From Candidatus Omnitrophota bacterium (lineage in GTDB: Bacteria > Omnitrophota > Gorgyraeia > JAGLLT01): a DNA stretch of 50,134 nucleotides. Made by a program: the position numbers and the translations under genes. This document shows, in pieces, positions 1-50,134 of this stretch. The DNA lies in the NCBI GenBank assembly GCA_023140385.1, contig JAGLLT010000008.1:1-50134 (forward strand). Direction: 5' to 3'. The notes under the pieces were generated by a model. That model searched no databases and had not been told where the DNA came from. It saw only the letters and a list, made by a program, of their open reading frames with translations. How positions within the stretch are numbered: position 1 is the first letter of the stretch; every line of letters starts with the position of its first letter.

Positions 1-31
1 CTCAGGGGTTCGAATCCTCTCTCCTCCGCCA
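1..31 (+). tRNA. 3' end of a truncated tRNA (probably Ser class)
   Basis: T-arm ggggTTCGAATcctct, acceptor strand ctcctcc, discriminator G and encoded CCA; the 5' part lies outside the window. Confidence 0.75.
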
Positions 32-53
32 CCGTACCACGCAGGGTACGGTG
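30..53. repeat. GTACC-family palindrome abutting the tRNA 3' end
   Basis: CACCGTACC-acgcag-GGTACGGTG inverted repeat, overlapping the CA of the tRNA CCA. Confidence 0.8.
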
Positions 54-249
54 CGCGGCACCCACTATGGATAATCTGATAAAAGTCTGAATCCTCATCA
101 AAAAACCTCTTGATATTAAAAAATCCAGCGTTATAATATTAGCATTATGATGAAAAAAACGGTCGCCGGCCCTATTTTTGGTATTGACTATATTTAATGA
201 TGTGCTATAATATAGTTAAACTAAATTAAAGGAGTTTAAGGGAAACGAA

Positions 250-1563
250 ATGCCTAATTTGAATCAAATTCTCAATAAAGGCCTCATTAAAAGAGACATA
301 CTGCCAGAGATAATAAAATGGATACCCGGCAAAGAGGCAATTATTCTAATTGGGTCAAGGCAAGTTGGCAAGACTTCATTGCTTTATTTGCTTATTCAGC
401 ACTTGGCAATAAATAAGGGAATAGCCGCAAAAGACATATTTTATTTGGATTTAGAAAGACTCGATAATCTTGAATTACTTAATAGCGGAGTAGATAAACT
501 GATTGATTATATCCATGAACAGAGTCCCGAAAAGAGCAAAAAATTTATTTTTATTGATGAAATACAATATTTAGATAATCCCACCAATATACTAAAGCTT
601 CTTGTTGATCATTATTCGGATAGAATAAAAATATTTGCCACAGGTTCATCAGCTTTAACAATTAAGAGGAAGTTTAAAGATTCTCTTGTTGGCAGGAAGA
701 TAACCTTTGAAATCCACTCTCTCGATTTTAAAGAATACCTAATGTTTAAGAATGAAGATAAATTACAAGATTTGGTAGGTAAGCGCGGCTACCCTCTAAA
801 TAAACATATTTCTTCTGAGCAGCTTAAGCCTATATCTGACATTTCTCATAATAAGCTTATAAAACATTACTTTGAATATGCTCTTTTTGGCGGTTACCCG
901 GCTGTAGTAATGCTTAATGGACATACTCAAAAAAGGAAGTATCTTGAGGATATTTATAATTCTTATATAAGAAAGGATATTAATGCCATCTTTTCTTTAG
1001 AAAACATAACAGCTTTTAACCGAATCGTTAAATTCCTGTCTTTGAATATAGGCAATTTAATTAATGTGCAGGAGATTAGCAAAGAAATAGGTATAGCCCG
1101 GGCGACGGTTGAGAAATATTTTTCTATTTTAGAGAATACTTATATATGCCGGTTTATTAGCCCTTATTTTACGAATAAGAAAAAAGAAATCGTGAAGATG
1201 CCCAAAGTCTATTTCTATGATGTTGGCCTGCGCAACCGGATTATTAACGATTTTAGAGGAGTTGATGAGCGGGTTGATGCCGGGGCGCTTATTGAAAATA
1301 CGGTATTTAGAAACTTACTAAAGAGGGTAGAAAGTGTAGAAAACATAAAATTCTGGAGATTAAAATATGGCTCAGAGGTAGATTTCGTAATTGATGAAGA
1401 AAATATTCTTCCCCTGGAGGTAAAACTAAAAGAGGTAGATACTCCGCCCGCGGGGATAACTTCTTTTTTAAGGAAGCATAAAAGTAAAATAGCCATTGTA
1501 GCTAACAAAAAAATCTTAAAACAAAAAAACGAACTTATATTTACCCCGTTCTATTTAATATAG
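250..1563 (+). CDS. AAA ATPase with DUF4143-like C-terminus
   Basis: Walker A GSRQVGKTSLL, Walker B KFIFIDEIQYL, C-terminal FWRLKYGSEVDFVI typical of the ATPase/DUF4143 family. Confidence 0.85.
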   Translation: MPNLNQILNKGLIKRDILPEIIKWIPGKEAIILIGSRQVGKTSLLYLLIQHLAINKGIAAKDIFYLDLERLDNLELLNSGVDKLIDYIHEQSPEKSKKFIFIDEIQYLDNPTNILKLLVDHYSDRIKIFATGSSALTIKRKFKDSLVGRKITFEIHSLDFKEYLMFKNEDKLQDLVGKRGYPLNKHISSEQLKPISDISHNKLIKHYFEYALFGGYPAVVMLNGHTQKRKYLEDIYNSYIRKDINAIFSLENITAFNRIVKFLSLNIGNLINVQEISKEIGIARATVEKYFSILENTYICRFISPYFTNKKKEIVKMPKVYFYDVGLRNRIINDFRGVDERVDAGALIENTVFRNLLKRVESVENIKFWRLKYGSEVDFVIDEENILPLEVKLKEVDTPPAGITSFLRKHKSKIAIVANKKILKQKNELIFTPFYLI

Positions 1564-1662
1564 CCCAAATTGGAGCAAGGTCACTATTCCCTTTAGGGAG
1601 CTTAAGCACCATTGTTATCAGAGGTAAAATTATTTTATAGTGTTTTATAAAGGAAAATATTA

Positions 1663-2010
1663 GTGGGTGATATAAAAATTATAATAGATAAAATTAAAAA
1701 GTTCCGCGACGAAAGAGATTGGATGCAATTCCACGATCCAAAAAATATGGCAGTTTCTATAATTATTGAGGCTTCTGAGTTGCTTGAACATTTTCAGTGG
1801 AAAACTAAAAATGAAGTCAAAGATTATATTAAAATAAACAAACAAGAAGTAAGTGATGAAATCGCTGATATAGCTCTGTATCTTTTTGAATTAGCTGATA
1901 ATTTAGGAATTGATTTATTAAAAGCTATGGAGCGCAAAATAGTAAAAAACAGGAAAAAATATCCCATTAAAAAGGCTAAAGGGAAACATACGAAATATAA
2001 TAAATTATGA
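1663..2010 (+). CDS. MazG-like nucleotide pyrophosphohydrolase
   Basis: FRDERDWMQFHDPKNMAVSIIIEASELLEHFQW...DEIADIALYLFELAD; EExxE/ExxD metal-binding pattern of the MazG/dCTPase fold; GTG start. Confidence 0.85.
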   Translation: MGDIKIIIDKIKKFRDERDWMQFHDPKNMAVSIIIEASELLEHFQWKTKNEVKDYIKINKQEVSDEIADIALYLFELADNLGIDLLKAMERKIVKNRKKYPIKKAKGKHTKYNKL

Positions 2011-4400
2011 GACTTTATTCAGGAAGCTCCCAGCAGTTTATAAATGATACTATACAAAATCAAATTGCAGAAAAATTGAAATTAAATTTTTTTGATTACT
2101 TTCGATTTTATCCATCTCCTTCAGAAGTTAATTCTTGGAGAAATTCTCTAAGGGCCATTTCTCAAGTATTTCAACATGCAAATTTATTAGATCATGGTGT
2201 TATTTTAGAATATCAGTTACCCCTAACATCAAAAAGATTAGACTGTTTGATTTGCGGTAAGGATACGAATAAATCAGATAATGCTGTTATTGTTGAGCTG
2301 AAGCAATGGGAAAAGTGTAAAGAGGCAGAAGGAAAAAACGAAGTACTTACCTGGGTCGGAGGGGCGGAAAGAGAAAGATTGCATCCATCAGTACAAGTAG
2401 GCCAATACCAGATGTACTTAGCTGACACGCACACCGCTTTTTATGTTGGCGCAACTCCTGTTGCATTGAATGCTTGCAGCTATTTACATAATTATAATTA
2501 TTATGCGGAAGATATAATCTTTGCGAATAAATTCCAAACAACATTGGAAAAGTATCCCTTATTTACTGCTGATGATGTTGATAAACTAACGGACTATTTG
2601 ATTGCTAAATTGAGCCATGGTGAAGGGCTTGGCGTTCTTCAAAAAATAGAGGAAAGTGAATATCGCCCCAGTAAAAAATTGATGGAACATGTGGGCAATG
2701 TTATAAAAGGAAAATCAGAGTATATTCTACTTGATGAACAACTTGTAATTTATGATAAAGTTTTTTCTTCCGCGAAAAAAGGGTTTACCGATAAACAAAA
2801 AACAGTGCTTATAATTAAGGGGGGTCCAGGTACCGGCAAATCAGTTATTGCTATTAATTTAATGGCTGATTTGTTGTTAGGCGGGCATAATGCTCATTAT
2901 GCTACTGGGTCTCGAGCGTTTACGGAAACATTAAGAAAAATCATTGGAACAAGGGGATCTGTACAATTTAAGTATTTTAATAGTTATTCTAGCGCTGAGG
3001 CGAATGTAATAGATGTATTAATTGCTGATGAAGCACATCGAATACGCAGTACAAGCAATAGCAGATTTACTCCTAAACACAAAAAGTCATTACTTCCCCA
3101 AATAGAGGAGTTATTGCATGTCGCGAAAGTGGCAGTGTTCTTTATAGATGATGATCAAATAGTACGGCCTAATGAAATTGGTTCCGTAGAACATATAAAA
3201 GAATATGCAAGAAAAGAAAAATGCAAAGTTTGTGAGTATGAATTAACAGCTCAATTTAGATGCAATGGATCGGATGCCTTTGTTAATTGGGTTAATAATA
3301 CCCTGGATGTAAAAAGAACAGCAAATGTTATATGGGATCAACACGAAGAATTTGATTTCAAAATATTATCATCACCGCTTGATTTAGAAAATGCTATAAG
3401 GCGAAAAGTAAGCAAGGGCTTTACTGGCAGGGTGACCGCAGGATTTTGTTGGGATTGGTCTTTGCCTAATTTAGATGGTACTCTTAAGGATGATGTTGTT
3501 ATCGGAGACTATAAACGCCCCTGGGATGCTAAGCCGGAAGCGAAAAAGTTAGCGCCTGGAATACCGAAAGCTGCCTTGTGGGCATATGATCCTAACGGTA
3601 TCGATCAAATAGGGTGTGTTTATACTGCACAAGGTTTTGAATTTGATTATGTGGGTGTTATTTTCGGAGAAGATTTGATATATGATTTTGACAGTCAAGA
3701 ATGGATAGGTAATAAACATAATTCATCAGATAGTGTAGTAAAGCGTTCTGGTGAGAAGTTTGTAAGTCTTGTCAAAAATACTTACAGAGTATTGCTTAGC
3801 CGAGGCATGAAAGGATGTTATGTTTATTTTATGAATAAGGATACTGAGAGATTTTTCAAATCACGGATAGAAAAAAGAGAAAAGATAGAAATTTTAGATG
3901 AATCTTCTGTTGAAAGTGATTTAGAAAAAATTGTAATTGAAATTGAAGAAAAGGCTAAGTATAAAGAATATTTACCCGTATACTCATTAGAAGCTGTTGC
4001 CACATCTTTTGGTAAAGAAGAATTTATTGAAAAATTAGGGTGGATGCAAGTTAAGGATACTATAAAAATTAGTGAAAATATGTTTATTGCGAAAGTTGTA
4101 GGAAAATCTATGGAGCCTACCATTCCTGATAATAGTTGGTGTGTATTTAGAAAAGAGCGGGGAGGATCCAGGGAAGGGAAAATTGTTTTAGCTAATTGCA
4201 ATGCACTTCGAGACCCCGAATCACAAGGAACATATACAATAAAGAAGTATCATAGTGAAAAAGAATATTTTGAGGATGGAACATGGCAGCATAAAAAAAT
4301 AATTCTCTCGCCAGATAATAAAGATTTTGATAATATAGTTCTTGAGAATGTTTCGGCAGGTGACTTTCAGATTGTTGGTGAATTTGTTTGTGTTTTGTAA
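2007..4400 (+). CDS. DUF2075 DNA/RNA helicase fused to C-terminal S24 (LexA-like) peptidase domain
   Basis: Walker A IIKGGPGTGKSVIAINL, VLIADEAHR, Q-F-R motif; C-term VVGKSMEPTIPDNSWCVFR...GTYTIKKY with the S24 Ser/Lys pattern; overlaps the upstream MazG stop. Confidence 0.8.
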   Translation: MRLYSGSSQQFINDTIQNQIAEKLKLNFFDYFRFYPSPSEVNSWRNSLRAISQVFQHANLLDHGVILEYQLPLTSKRLDCLICGKDTNKSDNAVIVELKQWEKCKEAEGKNEVLTWVGGAERERLHPSVQVGQYQMYLADTHTAFYVGATPVALNACSYLHNYNYYAEDIIFANKFQTTLEKYPLFTADDVDKLTDYLIAKLSHGEGLGVLQKIEESEYRPSKKLMEHVGNVIKGKSEYILLDEQLVIYDKVFSSAKKGFTDKQKTVLIIKGGPGTGKSVIAINLMADLLLGGHNAHYATGSRAFTETLRKIIGTRGSVQFKYFNSYSSAEANVIDVLIADEAHRIRSTSNSRFTPKHKKSLLPQIEELLHVAKVAVFFIDDDQIVRPNEIGSVEHIKEYARKEKCKVCEYELTAQFRCNGSDAFVNWVNNTLDVKRTANVIWDQHEEFDFKILSSPLDLENAIRRKVSKGFTGRVTAGFCWDWSLPNLDGTLKDDVVIGDYKRPWDAKPEAKKLAPGIPKAALWAYDPNGIDQIGCVYTAQGFEFDYVGVIFGEDLIYDFDSQEWIGNKHNSSDSVVKRSGEKFVSLVKNTYRVLLSRGMKGCYVYFMNKDTERFFKSRIEKREKIEILDESSVESDLEKIVIEIEEKAKYKEYLPVYSLEAVATSFGKEEFIEKLGWMQVKDTIKISENMFIAKVVGKSMEPTIPDNSWCVFRKERGGSREGKIVLANCNALRDPESQGTYTIKKYHSEKEYFEDGTWQHKKIILSPDNKDFDNIVLENVSAGDFQIVGEFVCVL

Positions 4401-4480
4401 ATTGTAAAAAAGAAAAAGGATAAAGGAAAAGGTGTCTGTCCCCTTAAAATGTCCCCTTAAAATCTAAAAAATACGGTATT

Positions 4481-4945
4481 TTGCCAATGCATGAGAGTCG
4501 GAAATGGGGAGAAGTAAAAAAGGGCTTTACCCATTTCGCAGAAAACGATATTGCTGTAGCTAAAATCACGCCGTGTTTTGAGAACTCAAAGGCTTGTGTT
4601 TTTGAAAAGCTAATAAATGGTTGTGGAGCAGGAACAACTGAATTGCATGTTTTGCGTCCGATCAAGGTAAACTCAAAGCATCTTTACATATTTGTCAAAA
4701 CATCCTCGTTTCTTAAAAATGGCGAGAAAGTAATGACAGGCGTATGCGGTCAAAAAAGGGTTCCAGTGGACTATTTTATGAACGCCATTTTATCATTACC
4801 ACCTTTGAATGAGCAAAAAGCGATTGTCGAACGAGTTGATAAGTTGATGACTATGATTGATAAATTAGAAAAACAAGTCACCGAACGTAAAGAGCAATCA
4901 GAAATGCTCATGCAGTCAGTCTTAAAAGAAGCGTTTGAGGGTTAA
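4481..4945 (+). pseudogene. 5'-truncated type I restriction specificity subunit (HsdS C-terminal part)
   Basis: FAENDIAVAKITPCFENSKACVFEKL and PPLNEQKAIVERVDKLMTMIDKLEKQVTERKEQSEMLMQSVLKEAF coiled-coil; first TRD missing; a REP/RAYT-like scar lies directly upstream. Confidence 0.8.
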
Positions 4946-4947
4946 AT

Positions 4948-5790
4948 ATGATTTATGCTGTTGGTGTTGATATTTCAATAGGATTCAGTAAAGACAAGTA
5001 CTATTTTCGCTATAAGGGTGTTAATTTTAAATATGTGCCACAATATATGAATGATGAAACCGATGATTTGGTTTGTGAAATACCGAAAGGTAAAACTCAG
5101 CCCGAAATTTATGAGTTGATAACAGAATTTATTACTGCTTTTGCGTTTGCAAATAACGCAAAAGCAAGTATTCAAGGAGGCATTGTTGTACATAATCCAG
5201 TAAAATTGATTGATTCAAGAATTCGTTCTAGTCAAAAGAGATTTATTAATGTCAGTGAAAGCATGGATGATTTCTGCAAAATTTCTCTTTTGCAAACAGA
5301 AGATCAAATTCAATTAGCTAGATTGTATCAGGAAGCTTTTAGCGCTAATAATGTATATTTGAAAATTCTATTTTTTTGGCATTGTTTGATTTATCCAAAT
5401 TCGGATGAAAAAAAGGCGGTAAAATATATTGATGATTTTGTTAACAATCTACCAAAAGAACTAATGTATATAAGCGACAGTATAAACAGATTTACTTCCA
5501 ATAAAGTGTTTTTGAGCGATAAAAAAAATGATGTTGGTGTCGGTGAATATGTCAAAAACTCGATCAGGCATAGCATAGCGCACATTGTGAGAAAGCCAGG
5601 ATACGGTATTGACCTTAAATTAGATTCATGGGAACAAATACAGCATCTACATGATATTGAACTTTTTATGCGAGCTATAGCAAGATATCGTTTAGAGAAA
5701 GATTATGATATGGGAGCTTCCAATGATGTGAAAGTTTTTTGCTACATTGACGAAAATAATTTGAAAGAAAAGAATATTGAGGTTTGTTGA
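4948..5790 (+). CDS. hypothetical protein with HEPN-like Rx4H motif
   Basis: ORF 2 bp after the hsdS fragment; C-terminal NSIRHSIAHIVR matches R-x4-H. Confidence 0.5.
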   Translation: MIYAVGVDISIGFSKDKYYFRYKGVNFKYVPQYMNDETDDLVCEIPKGKTQPEIYELITEFITAFAFANNAKASIQGGIVVHNPVKLIDSRIRSSQKRFINVSESMDDFCKISLLQTEDQIQLARLYQEAFSANNVYLKILFFWHCLIYPNSDEKKAVKYIDDFVNNLPKELMYISDSINRFTSNKVFLSDKKNDVGVGEYVKNSIRHSIAHIVRKPGYGIDLKLDSWEQIQHLHDIELFMRAIARYRLEKDYDMGASNDVKVFCYIDENNLKEKNIEVC

Positions 5791-5796
5791 GGCAAT

Positions 5797-6483
5797 ATGA
5801 TTGACACTAAAAAAGCAACCTATGTAGGTCATAGAGCCAGGATAAAAGAGAAGTATGAGAAATCAGGCTTGGGCGGATGGCATGATTATGAAGTCCTAGA
5901 GCTGGTATTGTCATATGCTATTGCTCGTAAAGATACAAAGTGCATTGCTAAGGAATTGCTTGGCAAATTTAAAACATTGAACAGCGTGCTTGATGCTGAT
6001 ATTAAAGATTTGCAAGTTATTAGCGGGATATCGAAACATTCAGCATTGTTTTTAAAATTATTGAAAGATGTATCTGCTCTTTATCTGGAAAAAGGGCTTC
6101 ACGATAGAGATTTGCTCTCATCTCCACAGATTGTTTGTGATTATTTGAAGGTCGTACTTAAGGGCTTGTCTGATGAGGAATTTTGTATGCTTTTCTTAAA
6201 TGGGCGTAATCAATTGATTGAAATAGAGACGTTAAAAACAGGTACGGTAAATCGAGCTGTTGTATTTCCTCGGAAGATTGTTGAACGCGCATTATATCAT
6301 CATGCGGTAAGCGTTATTGTCGCGCACAATCACCCTTCGGGTGCGTTAGAGCCTTCAGCAGAAGATAAAGATGTTACACGAGCTATAAAAAACGCCCTCC
6401 AGACAGTTGAGATTGCTTTACTTGATCATGTTATTATTGGCGGGAATGGGTATCTTAGTTTTAAAAGTAAAGGATTTATATGA
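5797..6483 (+). CDS. radC: RadC/JAB domain protein
   Basis: VIVAHNHPSGALEPSAEDKDVTRAIKNAL...LLDHVIIG, JAMM motif HxHPSG..S..D. Confidence 0.92.
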   Translation: MIDTKKATYVGHRARIKEKYEKSGLGGWHDYEVLELVLSYAIARKDTKCIAKELLGKFKTLNSVLDADIKDLQVISGISKHSALFLKLLKDVSALYLEKGLHDRDLLSSPQIVCDYLKVVLKGLSDEEFCMLFLNGRNQLIEIETLKTGTVNRAVVFPRKIVERALYHHAVSVIVAHNHPSGALEPSAEDKDVTRAIKNALQTVEIALLDHVIIGGNGYLSFKSKGFI

Positions 6484-6524
6484 TGGACGACTTATTCGTT
6501 GAAAGGTAAAATAAGAACTTCAAT

Positions 6525-7313
6525 ATGAAACGATTATGTTATTTCTTGAAAAGCTATACATTGGATTTGATAGCGCTGTTTACTGCGATTATTTCAGCTA
6601 TTCTCGCATATCATTTTATGAGTAATCAGAAAATTCAAATGTTGACATCGATAATAATAGCAGTATCTTTTCTATTAATTATTATTTATATCCGAAAAAG
6701 AGAGCGAGATTTTATTTTCTCTGCGCTAACGTGGAGGAGGGATATAGAGTCGTGGATTGGCTATGGTGAGTTTGAATATAATCGAGTTCACAATGCTTAC
6801 GCAATTACGAAATCCGAGCCTGGATTTATAAATTCAAAATGTTTGAATTGGAGTAGTTACAGAATTAATTTTGATTTCAAAATAGCGAGCGAAAAACTAG
6901 GCATTATTGTCCGTGCCGTAAATTTGTCAAATTATGTAATGATTCAGGTAAACCCATTGGGCATAAGGCCTCATATAAGGGTTAATGGTGGCTGGAAGGT
7001 CTGGGAAGTTGAAGAAACTGGATTAAAAATTGAAAAACCACTTTCTTTGGATAAATGGTATAAAGCTCAGATAGCATGTGATAAAAATGAAATTTCTATC
7101 AGATTGTATAATGGTAAAAAGTGCGTTTTTGATAGAGTTTGGGAAATTCCCAGAGGAAACGCAGTCTTCAATTTCAAAAAAGATGAAAAAGATAAAACAG
7201 ATAAAGAGATTGATATTCCTTTTCCAATTAATCTTGAGTATGGCTCTGCTGGATTTAGAAACTGCGAAAACGAAAAGGCATTTGTTAGGAATATGTTGAT
7301 TCAAAAAATATGA
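6525..7313 (+). CDS. membrane protein with LamG/DUF1080-like concanavalin domain
   Basis: Two N-terminal TM segments, then beta-rich NLSNYVMIQVNPLG...PLSLDKWYKAQIACDKNEISIRLYNGK. Confidence 0.5.
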   Translation: MKRLCYFLKSYTLDLIALFTAIISAILAYHFMSNQKIQMLTSIIIAVSFLLIIIYIRKRERDFIFSALTWRRDIESWIGYGEFEYNRVHNAYAITKSEPGFINSKCLNWSSYRINFDFKIASEKLGIIVRAVNLSNYVMIQVNPLGIRPHIRVNGGWKVWEVEETGLKIEKPLSLDKWYKAQIACDKNEISIRLYNGKKCVFDRVWEIPRGNAVFNFKKDEKDKTDKEIDIPFPINLEYGSAGFRNCENEKAFVRNMLIQKI

Positions 7314-7489
7314 GAACATACTTTATGAGGAAAAAATATTTGATCATACTCAAAATCAAACATTTGGTAAAATTATGATGAACTCCTTTCTGCAATTTGA
7401 TTCAAGGATAATGACCAAGGGATTTATTTGATATAGTTACTGATATTTGGATGGAGACTGACAAACGCAGAATGGAGGGAACTCCAGAG

Positions 7490-7597
7490 TTCCGGGGGCA
7501 GAACACTTGATTGTTGAAAAGGTGTTGTTGCTTTGATAGAATCTATGTATGGCAAGGATAAAAAGCAAAGTTTCTCAGAAATGACAAAAACATAGAG
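7490..7597 (+). mobile_element. RAYT (REP-associated transposase) 5' remnant, copy 1
   Basis: ttccgggggcagaacacttgattgttgaaaaggtg...tagaatctatgtATGGCAAGGATA matches the region upstream of the RAYT start at 8993; the ORF stops after about 11 codons. Confidence 0.65.
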
Positions 7598-7711
7598 CTG
7601 ATCTTAGTTGGCCGGCATATCTCCATTTTTACAAGTTAATAAAAAAATTGACAAAGAGGAAAAAGGGACGGTTCTATTTAATCTGACGGTGGAAAAAGCA
7701 AGAAGACTAAA

Positions 7712-8554
7712 ATGAAAAAATTATTAGAATTTTTTAAAAATAATAAAAAAGTACTCGCAGTGCTTATAATTCTGTGTATCGTTTATTACGGTATTGCCAG
7801 ATGGGTCATAGGCATTACTCCTTTTAGTGTAATATTTGCGATATATTTTTTAGGTGGCTACACTGTTTTAGATAAGCTCATGGATGGTGTTGGTAAAAAC
7901 TACAGAATTATAACGTTATTTTTATTTGCTATTATTATAGCATCCATGAATTATACAAGCGCAGAAAATGCTAACTTAATCATATTAAACAAGATAAATA
8001 AATCTAATTCTCTCTTATTGACTGCTAATAAGATCGCTCTTCATAAAAATGGTGCATTTGAAGATAAAGAGTCAATTTTTTATTGTGGTATAGATACAAA
8101 TCAACAAATTCAAGACGATAATAGCAGTTTTAAAGACGGAGTTAAATTTTGGAATGATCCAAACTATTTTGCAGCAGCTGAAAAATTTGAAAATGCTATT
8201 AATGAATTAAAACAACATCCAGATTTTGATATGTATGCTCCGGGATTATATTTAAATGCTGGCCTTGCTTGTCATAAAATAGGGGAAGAAGTTAAAGCTA
8301 TTAGATATTTGAAGGAATCCATAAAAAGATCAGAAGCTCATGACGGATTACAAAAATGGGCTGCGGCGCCAAAAACTTTAGCTAAAATATATGCTGACCG
8401 TAAAAAGATTGATTTTTCAAAAATAACATCAGAAGATAAAAATATGCGTGAAGCTCTTAAATATGCCAACATGGCTTATGATATAGAACCTGATAAGGAT
8501 ATTTCAGGGACCATTCTTCTTTATGTTGTTACTCGTGATGCAATAGAAGATTAG
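7712..8554 (+). CDS. membrane protein with TPR-like repeats
   Basis: N-terminal TM helices; FAAAEKFENAINELKQHPDFDMYAPGLYLNAGLACHKIGEEVKAIRYLKESI. Confidence 0.6.
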   Translation: MKKLLEFFKNNKKVLAVLIILCIVYYGIARWVIGITPFSVIFAIYFLGGYTVLDKLMDGVGKNYRIITLFLFAIIIASMNYTSAENANLIILNKINKSNSLLLTANKIALHKNGAFEDKESIFYCGIDTNQQIQDDNSSFKDGVKFWNDPNYFAAAEKFENAINELKQHPDFDMYAPGLYLNAGLACHKIGEEVKAIRYLKESIKRSEAHDGLQKWAAAPKTLAKIYADRKKIDFSKITSEDKNMREALKYANMAYDIEPDKDISGTILLYVVTRDAIED

Positions 8555-8612
8555 GGCGTTATTTTGATAGGTAAGACAAAAAAAATATAGAAGGTGTATT
8601 GAAGGAGGTAAA

Positions 8613-8819
8613 ATGAAAAATGCAGTAATCTCTTTATGGATAGCCACAATTATAATCATTATTTTTGTTGGCTTAACTCAAAGATATTCGATAGTAGTAG
8701 CAGGGGGGAATTTACCAGTTGCGTATAAGCTTGATAAGATTACAGGCAAAGTTTGGTTTGTTAACGGGCGTGCAGGACAAACATTAGTTTCTGTAAGAGC
8801 TCCGAAAGATGTGAAGTAA
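8613..8819 (+). CDS. small single-pass membrane protein
   Basis: Clear RBS (ggaggtaaa) and N-terminal TM segment. Confidence 0.5.
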   Translation: MKNAVISLWIATIIIIIFVGLTQRYSIVVAGGNLPVAYKLDKITGKVWFVNGRAGQTLVSVRAPKDVK

Positions 8820-8992
8820 TCTAGGACACGATACTTAATCGCCCCACCGCACTTTCCTCTGAATAGCTTAGTTTTCTAAAAAATATCTTGCGTTCTGATA
8901 TTTTTAGGAATAGTTCCGGGGACAGCACAGTAGTTCCGGGGACAGAACACTTAATTGCTGGAAAGGCGTCGTTGTTTTTATAGAATCTATGT

Positions 8993-9112
8993 ATGGCAAG
9001 GATAGCGAGAATAGTTATTCCCAATCACCCTCAGCATATAATCCATCGCGGCAATCGCCGGGAAAAAGTTTTCTTTAGTGAAGACGACAGACAGGCTTCT
9101 CTGCTTCGCTAA
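8993..9112 (+). pseudogene. truncated RAYT / Y1 transposase N-terminus
   Basis: MARIARIVIPNHPQHIIHRGNRREKVFFSEDDRQ is the classic REP-associated tyrosine transposase start; the ORF is broken where the CTGCTTCGC hairpin repeats begin. Confidence 0.85.
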
Positions 9113-9235
9113 CTATTTACATATTTAGCTTCGCAGGAATTGGGCTTGTCTGCTTCGCCAAGCTACTTTCGTGCTTGGCTTCGCAGGAATAGGCTTGTCT
9201 GCTTCGCCAGACTACTTTCGTGCTTGGCTTCGCAG
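9101..9235. repeat. three tandem CTGC-TTC-GCC... hairpin repeats
   Basis: 9101-9136, 9150-9186 and 9199-9235: CTGC/GCAG outer stem, TTC/TTC internal loop, GCCAAGC/GCTTGGC or GCTAA/TTAGC inner stem. Confidence 0.85.
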
Positions 9236-9297
9236 GAATTGGCTTAATATTGGGATGAGGGGTTTATTAAGAAGATTGAAGGGATTAAAGGGTTAGA

Positions 9298-10488
9298 ATG
9301 GTGAATTTGAAGCGGCTGGTAACGCCAAAAAAATTAAAGGTATATTTGCTTTCAACAGGGCATTTGGTTCATGATATTTATACAAGTTTTCTGTCCCCGG
9401 TACTTCCTTTGTTGATCGAAAAATTTTCGTTGACATATACGCTTGCCGCTTGTCTTAGGCTGGCGATACGGATTCCAAGTATATTGAACCCTTTTATCGG
9501 GCATATTGCCGATGGAGTAGGATTGAAATATTTTGTGGCTTTGGCTCCGGCGATTACCGCGATCGCGATGAGTTTGATAGGCAAAGCGCCCAATTATTTG
9601 AGCATTGTAATACTGCTTATTGTTGCCGGATTGAGTTCTTCTTTTTTTCATGTTCCCGCGCCGGTTATCCTTAAAAGAATTTCAGGCCGGAAACTGGGAA
9701 TGAGTATGAGCAGTTTTCAGATTGGCGGTGAGCTCTCGAGAACGATCGGCCCGATCATTGTCGTAGGCGCGATAAGCCTTTGGGGTTTCGCGGGGATATA
9801 TAGATTAATGCCTTTGGGTATAGTCATATCGATTGTTTTATTATTAAAATTAAAAGATGAAAAAATTCCCCAGCATAGATCAAAAAAATATAACTTCAAA
9901 AAATCGATCACAAAAACCCTGAAACAGGGGAAAATGCTGATTTTTGCCTTGTTGGGAATCATTTTGATTAAATCATTTACCGCTTCTGTAGTATCCGCTT
10001 TTTTACCTACATATTTGAGTTTTAAGGGATATAGTTTGTGGATGGCGGGAGGAGCGCTTTCTATCCTCCAGGCGGCGGCAATAATAGGGGTATTGCTTAC
10101 CGGTACGATATCAGACATGATAGGAAGAAAACGGTTGTTGATTATTGTTACTTTCTGTTCTCCCCTGGCAATGCTGCTTTTTTTGATTGGGGCCAAACAC
10201 GCCCTTATTCCTGTAGTGATATTACTGGGCCTGATCTCATTTTCCAGTACCCCGGTGATATTGGCCTTGATCCAGGAAAGTAATTTTAAGTATCCTTCGA
10301 TTGCCAATGGAATATATATGACCATAAGTTTTCTTTTAAGTTCAATTATTGTGCTGTTTTTTGGAAAGGTTTCCGATATGTTCGGGATGGAAAAAGCTTT
10401 TTTTATTTCGGGGATATGTTCTTTTATAGGGTTGCCGCTGGTTTTTTGTATTCCCGGGGAGAAACAATTCGGGGGACACACCACCTAA
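9298..10488 (+). CDS. MFS transporter, fosmidomycin-resistance (Fsr)-like
   Basis: About 12 TM segments; LSTGHLVHDIYTSFLSPVLPLLIEKFSLTYT and GTISDMIGRKR motifs. Confidence 0.85.
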   Translation: MVNLKRLVTPKKLKVYLLSTGHLVHDIYTSFLSPVLPLLIEKFSLTYTLAACLRLAIRIPSILNPFIGHIADGVGLKYFVALAPAITAIAMSLIGKAPNYLSIVILLIVAGLSSSFFHVPAPVILKRISGRKLGMSMSSFQIGGELSRTIGPIIVVGAISLWGFAGIYRLMPLGIVISIVLLLKLKDEKIPQHRSKKYNFKKSITKTLKQGKMLIFALLGIILIKSFTASVVSAFLPTYLSFKGYSLWMAGGALSILQAAAIIGVLLTGTISDMIGRKRLLIIVTFCSPLAMLLFLIGAKHALIPVVILLGLISFSSTPVILALIQESNFKYPSIANGIYMTISFLLSSIIVLFFGKVSDMFGMEKAFFISGICSFIGLPLVFCIPGEKQFGGHTT

Positions 10489-10537
10489 CTACCCCCACCA
10501 CACTTTCCTCTGAATGGCCATATAATGTTGATTCCTT

Positions 10538-10605
10538 TTAACTGTTATCCACCTACGAGGAGAGACGCCTATGTCCCACCTCGTAGGTGGGCCGCGGGTG
10601 TAATT
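10538..10605. repeat. palindromic repeat, copy 1
   Basis: taactgttatCCACCTACGAGG...CCTCGTAGGTGGgccgcgggtgtaatt; second copy at 12108-12175. Confidence 0.8.
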
Positions 10606-10682
10606 AGGATTCGGAGTTAGTAAATAGCTTGGTTGTAGAAATGAAACTTGACAAAGTTAATCATTATATGTTATATTCTAAT

Positions 10683-10714
10683 GTAGGAAAGTAGGAAAGT
10701 AGGAAAGTAGGAAA
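10683..10714. repeat. 8-bp tandem repeat (gtaggaaa, 4 units)
   Basis: gtaggaaagtaggaaagtaggaaagtaggaaa directly upstream of the AbrB-family antitoxin RBS. Confidence 0.85.
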
Positions 10715-10727
10715 AGAGGAGGAAATA

Positions 10728-10982
10728 ATGCAAGAAATTTTAACTGTTAATCCGAAAGGCCAAGTAACTATTCCCAACGCGGTAAGAAAGTGCTATTTGA
10801 GAGGTATCCGTTATGTAGAATTAAAAACTACGCCTAAGGGGATTTTACTTATTCCTGTAGAGATAAAGGAGAAAGCTCCTTATACAAAAGAGGAGTGGAA
10901 AAAGATAGAGAAGTTAGCTTCTCAAAAGGGAAAAACATACAAATCTTCCAAATCCGCCAAAAAGCATATTGACTTTTTATGA
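10728..10982 (+). CDS. AbrB/MazE/SpoVT-family antitoxin
   Basis: EILTVNPKGQVTIPNAVRK swapped-hairpin DNA-binding signature. Confidence 0.85.
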   Translation: MQEILTVNPKGQVTIPNAVRKCYLRGIRYVELKTTPKGILLIPVEIKEKAPYTKEEWKKIEKLASQKGKTYKSSKSAKKHIDFL

Positions 10983-11023
10983 TTACCTATGAGTTTAAGA
11001 ATTCCGTATTAAAAGATTTTTGA
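10979..11023 (+). pseudogene. 14-codon stub in toxin position (RelE/ParE-like start)
   Basis: ATGA overlap with the antitoxin stop; encodes MITYEFKNSVLKDF then stop. Confidence 0.4.
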
Positions 11024-11150
11024 GAGAAAAAATTAAGTAAAATAAGGGATTTTATCTGTTGGAAGCGGGAAATAGAAAAAAGCTAAAATTTTCTAAAAAA
11101 TATCTTGCGTTCCGACGGTTTTAGTATTATTATGATATACATAATTTAAA

Positions 11151-11272
11151 ATAGTCCTGTGTTCGAAGGGGGAACCTGGACTTTAAAACCAGCTCTGTTG
11201 GTCCCGAACCGTTTAATCGGGGAGGGAAAGTAAAACCTTCGTTGGTAAACTATAACCAGCGGAGGTTTTTTG
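11151..11272 (+). ncRNA. candidate structured leader RNA ending in a terminator
   Basis: Serial hairpins AGTCC..TTC/GAA..GGACT, ACCAGC-tct-GTTGGT, CCCGA..TCGGG, then ACCTTCGTTGGT..ACCAGCGGAGGTTTTTT. Confidence 0.45.
11234..11272 (+). terminator. intrinsic terminator upstream of ORF 11292
   Basis: accttcgttggt-aaactata-accagcggaggTTTTTT. Confidence 0.75.
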
Positions 11273-11291
11273 TTTATATAGGAGGTACAAA

Positions 11292-11933
11292 ATGAAAAAA
11301 ATATTTATTATTTTAATTCTTAGTATATTGGTATCTACCTTTCCTTCTTTCAAGGCGGTAGGAGGTGGTTTTGAGGATGCGCAGCCAGAAAACAAAGAGT
11401 GGGATGTTCGCACTACAAGCGATATAGTAAGATATGCATCTCATGGAAATATTATATATGGACATGAATTTGGTTTTATTAAAAAAGCTGGTAATAATGT
11501 GGATATGCTGTGGATTTCATGGTCGACAAGTGAAGATGGGTTAGAGCAGTTTAAGGGAAAAAACTGTACTTTTTTAATTGATATTGATGGCGAATTGTTT
11601 GAAGTTGAATTATGTATGGTGGGCGTCTATGAACTTACAACTCTAACAACTGTTGTCTTTTTTACTAATGGTATAGCAAGCCCAAAGTTGATTAAAGCTC
11701 TTGAGGAAGGTGAACTGGCAAATATAGAAATAGTTGGCCCAAAAAAAATATTAGACTATTTTGATATTCCTTCTGATTCATTTAATATAGACGGATATGT
11801 GGAAGGTAGGCAGAAAGCAAAGAAACTTTTTGAAGAGTTAAAATCTCAAAAAGAGAAGAAAGCTGACGAAGAGAAAATTGATAGAGGATTATGCCAAAGA
11901 GCGAAAATGGATTTAAGGTTAGGAGGCACTTGA
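11292..11933 (+). CDS. secreted hypothetical protein, 3' end possibly frameshifted
   Basis: Signal peptide MKKIFIILILSILVSTFPSFKA; coiled-coil tail seems to continue in another frame (LESGHEEMKQDLALIEEAMNKQRGQALKREID) to about 12034. Confidence 0.6.
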   Translation: MKKIFIILILSILVSTFPSFKAVGGGFEDAQPENKEWDVRTTSDIVRYASHGNIIYGHEFGFIKKAGNNVDMLWISWSTSEDGLEQFKGKNCTFLIDIDGELFEVELCMVGVYELTTLTTVVFFTNGIASPKLIKALEEGELANIEIVGPKKILDYFDIPSDSFNIDGYVEGRQKAKKLFEELKSQKEKKADEEKIDRGLCQRAKMDLRLGGT

Positions 11934-12107
11934 ATTAGAATCCGGCCATGAAGAAATGAAGCAGGATTTGGCTTTGATAGAAGAGGCTATGAACAAACAA
12001 CGGGGTCAGGCACTGAAACGTGAAATAGATTGACAAAGGTATAAATCTCAAAAACGTCCTTCCTCAACCCTATCCTATATATTCTTGATTTTGCCCCGAA
12101 TGACAAT

Positions 12108-12175
12108 TAACCGTTATCCACCCACGAGGAGGGACACCTATGTCCCACCTCGTAGGTGGGACAGCGGGTGTAATT
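12108..12175. repeat. palindromic repeat, copy 2
   Basis: taaccgttatccacccacgaggagGGACACCTATGTCCcacctcgtaggtgggacagcgggtgtaatt; near-identical to 10538-10605. Confidence 0.8.
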
Positions 12176-12266
12176 CACTTGCTTTTTGGGATAGTCTTTG
12201 GTATAAATAGATGTGTTGGGTGGGTTGAATCTTGAGAGGATGAGAACTTAAGAAAGGAAAAAGATT

Positions 12267-13217
12267 ATGTATAGACCGGAAATAAAAGTATTAGACTGTA
12301 CTATCAGGGATGGGGGGCTCATTAATAATCACAACTTTGACCACAAATTCGTTAAAGATGTTTATAGGGCTATTTCTGCTTCAGGGGTAGACTATATTGA
12401 ATTGGGCTACAAAAATTCTAAAGAGCTTTTTTCGTCCGAGGAATACGGTTATTGGAAGTTCTGTGAAGATGACGAAATTGAAAAAATCAAAGAGGGTGTT
12501 GAGTCTAACGCAAAAGTAGCAGTTATGGTAGATGTTGGCCGCGTGAATTTAGATGACGTGAAGCCGGCTTCCGAAAGCCCGGTTGATATGATTAGAACGG
12601 CTACTTATGTAAAAGATATTGATAAAGCTATATTTATGGCTAATCATTTTTATGAAAAAGGATATGAGACTACGCTTAATATTATGGCCATTTCCCGCGA
12701 CAGAGGTCTAGAGCTAACGGATGCCCTGAAGCAGATAGAAAAAGAAAGCCACGTAGTAGCTGTCTATATAGTTGATAGTTTCGGCGCCTTGTATCAGGAA
12801 ACGACTGAAGAGCTGGTTAAAAGATACAAGAGTATATTAAGGAACAAGGAAGTGGGTTTTCACGGCCACAACAATCAACAACTTGGTTTTGGTAATACCA
12901 TTGAAGCCATTATTCATGGCGCCAACTATCTTGATGCTACAATTTACGGCATAGGCCGCGCGGCCGGCAACTGCCCGCTAGAACTATTAGTTGGTTTCTT
13001 AAAGAATCCAAAGTTTGATATACGCCCTATTTTAGACTTGATTTCAAAAGAATTTATTCCCCTAAGAGAGAAGATGGAATGGGGATATATCATTCCTTAC
13101 GCTATCTCAGGTATTATGGGTGAACATCCAAGGGCTGCCATGGCTCTTCGAAAAAGCGATAAGAAAGAAAATTATCGCGAGTTTTATGAAAGCCTGACTA
13201 ATACCGGACTTGATTAA
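12267..13217 (+). CDS. HMG-CoA lyase-like / 4-hydroxy-2-oxovalerate aldolase-type protein
   Basis: VLDCTIRDGGLINNHNF and GFHGHNNQQLGFGNTIEAI DRE-TIM signatures. Confidence 0.85.
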   Translation: MYRPEIKVLDCTIRDGGLINNHNFDHKFVKDVYRAISASGVDYIELGYKNSKELFSSEEYGYWKFCEDDEIEKIKEGVESNAKVAVMVDVGRVNLDDVKPASESPVDMIRTATYVKDIDKAIFMANHFYEKGYETTLNIMAISRDRGLELTDALKQIEKESHVVAVYIVDSFGALYQETTEELVKRYKSILRNKEVGFHGHNNQQLGFGNTIEAIIHGANYLDATIYGIGRAAGNCPLELLVGFLKNPKFDIRPILDLISKEFIPLREKMEWGYIIPYAISGIMGEHPRAAMALRKSDKKENYREFYESLTNTGLD

Positions 13218-13219
13218 TC

Positions 13220-13846
13220 ATGGACATTAATCAATTCAAGCAGCTTCCTATAATGGGAATACTGCGCGGAATTGATGAAAAAGCTATTGAGCCGCTCACC
13301 GAAAGCATTATTGCCTCCGGCCTAAAGACGGTTGAGATTACCATGAACACCAATGGCGCTGCCGGGTTAATCCGGAAGATGGCCGAGGTGTCAAAGGGCC
13401 GCCTGACTATTGGGGCAGGTACAGTGCTTACCCCTGACGTCCTAAAAGAGGCAATTGATGCCGGAGCTACCTTCATAGTTTCACCTACCTTAATTAAAGA
13501 TGTAGTTGAATATTGCGCGAAAAACAGTATACCTGTTTTTCCGGGAGCACTTACCCCTCAGGAAATATATAATGCCTGGAATATGGGAGCCGCGATGGTC
13601 AAGGTCTTTCCGGCTAAATTCTTCGGGCCGGCCTACTTTAAAGAAGTCAAAGCTCCTTTTAATAATATAGAGCTTTTAGCCTGCGGCGGAGTTAATAAGG
13701 ATAATATAAAAGAGTTTTTTAATAATAAAGCCTCGGCTGTAGCCTTCGGAGCAAGTATCTTTAAGCAGGATTTAATTAAAGAAGGCAGATTTGAAGAGAT
13801 AGCAGAAGCAATAACCGCATTAATTAAGGCGTATAAAGCTGATTGA
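13220..13846 (+). CDS. eda: KDPG/KHG aldolase
   Basis: GILRGI...VEITMNTNGA...IGAGTVLT...FIVSPTL...FPGALTPQEIYNAW...MVKVFPA. Confidence 0.93.
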   Translation: MDINQFKQLPIMGILRGIDEKAIEPLTESIIASGLKTVEITMNTNGAAGLIRKMAEVSKGRLTIGAGTVLTPDVLKEAIDAGATFIVSPTLIKDVVEYCAKNSIPVFPGALTPQEIYNAWNMGAAMVKVFPAKFFGPAYFKEVKAPFNNIELLACGGVNKDNIKEFFNNKASAVAFGASIFKQDLIKEGRFEEIAEAITALIKAYKAD

Positions 13847-13856
13847 TAGCATTTAA

Positions 13857-14035
13857 GATCTCTCACCCGTCTTTGACGAGTTCGAGATCCAATTTGTTTG
13901 TTAGTGTGTACTTAAAATATCTCTCACCGGCCTTTGGCAGGTTCGAGATCCAATTTGTTTGTTAAAATTGTACCTAAAATATCTCTCACCCGTCTTTGAC
14001 GAGTTCGAGATCCAATTTGTTTGCTAAAATTGTAC
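13857..14035. repeat. three tandem ~61-bp hairpin repeats
   Basis: ATCTCTCACCCGTCTTTGACGAGTTCGAGATCCAATTTGTTTG at 13858, 13919 and 13981; each contains a stem-loop. Confidence 0.9.
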
Positions 14036-14040
14036 AAATT

Positions 14041-14131
14041 GGAGAGATGCCAGAGCCCGGTTTATCGGGGCCGCCTCGAAAGCGGCTGTCCGCTTTGCGG
14101 ACCGGGGGTTCGAATCCTCCTCTCTCCGCCA
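14041..14131 (+). tRNA. tRNA-Ser(CGA)
   Basis: GGAGAGATGCC...anticodon loop CTCGAAA, long variable arm, GTTCGAATCC, CCGCCA. Confidence 0.93.
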
Positions 14132-14133
14132 TT

Positions 14134-14170
14134 CTGCTTCGCCAAGCTACTTTCGTGTTTGGCTTCGCAG
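14134..14170. repeat. CTGCTTCGCC hairpin 2 nt after tRNA-Ser(CGA)
   Basis: CTGC-TTC-GCCAAGC-tactttcgt-GtTTGGC-TTC-GCAG. Confidence 0.85.
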
Positions 14171-14192
14171 GAATTGGCCTTTTGGTAAAAGT

Positions 14193-14435
14193 ATGTATAT
14201 TGTATATATCCTTGTAAGTAGAAAAGATTATAGCCGTTATTATATAGGTATTACGCAAGATTTAAATAGGCGGTTAAGGGAGCATAATAGCGAGCGCGCT
14301 GCTTACGCTAAAAGATATGCTCCATGGGAAATAGAAACTTATATAAGCTTTAAGAATAAACGCCTTGCCGAAGAGTTTGAAAAGTATTTAAAAGCAGGCT
14401 CCGGACATGCTTTTTTAAAAAGAAGGCTTATATAG
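14193..14435 (+). CDS. GIY-YIG domain protein
   Basis: MYIVYILVSRKDYSRYYIGITQDLNRRLREHN. Confidence 0.92.
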   Translation: MYIVYILVSRKDYSRYYIGITQDLNRRLREHNSERAAYAKRYAPWEIETYISFKNKRLAEEFEKYLKAGSGHAFLKRRLI

Positions 14436-14545
14436 AATAAAAGGCAAAGTAGAATGGTGATTATAAACAGGAAAGAGGGTTTTGGGGGAAGTAGTATTTT
14501 ATCACAATAAAGTGATACCTATTATAATAGAGAAAGAATTGATTA

Positions 14546-15649
14546 ATGAAAGCAGAAAATAGTATTCCCGCATTAAAAATCGGTAATTTGGAAGCTCGGG
14601 TTCCCATAGTTCAGGGAGGTATGGGGGTTGGTATTTCGGGTGCCAACCTGGCCTCCGCGGTCGCCAATGAAGGAGCCATAGGAGTAATTTCATCTGTGGG
14701 ACTGGGGATATTTGATAGTGATGTAAAAACTAGTTTTGCCGAAGCTAATAAGCAGGCCTTAATTGATGAAATCAGGCGAGCTAGAAGCATGACCAAGGGT
14801 ATTTTAGGTGTGAATATTATGCTTGCTCTTACCGATCATGCCAAGCATGTAAGGGCGGCAATCGATGAAAAAATCGATATAGTTTTTCTTGGCGCCGGGC
14901 TCCCTCTAAAAAATTTTGTAGATATGTCAATCAGTGAACTTAAAAAATTACACACAAAATTCGCGCCCAAGGTTTCTTCCGCCAGGGCCGCGGATCTTAT
15001 TTTTAAACACTGGGCCAAGAATTACAATCATGTGCCCGATGCCTTGGTGGTGGAAGGCCCTTTAGCCGGAGGCCATTTGGGCTTTAAAAAAGAAGACCTT
15101 GATAAGCCGGAATTTTCTTTGGAGAAAATAGTTCAAGCTTGTGTAAGCTGCCTGAAGCCTTATGAGGAACGTTTTAAGAAAATTATTCCTGTAATTGCTG
15201 CCGGAGGTATTTATACGGGCGCGGATATATATAAGTTTCTGCGAATGGGCGCGGGAGCAGTTAAAATGGGTACGCGTTTTGTGGCCACATATGAATGTGA
15301 CGCGGCTGATGAATTTAAGCAAATGTATGTAGACTGCAAAAAGGAAGATATTACTGTAATTGATAGCCCGCTGGGTTTGCCCGGAAGAGCTATTGTTAAT
15401 AAATTTATCACTGATGTAAGAAGCGGCCTGAAGAAACCTTTTGAGTGCTTGTGGAAGTGCCTTAAAATGTGTGATTATACAAAAGCTCCATACTGCATTG
15501 GCCAGGCTTTGTATAACGCGAAAATGGGAAACCTAAAGGATGGCTTCGCGTTCGCGGGAGCCAACGCTTACAGGATAAAAGAAATCATTTCAGTAAAAGA
15601 CCTTATAGAGACGCTTTTAAAAGAATATAAACTTGCCGCCGGAGTATAA
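14546..15649 (+). CDS. nitronate monooxygenase / FabK-like flavoprotein
   Basis: VPIVQGGMGVGISGANLASAVANEGAIGVISSVGL; GPLAGGHLGF; IPVIAAGGIYTGADIYKFLRMGAGAVKMGTRF. Confidence 0.9.
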   Translation: MKAENSIPALKIGNLEARVPIVQGGMGVGISGANLASAVANEGAIGVISSVGLGIFDSDVKTSFAEANKQALIDEIRRARSMTKGILGVNIMLALTDHAKHVRAAIDEKIDIVFLGAGLPLKNFVDMSISELKKLHTKFAPKVSSARAADLIFKHWAKNYNHVPDALVVEGPLAGGHLGFKKEDLDKPEFSLEKIVQACVSCLKPYEERFKKIIPVIAAGGIYTGADIYKFLRMGAGAVKMGTRFVATYECDAADEFKQMYVDCKKEDITVIDSPLGLPGRAIVNKFITDVRSGLKKPFECLWKCLKMCDYTKAPYCIGQALYNAKMGNLKDGFAFAGANAYRIKEIISVKDLIETLLKEYKLAAGV

Positions 15650-15714
15650 AAGCTAAAGTTGTTGCCTTGCCCATCTTAATTATTGGTGTAGTTGAAGCCG
15701 ATAAAAAGGAGGCG

Positions 15715-16152
15715 ATGAAAATGATATTGACCAGTCCGAACTTTCAGAATAACGGCGTTATTCCCGCGAAATTTACCTGCCAGGGAGAAGATGTTAATCC
15801 GACGATGGTTATTGATGGGACTCCCGAAGGAACCAAAAGCATGGCTTTAATTGTTGATGATCCGGATGCTCCCGGGAAGACATGGGTACACTGGGTTGTT
15901 TTTGATATTCCGGCCGCTCAGAAGATTGATGAAAACAGCGTTCCGGGGAAGCAGGGTGTTAATGATTTTGGCCTAAGAGACTATAGAGGACCCTGCCCGC
16001 CATCCGGTACCCACCGTTACTTTTTCAAGATATATGCCCTTGATAAAATCCTTGGCCTAAAGGAAGGTATAAGCAAAGAGGAGTTGGAGGAGGCCATTGA
16101 GGGACATGTGCTGGATAAGGTTCAACTGATAGGTTTGTATAAAAAACAATAA
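15715..16152 (+). CDS. YbhB/YbcL family Raf kinase inhibitor-like protein
   Basis: SPNFQNNGVIPAKFTCQGEDVNP...DDPDAPGKTWVHWVVFDIP...YRGPCPPSGTHRYFFKIYALD; start chosen at the RBS-proximal ATG. Confidence 0.93.
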   Translation: MKMILTSPNFQNNGVIPAKFTCQGEDVNPTMVIDGTPEGTKSMALIVDDPDAPGKTWVHWVVFDIPAAQKIDENSVPGKQGVNDFGLRDYRGPCPPSGTHRYFFKIYALDKILGLKEGISKEELEEAIEGHVLDKVQLIGLYKKQ

Positions 16153-16176
16153 CTGCCGCCTAACTTTCATATTTTT

Positions 16177-16204
16177 GAAACTTTTAACGAAAAAGATTGT
16201 CTAA
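16177..16204 (+). promoter_or_regulatory. putative ECF-type promoter upstream of the sigma gene
   Basis: GAAAC-17 nt-GTCTAA, same layout as 17899-17926. Confidence 0.5.
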
Positions 16205-16209
16205 TATAA

Positions 16210-16809
16210 ATGGATAGAGAAGATTCTTATATTGAGAGGGATGACACAGCGTTGATTCAGGCTTTTCAGGCTGATGAAGAGGAGGCCTTTGATAAGCTGG
16301 TTATAAAGCATAAGAACAGGGTTTTTAATTTATGTTATCGTTTTGTAGGCAGTTACGAAGAAGCGGACGACTGTGCCCAGGAAACCTTTGTAAAGGTTTA
16401 TCGTTCTTTAAAGAAGTTTAAATTCAAATCGGCCTTTTCGACGTGGCTCTATGCTATAACGGTTAATACCTGTAAGAATAAACTTTCATCCTTAGAGTAC
16501 CGGTACAAAAAAAAGATGGTGCGGCTTGACGGCCCTAAGGGCGGAGAAGATGGTGTTTATCGGGTTGAGGTGCAAGATGAGTCTATGTCTCCCCGGGTTG
16601 AAATTGAGAGGAAAGAGAAGAAGGGCTTGATTCAGAAAGCGATAGACTCCCTGCCGGAACAGCAAAAGGTGGTAGTAGTCCTGCGTGATATTGAAGGGCT
16701 GTCTTATGAAGAGATAGCCGAGGTAGCCGGTTTTAAGCCGGGTACTGTAAAGTCAAAACTTGCCAGGGCGCGGCAGCAGCTCAGGGAAAAGCTAAAAGGG
16801 TTGATATAA
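16210..16809 (+). CDS. ECF RNA polymerase sigma factor
   Basis: DEEEAFDKLVIKHKNRVFNLCYRFVGSYEEADDCAQETFVKVYRSL; region 4 LPEQQKVVVVLRDIEGLSYEEIAEVAGFKPGTVKSKLARARQQLREKL. Confidence 0.95.
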   Translation: MDREDSYIERDDTALIQAFQADEEEAFDKLVIKHKNRVFNLCYRFVGSYEEADDCAQETFVKVYRSLKKFKFKSAFSTWLYAITVNTCKNKLSSLEYRYKKKMVRLDGPKGGEDGVYRVEVQDESMSPRVEIERKEKKGLIQKAIDSLPEQQKVVVVLRDIEGLSYEEIAEVAGFKPGTVKSKLARARQQLREKLKGLI

Positions 16810-17871
16810 ATGAATTGTAATGAGATTAAAAAACTTTTATCCGAATATATTGACGGGGCCTTAGAAGCAGACGAAAAGGCGGTTGTAGAGGAGCACCTTG
16901 CTTCCTGCGAAAAGTGTTCGGAAGAAGCTGCCTTATTAAAAGCCTGCGTTGAAAAGATTGGCTCCTTAGAAAAAATTGAGGCGCCGGAGGAGTTTCTGAA
17001 GAAGGTTAAGGAGCGTGTTGAGCGCCGCTCCGTCTTTCAGGAAATGATGCGCGGGCTGTTCGTGCCCGTTAGGATAAAAATTCCTTTAGAGTTGGCCGGC
17101 GTAGCGGTAAGTGTGGTCTTAGTTATTCTTATTTTAAATACTACTCAGCCGCAAAAGCAAATCGCGAGTTTGCCTCAACCAACCGATTCTATGCGTGCAC
17201 CGAACCCTACGTGGTTCGGTGCCGGAGAAGGATTAGCTGGAAAGAGGCCTGAGGAGGACAGTATAAGAGTTGCCTCAAAAGAAGTAAAGAAGCCGCCGTT
17301 AGTCATAAAAGAAGAACTGCTTTCTTATTCAAGAGGTGTTTTAGAAGATGAAAAAGATTCTAGGATAAGGCCGGAAGAAAAACCGATCGAGCTGGCGCTT
17401 TTGATAAGGCCAAAGGATGTTGGCAGTAAGGGCTACTCGGACGCGGCGCTGGACAGTTCATTAGCAGGCTTTGATTATGATGGTTATGAGGAGATAGCTC
17501 CAGCTCCGGGCAGTTATTTAGAGCAGTCAATTAGAGGAGATCACTCGGCGATTGATAAAGCGGACTTAGGCCTTGCGGTTGTAGATAGTGAGGAAGAGAG
17601 ACAAAAAGAAGTAGCCCTATCAGATATACAGAAGTCATATCTTGAAATTAAAAAACTAGTCGAGATTGCAAAAGGAGAAATCATATCTGTAAGCTATAAT
17701 GAAAATACAAATGAACCCCAAGCAATAACTATAAACCTTCCCGTGGAAAACAGCAGTTTGTTCTTAGATAATTTGAACCAACTGGGTGAACTACAAAGTC
17801 CCCCTTCCTTTGCCCCGGCAGAAGGCGAAAGATTAATTCGCCTGCGAATACAGCTTATACCCGCCAACTGA
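16810..17871 (+). CDS. anti-sigma factor (zf-HC2 type), single TM
   Basis: LLSEYIDGALEADEKAVVEEHLASCEKCSEE HxxxCxxC; TM GVAVSVVLVILIL; abuts the sigma gene. Confidence 0.88.
   Translation: MNCNEIKKLLSEYIDGALEADEKAVVEEHLASCEKCSEEAALLKACVEKIGSLEKIEAPEEFLKKVKERVERRSVFQEMMRGLFVPVRIKIPLELAGVAVSVVLVILILNTTQPQKQIASLPQPTDSMRAPNPTWFGAGEGLAGKRPEEDSIRVASKEVKKPPLVIKEELLSYSRGVLEDEKDSRIRPEEKPIELALLIRPKDVGSKGYSDAALDSSLAGFDYDGYEEIAPAPGSYLEQSIRGDHSAIDKADLGLAVVDSEEERQKEVALSDIQKSYLEIKKLVEIAKGEIISVSYNENTNEPQAITINLPVENSSLFLDNLNQLGELQSPPSFAPAEGERLIRLRIQLIPAN
17197..17222. repeat. intragenic GTACC-family palindrome
   Basis: GCACCGAACC-ctacgt-GGTTCGGTGC perfect 10-bp stem inside the anti-sigma CDS, related to the copies at 30 and 26119. 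Confidence 0.85.
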
Positions 17872-17898
17872 TACATCAAGCAACAATTCAAATTTTTT

Positions 17899-17926
17899 GG
17901 AACTTTTTCGTTTCCTTCTTGTCTAA
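17899..17926 (+). promoter_or_regulatory. putative ECF-type promoter upstream of the A2M gene
   Basis: GGAAC-17 nt-GTCTAA. Confidence 0.55.
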
Positions 17927-18082
17927 TTAAATGAGAGCGTGAAAAGGTTGTGAATGGGATTGATTAGAGATTATTAATATCTTCACTTTCGAGGTGGTCG
18001 TAGGTATGGTAAAATATAGTTTAAGCTTCGGAGTTAATTCTCCCGTGCCCTAATTGTACGGGATCATTAAGGAGATTCACTT

Positions 18083-21000
18083 ATGAAATCTTTTACTGGA
18101 TTTAAACGAGGGTGTTTTTATTGCTTGGCAGGTGTTTTGTTGGTTTTTGGGCTTGTTGCTATAACCGGCGCGGATGAAGCGGGTTATGGAGAACTGAAGA
18201 TAGAGGCTGAGAAGCTTTTTGGTGAAGGGTCTTATGGGTTGGCGCGCAAGGTCTATTTAAAGGCGGACGTGCTTGAGCTTTCCGCGGAAGAGGCGCGCTG
18301 GGTAGATTTTCGCCTGGCTGATACTATGTGGCGTTCACAGGCGGGAACACAGACGGCTGATAACACAGAGTATGAACAGGCGAGAAAGCAGCTTGAGGAA
18401 TTAATCCGTGACGTTAATCGCCCTGAAGAACAAAATCGGGCCTGGGCTGAGGCGCAGGAGTCGCTGGGTGATTTTTGGTGGACGCGCCGCAATTCGCAAA
18501 ATTGGCATCAGGCCTGGCCTTATTATCAGAAGGCGCTTGACTGGTGGGCGGGGGCAAAAGAAATTGAGTTGGCACGAGGGCGTTACATTAAAATTGTTTG
18601 GAATATAGCCATGCCCTCATGGAGCACAGGAAGGAATTACAGCTACTACTATTACGGTTACTATGGCAATATATTGCCCCTTGAGATACTTGAGAATGTT
18701 CTTAAAATTGCCCAAAAGGAAAACGATAAAGCGAGGGCGCATTATCTTATCGCGATGACCCTTCGCCGGGGCGGCGATTGGCAGAAGCGGGAGCGGGTAG
18801 TTGAGGAGTTTGAGGCCGCGCTTAAGTTAAAGAGATCAACCGATTGGTATGATGACGCGCTTTATCATTACGCGGAGTGGCTTGTCAGTAACGGTAGAGC
18901 TGTTTTACTTAAAGACGGCGGTTGGCAAATGGAGCCCGACTATATAAGAGCGTTGGAATTATTCAGGCGCCTGGTAACAGAGCATCAAAAAGGCGAGACG
19001 CGGTACTTTGATCAGGCAAAAGAACGGATAAAAGAGATTACCGGTCCAAAGGTAAATATTAGAGTTTCACACATATTTCTTCCTGGCTCAGAGATTCAAT
19101 TCTATCTGAACTGGCGCAATGTTGATAACATCAATTTTACACTTTATAAAGTAAACCTTTCCGAAGATGTTGAATTTTTAGGAAGTGACGCGGGAAACAG
19201 CCAATGGCTTGAACATATAGACCTTAGCCGGAGCCGGAAGGTTAAGGCCTGGTCAAAGGCGGTGGAGAATAAAGGCAAGCACAAGCCGCGGCAGGAAACG
19301 GCGCGCCTTGATGATAAACTGCCGCTGGGAGCATACGTTTTAGAGGCAAAAAGTCAGGATGCCCGGAGCCGGGAACTGATACTGGTAACCGATGCCTCGA
19401 TAGTTATGAGGACGTCGGGTAAACAGGCCCTGGTTTACTTCGCGAACGCCCTTGACGGCTCACCTATTAATAGAGCAGTAGTGGAATTGTGGGAGCGGCG
19501 CTATAACGGCCAAAAGTGGATCTGGCGAAGGATGGAAAAAGAGACAGATAAGGACGGTATTTGTGTTTTCGACCTGTCAGACACCAGCAATAATTTAGAA
19601 CTTTTTGCCGGAGCGGCTTTTGGCAATCGCCAGGCGTTTAGTATAGGCAATAGTTATAACTACAACCGCCAAAAAGATAAGTGGCGTGTTTACGCGTCCT
19701 GCGACCGCCCCGCCTACCGGCCGGAAGAAAAGGTCAGCTGGAAGTTTATTGCCCGCAGATATGACGGCGCCGTTTATTCAACGCCGGCTCATCAAACTGT
19801 TGAATTTGAAATCAGAGACCCGCGCGGCAGTGAGGTCAAGAAAGACAAGGTTAAATTAAACGCCTTTGGAAGCGCCTGGGGCTCACTTGAATTAACCGAG
19901 TCTATGCCGCTGGGAGAGTACAGGGTAATCTTCTGGGATGAAAAACGGAGTAACTATATAGGAGAGGCGGTTCTCTTCAGGCTTGAAGAGTATAAGCTGC
20001 CGGAGTTTAAAGTCAGTATACAGACACCGCGGGAAAAAGGACAAAGAAAGGCCTTTTGCCTGGGAGATATAGTAGAAGTAGATATTCAGGCCGACTACTA
20101 TTTTGGCGGGGCGGTAGCTAATGCTGATGTTGAGGTAGTTGTCTATCAAAATCCGTTTTATCATTTCTGGCAGACACCGCGCGACTTCCCCTGGTATTAT
20201 GAAAATACCAACTCATACCGCTCCTACTATGGAGACGGCCAGGTGATTAAGCGGGAGAAGATAAAGACTGACGCGGCAGGCAAGGCTGTCCTAAAATTTG
20301 AGACACCCAAAAACGCGCGGCAGGACTTTGAGTACCGTGTTGAAGCGCGTGTTACCGACGCTTCACGCCGTGAAATCATCGCCAATGAAACTGTGCGTGT
20401 TACGCGGCAGGCTTACTATGTATATTTTGACAACAAACACAACCTTTACCGCCCGCAGGATAAGGTGGAGGTTGATATTAAAACCCTTGATGCCAACAAC
20501 CAGCCGGTGCCAAGAGAAGGCGTAGTGAGGGTAACGAGAGATTACTGGTATGAGGTCTGGGAGACTCCTGACGGCAGAGAGGTAAAGGGCAGGGAGCTAA
20601 AGAGACTGCGCGGGAAATATGGCATTTTCCCGCCGAGCCCGGCAAAGAAAGGTAATAAGCGCTGGCGCCTTAAATTTAGCGGCTATGAGCAGGATGTAGT
20701 TCTGACGCGGACTATTAAGACTGATGTTGAAGGTAAGGCCGAATTCACCTTCACTCCGGAGAGAGAAGGTTATTATCGAATTAGCTGGACGAGCCGGGAT
20801 AAAAGAAATACGCCTATTAATAGCCAGACGACCGTCTGGGTTGCTGTTAATGCTACTACAGAACTTAGTTACCGCCCCGGCGGCGTTGAAATTATCGTTG
20901 ATAAGGATACCTTTAACAGCGGACAAAAAGCGGCTGTGATGCTAAGTGTACCCACCAATGGCCGCTATGTGCTCTTTAGCGTTGAAGGAGATGACCTTTA

Positions 21001-24000
21001 TAGCTACCGGTTAATTCATTTAACCGGCACGGTAAAACTTATTGAACTGCCGGTTGAGCAAAAGCACGTTCCTAACATTTTCCTGAACGCGGTAATGGTG
21101 GCTGACGGGCAGTTGTTTACGGACACCAAGCAGGTTATTGTGCCGCCGGTGGAACATTTTCTTGAGGTTGAAGTAAAGTCTGACCGCGAGGAGTATGAGC
21201 CCCGCGATGAAGGAACACTTACAATAACCACACGTGACCATCAAGGCAGGCCTGTTTCGGCAGAGGTGGCTCTTGGCCTGGTGGATGAATCGGTCTATTA
21301 TATTCAAAAAGATTATGCTCCTGACCCGCGGCAGTTTTATTATGGCACCAAGCGCGGCCACGCTATCCGGATGCAAAGCACCTTTTATCAAAAAAGCTAT
21401 ATGAAATTGGTTGAGGGCGACAAAAACCAGTTAATTGATGAAAAGATTCTCCGAAGGCTGAAGTTGGAGGAACGTGATAAAATCGATCATAAGTATAGCT
21501 ATGACTCATTCGGAGGAAATATCAACGGTGTTGAGAGAATAAGAGTAAGCGGAGATTTATCTGTAATGGATGCCTGTTGTGAATGTAGTGAGGAAAGTGG
21601 ATCAATGATGCAATCAAAGAAAAAAATCGTGGGGAGAGAATTTAAGCTTTGTTCCGGAATGGCGTCGGGCGGGGAGCCGGCCGTTCAGGTGCGCAGTGAC
21701 TTTCGCTCCACTATATTCTGGCAGCCGGATATTATTACCGGCAAAGACGGCAAAGCTGAGGTAAAAGTAAAGTTTGCCGACTCACTTACGGGCTGGAAGG
21801 CATCGGCGCGCGTGGTAAGCCGAGGCAATCAGTTTGGCACAGCCTCTACCAATATGCGGACAAAAAAACCGCTTATCGTCCGCCTGCAGGCGCCGAGATT
21901 TTTTGTTGTCGGCGACGAAGTAACTGTTTCAGCGGTTATAAATAATAATACCAATAAACCTATTAATGTCAGCCCCAATTTAGAAGCGGAGGGGTTGACA
22001 GTTAAAGGTGTCCTTAAGGATGGCAAGCTGAAAAGAACCGATAGACAGCAGGTTAAGGTTGATGCCAATGGCGAAGCGCGGATTGACTGGCTTGTAGCTG
22101 TAGAAAAAGCCGGCGAGGTGAAGCTTATGATATCCGGCCGCGGCGGCAAACATTCGGACGCGATGGAGAAAAAGTATTTTGCTTATGAGCACGGTATTGA
22201 GAAGTTTGTTTCTAAATCCGGCAAGACGCGCTCCGATGAGGTGGTTGTAAAGCTTAATATTCCCAAAGAGCGCAGGCCGGAGACAACTACTTTAAATGTA
22301 CAAATTACACCGAGTATGGCTGTAACTATGCTGGATGCTCTTCCATATCTTATTGACTATCCTTATGGCTGTACAGAGCAGACGTTAAGCCGTTTTTTGC
22401 CGGCCGTAATCACCGCCAAAACCCTTAATGACCTGGGTATTGAACCGGAGGTAATCGCGGGTAAAATTTTTGGCGGCATAGAAGAGGAGTATGCCGGCAA
22501 GACTCATCCTAAAGGTAAAAAAGATCTGAAGAAACTTGACAAGATGGTTAAAGAAGGGCTTGTCCGCCTTTATGATTTTCAGCACAGCGACGGCGGCTGG
22601 GGCTGGTGGAAGAAGGGTGAGAGCGATCATTATATGACGGCCTATGCCGTCTGGGGGCTGGCACTGGCACAGGAGAGCGGCATTAAAGTGAAGAAGGATG
22701 TACTGAGGCGCGGGGCAGATTATCTTGATAAGGAGATTGTTGAAGAGGAAGATAGTTATGATATGCAGGCCTGGATGCTGCACGCGCTTTCTTCTTATCA
22801 CGCCTCTATAAAACAACACAAGGTTGGTAAATTGCAGGTAAAGGCTTTTGAAAATCTCTGGAAGAATAAAGACAGGCTTAACGCTTATACCAGGGCTCTG
22901 CTTGCCCTAAGCGCGGATAATTACGGATATACTGAGAAAGCAAAGATACTTGTTCAGAATCTTGCTAATGGCGTTAAGGTTGATACCAGCCCCGATACAT
23001 CGGTAATACAGCGCGGCAGACAGCAATCGCATAAGGCCGTTATCGGCACCGCCCATTGGGGAGAGGACGGCGTCTATTGGCGCTGGTCCGAAGGCGGGGT
23101 TGAGGCGACCGCCTTTGCTTTACAGGCACTGCTTACTATTGACTCGCAGAACGAGTTGATTGAGCCGGTAACCAACTGGCTTATCAAAAACCGCCGCGGC
23201 GCCCAGTGGAGCAATACACGCGATACAGCTATTACAATTCTTACACTAAATAGATATCTGCGCCAAAGCGGCGAACTTGAGGCAGGCATTGAATACGAAC
23301 TATTCGTAAATAATAAGCTGATTGCCAAAAAGAAGATAACCAAAGAGGATATTTTTAGCGCGCCAAGTGTTTTTGAGATTGATAGGGCTTTGATTAAAAA
23401 CGGCGTAAATGAAATCCGCGTAAGGCGCAAGAAGGGCAATGGCCCGCTTTACTTTGCCGCGCGCGCTAAATTTTTCAGCCTGGAGGAACCAATAACGGCT
23501 TGCGGTAATGAAATATTTGTGCGCCGCCAGTATTACAAACTTGTTGGCCGGCCGACACTGCTTAAAGGCTATGTATATGATAAACAACCGCTTAATGATG
23601 AGGGCATGATTAAGAGCGGCGAGCGGGTTGAGGTTGTGCTTACCATTGAGGCGAAGAATAATTATGAATACCTTGTTTTTGAAGACTTGAAACCTGCCGG
23701 CTTTGAGGCGGTTCAGCTTCAAAGCGGAGAGCCTCTGTACGCGAGAGAATTAAAATCAGGCGCTGTTGAGTATCTCTTTGGCAGCTCCGAAGAAGACGCG
23801 GCCATACTGCCTCCCGAACCTGATGGGAACGCGGATGATTATACCGGCCGCAGGCGCTGGATTTATCAGGAACTGCGCGACCGCAAAGTAGTATTATTTA
23901 TTGATAAACTCCCCGAAGGCGTCTGGGAAATCCGCTATAACCTGCGGGCCGAGGTGCCGGGTAAGTTCCACGCCCTGCCGGTGCTCGGACACGCGATGTA

Positions 24001-24055
24001 CGTACCGGAGATTCGCGCCAACGGCCGGGAGGCACGAATAACAGTTGAAGAATGA
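18083..24055 (+). CDS. bacterial alpha-2-macroglobulin family protein
   Basis: 1990 aa, signal peptide, MG domains, A2M LTGWKASARVVSRGNQFG, thioester motif YPYGCTEQTLSRFLPAV. Confidence 0.95.
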   Translation: MKSFTGFKRGCFYCLAGVLLVFGLVAITGADEAGYGELKIEAEKLFGEGSYGLARKVYLKADVLELSAEEARWVDFRLADTMWRSQAGTQTADNTEYEQARKQLEELIRDVNRPEEQNRAWAEAQESLGDFWWTRRNSQNWHQAWPYYQKALDWWAGAKEIELARGRYIKIVWNIAMPSWSTGRNYSYYYYGYYGNILPLEILENVLKIAQKENDKARAHYLIAMTLRRGGDWQKRERVVEEFEAALKLKRSTDWYDDALYHYAEWLVSNGRAVLLKDGGWQMEPDYIRALELFRRLVTEHQKGETRYFDQAKERIKEITGPKVNIRVSHIFLPGSEIQFYLNWRNVDNINFTLYKVNLSEDVEFLGSDAGNSQWLEHIDLSRSRKVKAWSKAVENKGKHKPRQETARLDDKLPLGAYVLEAKSQDARSRELILVTDASIVMRTSGKQALVYFANALDGSPINRAVVELWERRYNGQKWIWRRMEKETDKDGICVFDLSDTSNNLELFAGAAFGNRQAFSIGNSYNYNRQKDKWRVYASCDRPAYRPEEKVSWKFIARRYDGAVYSTPAHQTVEFEIRDPRGSEVKKDKVKLNAFGSAWGSLELTESMPLGEYRVIFWDEKRSNYIGEAVLFRLEEYKLPEFKVSIQTPREKGQRKAFCLGDIVEVDIQADYYFGGAVANADVEVVVYQNPFYHFWQTPRDFPWYYENTNSYRSYYGDGQVIKREKIKTDAAGKAVLKFETPKNARQDFEYRVEARVTDASRREIIANETVRVTRQAYYVYFDNKHNLYRPQDKVEVDIKTLDANNQPVPREGVVRVTRDYWYEVWETPDGREVKGRELKRLRGKYGIFPPSPAKKGNKRWRLKFSGYEQDVVLTRTIKTDVEGKAEFTFTPEREGYYRISWTSRDKRNTPINSQTTVWVAVNATTELSYRPGGVEIIVDKDTFNSGQKAAVMLSVPTNGRYVLFSVEGDDLYSYRLIHLTGTVKLIELPVEQKHVPNIFLNAVMVADGQLFTDTKQVIVPPVEHFLEVEVKSDREEYEPRDEGTLTITTRDHQGRPVSAEVALGLVDESVYYIQKDYAPDPRQFYYGTKRGHAIRMQSTFYQKSYMKLVEGDKNQLIDEKILRRLKLEERDKIDHKYSYDSFGGNINGVERIRVSGDLSVMDACCECSEESGSMMQSKKKIVGREFKLCSGMASGGEPAVQVRSDFRSTIFWQPDIITGKDGKAEVKVKFADSLTGWKASARVVSRGNQFGTASTNMRTKKPLIVRLQAPRFFVVGDEVTVSAVINNNTNKPINVSPNLEAEGLTVKGVLKDGKLKRTDRQQVKVDANGEARIDWLVAVEKAGEVKLMISGRGGKHSDAMEKKYFAYEHGIEKFVSKSGKTRSDEVVVKLNIPKERRPETTTLNVQITPSMAVTMLDALPYLIDYPYGCTEQTLSRFLPAVITAKTLNDLGIEPEVIAGKIFGGIEEEYAGKTHPKGKKDLKKLDKMVKEGLVRLYDFQHSDGGWGWWKKGESDHYMTAYAVWGLALAQESGIKVKKDVLRRGADYLDKEIVEEEDSYDMQAWMLHALSSYHASIKQHKVGKLQVKAFENLWKNKDRLNAYTRALLALSADNYGYTEKAKILVQNLANGVKVDTSPDTSVIQRGRQQSHKAVIGTAHWGEDGVYWRWSEGGVEATAFALQALLTIDSQNELIEPVTNWLIKNRRGAQWSNTRDTAITILTLNRYLRQSGELEAGIEYELFVNNKLIAKKKITKEDIFSAPSVFEIDRALIKNGVNEIRVRRKKGNGPLYFAARAKFFSLEEPITACGNEIFVRRQYYKLVGRPTLLKGYVYDKQPLNDEGMIKSGERVEVVLTIEAKNNYEYLVFEDLKPAGFEAVQLQSGEPLYARELKSGAVEYLFGSSEEDAAILPPEPDGNADDYTGRRRWIYQELRDRKVVLFIDKLPEGVWEIRYNLRAEVPGKFHALPVLGHAMYVPEIRANGREARITVEE

Positions 24056-24159
24056 CATAAAAGGTATAAACTTTTTGCTTGCGGGAGGAAGTGGGAGGTG
24101 CTATAGTAAAATTAGGTATTATTGTAAATGTCCATTAAGCCGAGGGGGGGGAAGTTTTA

Positions 24160-24471
24160 ATGAAAAAAGAAGAGCTTAAGAAAAAAATTGATAAGCTGTG
24201 GGAAACCAGTAAAAATGACCTGGAAAAGATTATGAAGAACGCTGAACGCCTGGCTAAGGATGGCGAGCGTTACATTAAAGATAAGTCTGAGAAGGGAAAG
24301 AAGCAGTTGGAGATAGCGGCTCTGGCCTTACAGAGAGAGAAGCTGTATTATGAATTAGGCAAAGTTTTGGCTAAAACCCCAAAGGCCAAATGGGCCGGCA
24401 CCAAAAAAGCGCTTGATATTGTAACTAAGATTAAAGGTATTAATCTTAAAATAGGACAGAAAAAAAGATAA
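24160..24471 (+). CDS. small charged coiled-coil protein, unknown function
   Basis: RBS ggggggg, high Lys/Glu helical composition. Confidence 0.55.
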   Translation: MKKEELKKKIDKLWETSKNDLEKIMKNAERLAKDGERYIKDKSEKGKKQLEIAALALQREKLYYELGKVLAKTPKAKWAGTKKALDIVTKIKGINLKIGQKKR

Positions 24472-24475
24472 AAAA

Positions 24476-24526
24476 CGGGGTAGGGTTATATTTTTAGTCT
24501 AAAATAACACCCTGCCCCTCTCTTTT
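24476..24526 (+). terminator. probable intrinsic terminator
   Basis: ggggtagggttat...ataacaccctgcccc followed by T-rich tctctttt. Confidence 0.6.
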
Positions 24527-24647
24527 GTAATGGTGTTTTAATTGAGCATAAAAAACACAGGGCTATTAGAGGCGACTTCGGGTGCTATTGATTTTTATCT
24601 TTAAAGTGGTATAATTGCCAAAAGAGACTTTTAAAAAGGTGGAGCGC

Positions 24648-25019
24648 GTGAAAAAAGGCATAGCTCTTTTTTTTATCTTGTTTGGCCTGTGCGGTTGTTC
24701 GCAGGGATTGATGAGATTGATAGAGGTTGGTAAAAGCCAGGAGGGATTCCAGAAGGAGTTAGTCAAAGAAACGGAAAACTTTGAGGCTGTTAAAGAGGCT
24801 ATAGGAAGCGGTGAGATTAAGACGGGCTGGTCCCGGGATTCCATTAGAGAACTTTGCGGCGGGCCGGTTGTTGTGATCTATGAGGAAAATGACGAAGAAA
24901 AATGGGTTTATAAGCCGGGGCACGCGACCTTTTTTGACAATAATAAAGTGTATCTATTTTTTGATAAAGAGGGCTTGTTAAAAAATTACGAAATTTTAAC
25001 TAAGCCCGATAATAAATAA
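24648..25019 (+). CDS. putative lipoprotein
   Basis: GTG start; KKGIALFFILFGLCGCSQG lipobox; SmpA/BamE-like RDSIRELCGGPVVV. Confidence 0.55.
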   Translation: MKKGIALFFILFGLCGCSQGLMRLIEVGKSQEGFQKELVKETENFEAVKEAIGSGEIKTGWSRDSIRELCGGPVVVIYEENDEEKWVYKPGHATFFDNNKVYLFFDKEGLLKNYEILTKPDNK

Positions 25020-25028
25020 GGCAACTAT

Positions 25029-25421
25029 ATGAAGCAAGATTATTCAGGCCCGGAGAGGCGCGAGAACAAGAGGGTAGATGTTAGTTTTATTATTGCTTAT
25101 AGAGTAAATAAAGCACCTACTATCTTTATGCTTGTGGGAGGTAAAGAAGTTTATGCTTTGATGATGGATTTAAGTGAAGGAGGTATGGCACTTTTGACAG
25201 AGTACGAGATACCGGTTGGCACTGAACTATCCATTAAGTTTACTTTGATTAATTTTGAGGTTGAAAAAGAGCATCGTACCCGGGTAATGAAGATAACCGG
25301 CAAAGTAAAATACTGCGGCCCCAGCGAAAAAGAAGAAAACCGCTTAGGTATAAGTTTTACCCAGATAAAAAAGGAAGATAAGGCAGCTATAGCCAATTTT
25401 GTGAAGACAATAAAAGCGTAA
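25029..25421 (+). CDS. PilZ domain protein
   Basis: GPERRENKRVDVSF...DLSEGGMALLT...RLGISFTQI. Confidence 0.85.
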   Translation: MKQDYSGPERRENKRVDVSFIIAYRVNKAPTIFMLVGGKEVYALMMDLSEGGMALLTEYEIPVGTELSIKFTLINFEVEKEHRTRVMKITGKVKYCGPSEKEENRLGISFTQIKKEDKAAIANFVKTIKA

Positions 25422-25451
25422 TTTATGTTTTGATAAACAATTGCGGGTCAA

Positions 25452-25892
25452 GTGAGACGAATTCTAAAGTTATTTATTTTCCTAACGATTTTTCTTCTAA
25501 TAGCCGCCAGCATTTTTTATTCTATTGATAAACAGATCCTTGTAGAAAGGCTTATTTCACGTCTACCCATAGACAAGCACATACCCTATGGTAGAGGCAC
25601 AATCCTGATAAAGGAAGTAAAGGGAAATAGGCTGGTGGGTGTAGAAATTTATGACAGACACGATCCTCTAAAAGAAGTGGTAATTCGAGCCGAAAGCGCC
25701 GACTTTATTATTGATGACCGAGGCAGGAAAATGGATATAATCTTACGTAACGGAACCATTGAAGAAAAAATGCTTAAAAATGAAGACAAAGTGTACTTGA
25801 TGAGTTTTAAAGAATATACAATGACTATTGATCCCACGGAGATTAACAAAAAGCTAAAAAAGCTTAGGAAAAAGATTGAGGAGCACGATTAA
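25452..25892 (+). CDS. membrane-anchored hypothetical protein
   Basis: N-terminal TM LFIFLTIFLLIAASIFY, beta-rich periplasmic part. Confidence 0.45.
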   Translation: MRRILKLFIFLTIFLLIAASIFYSIDKQILVERLISRLPIDKHIPYGRGTILIKEVKGNRLVGVEIYDRHDPLKEVVIRAESADFIIDDRGRKMDIILRNGTIEEKMLKNEDKVYLMSFKEYTMTIDPTEINKKLKKLRKKIEEHD

Positions 25893-25923
25893 GCAGAAAA
25901 TAGTAAAAAAATGAACCCAAAAG

Positions 25924-25954
25924 AACAACCCGCGAAACGTGAGGTTGTTTTTTT
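25924..25954 (+). terminator. intrinsic terminator
   Basis: AACAACCcgcgaaacgtgaGGTTGTTTTTTT. Confidence 0.85.
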
Positions 25955-26023
25955 GTCTCTATTAGAGCCCTTGACAATGAAATACATATATTGTAGTATG
26001 ATTACTGCTAAAGGGTTAATACG

Positions 26024-26117
26024 GAGAGGTGCCTGAGTGGCTGAAGGGAGCCGCCTGCTAAGCGGTTGTCCTGCCTAAAAGCGGGACCCTGGGTTCAAAT
26101 CCCAGCCTCTCCGCCAG
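26024..26117 (+). tRNA. tRNA-Ser(GCT)
   Basis: GGAGAGGTGCC...anticodon loop CTGCTAA, long variable arm, GGTTCAAATCC, CCGCCA. Confidence 0.93.
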
Positions 26118-26118
26118 C

Positions 26119-26166
26119 GTACCACGTAGGGTACGGTGCGTGTCTAGTACCCGATGTGGTACTAGG
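26119..26166. repeat. two GTACC-family palindromes after tRNA-Ser(GCT)
   Basis: CGTACC-acgtag-GGTACG, then CTAGTACC-cgatgt-GGTACTAG. Confidence 0.85.
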
Positions 26167-26199
26167 CGCGGCACCGCATAGGATACGTTTAATACCAAA

Positions 26200-26290
26200 A
26201 TTAGTCTGGTACAGGGCTGTGCCCCGTACCAAGAACAAGTCTGGTACAGGGCTGCGCCCCGTACCCGAAAGTACTTGAGTGGTACGGGGA
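26200..26290. repeat. ggtacagggctg(t/c)gccccgtacc palindromes plus shared flank
   Basis: 26209-26231 and 26244-26266, related copy 27339-27391 with the same attagtctggtaca...gtacccgaaag...gagtggtacgggga context. Confidence 0.8.
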
Positions 26291-26297
26291 GTTGATT

Positions 26298-27074
26298 ATG
26301 CCGGATACTTTTTTATTGACTATACTTTTTATTGCCGTAACTACGGTAATTACCGCTTTCGTTAAAGGGAAGAGCAGGGATAGGTGCTTGATGGACTTGT
26401 CCGGCGACGTGGTTGAAGTTGAGATGGTAAACGGCAAGGTTATCTGGGGCAGGCTGAAGGTAGAAAGCACGGGTTTAGAGTTAAGCTATTTAGAAAAACA
26501 CAAAGACGAAGACGGACATGACGAATATAGCTATATGCTATATAAAAATGAGTTTGCGGGTATACAGGCTCTGGTGTTGTATCACGATAAACTGGATGAA
26601 AAGAGCAGAAAAAATAGAGAAGAAGAGTTAAAAAAAACATACCGCCCCGGCTTTTTCAGGCGCTTTAAGAGAAAGATAAGAAACTTCTTTGCCACCGTCA
26701 GAGACTCTATTTTAGAGGTAGTTAATCTTTTTATGGGCCAGGCAAAGAAGATGTCTCCGGCTAAAGGTGTACTCACTTCTCAGGATAAATACGTTAACAA
26801 GATGAAGAGCAATCTTTTTGGTATGTCGGCGACCGCTTATGAGCCCCTTCTGGAAAAGCACATCGGTAAAAAGGTTGTGCTTGAACTGCGAAGAGGAGAT
26901 AAATCATGTGAGTACGTGGGTGTTTTAAAAGACTACACGGCGGAGTTTATTGAAGTTATTGATATTAGTTACAAAAAAGAAAGCAGTGAAGCGGCCAAAA
27001 AAACAGACTTTGTAGTTCCCCGCTCCCTCGGTATCATAAGGCACTTAGCAGAACAACAAATCTTGCGCCCATAA
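26298..27074 (+). CDS. membrane-anchored hypothetical protein
   Basis: N-terminal TM; repeated beta segments VEVEMVNGKVIWGRLKVE and KVVLELRRGDKSCEYVGVLKDY suggest a duplicated small beta domain. Confidence 0.5.
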   Translation: MPDTFLLTILFIAVTTVITAFVKGKSRDRCLMDLSGDVVEVEMVNGKVIWGRLKVESTGLELSYLEKHKDEDGHDEYSYMLYKNEFAGIQALVLYHDKLDEKSRKNREEELKKTYRPGFFRRFKRKIRNFFATVRDSILEVVNLFMGQAKKMSPAKGVLTSQDKYVNKMKSNLFGMSATAYEPLLEKHIGKKVVLELRRGDKSCEYVGVLKDYTAEFIEVIDISYKKESSEAAKKTDFVVPRSLGIIRHLAEQQILRP

Positions 27075-27172
27075 TAGCTTCCTCCTTCGCTAAAGCTTCC
27101 GCCTTCGCTCTAAAGCTACGGCGGACGGGGCGGCGGACGGGACGCTATGGCTTAAGTAGAAAATTCACAGAT

Positions 27173-27249
27173 GCGCCCATAGCTCAATTGGACAGAGTAG
27201 CGGTCTACGAAACCGTTGGTTCCCCGTTCGAATCGGGGTGGGCGCGCCA
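27173..27249 (+). tRNA. tRNA-Arg(ACG)
   Basis: GCGCCCATAGCTCAATTGGACAGAG...CTACGAA anticodon loop...CGTTCGAATCGGGGTGGGCGCGCCA. Confidence 0.95.
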
Positions 27250-27292
27250 CCGTACCATTCGCAAAATTTTTAAATTTTGCTCAGGTACGGTG
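27248..27292. repeat. GTACC-family palindrome with expanded nested stem
   Basis: CACCGTACC...GCAAAATTT-tt-AAATTTTGC...GGTACGGTG. Confidence 0.85.
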
Positions 27293-27401
27293 CGCGGCAC
27301 AGGGTTAGTTTAGTGTTGAGTATGTCTAATACAGAGATTAGTCTGGTACAGAGGCGTGTCCCGTACCCGAAAGCATTTGAGTGGTACGGGGAGGATTAAA
27401 A

Positions 27402-27662
27402 ATGTATTTTGTTTATGTACTTATAAGTAAAAAGGATAAGGCTTTTTATATTGGTTTTACGGAAAATGTTGAAAAGAGATTGAGTGAACACAATAGAGGC
27501 GAGGCGGTAAGCACCAAGTCAAGAAGGCCGCTTGTATTGATGTATTATGAGGCGCACTTATCGAAGATAGACGCATTGAGAAGAGAAAGGTATTTTAAAT
27601 CTAGTAAGGGAAGAACTACGTTAAAGCAAATGCTCTGCGAGAGTTTGAGAAGCGGTTTATAA
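27402..27662 (+). CDS. GIY-YIG domain protein
   Basis: MYFVYVLISKKDKAFYIGFTENVEKRLSEHN. Confidence 0.92.
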   Translation: MYFVYVLISKKDKAFYIGFTENVEKRLSEHNRGEAVSTKSRRPLVLMYYEAHLSKIDALRRERYFKSSKGRTTLKQMLCESLRSGL

Positions 27663-27671
27663 TTGATAAAG

Positions 27672-28133
27672 ATGAATGATGAATATTATATGCGGGAGGC
27701 GCTGAAGCTTGCCGTTGAAGCTTTTAAGGCGGATGAAGTGCCGATGGGGGCGGTGATAGTACATAAAGATAGAATTATTGCCAAAGCCCACAATCAAATA
27801 AAGACCCTAAAAGACCCCACGGCTCACGCTGAGATGATTGCCATTACTCAGGCGGCCAGTTATCTTAAAAACGAACGCCTCATTGATACTGTGATGTATG
27901 TAACCATTGAACCTTGCGCGATGTGTATGGGCGCCTTGATACTGGCCAGAGTTAACAGGCTTGTTTACGGAGCGGATGACAGTAAAGCCGGCGCCTGCGG
28001 TTCGGTGATGGATTTATCAGATAATAAAAAATTAAATCACAGCATAGAGGTTAAAAACGGCATTCTTGAAGATAGCTGCCGTGATATTATACAAGAGTTT
28101 TTTAAATTAAAAAGAAAGAAGATCCTTCGCTGA
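27672..28133 (+). CDS. tadA: tRNA-specific adenosine deaminase
   Basis: HAEMIAI and PCAMCMGALILARVNRLVYGA zinc deaminase motifs. Confidence 0.93.
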   Translation: MNDEYYMREALKLAVEAFKADEVPMGAVIVHKDRIIAKAHNQIKTLKDPTAHAEMIAITQAASYLKNERLIDTVMYVTIEPCAMCMGALILARVNRLVYGADDSKAGACGSVMDLSDNKKLNHSIEVKNGILEDSCRDIIQEFFKLKRKKILR

Positions 28134-28160
28134 AGAAGCGGTGAAAAGCAATTATAACAT

Positions 28161-28196
28161 GGAGAGGTGCGAGAGCGGCTTAATCGGCGCGCTTGG
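28161..28196 (+). pseudogene. tRNA-Ser(GGA) 5'-half copy 1
   Basis: ggagaggtgcgagagcggcttaatcggcgcgcttgg, diverges from the tRNA within the anticodon. Confidence 0.8.
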
Positions 28197-28275
28197 CCAC
28201 CGCCTATGGCGGGGTCCCGCTCTCTTCATTGAAGATACTTCTTTCGGAGAAGCGGTGAAAAGCGAAACAAGAACT

Positions 28276-28524
28276 ATGTTTTACGTTTATATCTTGAAAA
28301 ATAGTGAAAGCAAATATTATACTGGAATGACATCTAAGCCCCCTGAAGCCAGATTAAAAGAACATAATTCTAATGCAAATAAGTGGACAAAAAATAAAGG
28401 TCCTTGGGGTCTTATTTATGCAAAAGCTTTTGAAACAAAAAAAGAAGCTTGGTTAAGAGAGCGTCAGATTAAAAAATATAAAGGCGGAAGTGCCTTTAAA
28501 GAATTAATCCGGAGAGGTGCGTGA
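28276..28524 (+). CDS. GIY-YIG domain protein
   Basis: MFYVYILKNSESKYYTGMTSKPPEARLKEHN; lies between the two tRNA-half copies. Confidence 0.88.
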   Translation: MFYVYILKNSESKYYTGMTSKPPEARLKEHNSNANKWTKNKGPWGLIYAKAFETKKEAWLRERQIKKYKGGSAFKELIRRGA

Positions 28525-28546
28525 GCGGCTTAAACGGCACGCTTGG
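28511..28546 (+). pseudogene. tRNA-Ser(GGA) 5'-half copy 2
   Basis: ggagaggtgcgtgagcggcttaaacggcacgcttgg identical to the true tRNA 5' half, then ccaccgcctatggcgg. Confidence 0.85.
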
Positions 28547-28624
28547 CCACCGCCTATGGCGGGATCCCGCTCTCTTCATTGAAGATACTTCTTTCGGAGA
28601 AGCGGTGAAAAGCAATTATAACAT

Positions 28625-28712
28625 GGAGAGGTGCGTGAGCGGCTTAAACGGCACGCTTGGAAAGCGTGTGTACTTAACGGTACCCTGGGTTCGAATCCCA
28701 GCCTCTCCGCCA
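28625..28712 (+). tRNA. tRNA-Ser(GGA), integration target
   Basis: GGAGAGGTGCGTGAGCGG...anticodon loop TTGGAAA...TGGGTTCGAATCCCAGCCTCTCCGCCA. Confidence 0.93.
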
Positions 28713-29014
28713 GCCTAATCCCATAAGCAGTTAATTCCCTTGACGTTATATATAAAAGTAGTAAAATCAAGGTGTTAACTGCTTTTTGTATTTTTATATA
28801 AATCTTGCATATTTTTATGTTTTTTGAGACTTGTGACACGAAAATGACACGTTATAGCAAATAATAGTTTAACCTAAGGGAGGTTATTAATGGATGGTTA
28901 TGATGCTGCGTTTGTAGCCCCCTGCACATAGACTTCCCTTATTAACAAGTTGACTACCGAAGTTAACGTAGTCACTAAAAATATTTCCAACATAATGTCT
29001 ATGGTAGAAAAAAG
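28709..29014 (+). repeat. ~306-bp leader direct repeat, copy 1
   Basis: Gap-free match with 35383-35688 (offset 6674); 28716-28818 appears identical to its partner. Confidence 0.9.
28725..28784 (+). promoter_or_regulatory. promoter enclosed by 10-bp inverted repeat
   Basis: AAGCAGTTAA ... TTGACG-16 nt-TAAAAT ... TTAACTGCTT; duplicated at 35399-35458. Confidence 0.55.
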
Positions 29015-29207
29015 CTGGTCTCAACAAAAACTCGCTCAGGAAGCAGGATTATCCTTTAATGCAATAACAAAAATTGAACAGGGACTAGCAAAATATCCAA
29101 CACTAAAAACTCTTAGCAAATTGTCTAATGTTTTTCAAATTGGCATAGATGAATTAGTTGGAAGAGGAAAAACAAATTTTATTAGGATTAAAAATGGAAA
29201 ATTATGA
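28950..29207 (+). CDS. XRE-family HTH regulator with leader-derived N-terminus
   Basis: WSQQKLAQEAGLSFNAITKIEQGLAKYPTLKTLSKLSNVFQIGIDEL; frame extends upstream to an ATG at 28890 interrupted by TAG at 28929. Confidence 0.8.
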   Translation: MTTEVNVVTKNISNIMSMVEKSWSQQKLAQEAGLSFNAITKIEQGLAKYPTLKTLSKLSNVFQIGIDELVGRGKTNFIRIKNGKL

Positions 29208-32200
29208 TAATACTCACAAAATCTTAACAAAAACTGGACCTATTAGAAAAGGCTTCGATTATCAAGATGCTTGTGCTGCCTTCTTGTTTGTAAAATGGCT
29301 TAGGTACCCAGCAGAAAAAAAATGGGTTAAATTGGAAGCAAAAGAGTGTGGCTTTTTGGATGACATTGTTTTTGTAAGTAAGGATAATACACTATTTCTA
29401 AAACAAATTAAGTATTCATGTCATCCAGAAACCCCGCAAGATGAATGGAGCTTGGAGTCAATATTAAAAGAACCACAAGGGAAAAAAACCAAAAGACAGT
29501 CTTTATTTAAAAGATGGTTTCTGTCTTGGCAGGAATTTCGAGAAAAAAAGTCATTTCGCGAAGTAAAGGCAGAATTACTAACCAATCGAAAAGCCTCTGA
29601 AAACATAATTAATGTTGCTGAAATGTGTGATAACTCTACGGCAATAATTATTGATATCAAAAAGCTAAAAAAATTGTCTCCCGAGCATTATCAAGAGATG
29701 CTTAGGCAAATAAAGCCCTACAAAAAGAAGCATTTAAGGACTTTTTTTAATAATTTTAAATTTAATTTTGACCACTATTCTTTAGAAAGAATGTGGACTC
29801 AAACAGAAGTGATTTTTAAAGAACTGGGTGGGAGTGGTGGTGCATGGTTAGCTTTTAAGGAAAAAATTAGAGAGTGGGCTATAGAACAAGATAAGCCATC
29901 TAAAGAAGGCTTAATAAAAATAGAGGACTTAAGAAGTGCGGCAGGGTGGGAAAAATTAAAAGCGTTAAATCAAGAATTTTCAATGCCAGACGACTTTGAG
30001 TTGTTTGATGAAAGAATTGAGAAAAAGTTAATAAGTGATTTTAAAAAACGAAAAGGTGGCCTGCATATTTTGTATGGACTTCCTGGAGTTGGCAAGAGTA
30101 CTTTTTTGTCACACTTATATAAAAAGTTAGAAGGAGCCAATATCCCGGTATTAAAGCACCACTATTTTTTAACAACGAGCGATCCTGATTTCTATGAACG
30201 ACTTGAACATGAAAGGGCAGAAGAAGGATTAAAGAACGAAATTTACCAAAAATTTAGAGATTTATTGGGAGAACATGCTAACCAAAATCAAAAACAGGCA
30301 AAATTACAAGATTGGTTATCTGCAATCAATAAACAGTTTAATGCCAGAAAACAAGCCTTAGTAATAATCGTTGATGGGCTTGACCATGTTAAAAATTATA
30401 GTGACATAAAAAACTTGAATAAATTTTTGATGCAGATACTTCCGTGCTTAGAAGAAATGTGGATTGTTTTAGGAACACGGTTGATGTCTGAAGAAAATCT
30501 TCCCCCAATAATATATGAACATTGTTCATTTAAACAGTGGATAGAAGTTAAACCATTTTCAAAAAGTGTCGTTGCAAATCTAATACGAAAAAACATTAAA
30601 AGTAAAAAGTTAAGGATTCAAAAGGACAGATATATTATTAGAAAATTTACAAACAAATTTTATCAGCTTACAGAAGGACATCCATTGCATATTAGGTATT
30701 CACTTGAAATCTTATTTGAATTTGGTAAAACAAAAAATATTACAGATTATGATTTAGCTAATTTACCACCCTATCAGGGAAATATCGAGAAATACTACAA
30801 CATATTATGGTCTAAATTAAGACAAGAAGGTAAAAGCGTTGCGATCTTAATAGCAGGTGCTAATTTTTTCTTAAAAGGCCATCAAGTCTTTGAAGTTCTT
30901 GTTTCCAATGCAGTACGTATGGATGCGCTTTTAGAAGGTTTTGGGCAAATAAAACATTTATTGAAAGAGATTCGTCGAGGGGTCACTTTTTTCCACACGA
31001 GTTTTTCGGAATACATTAGACAAACGCAAGAGTTTCAAATTTCGAACCCTACAATAAAAAAAGAGCTAAGGAATTGGCTTACAAGCAAAGCTCCGGAAGA
31101 GCTGTGTTGGCAACAATGGCTTAGATTAGAATATGAGTTAGGAAATTATGAGTTAGTTCTTTCGAATTTAACAAAAGATTGGGTTATAGAAGCGATAGAA
31201 AAACAATGCTCTCTAAAGCTAATTAATGAACATTTGAGTATGGGCATAGATGCCGCCCTTCAACAGGGAAATTTTTCAAAAGGAGCATTCCTGGGGTTAT
31301 TGTTGAATGTGGTTGATAATATAACAGTAGAAAATGAAGATGATTATGAAAAGTTGATAATGTTTTTATTGAAAGAAAAAGATGGAAAAGATATAGATAG
31401 GTATATATTCGAAGAAAACATTCCAAGCTATTCCTCTTCCAAATTAAATGCTTTAGCTACACTGGCAGAAGAAAAAGGAAGAATGGATATTTTGGAGGTA
31501 ATATTTGAGGAGCTTAACACTGGATATGATAGAGATGAAGAATACTCAATGCGAAATCGAGGGCAACGAGAAATAACATTAAGTAAAGTTGTGGCATATT
31601 TAAATATTGAGCCTAAAAGGGTTTTAAATTGGATAAGGAAATTTGATAACAGTGTAAAAAAGGAAGAATTGCTATCATGCTATGTGTTTGGATTGCTTAA
31701 AGCTCGCAAGTTTACAATAATTGAAAATTTGATCAGCAAAAAAATATCACAAGAAGAAAAAAATATTGTATTGAATCAGTATACGAAATATTGTTTCGAA
31801 AATAAAATTGACATTAGTGGCTTTATTTTAAAAAATGGTAAACACATTGTGGGCTTACAAGAAATGTTATTGCTTGCCGTGCTTAATAAGCTCCCTGGAG
31901 ATGTGAGTACTTTAATCCCAGAGCATCAAGTATTCCCACTTGCATTAGAAGATTACAAAAGTAAAGAAGTTTCAGCTCTTGCTATAACCTTTTTTAATTG
32001 TTACACGAGTGCTTTAATACTTAGTTGTGGAGCAAAGAAAACTGTTGTTGAGCATTGGATTAAAAGCGGGGAATTTTTTTCTTGGAGCCGTGAAGCAGCT
32101 AAGAGCCTTGTTGAATTAGGGATGGAACATGGAGAAAAAATAAAAAATGGAATAAATATTAAATATAGCGATCTAATTGACAAATTGAAAGATTTACATG

Positions 32201-35200
32201 TTCTAGATTGGAGAGAAGATAGAGATATCTACGGAATATATAAATCATTTAGAACAGCGGCAGAAAAAGTTTTTAACTTATTAAAAAATATTAAGCGATG
32301 GCAAAACGATAATTTCAAAATTGCTGAAAATGAATTTATTCAATATTGCGATTCAGATTTTTTTGGCAAATATGTAATGTTGAAAAACTTAGCTTATGAA
32401 CGAGAACCGTTTTTAGAGGAAAAAGCATACGTGAAATTTATCACCGAAGAAGAGAAAAGCCTTAAAAATGATGTTATATATTTTAGGGATAGAGTGGAGC
32501 AATATGTAGATTTAGCACATCTTGCGGGCTTACATAAGGACAGCGATAGAATAAAAGTTTTTACTAAAAAGGCAATTTTAAATATGCTAGCTTATGGGGC
32601 TAAAGATGCTTATCATTCTGATGTCTTAGAGTGCGTAGAAGCGTGTCATAAGGCAGGGTCGAAAAAAGGAGATTCATGGCTAAAAAGAATAGCTCCATTG
32701 ATAGAACAAGCAGAAAATTATACCGAAGGTGCTAAGTATTTACAAATAGATCTTGCAGAAAAACTTGCTTTAATAAACCCAGAAAGCTTAAAAAGCTATT
32801 ATATATATCATGCTAATAATGAAAATTTATTTTTGGCACAGGATATTTTTCCCTTTATTGTTTCTATAACTGTTAAAAATAACGAAATTGATAAAGCTGT
32901 ACTAAAAACAGCAATAGATAGAGAGTCAATTGAAAAATTACAGGACATGGCTAAAAAAAATCCTACAGTAGAAACTATTTTAAATGAGAACAGGGAATAT
33001 TTTAATAGTTTAGTAACTTTTCCTCCCAAAGAAGAGCGGGGCACGAACTGCAACCATTCGTCTTTAGCCAATGATTTAACTGATTATAAGTCGATTGCGC
33101 CAAGTAATCTCAAAAACCATTTATTAAATATAAAAGATTTATATCAGAGAAATAGGTATCTGAGCGGATGGAGTCAGTGTTGGCTTTCTGAGGAGGGAGA
33201 AGAAGAGGCGTATAAAATAACGATAGATTGGATCGAAGAAACGGGAATAGAAAAGGCCGATCACGAAGTGCTAGATTTGTTATATCCGTTAGCTTTTAAA
33301 TTTGAAAACAAAGAAAAGAGCTTCTTTTTATTATGTAATGCCCACACTAAAGGATATGGGTGGTCAGGAAGATTTTTTTCAAGAAAAGAAGCAGTTGTAA
33401 AAAGATGGGATTTTTTAAAGCAACATTTCCCTGAAAAATTTAAGGATTTTTGTAAAGAAACATTAACTAAGGTTGACCGAGAGGGAAATTCAAAATTTGT
33501 TGCATATTTGCCTGTTCCAAGAGGTGTAGAATTTATGACTTTTTTTAATGTTCTGGACATCGCAGAACAAATGACGGAAGTTGCAGTAACCTTTGCAGAA
33601 GATTTAATGGCAGATTTAAGCATTCCAAAGCTTGTGTGGCAAGAGTGGAGGGGTAAAAATTCTTTAGATGTTCTTCTTGAGCGATTTAAGTGGCCGAGTC
33701 CACTTGTGCGTGAAAGAGCAGCTACAGCATTATGTAATCTTATCTCTAATGAAGAGACATCGCAATTAGTTGTTACACAACTATTAAAATGGGGAAGTTT
33801 GCAAGGGCTTGAAAGCATAACAGTAATGACATTGCTCCCCTTTGTGAAATCAGCAAGACTTAATAAATGCAACGGATTGGTGGCCTATAAGACAATAAAA
33901 GATAACATTAATAATTCTTCGATAAATTCAGAATTTCTCTTAAGAGAAGTTGCATTAGCAATAGAAGGAGAAGTTCTAAAAGAAGAAGAGTTTGTTGAAG
34001 AAAGAGAACCGGAAAATCTAGAATCTTGTCCAAAGGATTATAAACCTAATAAATTTTTCCTTCGTACTCAAAAAGCTTTTTTGCCACCCATTCATGTGAT
34101 AAGGGCAGAAAAAATCGAAAAAAATACAGGGTTTAAATTTATACAACAGTGGGCTTGGGATGCAGATCGAATTAGAAAAAAGATTGGTATTGAAGAATCT
34201 TTAAGGGATGTAATGGATTTCATGGGAGGAAGATATCAACCTAGTATGCCAGCATTTTCTAGTAAAATGTCGGAAATTTATAGGTCAGCTTTTTTGAGAA
34301 CGCTGTTTCTTTGTTATAAGGAGAATAAAATACCAAAAGGTCTTTTATTTAAATGGACGTTCTCATTGTGTCCAATAGATATCAATTTTTGGGAAATTAA
34401 TGAACGCAATTCTCCTGGTTGGTGGCCAGGCTTAAGCCAAAAATCAAATGGGAAAATAGATATTTCTCAAGGGAAAATTCTTACAGACTTAGAAAGCTTA
34501 TTGGATAAACTAGATTTAGATGAAAATAAGATAGTTGGTCTGCATGGCCCCGCTAAACCTTTTGACGGATGGCATAGTGAAAATCTTGGCACTAAAATTC
34601 TCGTGGTACCTTTTGCTTATGAAATAAAAGGAGCGCAGTTACCAAGCGCAAAAGAAATAGGAGAAGTTATTGCTTACTCTCCTGTTATCGAAGTTCCTTC
34701 AATAACAAAAAAGCCCTTTTGTTTTTTTGAGCAAGAAAATATGCCTTTAGACGAAAGTAACGTTGGAGGGATTAAAGTTAAAGATGCTGTAATATTTCCT
34801 TTAGTTGCGCGGATACACACGCATCCAATTAACTATTGGAAAGCATGTATTGGGCGCCATGCATCTTTTGGTATTGCCGAAAACTTATTAAATGAGGGGC
34901 TTAAGCAGGGATACGAAGCAAATAATTGGTTCTATATGTTTAACGAAGAAAAAGTAATCATAAGTTATGCTTGGAATATAGGAATAATAGAACGGCATAA
35001 TAGTGATTTTGATGCTCCATCTGGACAAATAATAGAAATAAAGAGAACATGGTTAAAAAAAATTTTAGATGAACAAAAGCTAAGGGTAGGATATTTTATT
35101 AAAATGAAATTTATTCATAGACAATATTTACATGAAAAAGCTAGTATTTATGAGGAAGATAAATTACTTAATTTTTCTCCTATAATTGTTCAAAGGGGTA

Positions 35201-35208
35201 AGTGGTGA
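29194..35208 (+). CDS. Avs-like STAND NTPase with N-terminal Cap4-like nuclease domain
   Basis: GFDYQDACAAFLFVKWL...LEAKECGFLDDIVFV...LFLKQIKY nuclease-like E/D/QxK; Walker A YGLPGVGKSTFL; Walker B ALVIIVDGLDH; ~1400-aa helical C-terminus. Confidence 0.75.
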   Translation: MENYDNTHKILTKTGPIRKGFDYQDACAAFLFVKWLRYPAEKKWVKLEAKECGFLDDIVFVSKDNTLFLKQIKYSCHPETPQDEWSLESILKEPQGKKTKRQSLFKRWFLSWQEFREKKSFREVKAELLTNRKASENIINVAEMCDNSTAIIIDIKKLKKLSPEHYQEMLRQIKPYKKKHLRTFFNNFKFNFDHYSLERMWTQTEVIFKELGGSGGAWLAFKEKIREWAIEQDKPSKEGLIKIEDLRSAAGWEKLKALNQEFSMPDDFELFDERIEKKLISDFKKRKGGLHILYGLPGVGKSTFLSHLYKKLEGANIPVLKHHYFLTTSDPDFYERLEHERAEEGLKNEIYQKFRDLLGEHANQNQKQAKLQDWLSAINKQFNARKQALVIIVDGLDHVKNYSDIKNLNKFLMQILPCLEEMWIVLGTRLMSEENLPPIIYEHCSFKQWIEVKPFSKSVVANLIRKNIKSKKLRIQKDRYIIRKFTNKFYQLTEGHPLHIRYSLEILFEFGKTKNITDYDLANLPPYQGNIEKYYNILWSKLRQEGKSVAILIAGANFFLKGHQVFEVLVSNAVRMDALLEGFGQIKHLLKEIRRGVTFFHTSFSEYIRQTQEFQISNPTIKKELRNWLTSKAPEELCWQQWLRLEYELGNYELVLSNLTKDWVIEAIEKQCSLKLINEHLSMGIDAALQQGNFSKGAFLGLLLNVVDNITVENEDDYEKLIMFLLKEKDGKDIDRYIFEENIPSYSSSKLNALATLAEEKGRMDILEVIFEELNTGYDRDEEYSMRNRGQREITLSKVVAYLNIEPKRVLNWIRKFDNSVKKEELLSCYVFGLLKARKFTIIENLISKKISQEEKNIVLNQYTKYCFENKIDISGFILKNGKHIVGLQEMLLLAVLNKLPGDVSTLIPEHQVFPLALEDYKSKEVSALAITFFNCYTSALILSCGAKKTVVEHWIKSGEFFSWSREAAKSLVELGMEHGEKIKNGINIKYSDLIDKLKDLHVLDWREDRDIYGIYKSFRTAAEKVFNLLKNIKRWQNDNFKIAENEFIQYCDSDFFGKYVMLKNLAYEREPFLEEKAYVKFITEEEKSLKNDVIYFRDRVEQYVDLAHLAGLHKDSDRIKVFTKKAILNMLAYGAKDAYHSDVLECVEACHKAGSKKGDSWLKRIAPLIEQAENYTEGAKYLQIDLAEKLALINPESLKSYYIYHANNENLFLAQDIFPFIVSITVKNNEIDKAVLKTAIDRESIEKLQDMAKKNPTVETILNENREYFNSLVTFPPKEERGTNCNHSSLANDLTDYKSIAPSNLKNHLLNIKDLYQRNRYLSGWSQCWLSEEGEEEAYKITIDWIEETGIEKADHEVLDLLYPLAFKFENKEKSFFLLCNAHTKGYGWSGRFFSRKEAVVKRWDFLKQHFPEKFKDFCKETLTKVDREGNSKFVAYLPVPRGVEFMTFFNVLDIAEQMTEVAVTFAEDLMADLSIPKLVWQEWRGKNSLDVLLERFKWPSPLVRERAATALCNLISNEETSQLVVTQLLKWGSLQGLESITVMTLLPFVKSARLNKCNGLVAYKTIKDNINNSSINSEFLLREVALAIEGEVLKEEEFVEEREPENLESCPKDYKPNKFFLRTQKAFLPPIHVIRAEKIEKNTGFKFIQQWAWDADRIRKKIGIEESLRDVMDFMGGRYQPSMPAFSSKMSEIYRSAFLRTLFLCYKENKIPKGLLFKWTFSLCPIDINFWEINERNSPGWWPGLSQKSNGKIDISQGKILTDLESLLDKLDLDENKIVGLHGPAKPFDGWHSENLGTKILVVPFAYEIKGAQLPSAKEIGEVIAYSPVIEVPSITKKPFCFFEQENMPLDESNVGGIKVKDAVIFPLVARIHTHPINYWKACIGRHASFGIAENLLNEGLKQGYEANNWFYMFNEEKVIISYAWNIGIIERHNSDFDAPSGQIIEIKRTWLKKILDEQKLRVGYFIKMKFIHRQYLHEKASIYEEDKLLNFSPIIVQRGKW

Positions 35209-35218
35209 ATAATGCAGA

Positions 35219-35370
35219 AGGCGGGTGATCTCGGGGAGACGCCTGTCGAGTGCATGTGCGACGCTAAGAGTCCACCAAGAGGACAACGAAGAAGTAACCC
35301 ATGTCAGACCTAATCTTGATTTATTGAGTGTGCTTCCCTGAGGTCGCTCCAAAATGAGTTCGAATTTTAT
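35219..35370 (+). other. structured non-coding remnant
   Basis: Serial stems GGCG..TCTC-GAGACGCC, GTCG..CGAC, GTCC-accaaga-GGAC between the STAND gene and leader copy 2. Confidence 0.35.
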
Positions 35371-35382
35371 CGAATAAGCACT

Positions 35383-35688
35383 GCCAGTGTAATCCCATAA
35401 GCAGTTAATTCCCTTGACGTTATATATAAAAGTAGTAAAATCAAGGTGTTAACTGCTTTTTGTATTTTTATATAAATCTTGCATATTTTTATCTTTTTTA
35501 AAATTTATGTCACGAAATTGACACGCCATAACAAAAGATAATTTAATTTAAAGGAGGTCATTTATGGATGGCCATGATAATGCGTTTATAGCCCCCGACA
35601 CATGGATCCTCCCTATTGCTAAGTTGACAGATGAAGTTAACGTATTCACTAAAAATATTTCCAATGTGACGTCTATGGTAGAAAAAAG
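35383..35688 (+). repeat. ~306-bp leader direct repeat, copy 2
   Basis: Matches 28709-29014. Confidence 0.9.
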
Positions 35689-36850
35689 TTTGGATTTTAG
35701 ATGTAATAGTGCACCAGCTCGCGCGATATTTGATTTGAAGGATACTCTTTCTATAGCAAGTAACAATATTTCATCTATTATATCATGTGCTCATAATTTT
35801 GCAGAAATTGCAGAAACGCCGTCATCACTTTTGTTGGACAGTCAGAAAATAGCTTCTCTTTCGTCTGATTTAGTTGTTGACGCAACAAGCTCAATTTTAG
35901 CCACTACGGCATCAATGCTTAGCAGTGTTCGCAGTAATATTGAGAGTCTTCATATTACTGATTATAATGGAGTAGACGTCTTTAGCATGGAAAAACTGTC
36001 CGCATTATCTATTCCAGACCAACCAGTTGCTATAAATTCATTATCTCAAGATAGTCTTATTTCGTTGGGCAATAGTCTGCAGAATAATACCTTTACAGTT
36101 AAAAGTTTAATAAACACCTCCTTGGCGACATCACGGCTTAACGTAGAGATTTTTACCAACCCCGTGGAAAGTGTAGATACTTATCTTGCTGATATGAACG
36201 AAACAACTATACATTTTAACTCACTATCAGCTTCTGTATATAATGAAATGACTTGTTCTCCTTTGATTGATACAAATAGTTTACTCTTCCAGGCGCCTAC
36301 AATTGAACCATATGCTGCGATATCTGCTGTTGCTGTTCTTGGGGGCTTGGATGAAGATGCTTTAGATCGATTTTGTGTCAAAAGTACAGATAACTTCCTT
36401 GATGCATTAGGAGATGGACTTGAGACGCGTTTGCAAGCAGTGAATCCACAATTAGCCAGCGTATATCGAGAGGGTATGGTGGCGGTAAAATCAGGCCATG
36501 AAGGATGGATTCGTCACGCAGGGGTGTCTTTCAGAACTTTACTTGATCATCTTCTGCGTTATTTGGCGCCTGATAAAAAACTTAATTCATACTTTGAAAA
36601 TCCAAAAGATAATATGATAGACGGAGAATTTAGCCGCAATTCGAAACTTCGATATATATTTCGTGAAATCGCTTGTGGGTCATATTCGAAAATGGCAGAA
36701 CAAGATATAAAACTTGCCGAGGCAACATTTTTCCCATCAAACGAAATAGTGCATAAGCTATCATCACCACTTTCAGAACAACAAATGCGCGTATTTTGCC
36801 GTCGTGTTCAAGGATGCGTATCCGTTATTTTGGAAGTAGCGGGGCATTAA
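35564..36850 (+). CDS. hypothetical protein; C-terminus resembles the predicted pPIWI-associating nuclease family
   Basis: LETRLQAVNPQLASVYREGMVAVKSGHEGWIRHAGVSFRTLLDHLLRYLAPD...; N-terminal 42 aa come from the repeated leader. Confidence 0.45.
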   Translation: MDGHDNAFIAPDTWILPIAKLTDEVNVFTKNISNVTSMVEKSLDFRCNSAPARAIFDLKDTLSIASNNISSIISCAHNFAEIAETPSSLLLDSQKIASLSSDLVVDATSSILATTASMLSSVRSNIESLHITDYNGVDVFSMEKLSALSIPDQPVAINSLSQDSLISLGNSLQNNTFTVKSLINTSLATSRLNVEIFTNPVESVDTYLADMNETTIHFNSLSASVYNEMTCSPLIDTNSLLFQAPTIEPYAAISAVAVLGGLDEDALDRFCVKSTDNFLDALGDGLETRLQAVNPQLASVYREGMVAVKSGHEGWIRHAGVSFRTLLDHLLRYLAPDKKLNSYFENPKDNMIDGEFSRNSKLRYIFREIACGSYSKMAEQDIKLAEATFFPSNEIVHKLSSPLSEQQMRVFCRRVQGCVSVILEVAGH

Positions 36851-36878
36851 TCGTTAGGGAATAACAGGTATTGGATAA

Positions 36879-37808
36879 ATGATATTGCTATATGTTGCTA
36901 TTTCTATACCCTTTATAATTGCCCTCTTCTCTCTTCTTAAAGACTGGAACGATGAGAAGCGGAGAATTTATATATCATTACTCATATTAACAATATGTGC
37001 CTTTATGGTAAGTTGTCTATGCACCTATTTCTCTGGGAGGGAAAGTGAAGAATTAAAAAAAGAAAATTATTTGAAAGATCGAAGGCAAATAACCCTAACT
37101 CTCCTCTGTAGCAACAGACTCCCTCTAAAACGCCCACTATCAAAAATAGAAAAAAATCTAAGAGCTAATAATTACGATTCAGCAATAGCTTTTGCCGAAG
37201 CAATTTTATTATATGCGAACACATTAGCGGACGGTGAAAGGCAGCAGGTAGTTCGTGATATATATATTTATTTTATCTATAATGCAGAAGATCGCAGGGA
37301 AAAAATTAAGCTTCTTGAATTAATAAATATAGAATATCCTGAAGAATTTGCCGAAGTGCATCGTTTGCTAGGGCAGCTTTATGCTGAAGAGGGACGCTTT
37401 AAGGATGCGATGCTAATTTTGAATAAAGCATTATATATAGAAGATGACAATAGTATAACGTATCATTTACTTGGTCGCGTATCTTTTGCCGAAGGAGATT
37501 GGGAGAAAGCGCTAAAATATTACAAAAGAGGAATAGAAAAAAATGAGAAATATGTAAATTTAAATATTGAAATAGGAGATATTATTTGGTGTTACACAAA
37601 TGACGTGGAAAAAGCAAAAGGGTACTACGAGAAGGCCATTGAGAATAAAGACATAAAAGATTGGTATTATTCTGCATATGAAGAGGATTTAATTAAGAGA
37701 CAATCTGTGGTCAGTAACAAGGATCTTCAATACAATATAAAACCAGCAGATAAAATCACTTTCTTTTTAAAAGAAACACCCTTTGTTGTAGAAGAAAGTA
37801 AAAAGTAA
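36879..37808 (+). CDS. membrane protein with TPR repeats
   Basis: Two N-terminal TM helices; AEVHRLLGQLYAEEGRFKDAMLILNKALYIEDDNSITYHLLGRVSFAEGDWEKALKYYKRGI. Confidence 0.7.
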   Translation: MILLYVAISIPFIIALFSLLKDWNDEKRRIYISLLILTICAFMVSCLCTYFSGRESEELKKENYLKDRRQITLTLLCSNRLPLKRPLSKIEKNLRANNYDSAIAFAEAILLYANTLADGERQQVVRDIYIYFIYNAEDRREKIKLLELINIEYPEEFAEVHRLLGQLYAEEGRFKDAMLILNKALYIEDDNSITYHLLGRVSFAEGDWEKALKYYKRGIEKNEKYVNLNIEIGDIIWCYTNDVEKAKGYYEKAIENKDIKDWYYSAYEEDLIKRQSVVSNKDLQYNIKPADKITFFLKETPFVVEESKK

Positions 37809-37817
37809 AAATAATAC

Positions 37818-38149
37818 TTGACAAATAGGTTAAGTTGTGGTATATTTATATCAACGAGAAAAAAGAGTTCTTTCAAATGACTATTGATATCGGAAGTAAA
37901 TTAAAGGCGAAAAGAGTGCAGATGAATTTAACTCAGCTGGAACTTGCGACAAAGGTTGGAGTTAGTGAAAGTTACATCTGCCAGATTGAGAATGGGAAGA
38001 TGGTATCGATCAAAAAGCTTGAGCAACTAGCAAAGGCAGTAGGATGCAAAGCAAAAGATCTTCTCTAGGATATTTTTTTAATTTGAAACTTGACAAATAA
38101 GTTAAGTAGCATATATTTTTTGCCCTATAACTTTACAAATAGGTTAAGT
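37818..38149. promoter_or_regulatory. three TTGACAAATAGGTTAAGT motifs around an XRE gene
   Basis: 37818-37835 ttgacaaataggttaagt, 38090-38107 ttgacaaataagttaagt, 38132-38149 tttacaaataggttaagt. Confidence 0.7.
37877..38068 (+). CDS. XRE-family transcriptional regulator
   Basis: IGSKLKAKRVQMNLTQLELATKVGVSESYICQIENGKMVSIKKLEQLAKAVGC. Confidence 0.88.
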   Translation: MTIDIGSKLKAKRVQMNLTQLELATKVGVSESYICQIENGKMVSIKKLEQLAKAVGCKAKDLL

Positions 38150-38311
38150 AAGGAGGTGAGAAGGTGATAGAGATTAAATTTAGCAGACATACGCTGTCGA
38201 CTTTTGAAAAGATGCATTATGCGTGGGTCATCAAGGTGCTTATGACATGTATGGTTCATTTAGGGAAAAGCATTAAGATAATTACAATAGTGTTTAAATA
38301 GGAGGTTAATT

Positions 38312-38515
38312 GTGGAAAGATTTGTAAGCATAAGTGAAGTATCAAAGTTTTTGGATGTGAAAGAATCAACCTTGTATGTTTGGAGATATAAAGGCATGAT
38401 TCCCTGCTACAAAGTAGGGGGTAGGGTGCTTTTTCGATTATCAGAATTAAACAAGTTCGCTGAATCATTTAAACAGCCGGTATTGGCAAAACCGGCAGTA
38501 AGAATAGCAGGGTAG
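38312..38515 (+). CDS. excisionase/MerR-like helix-turn-helix protein
   Basis: ISEVSKFLDVKESTLYVWRYKGMIPCYKVGGRVLFRLSELNKFAESF. Confidence 0.85.
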   Translation: MERFVSISEVSKFLDVKESTLYVWRYKGMIPCYKVGGRVLFRLSELNKFAESFKQPVLAKPAVRIAG

Positions 38516-38524
38516 TAATAAGAC

Positions 38525-39580
38525 ATGGGCGTAGTTTACAAAAGAAAAGATAGCCCTTGCTGGTGGCTGGCTTATTCAGCGGGAGGGCAAAGGATAAGAG
38601 AAAGCTCCGGTACTGCTTCGAAATTACTTGCCAGAGAAATCCTGATCCGAAAGGAATCCGAAGTTTTACTTTCCGGGGGCAGCAGAGTTTTCTTAAAAAA
38701 ATCTGTAGAGGTCTTTGTTTCTGATTATTTAGAATGGATAAAGGTTAACCGTCGTGAACATACTCTTCGGAGTTACACGACTATTCTAAAAACCTTCGTT
38801 AATTTTCTCAAGGACTATCCTAATATCAAAAACCTATCAGATATTACGTCCAAACTGCTTGAAAATTATAAACAGTATAGATTAGCTCAAGCTAAAACCT
38901 GTACACTAAAAAATCATGTAATTGTTTTAAAGGCCTTTTTTTGTAAAGCAGTAGAGTGGGATTGTTTATCTGAAAATCCGGCTAAAAATTTAAAATCGGT
39001 CGAAATAATTGATTCGAAACCAATTAAAGTATTAACGGAAGAAGAGTACACTGGATTTATGACTACCTGCAAAAGTGAATTTAAAGAATTTTATCCTATG
39101 TTTTATACTTTTATACACACCGGATTAAGAAAATCAGAGCTTCTTAGTCTTGAGTGGAAGGATGTAGATTTTGAAAGAGGTTTAATATATATACGCAATA
39201 AAGAAAATTTTCGGCCTAAAGGAATAAATAAAAAAACAGGTAAAGCCAAAGAAAGAATAATTCCCATACACGATAATCTCAAGCGGGTATTAACAAACTT
39301 ACCGAAAAACAACCCGGTTCTATTTGGGCCATATTCAAAACATATGCCAAGACGAGTTCTTATAAGAATAGCAAAAAGAGCAAACATCACCGGCCTTACC
39401 AGATTGCATGAGCTTAGACATTCATACGCCACATTTCTATTGAAAAAAGGCGTGGATATATATAAAATAAAAGAGTTATTGGGTCATTCTGATATAAGGG
39501 ATACTATGAAGTATGCACATTTACCCACAGTTCATATGAAAGAGGATGTGAAGGTATTGGAAAATTTAGATAATGCTTGA
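38525..39580 (+). CDS. tyrosine recombinase/integrase
   Basis: FIHTGLRKSELLSLEWKDVD; LHELRHSYATFLLKKGVDIYKIKELLGHSDIRDTMKYAH (R..HxxR..H/Y). Confidence 0.95.
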   Translation: MGVVYKRKDSPCWWLAYSAGGQRIRESSGTASKLLAREILIRKESEVLLSGGSRVFLKKSVEVFVSDYLEWIKVNRREHTLRSYTTILKTFVNFLKDYPNIKNLSDITSKLLENYKQYRLAQAKTCTLKNHVIVLKAFFCKAVEWDCLSENPAKNLKSVEIIDSKPIKVLTEEEYTGFMTTCKSEFKEFYPMFYTFIHTGLRKSELLSLEWKDVDFERGLIYIRNKENFRPKGINKKTGKAKERIIPIHDNLKRVLTNLPKNNPVLFGPYSKHMPRRVLIRIAKRANITGLTRLHELRHSYATFLLKKGVDIYKIKELLGHSDIRDTMKYAHLPTVHMKEDVKVLENLDNA

Positions 39581-39653
39581 ATTTATTGCTATAGCCACTT
39601 ATAATAGAAAAGGCCACGCAGTTTGATGCCTTGGAAGGGGAGAGCTTTTAATC

Positions 39654-40499
39654 ATGATAAAAGGTAACAAGAATAAGCCATACTTCAAAAGTGATAACTT
39701 CGAACTCTATTTAGATGACTGTAGGGATTCTTTGAATAATTTGCCTGAAGAATCAGTGGATATGATATTTGCGGACCCCCCGTATAATTTATCCAATGGC
39801 GGTTTTACCTGCCATGCCGGCAAAAGAGTTCCTGTTAATAAAGGCAGTTGGGACGAAAGCAAGGGTTTAGATAAAGATTTAAAGTTTCACATAGCTTGGA
39901 TAAACGCATGTAGGCGCGTTTTAAAGCCTAATGGTACAATTTGGATTAGCGGAACTTATCACTCAATTTATCGCTGTGGATATGCGTTGGAAGTATCAGG
40001 ATATCATATATTAAATGATATAAGTTGGCTTAAGCCTAACGCGGCCCCCAATTTAAGCTGCCGCTTTTTTACCGCAAGTCATGAAACAATAATTTGGGCC
40101 AGAAAAAATAAAAAAGCTAAGCATGTGTTTAATTATAATCTTATGCGCAACGGTGAATGGCCGGGAGATATTATAAAGAAACCCAATAAGCAAATGCGTT
40201 CTGTATGGAGCATTAACACACCTAAACCATTTGAGAAAACATTTGGCAAGCATCCGACTCAAAAGCCGGAAGATTTGCTTAAAAGAATTGTTTTGTCGAG
40301 TACAAACAAAGAACAACTTGTGCTAGATCCCTTTACGGGTAGCTCTACAACAGGACTTGTTGCACATTTATATGGTAGAAAATTTATTGGTATAGATAAT
40401 GAAAGATCTTACCTTGATTTATCGATAAAAAGATTTAATTTACTTAATGCCAACGTAAAGAAAAAACGTGATAGAAAACCAAAGGCGGTACTTGTATGA
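39654..40499 (+). CDS. type II DNA methyltransferase (beta class, DpnIIB-like order)
   Basis: SVDMIFADPPYNLSNGG (DPPY) followed later by LVLDPFTGSSTTGLVAHLYGRKFIGID (FxGxG). Confidence 0.92.
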   Translation: MIKGNKNKPYFKSDNFELYLDDCRDSLNNLPEESVDMIFADPPYNLSNGGFTCHAGKRVPVNKGSWDESKGLDKDLKFHIAWINACRRVLKPNGTIWISGTYHSIYRCGYALEVSGYHILNDISWLKPNAAPNLSCRFFTASHETIIWARKNKKAKHVFNYNLMRNGEWPGDIIKKPNKQMRSVWSINTPKPFEKTFGKHPTQKPEDLLKRIVLSSTNKEQLVLDPFTGSSTTGLVAHLYGRKFIGIDNERSYLDLSIKRFNLLNANVKKKRDRKPKAVLV

Positions 40500-41017
40500 T
40501 AAAGGGCGGCAAAGGTGGAGGCAAAACAATAACGGGCTTAAGATTTGAGTCTAGAATATCTCTTGAAAAAGCAATTTCTTCTCTTTCCCATTATAAAGTT
40601 TCAGATGACACTATTTATTATAAAGATAAGAAGGTTGCAGAATTATACCAAAAACACAAATTATATAAAAACTTATTAGAGCCAAATGATATTGATTTTA
40701 AAGCTATCATTTCTAAAAAATTACTTCCTGATGAAGCGATCTTAATAATAAAAGATAAAACACTCTTTATTATAGAAATCAAATTTCAAGAAGTGGCCGG
40801 TTCTGTTGATGAGAAGCTGCAGACTTGTGATTTTAAGAATAAGCAATACAAAAAATTGCTAACCCCTTTAAACATATCTGTTAAATATGTTTATGTTCTT
40901 AATGACTGGTTCAAAAAGAAAGAGTATAAAGATGTATTAGATTATGTGAAATCGGTTGACTGCTACTATTTCTTTAATGAACTTCCTTTAGATTTCCTAG
41001 ACTTACCCATGCCTTAA
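40496..41017 (+). CDS. PD-(D/E)XK type II restriction endonuclease
   Basis: ATGA overlap with the methyltransferase; GGGKTITGLRFESRISLEKAI; DEAILIIKDKTLFIIEIKFQEVAGSVDEKLQTCDFK. Confidence 0.85.
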   Translation: MIKGGKGGGKTITGLRFESRISLEKAISSLSHYKVSDDTIYYKDKKVAELYQKHKLYKNLLEPNDIDFKAIISKKLLPDEAILIIKDKTLFIIEIKFQEVAGSVDEKLQTCDFKNKQYKKLLTPLNISVKYVYVLNDWFKKKEYKDVLDYVKSVDCYYFFNELPLDFLDLPMP

Positions 41018-41035
41018 CTATCTGTTTTAGTTTCA

Positions 41036-42898
41036 ATGCACCACGATAAAATAAAGAGTGCAGAGCAAAAGTTAAACAACATAAGCAATATATTCCAAAG
41101 TAATACGTTACTGCAAAAACCCACTAATCAAATTGAGGAGAAAGCTATCGTGAGAGGTAGTATAAAAAATTGTGAAGACCTTCATTTTTCAGAGTTTTGT
41201 TCAGAAAGAAGAATGTTTATTGTGCCCACATTTCAACGTGCTTACAAATGGACCACTAAAAATATAAGCGATTTATGGGAAAGTATTACATCTTATCCAA
41301 GTAAGTATTTTATTGGTAATATTGTCTGCTTGGAAGGGGCAAGTAATATAGATGGAAGAATGTTAATTATTGATGGACAACAAAGATTGATAACTGTCTC
41401 TTTAATTTTAACGGCTATAAGAGATGAGTATAAAGAAATCGCCAAAACTGTCAAAGGGGAAGACAAAGAAAGCATTGAAGAAAGTTTAGATACAATAAAA
41501 AATATCCTGACACATAAGGAACTCAAAAGGACGGCAAAAAGAGAGCCAAGAATTTTACCTGGAAGAAAGAATGCTTGTGATGTGTATATTAAAATTCTAG
41601 ATAGTAAAATAAATGTTAATAATAAGGCAGAACTAAAAAACTTAGATGGAAGCCAAATAAAATATGTTAAAAACTACAAAACAATAAAAAAGCTTCTTGC
41701 AGAATATATAAAAGATAATAAGCTTGATAAGCTAGAAGATATATTGGGCAGAGTTTTAGATTTGGTAATAATAACTATCATATGTGAAACTGATAGCGAT
41801 GCCTATAATATATTCGAAGGGTTAAATGCGACTGGAATAGGTCTATCTGTTGCTGATTTAGTAAAAAATGCTGTAATGTATTCAGCTGGCAGTACTGATG
41901 CGAGAAAAAGCGTAGAACAAAATTGGGAACTGATGGAAAGTGTCTTTGAAAAAACAACGGTCTCGCTAATTCCCAAGTTTTTAAGGCATCAATGGATATC
42001 GCACGAAGGGTATATTCAGGGTAGTAAGCTCTTTGACAGCATTAAAAGTAAAAAACTAAAAGGCAAGAGCAACGCAAAGATAGTTAATTATGTGAAGTCG
42101 ATATTAAACGATGCCAAGCTATATTCTGATTTACGTTCTGACAACGATGATGAATTAAAGCGATATTTCAATCAAAAAAGTATAGAAATTTTGAAGTGGT
42201 TCCAAGTTCTTAATATAGATCAAGTTTATGAGCTTATTTTGGCGTTTTGTAACAAGTTTATTTCATCTAAGGGCATATATACCGAGGGGCAATTATGTGC
42301 GGATTTAGATAGGCTGTGGTCTTTTTCTTTTAGAGCAAAGCTTCTTTCGTTAAATCCTTCTGATTATGAGAAAGTTTTTGCAGAACAATGTAAGTTAACC
42401 GAAAGATATAATAAAAAAGAAATGAACAGAATGACAGCAAAGTTTTATTCGACGCTTAAGAAAAAAGTTTCAAATGACAATGATTTTATAGACAAATTTG
42501 CTAGTGAAATATGGTATAAAGATGGTTCAAAAAACAGTTTGATTTATCATATTTTCAATACTATGTTCAAAAAGAAAAATCCAGGCATACAGCTTGTAAG
42601 TCCAACGATAGAGCATATATTACCTAAAAAACCTCAAAAATGGGGTTATGAACAAAGCGAAATAAAAGAGTTTGTTGATAACATAGGTAATTTAAGTTTA
42701 CTTTATGATAGTGACAATAAGAAAACTGGTAACGAAAAAATGGATGATAAGGTTAAAAAAGTGTATTCTGTATCGCCATTCGCTATTAATAATGAGATAG
42801 CGAGATATAAAAAAGATTTTGAAGAAGATCCTGAAAAAGCGATAGAAAAAAGAGCGAAAGCATTGGCAAGAGAAGCAGCAGAGCTTTGGAAATTATAG
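41036..42898 (+). CDS. DUF262/DUF1524 (GmrSD-like) protein
   Basis: VPTFQRAYKWTTKNISDLW...MLIIDGQQRLITVSLIL; C-term SPTIEHILPKKPQKWG...NIGNLSLL HNH. Confidence 0.88.
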   Translation: MHHDKIKSAEQKLNNISNIFQSNTLLQKPTNQIEEKAIVRGSIKNCEDLHFSEFCSERRMFIVPTFQRAYKWTTKNISDLWESITSYPSKYFIGNIVCLEGASNIDGRMLIIDGQQRLITVSLILTAIRDEYKEIAKTVKGEDKESIEESLDTIKNILTHKELKRTAKREPRILPGRKNACDVYIKILDSKINVNNKAELKNLDGSQIKYVKNYKTIKKLLAEYIKDNKLDKLEDILGRVLDLVIITIICETDSDAYNIFEGLNATGIGLSVADLVKNAVMYSAGSTDARKSVEQNWELMESVFEKTTVSLIPKFLRHQWISHEGYIQGSKLFDSIKSKKLKGKSNAKIVNYVKSILNDAKLYSDLRSDNDDELKRYFNQKSIEILKWFQVLNIDQVYELILAFCNKFISSKGIYTEGQLCADLDRLWSFSFRAKLLSLNPSDYEKVFAEQCKLTERYNKKEMNRMTAKFYSTLKKKVSNDNDFIDKFASEIWYKDGSKNSLIYHIFNTMFKKKNPGIQLVSPTIEHILPKKPQKWGYEQSEIKEFVDNIGNLSLLYDSDNKKTGNEKMDDKVKKVYSVSPFAINNEIARYKKDFEEDPEKAIEKRAKALAREAAELWKL

Positions 42899-43101
42899 CT
42901 GGACAGTATTTGGTATGTAAATAGCGCTATATATTAGCACAGCATATATTTTAAGAAAACAAATAAAAGTAAAAAACTTCTTGACAGATGTCAGTAAAAT
43001 AACATCTGAAATTCCAGGGACACGATAGACAATTATTAAATAAGTATTATGTCCCCATAATTCGGCCAGCGACACCAAAAGATGCTCTTGATTGGGAAAC
43101 A

Positions 43102-43260
43102 ATGAATAAATTATGTGCTCAAAATAAAGATTTCAAAAAATTCATACAAGATGTAAAAATTGATTTGGAATCAAAGAGAATGCATAAGTCAGAATATGAC
43201 AAAATAATTGATGACCCAGAAGAATATATAAAAAAGAAATTTCACGGGATTAATGTTTGA
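43102..43260 (+). pseudogene. 3' gene fragment of unknown family
   Basis: Frame open upstream from a REP-like scar (RPATPKDALDWETMNKLCAQNKDFKKFIQDVKIDLESKRMHKSEYDKIIDDPEEYIKKKFHGINV*). Confidence 0.45.
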
Positions 43261-43379
43261 TAGATAAACGCGAATTAGCAAACATGATTATAGACTAATG
43301 AAGAAAATATAGAAAATTGTGAGACGATTCTGATATAGTTGTTATTTTGATAGTGTACTAATATAAGAAGGAGGATGGA

Positions 43380-43814
43380 ATGAACAGAAAAGATTGGGCT
43401 CTATTCGCTATAAGCTATGCAGGAGAAGGCCACCTTTCCCCCGCCCAACTTCAAAAAAGTTTGTTTTTGCTTGGAGAAAATAAAAAATCAGCTGTTCGTA
43501 AAGATTTCTACAAATTTGCACCGTATAACTATGGGCCATTTTGCAAAGATATTTATTCTGATACGGGAAGCTTAGAAGCAGATGGTTTGATTAAATTTAG
43601 CCGCCCTATAGGGAGAAGTTGGGTTGGATATTCTCTAACGGGGGAAGGCAAAAAGCGGATAAAAGAGCTAAAAGATGCAGCAATAGCTGATGATTTAAAA
43701 TACCTCTCCGAAATTATAAGGTGGGTTAAAAGCATTTCATTTAAACAACTTCTAACAGCAATTTATAAAGAATACCCTAAATATAAAATTAACAGTCTTT
43801 TTTCAGGAGTATAA
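43380..43814 (+). CDS. Panacea/SocA (DUF4065)-like protein
   Basis: LSPAQLQKSLFLLGE...FYKFAPYNYGPFCKDIYSDTGSLEADGLI; stop immediately followed by the next ATG. Confidence 0.55.
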   Translation: MNRKDWALFAISYAGEGHLSPAQLQKSLFLLGENKKSAVRKDFYKFAPYNYGPFCKDIYSDTGSLEADGLIKFSRPIGRSWVGYSLTGEGKKRIKELKDAAIADDLKYLSEIIRWVKSISFKQLLTAIYKEYPKYKINSLFSGV

Positions 43815-44600
43815 ATGACTTTAATAGTTGGTGTTAAATGTAATAATGGGATAGTAATTGGAGCCGATAGCGCCTCAACTAATACTACAAGCACGGGTCA
43901 GCAAACTGCAATGCAACCCACCAAGAAGTTAGATATCATTGACGATAATATAATTGTTGGTATTTCTGGATCTGTTGGGTTAGCGCAATTCTTTAAAGAG
44001 GAAGTCGAAAAGCTTTGGAAGAATAATGCTTTTTCAAATAAGGGAGTAGAAGAAGCAAGAATTAAAATTACTGGTGCATTCAGAACACATCTGATAAGAG
44101 AGGCAAAATTCGCGCAAGATTCGAGTAACATGTTAGGTCGATTGCATGAGCAGGAAATTATTTCTCATACTCTTATAGCAATGCCAGTTAAAAAGAATCT
44201 TGTACTTTTAGAATTTCCTGCTACGGGTTCATCTGAAGAAAAGAAAGAAGCGATGCCAACTGTAGCAATTGGATGTGCACAACCAATTGCAGACCCATTT
44301 TTATATTTTCTTAGGAGAGTTTTCTGGCCTGATAGGTTGCCTAGTTTAGTTGAAGGGAAAATAGCGGCTTATTGGGCATTAGATTATAGCATAAAAGCCT
44401 CACCAGCCAATGTTGGATTTCCCGTCAAAATAGCTATATTAGAAAAAAAGGGTAGCGATATAAAAGCTTATGAGTTACCCAAAGAAGAGCTCACATACCT
44501 AGGTAATATTGTTGACGAAGCAGAGAAATATTTAAAAAGATATGAAGCTCCTTCGGCAGAGGAGGACAGAATTGAAATCCCAAAACCTGAGAAAAAATAA
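43815..44600 (+). CDS. proteasome-beta-like Ntn hydrolase
   Basis: M-TLIVGVKCNNGIVIGADSAST: Thr1 after Met, Asp17, Lys at about 36/37 (PTKKLDII), GISGSVGLAQ. Confidence 0.85.
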   Translation: MTLIVGVKCNNGIVIGADSASTNTTSTGQQTAMQPTKKLDIIDDNIIVGISGSVGLAQFFKEEVEKLWKNNAFSNKGVEEARIKITGAFRTHLIREAKFAQDSSNMLGRLHEQEIISHTLIAMPVKKNLVLLEFPATGSSEEKKEAMPTVAIGCAQPIADPFLYFLRRVFWPDRLPSLVEGKIAAYWALDYSIKASPANVGFPVKIAILEKKGSDIKAYELPKEELTYLGNIVDEAEKYLKRYEAPSAEEDRIEIPKPEKK

Positions 44601-44891
44601 AATCTGCCTTTTGATATCCTCCGGGGAGGGAATCTTGGCCGAAAGCCGGAGGGCCAAACTATATTTGAATATCCATATTGTTTTAACTATAAACAGTTTT
44701 TTAGTGTCGAAAGGTAATTTTTTACTATAGATAGTATAGATTTTTTATTCATAATCAATATTAGATATTGTAAGAATTAATATGCAAGATCTAAGTAAAT
44801 GTAATAACTTTATTTATTGAAAGCGCACGATTTTAACACGTTGACATTTCCCATAGTCATAATATAATATAAATAAAGATGTTATGGAGAG

Positions 44892-44918
44892 TGGGTTCGA
44901 ATCCCAGCCTCTCCGCCA
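44892..44918 (+). repeat. attR: duplicated 3' end of tRNA-Ser(GGA)
   Basis: tgggttcgaatcccagcctctccgcca, identical to 28686-28712. Confidence 0.92.
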
Positions 44919-44920
44919 TT

Positions 44921-44956
44921 CTACTTCGCTAACTATTTACATATTTAGCTTCGTAG
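44921..44956. repeat. CTAC-TTC-GCTAA hairpin 2 nt after attR
   Basis: CTAC-TTC-GCTAA...TTAGC-TTC-GTAG, compensated relative to 9101-9136; followed by gggcttttt. Confidence 0.85.
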
Positions 44957-45256
44957 GAATGGGCTTTTTCATTCTGCTATGCCATTCTACGTTTTTAGCA
45001 GAGCTATTTATCCACCGAAGCTATAAGCGTAGGTGGGCGGCTGGCAGGCCAGTTTACGCTAGCCAACTCCGCCGGCCGGGAAGCCATAAATTTTAATATA
45101 TTAAATATAGCAAAAAATTATCCCTTCTCCTCCCCCCCTCTTTCCGCGATTAAAAAAGATTAAAAAATTCTTGCTTTTTAACTGGACTTAATGTATAATA
45201 TATTTTGTGCTATAAAAAAGCTGTTATTTTTTCAGGAAAGGCAGGTGTGTCTAAAA

Positions 45257-45778
45257 ATGAAAAAACCTTATAAACTATCCTATCTATTAAGCACAGTAGT
45301 TATCTTGGGACTTACCCTTATCTTTACTCCATCAGTCACATTAGCAACTGAAGACCAACTACCTGAAGAACCCCTGCCTTATCCACTTGAAGAGTTATTT
45401 TCAGTAGAAGCATCTCAAGTTATTCCATTAAATATAACCATAAAAGACATCACCCGCAGCCTTGAAGCGGGAGAAAGATACACTATCACCTGGCAGATAG
45501 AAGGCTTAACAGAAGAACAACCTGTAGAACATACCTGCCTTTACTGGGCATATCTATCCAATCTCGAAAGCCGGGAAGAACTTGAAGATTATAAAAACTA
45601 TCCCTATCAGGGACAGCTCTTTACCTACAACCAGGCTGAATACATAGATGAGGTTTTCCTTAATCCTCATGAGGTAGTGCCTCCGGCTATAATGCTGGTT
45701 ATCCATCTCAGTATTAATGGAAAAGACTATAACTTAGGCCCCATCCCCATAGATATTGTTTCATCACAGGAGAATTAG
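45257..45778 (+). CDS. secreted hypothetical protein
   Basis: Signal peptide MKKPYKLSYLLSTVVILGLTLIFTPSVTLA; beta-rich. Confidence 0.6.
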   Translation: MKKPYKLSYLLSTVVILGLTLIFTPSVTLATEDQLPEEPLPYPLEELFSVEASQVIPLNITIKDITRSLEAGERYTITWQIEGLTEEQPVEHTCLYWAYLSNLESREELEDYKNYPYQGQLFTYNQAEYIDEVFLNPHEVVPPAIMLVIHLSINGKDYNLGPIPIDIVSSQEN

Positions 45779-45779
45779 T

Positions 45780-48458
45780 ATGCCCTACAATAAGATTTTA
45801 CGTTACAAAACTGCCATTATTATTACTTTTTTATGTTTGTTTACCTTGTTGGGGGTAGATACGGCTGTTGCTGTTGTGGGCGAGATAGATTACGATTCAC
45901 TGTCTCCTGCACATTGGAAGGGTGTGGTACTGACGTCCTATTATAGGGTTGCTGGAGTTCAAAAACGGACAGAAGGTGAAGGGGTGAGTGACTGGTGGCC
46001 GAATATCGGTGGAGAGTTTGAGTGCCAATATACGCTGTTTCCCGTGGTATCTGGAATGACGCGAAGCAAAAGAAAATATGTTGATAACAATTGGATAGAG
46101 AGATGGACTACGTGGAGCCCTTGGACATCTACCAATTATACTGTCTCTCCATATTCGGGATGCTATGGAACATCTACTCTTTACACGTTTACGAATCCAT
46201 ATTCACAATACTCGAAACTTATAAGTTCTAATGGAATTATAACAAAGAAAGTGGGCGTTCGCATAGACCCCGCGTTATTCACCGGCAGTATGCCCGGAAT
46301 CTTCCGGATTTATGGAGATACTTTTTATAGTGACGACCCCGATCATTATCTCCTGAATGGGAAGGCGCCGATTCCAGGTAAACCTATTGGTGTTGACGCG
46401 GACGACGAGGGTTGTCTTGATGTCGACGATAGGCTTAATAATGGCCTCAAGAGATATAAGATGTGCCTGTATTACAATCTGGGCAGGATCTATTCAGGAA
46501 AGGAGTTTGAAGTAGATATAACAATCCCTGATTTCTTTACACAGGAATTGACTTACTACAATCCACATTATTTATACCAACAAGAAAACAAATACCGGGG
46601 CTTCAGGACCGGCGATATACAACTGACGATTGACGTAAAAGGAGCCCATCCTGTTAAGACAACCGCTTTTTATCCTTCTTTAGCAAAGATAGCCGGTGTT
46701 TTGAAAGAATTAAAAGAAGATGACTACAAAACAATCAAAATCCAGTACGACATTAGAGGCTTTGAAGATACGCTTGAGATATATAGCCTTATCGGGAAAA
46801 CTAACTATGGAGGCCAGGGGAAGATAATAAGGACGATATCCGCGGCCGATTTAAAACCAACCGCAATCAGTGAAGGTTCTTTCTGGGACACTCACCAATG
46901 GGAGTGGGACGGTAAAGATGATGACGGCAATATCGTACCCAAGGGCATATATCCGATTGGGATACATTTTAAGGGCGAGAAACGTAGAGGCATAGTAAAT
47001 GGGGAAGTTATGTACGACCCGAATCAAGGGGCATTTGCTTATCTGGTCTATGGCAAGCCTGTTATCAGCGGGAAGATAGCAACTTTTAAAGCAGTTGGTC
47101 ATCGGAATATCTACCTGAACCTCTATGATGATAAATTCAGGCTTATCAAGAAGCTTTTGACTGGAGAAGAAGTTTCCTTTCGCAGTGAACCGGTGGAGTG
47201 GGACTTTACAGCTTACGCTCCCGGAACGTATCACTATACTGTTTACGCTGGGGATGATAACGACACCCAGTCACATGTCAGAGGGGGCCATTTTGAGCTG
47301 CCTACTGATCATATCCCCGTGGGTAAACCAAAGGACGATCCGCCCTCAGGAAAAGACATATTTGTTGGCTGGGAAAACGAAGGAGCGATCGTCAGGGTGA
47401 GAGCCCCGGGAGTGATTTATTATGAAGTTCCTGAAGAAAGATTTAAAGACAAGGCAGAAAAAGTAAAGGCTATCTTTGATCCGAATCCCAAGGATAAAAA
47501 TGCTTCCGAGCCTACAGACCCTGAATACGAAATGGTGATGCTTGAGGGTGCATATAGAATACACCTGCTTTCTTTATTGGAACATTGCGATATCTTTTAC
47601 TATAGCGGGCATGCCTTCAAGGATTCATTTAACATAATAACCGCTGATGAGATAAGGAATGTAAACAGGACACATTTAGGCAAGACATATCCTTTTACTC
47701 AGGTTTTCATAGATGGATGTAATAGCGCGGCAGGAGAGTTAGCCTCGGCCTTTGATACAAAGTCATACATGGGCTGGCTGGATTATTCCTATAGCATCAA
47801 AGGTGTGAGTATCTCTTACTCTACAGAGGAAAAAGACCCTGATGAGGAAGAAGGCCCTGACGAGGAAGAAGACCTTGACCTGGAAGGAAGAAATTTCCTG
47901 GAAAGGACATATAATTGTTTTAGCGATGGCTATTCAATGACAGCCGCCCGCTGTCTGGGCTTGGGCGAGATTGACCTTTTAGATACATTTAACTGCACAG
48001 ATGAACACACAAAGAAAAAGATCACTTATAATACCCGTGATTATTGCAAGAAAATTTCATATTTAAGCGGCGACGCGAACTGGCAGTATTACACACAGCC
48101 GTTTTATCTTTTTGATGGTGATATTTTGCCGCGAGAGATGCCGATTCTGATAACAGTGAAAACCCTTTTTAACATTTATTATGAACACAGCAACCAACAA
48201 CTGCCGCCGAAGGATGGGGCTATTGTTAATATTAATGGTGTAGATTATTCTTTGGACCCGTATTCTTGCGGAACTAAAACTGATAAGGACGGCGGGATAT
48301 TTATATCCGATAATGGCATACTCTATAGCGTTGACAAAGATATTTTTGAAAGCATTTCAAAAGAAGTCTACAAGACTTACTTTGAATTTAACGACGGGAT
48401 CAACGAACCCTTACGTATGCCCAGTAAGGGCTATTACAACGCGCCGAAGTTTTATTAG
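45780..48458 (+). CDS. large secreted protein with FlgD-like Ig domain and caspase/gingipain-like region
   Basis: Signal peptide; WEWDGKDDDGNIVPKGIYPIGI; HCDIFYYSGHAFKDSF...FTQVFIDGCNSAAGELASAF (His then Cys). Confidence 0.55.
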   Translation: MPYNKILRYKTAIIITFLCLFTLLGVDTAVAVVGEIDYDSLSPAHWKGVVLTSYYRVAGVQKRTEGEGVSDWWPNIGGEFECQYTLFPVVSGMTRSKRKYVDNNWIERWTTWSPWTSTNYTVSPYSGCYGTSTLYTFTNPYSQYSKLISSNGIITKKVGVRIDPALFTGSMPGIFRIYGDTFYSDDPDHYLLNGKAPIPGKPIGVDADDEGCLDVDDRLNNGLKRYKMCLYYNLGRIYSGKEFEVDITIPDFFTQELTYYNPHYLYQQENKYRGFRTGDIQLTIDVKGAHPVKTTAFYPSLAKIAGVLKELKEDDYKTIKIQYDIRGFEDTLEIYSLIGKTNYGGQGKIIRTISAADLKPTAISEGSFWDTHQWEWDGKDDDGNIVPKGIYPIGIHFKGEKRRGIVNGEVMYDPNQGAFAYLVYGKPVISGKIATFKAVGHRNIYLNLYDDKFRLIKKLLTGEEVSFRSEPVEWDFTAYAPGTYHYTVYAGDDNDTQSHVRGGHFELPTDHIPVGKPKDDPPSGKDIFVGWENEGAIVRVRAPGVIYYEVPEERFKDKAEKVKAIFDPNPKDKNASEPTDPEYEMVMLEGAYRIHLLSLLEHCDIFYYSGHAFKDSFNIITADEIRNVNRTHLGKTYPFTQVFIDGCNSAAGELASAFDTKSYMGWLDYSYSIKGVSISYSTEEKDPDEEEGPDEEEDLDLEGRNFLERTYNCFSDGYSMTAARCLGLGEIDLLDTFNCTDEHTKKKITYNTRDYCKKISYLSGDANWQYYTQPFYLFDGDILPREMPILITVKTLFNIYYEHSNQQLPPKDGAIVNINGVDYSLDPYSCGTKTDKDGGIFISDNGILYSVDKDIFESISKEVYKTYFEFNDGINEPLRMPSKGYYNAPKFY

Positions 48459-48482
48459 TAAAAAACATAAGGAAACGTATAA

Positions 48483-50134
48483 ATGAAGAAGATTATAGTT
48501 TATCTAACTCTTAGCCTGATGTGTATTGCAACGATTGCTTATGCCGAAGAAGGAGAGTATGTCCTCCACGGCCTTAAGCATACCGGTGAAACAGATCTGA
48601 TTATACACTGGCCCACAGACAAACCGGCTATCCCGCATGTCAAATACGGCCTGGATGAAAGTAATCTTGATATGGTATCCGAACCAGGAGTATCCCGGCC
48701 GTTTATAGATGGAGACGGCAGTATATCTCATTATACACATGAGGTAATCTTAAGGAATCTGCTGCCTGATAAAGAATACCACTACAGAATGGCAACCCAC
48801 TTTGAGGATGGACGTATTGTAGAATCTCAACTTCTCCAATTTTCAACAGACCTTACCCCGCCTGTAGTAGAGATAATATCTCCTTTTCAGGATGATGTAT
48901 TAACAGGGGCCGTAACCCTTGAACTAACCGCTACAGACAATGTAGGAGTTAGTTTAGCCGGATTTAATATAAAGTGTGATGGAGACGCCACTCTGAATGT
49001 AGAGCCTTTTTCCGGGCCGGGTACACTAAAGGTAGGAGTTTATGACGGCAACTCTTACACGCTTGAGGATAACTTTTGCGCTGTTATTGATATGCCTCTT
49101 GGCAGTGAACTTGTTTTTGAGTCTTTGCCATATAGAGCCTTGTGGGATACCACCCAGTTTAAAGACGGTGAATATATAATAAGCGCCTGGGCCTGGGGCG
49201 GGCCGGTAACATACAAAAAGATCAGAGTCAGGGTGGATAATATCCCTCCCGACACCACACCTCCCACTGCCCGAATCACCTATCCTGAAGATGGAGCAAC
49301 TATATACGGCAAGGTTAAAATGACAGCCGAGGCGGCTGATAATCATGAGGTTAGTACAGTAAAGTATTTTGCGAATGAACAATATGAAGGCTATGGCCGG
49401 GGGCCGCTCTATGAGAGAGAGTGGAATACCGCTTTTGATGAGCCCGGTGTATATCAGCTTCAGGCCAAGGTCTGGGATGTGTCTCGAAATGAAGGAACCT
49501 CAGAGATTATCACCGTAACCGTTATCGAAAAAGTTGAAGACACAACTCCACCTGAAACCACAGACAACTATGAGTACAGTGAAGTCTGGATAAACACTGA
49601 CGCCTATATTACCTTAACCGCCATAGATGATATAAGCGGTGTAGCCAAGACCTGTTACACCATAGGCGGTGTTCAGTATGAAGGAACCGCTATCAGTCTT
49701 ACCAATGAAGGAGAACACCTGGTTTATTACTGGAGCGTAGACAATGGCGGCAATATAGAAGGTGAGAAGGTTATAACCGTCAAGATAGATAAGACTCCTC
49801 CTCAAACCACAGACAACTATCAATATGATGGTATCTGGATAAATGAGGATGCTAATATCACCTTAACCGCCATAGATGATATAAGCGGTGTGGCTAAGAC
49901 CTATTACACCATAAACGATGTTGAATATGAAGGAACCGCTATCAGTCTTACTAATGAAGGTGAATACGTAGTTAATTACTGGAGTGTAGACAATAGCGGC
50001 AATATAGAAGGTGCGAAGGTTATAACCGTAAAGATAGATAAGACTCCTCCTGAAGTAGCAATAAGCGTGGATCCGTCTATCCTCTGGCCTGTAAATCAGG
50101 TAGTAGAGATAACTATCAACGGCTCAGCTGTTGA
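48483..50134 (+). CDS. secreted repeat protein with Fn3/Ig-like domains (runs off the window)
   Basis: Open frame from MKKIIVYLTLSLMCIATIAYAEEGEYVLHG to the window end; two 83-aa TTDNY..W.N.DA.ITLTAIDDISGVAKT.YTI repeats; not in the supplied ORF list. Confidence 0.8.
   Translation, partial: MKKIIVYLTLSLMCIATIAYAEEGEYVLHGLKHTGETDLIIHWPTDKPAIPHVKYGLDESNLDMVSEPGVSRPFIDGDGSISHYTHEVILRNLLPDKEYHYRMATHFEDGRIVESQLLQFSTDLTPPVVEIISPFQDDVLTGAVTLELTATDNVGVSLAGFNIKCDGDATLNVEPFSGPGTLKVGVYDGNSYTLEDNFCAVIDMPLGSELVFESLPYRALWDTTQFKDGEYIISAWAWGGPVTYKKIRVRVDNIPPDTTPPTARITYPEDGATIYGKVKMTAEAADNHEVSTVKYFANEQYEGYGRGPLYEREWNTAFDEPGVYQLQAKVWDVSRNEGTSEIITVTVIEKVEDTTPPETTDNYEYSEVWINTDAYITLTAIDDISGVAKTCYTIGGVQYEGTAISLTNEGEHLVYYWSVDNGGNIEGEKVITVKIDKTPPQTTDNYQYDGIWINEDANITLTAIDDISGVAKTYYTINDVEYEGTAISLTNEGEYVVNYWSVDNSGNIEGAKVITVKIDKTPPEVAISVDPSILWPVNQVVEITINGSAV
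49545..50042 (+). repeat. two 249-bp in-frame coding repeats
   Basis: ccttaaccgccatagatgatataagcggtgt(a/g)gc(c/t)aagacct.ttacaccata recurs with period 249. Confidence 0.9.

What the first reader, a model, noticed from the sequence alone, without database searches (positions are those of the whole stretch)
43380..44600. Panacea/SocA-like protein in operon with a stand-alone proteasome-like Ntn hydrolase: candidate proteolytic conflict system
The two genes abut with zero spacing inside the island (TAA then ATG). The second encodes M-T-LIVGVKCNNGIVIGADS, which places Thr1, Asp17 and a Lys near 33-37 as in proteasome beta/HslV folds, with no propeptide. The first has the QKSLF...FYKFAPYNYGPF..DIYSDTGSLEADGLI pattern of the Panacea/DUF4065 family. 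Established knowledge: SocA of this family acts as a proteolysis adaptor. An adaptor-like protein coupled to a dedicated peptidase would be a targeted degradation module for defence or element stability. I cannot name a described system with this pairing, but I could not search.
Basis: partly seen in the sequence, partly recalled or inferred. Interest (0 to 1): 0.72.

Follow-up and report, generated by a model that had tools for sequence, protein, structure and literature searches.

The report
Proteasome-like enzyme locked to antitoxin-like partner
A two-gene unit carried by bacterial genome islands and phages always pairs a lone proteasome-like enzyme with a small protein built like known toxin-neutralising antitoxins, which suggests a proteasome relative used as a toxin or effector in genetic conflict.

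Summary
ORF1 (43380-43814) abuts ORF2 (43815-44600) with zero spacing in a tRNA-Ser island of an Omnitrophota MAG. ORF2 is a proteasome-family Ntn hydrolase (PF00227 E=3e-10). Its Thr2-Asp18-Lys38-Gly52 (Thr1-Asp17-Lys33-Gly47) is invariant in relatives that keep the N-terminus, with no propeptide, and it is the genome's only proteasome homologue. ORF1 scores no Pfam family itself, but profile-profile comparison ties it to haloarchaeal proteins previously listed as Panacea antitoxins. Its confident model has one significant PDB match: the DarG antitoxin of DarTG. All 27 loci found through ORF2 have ORF1 immediately upstream; 11 weaker proteasome-like hits have none. The pair spans several phyla and phage contigs, near capsid, portal, integrase or restriction genes. 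In Anaerolineae it is fixed at uvrB-lysA, yet there the hydrolase gene alone was swapped between ~45%-identical alleles while ORF1 and uvrB stayed vertical (AU p=0.003). Neither toxicity, binding nor proteolysis is shown. A 2021 survey of 22 new proteasome-like families reported no informative genomic context; I found no report of this pairing.

The parts
43380..43814 (+). ORF1, 144 aa: Panacea/DarG-C-terminal-domain-like protein, proposed inhibitor (antitoxin) of ORF2
   Evidence: ORF; PDC-M19A 3.4e-16; DarG profile C-terminal half, best 1.2e-6 in relatives; link to PanA WP_050049451.1; hhalign prob 99.8; AF2 pLDDT 93; only significant PDB match 7yk3, DarTG complex
43815..44600 (+). ORF2, 261 aa: proteasome-like N-terminal-nucleophile hydrolase without propeptide; proposed toxin/effector
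   Evidence: PF00227 3.4e-10; Thr2/Asp18/Lys38/Gly52 invariant; AF2 pLDDT 86, proteasome/Anbu fold; only proteasome homologue in the genome
43818..43820 (+). Thr2 codon: predicted catalytic nucleophile after Met removal (Thr1 of the proteasome)
   Evidence: sequence and alignments
43365..43379 (+). Shine-Dalgarno-like AAGGAGG upstream of ORF1; the pair appears translationally coupled (AGGAG at the end of ORF1, TAA/ATG abutting)
   Evidence: direct reading
28686..28712 (+). 3' end of tRNA-Ser(GGA), left direct repeat (att-like) of the island
44892..44918 (+). 27-bp copy of the tRNA-Ser 3' end, right direct repeat of the island, about 290 bp after ORF2
38525..39580 (+). tyrosine integrase of the island element, 92% identical to that of the Zapsychrus island that also carries the pair
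39654..42898 (+). neighbouring defence cargo: N6/N4 methylase, PD-(D/E)XK-like protein, GmrSD-type restriction protein

Best explanation
The pair is a toxin-antitoxin-like conflict module. ORF2 is a proteasome-family Ntn hydrolase whose Thr nucleophile is exposed by simple Met removal, so it has no propeptide and no linked AAA+ partner. ORF1, made first from the same transcript and translationally coupled, binds the hydrolase directly through its Panacea/DarG-C-terminal-type domain and keeps it inactive. A phage or other trigger, or loss of ORF1, frees the hydrolase to cut or otherwise modify a host or phage target. Shown here: the pairing, gene order, conserved catalytic set, folds, mobility, and exchange of the hydrolase gene under a constant ORF1. 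Inferred: binding, inhibition, toxicity, trigger and substrate.
For: Strict linkage: 27 of 27 Ntn-ascertained loci above 45 bits have ORF1 directly upstream, against 0 of 11 weaker proteasome-like hits. Nine of 12 distinct close ORF1 relatives with readable downstream DNA in viral contigs have the Ntn gene directly downstream; ORF1 also occurs without Ntn, and Ntn was never seen without ORF1. ORF1 fold: the only PDB matches with E<0.001 are two 7yk3 (DarTG) chains. Relatives hit the C-terminal half of the DarG profile, the half that alone sequesters DarT in EPEC (PMC7003065). hhalign to a set holding two haloarchaeal PanA proteins named in PMC8832971: prob 99.8, E 2.7e-29. Stand-alone Panacea neutralises toxins directly (PMC10440598). 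Catalytic residues invariant. Context: tRNA island, phage capsid and portal genes, integrase, R-M genes. The window and Zapsychrus islands share a 92-98% identical integrase-methylase-nuclease backbone but carry 40-42% identical pairs at different positions. At uvrB-lysA the Ntn gene alone is replaced (uvrB 97, ORF1 87, Ntn 45% identity; sharp breakpoints; AU p=0.003). Six loci have a broken Ntn with intact ORF1, none the reverse (p about 0.08 by gene length, so weak).
Against: No experiment and no complex model. Isolated proteasome beta subunits are usually inactive until assembled (stated in PMC8665760), so an unassembled Ntn protein may need no inhibitor. A tight antitoxin would be expected to be exchanged together with its toxin, yet ORF1 stays when Ntn is swapped. 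Fixation at uvrB-lysA with purifying selection on both genes (dN/dS about 0.08-0.22 Ntn, 0.09-0.14 ORF1) also fits a host function. The window Ntn has Cys-Ala where nearly all others have Ser-Gly at the Ser129-like position. Broken copies may be MAG errors.
Confidence: 0.5

Rival explanations
1. Adaptor-protease module: ORF1 recognises foreign or toxic substrates, SocA-like, and feeds them to an ORF2 peptidase assembly; defence by targeted degradation.
For: SocA, a Panacea protein, is a ClpXP adaptor (stated in PMC8832971 and PMC10440598). Strict linkage and a lone peptidase without an unfoldase beside it leave room for a dedicated adaptor. Swapping the peptidase under a constant ORF1 is tolerated by a modular adaptor.
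Against: SocA is the exception: other PanAs neutralise without ClpXP or Lon (PMC8832971). The structural relative is an inhibitor. No AAA+ gene is linked, so folded substrates could hardly enter a ring. ORF1 occurs without ORF2 but not the reverse.
Confidence: 0.2
2. Regulatory pair: ORF1 is a winged-helix-like repressor or sensor and ORF2 is the protease that cleaves or removes it on a signal (ImmA-repressor logic), controlling element or prophage genes.
For: Weaker fold matches of ORF1 are MarR/PadR winged-helix regulators and a haloarchaeal relative scores PadR; pairs lie in phages and islands. ImmA-type proteases cleave an HTH repressor (PMC10440598).
Against: Best matches are DarG and Panacea, not DNA-binding regulators; no conserved third gene was seen; the pair sits in phage structural gene blocks and at uvrB-lysA without a common regulon.
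Confidence: 0.12
3. Domesticated housekeeping proteolysis pair, for example a BPH/Anbu-like stress protease with a chaperone-like partner, that occasionally rides on mobile elements.
For: Fixed between uvrB and lysA in an Anaerolineae lineage, purifying selection on both genes.
Against: Patchy: 2 Omnitrophota genomes in draws of 384, few Planctomycetota and Patescibacteria; mobile contexts elsewhere; allele swapping restricted to the Ntn gene; broken copies tolerated.
Confidence: 0.12

Closest known systems
PanAT toxin-antitoxin systems (Panacea/DUF4065; PMC8832971, PMC10440598)
   Same: Two-gene operon, small Panacea-like stand-alone first gene, exchange of the second gene, presence in bacteria and phages.
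   Different: ORF1 falls below the Pfam Panacea cut-off and has YGPF instead of the GPV signature. A proteasome-like partner is not named in the main texts of either paper (their supplementary tables could not be read). Toxicity and neutralisation untested.
DarTG: DarG C-terminal domain (PDB 7yk3; PMC7003065)
   Same: Same fold by Foldseek (E 1.8e-4, prob 1.00) and by the DarG profile; toxin-binding antitoxin domain, small defence operon.
   Different: No macrodomain in ORF1; partner is an Ntn hydrolase, not an ADP-ribosyltransferase; only 15-16% identity.
Proteasome-like families of Fuchs 2021 (HslV, Anbu, BPH, connectase and 22 uncharacterised families, e.g. PMI variants; PMC8665760)
   Same: PF00227 core, Thr1/Asp17/Lys33/Gly47 set, no propeptide, C-terminal H5-like helix, some families in phages.
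   Different: That survey found no informative genomic context; this family has a strict Panacea-like partner. Which of the 22 families it belongs to, if any, could not be tested.
SocAB (Caulobacter)
   Same: Panacea-type protein linked to proteolysis.
   Different: SocA delivers SocB to ClpXP; here the protease-like protein is the operon partner itself, and no adaptor role is shown.
PADLOC PDC-M19A (phage-defence candidate)
   Same: ORF1 matches the first ~125 residues of the 294-residue profile (3.4e-16).
   Different: ORF1 lacks the remaining half; ORF2 matches no PDC model.

Membership tests
Proteasome-like Ntn hydrolases (PF00227) | Score above the family's curated cut-off | tested here: met
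   40.3 bits against 22.4
Proteasome-like Ntn hydrolases (PF00227) | Thr1, Asp17, Lys33, Gly47 set | tested here: met
   T2, D18, K38, G52 invariant in 29 copies
Proteasome-like Ntn hydrolases (PF00227) | Ntn (proteasome beta-like) fold | tested here: met
   AF2 pLDDT 86, Foldseek E 1e-11 to Anbu and proteasome
HslV or 20S beta subunit (equivalogs) | NCBIfam equivalog cut-off | tested here: not met
   13-29 bits against 137-224
HslV or 20S beta subunit (equivalogs) | Cognate HslU/ATPase or alpha subunit gene beside it | tested here: not met
   no such gene among the neighbours; ORF2 is the genome's only PF00227 protein
Peptidase activity / ring assembly | Hydrolyses peptides, forms rings | not testable with these tools
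   needs purified protein
Panacea (PF13274) | Score above the gathering cut-off | tested here: not met
   window ORF1 no hit; 3 of 14 relatives weak, best 4e-4; hhalign to canonical Omnitrophota Panacea not significant
Panacea (PF13274) | Homology to accepted PanA proteins | tested here: met
   WP_050049451.1, a PanA of PMC8832971 over the Pfam cut-off: tblastn E 5e-7 and hhalign 99.8% for a set with it
Panacea (PF13274) | GPV motif | tested here: not met
   YGPF instead, invariant in 26 relatives
DarG C-terminal domain fold | Structural match to the solved antitoxin domain | tested here: met
   7yk3 chains B/D, E 1.8e-4, TM 0.54-0.56 (query)
Type II toxin-antitoxin system (PanAT-like) | Two-gene operon conserved across distant genomes and on mobile elements | tested here: met
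Type II toxin-antitoxin system (PanAT-like) | Second gene toxic, first neutralises by binding | not testable with these tools
   needs expression tests
SocA-type proteolytic adaptor | Delivers a substrate to a protease | not testable with these tools
   needs biochemistry
Anti-phage defence system | Protects against phage | not testable with these tools
   only defence-island and phage-contig context

The most novel reading that the evidence does not exclude
A new class of two-component conflict system in which a proteasome-family Thr hydrolase is itself the toxin or effector, held in check by a Panacea/DarG-type inhibitor, and in which the hydrolase gene is exchanged between alleles while the inhibitor stays; this would be the first functional setting for one of the orphan proteasome-like families.
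Probability: 0.4. Interest if true: 0.85.

Novelty: new variant of a known kind. Interest (0 to 1): 0.68.

Why it matters
Dozens of prokaryotic proteasome relatives have no known role, and the survey that described them found no genomic context to guide tests (PMC8665760). Here one such family has an invariant partner whose nearest structural relative inhibits a toxin. That makes a direct experiment possible: is a proteasome-like protein toxic, or antiviral, and is it silenced by ORF1? If so, proteasome-type hydrolases would join the effector repertoire of toxin-antitoxin and defence systems, and the Panacea network would gain an enzyme class not named for it in the papers read here.

Tried and rejected
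Direct Pfam, NCBIfam and PDB-sequence searches with ORF1 gave nothing useful; the link came from PADLOC, haloarchaeal plasmids and the fold. hhalign against canonical Omnitrophota Panacea domains failed, so I do not call ORF1 a scored Pfam member. Searches of phage and plasmid records with three Ntn sequences found nothing, so no named phage carries it there. Weak Ntn hits (L005, L052-L056, L058, L059, L074-L081) were examined as possible unpaired members and rejected as other proteasome-like families (below 30 bits, no partner). 'It is HslV' was rejected (no second proteasome homologue). An empty integration site was sought in relatives and not found. A fused ORF1-ORF2 structure to read the interface was considered and dropped because a one-residue linker would force ORF1 next to the active site. 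Literature searches for the pairing found none, but preprints and most subscription papers are not held and supplementary tables could not be read.

Full report
What is there. Window 43380-43814 (+) encodes 144 aa (ORF1) and 43815-44600 (+) encodes 261 aa (ORF2); the TAA of ORF1 is followed at once by the ATG of ORF2, in the same frame, and an AGGAG lies at the end of ORF1. The window comes from a 1.5-Mb MAG. Its relative with the same element backbone is Candidatus Zapsychrus exili, phylum Candidatus Omnitrophota.

ORF2. It scores PF00227 above cut-off (3.4e-10) but none of the HslV or 20S equivalog models. It is the only PF00227 protein of this genome, so no HslV or proteasome accompanies it. 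Across 29 copies with an N-terminus, sharing as little as 17% identity, Thr2, Cys9, Asp18, Lys38 and Gly52 are invariant. These correspond to Thr1/Asp17/Lys33/Gly47 of the proteasome, with Thr directly after Met and no propeptide. The AF2 model (mean pLDDT 86, pTM 0.83) matches Anbu and proteasome subunits (E about 1e-11) and has a C-terminal helix after the last strand. A family motif GSGQxxADPFLAFxxRxFW marks it; the window copy has Cys-Ala for Ser-Gly there.

ORF1. Pfam finds nothing in the window protein. PADLOC finds the N-terminal part of candidate PDC-M19A (3.4e-16), and relatives hit the C-terminal half of the DarG profile (residues 166-273 of 329; best 1.2e-6). Nine haloarchaeal plasmid records hold relatives; two are WP_050049451.1 and WP_049938427.1, the very proteins listed as plasmid-borne Panacea homologues in Kurata et al. 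(PMC8832971). The first passes the Pfam Panacea cut-off, and profile-profile comparison of the ORF1 family with a set containing both gives 99.8%. A comparison with canonical Omnitrophota Panacea domains was not significant. The AF2 model of ORF1 (mean pLDDT 93) has just two PDB matches below E 0.001, chains B and D of 7yk3, the M. tuberculosis DarTG toxin-antitoxin complex; their length (187-188 residues) fits the DarG C-terminal domain, which is my inference. That domain mimics ssDNA and holds DarT inactive (Deep et al. 2023, cited in PMC12170906). In EPEC the corresponding domain alone suffices to sequester the toxin (PMC7003065). So ORF1 is a Panacea/DarG-C-terminal-type protein, not a scored member of PF13274.

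The pair is a unit. I searched with ORF2 alone: two overlapping draws of 384 Omnitrophota genomes, a 154-genome order of Anaerolineae, 343 Planctomycetota, 333 Patescibacteria, the genome-contig collection and viral contigs. Every hit above 45 bits, 27 distinct loci, has the ORF1 gene immediately upstream, at most about 15 nt away or overlapping. The 11 genomes with weaker hits (under 30 bits) have none. Searching with ORF1 in viral contigs gave 12 distinct close relatives with readable downstream DNA, 9 of them followed by the Ntn gene. ORF1 without Ntn occurs (L082 between terminase and portal, L087-L089, L096); Ntn without ORF1 was not seen. Distances of the two proteins correlate across 29 loci (r=0.84; outside the Anaerolineae clade r=0.62, both p about 2e-4).

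Where it lives. The window island is bounded by a 27-bp direct repeat of the tRNA-Ser(GGA) 3' end (28686 and 44892) and holds a STAND/Avs1b-like protein, an integrase, a methylase, a PD-(D/E)XK protein and a GmrSD restriction protein. In the Zapsychrus island the integrase, methylase and nuclease are 92-98% identical to the window's, yet the pair is only 40-42% identical and sits between the TPR gene and the integrase instead of after GmrSD: cargo of the same kind, acquired or exchanged separately. Other copies lie beside N6/N4 methylases (L008, L069), a Type I-like restriction helicase (L010), HsdR (L091), an integrase (L070), a capsid gene (L086) and a P22-like portal (L092).

A fixed locus with a swapped enzyme. 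In an Anaerolineae lineage the pair lies between uvrB and lysA (gene names by inspection of the sequences). But at this locus L060, L012 and L014 have uvrB at 96-97% identity and ORF1 at 82-87%, while the Ntn gene is 78% identical between L060 and L012 and only 45-47% to L014. DNA identity falls just after the ORF1 stop and recovers at the end of lysA. uvrB and ORF1 trees unite the three (support 100/100 and 99/96); the Ntn data reject this (p-AU 0.003; the clade was chosen after seeing the identities, so the p value is indicative). The hydrolase has therefore been exchanged under a constant ORF1, as effectors in conflict are. Both genes are under purifying selection. Six loci (L010, L018, L019, L061, L072, L095) have a damaged Ntn gene and intact ORF1, none the reverse. 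By gene length alone this has p about 0.08, and assembly errors are possible.

Mechanism. Best supported, at 0.5: ORF1 is a direct inhibitor and ORF2 a toxin or effector. The adaptor reading (0.2) rests on SocA, the exception among Panacea proteins; other PanAs act without ClpXP or Lon (PMC8832971), and stand-alone Panacea neutralises directly (PMC10440598). A regulator-protease pair and a domesticated protease get 0.12 each. What is shown is linkage, homology, mobility and gene exchange; binding, inhibition, activity and trigger are inferred. Against the favourite: free beta-type subunits are usually inactive until assembled (PMC8665760), and a specific antitoxin should travel with its toxin.

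Novelty. Fuchs et al. described 22 new proteasome-like families and reported no genomic contexts suggestive of function (PMC8665760). Kurata et al. and the follow-up study do not mention a proteasome-like or Ntn partner in their main texts. Searches for the pairing returned no paper, with the limits of the library. I file it as a new variant of a known kind (PanAT/DarG-like pair) with a proteasome-like partner.

Noticed in passing
window 29158-35208: 2016-aa protein with a NACHT/STAND ATPase and an Avs1b-like match (6.8e-22) plus an endonuclease-effector-like N-terminus, the first gene of the same island.
   Followed up: partly
window 28709-29008 and 35383-35682: A 300-bp, 85% identical direct repeat inside the island suggests two tandem elements at the same tRNA-Ser site.
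   Followed up: no
window 35564-37808 and L007 9569-11828: A pP_pnuc_1 (predicted pPIWI-associated nuclease) protein with a TPR partner, conserved as a pair in the Zapsychrus island (71% and 77% identity); possible separate defence pair.
   Followed up: partly
L082 3389-4219: An ORF1-like gene between terminase large subunit and portal genes of a phage contig, with a different C-terminal extension and no Ntn partner.
   Followed up: partly
L097 780-2835 and L098 4824-7196: Divergent Panacea-like genes followed by similar 454-455-aa proteins without PADLOC matches (the L098 one also without Pfam match): another candidate Panacea-linked module.
   Followed up: partly
PADLOC profile PDLC03184 (hit by ORF1, window 43380-43814): The PADLOC 'Specificity_I' profile PDLC03184 carries an ORF1-like domain at its C-terminus (about 430-549 of 554), so this inhibitor-like domain may be fused to Type I specificity subunits.
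   Followed up: no
L101 (G047) 1501-3059: Panacea-like gene in a genome of the window's own family, followed by a 181-aa membrane-type protein and a 141-aa protein: a different partner from ORF2.
   Followed up: no
L096 5001-6220: Two adjacent Panacea-like genes in an 86-kb viral contig, with no Ntn gene.
   Followed up: no
L005 / L074 (G063): Another lone proteasome-like Ntn protein (239 aa, MTLAISIIADDGIALAADS) in an Omnitrophota genome, without a Panacea partner.
   Followed up: partly
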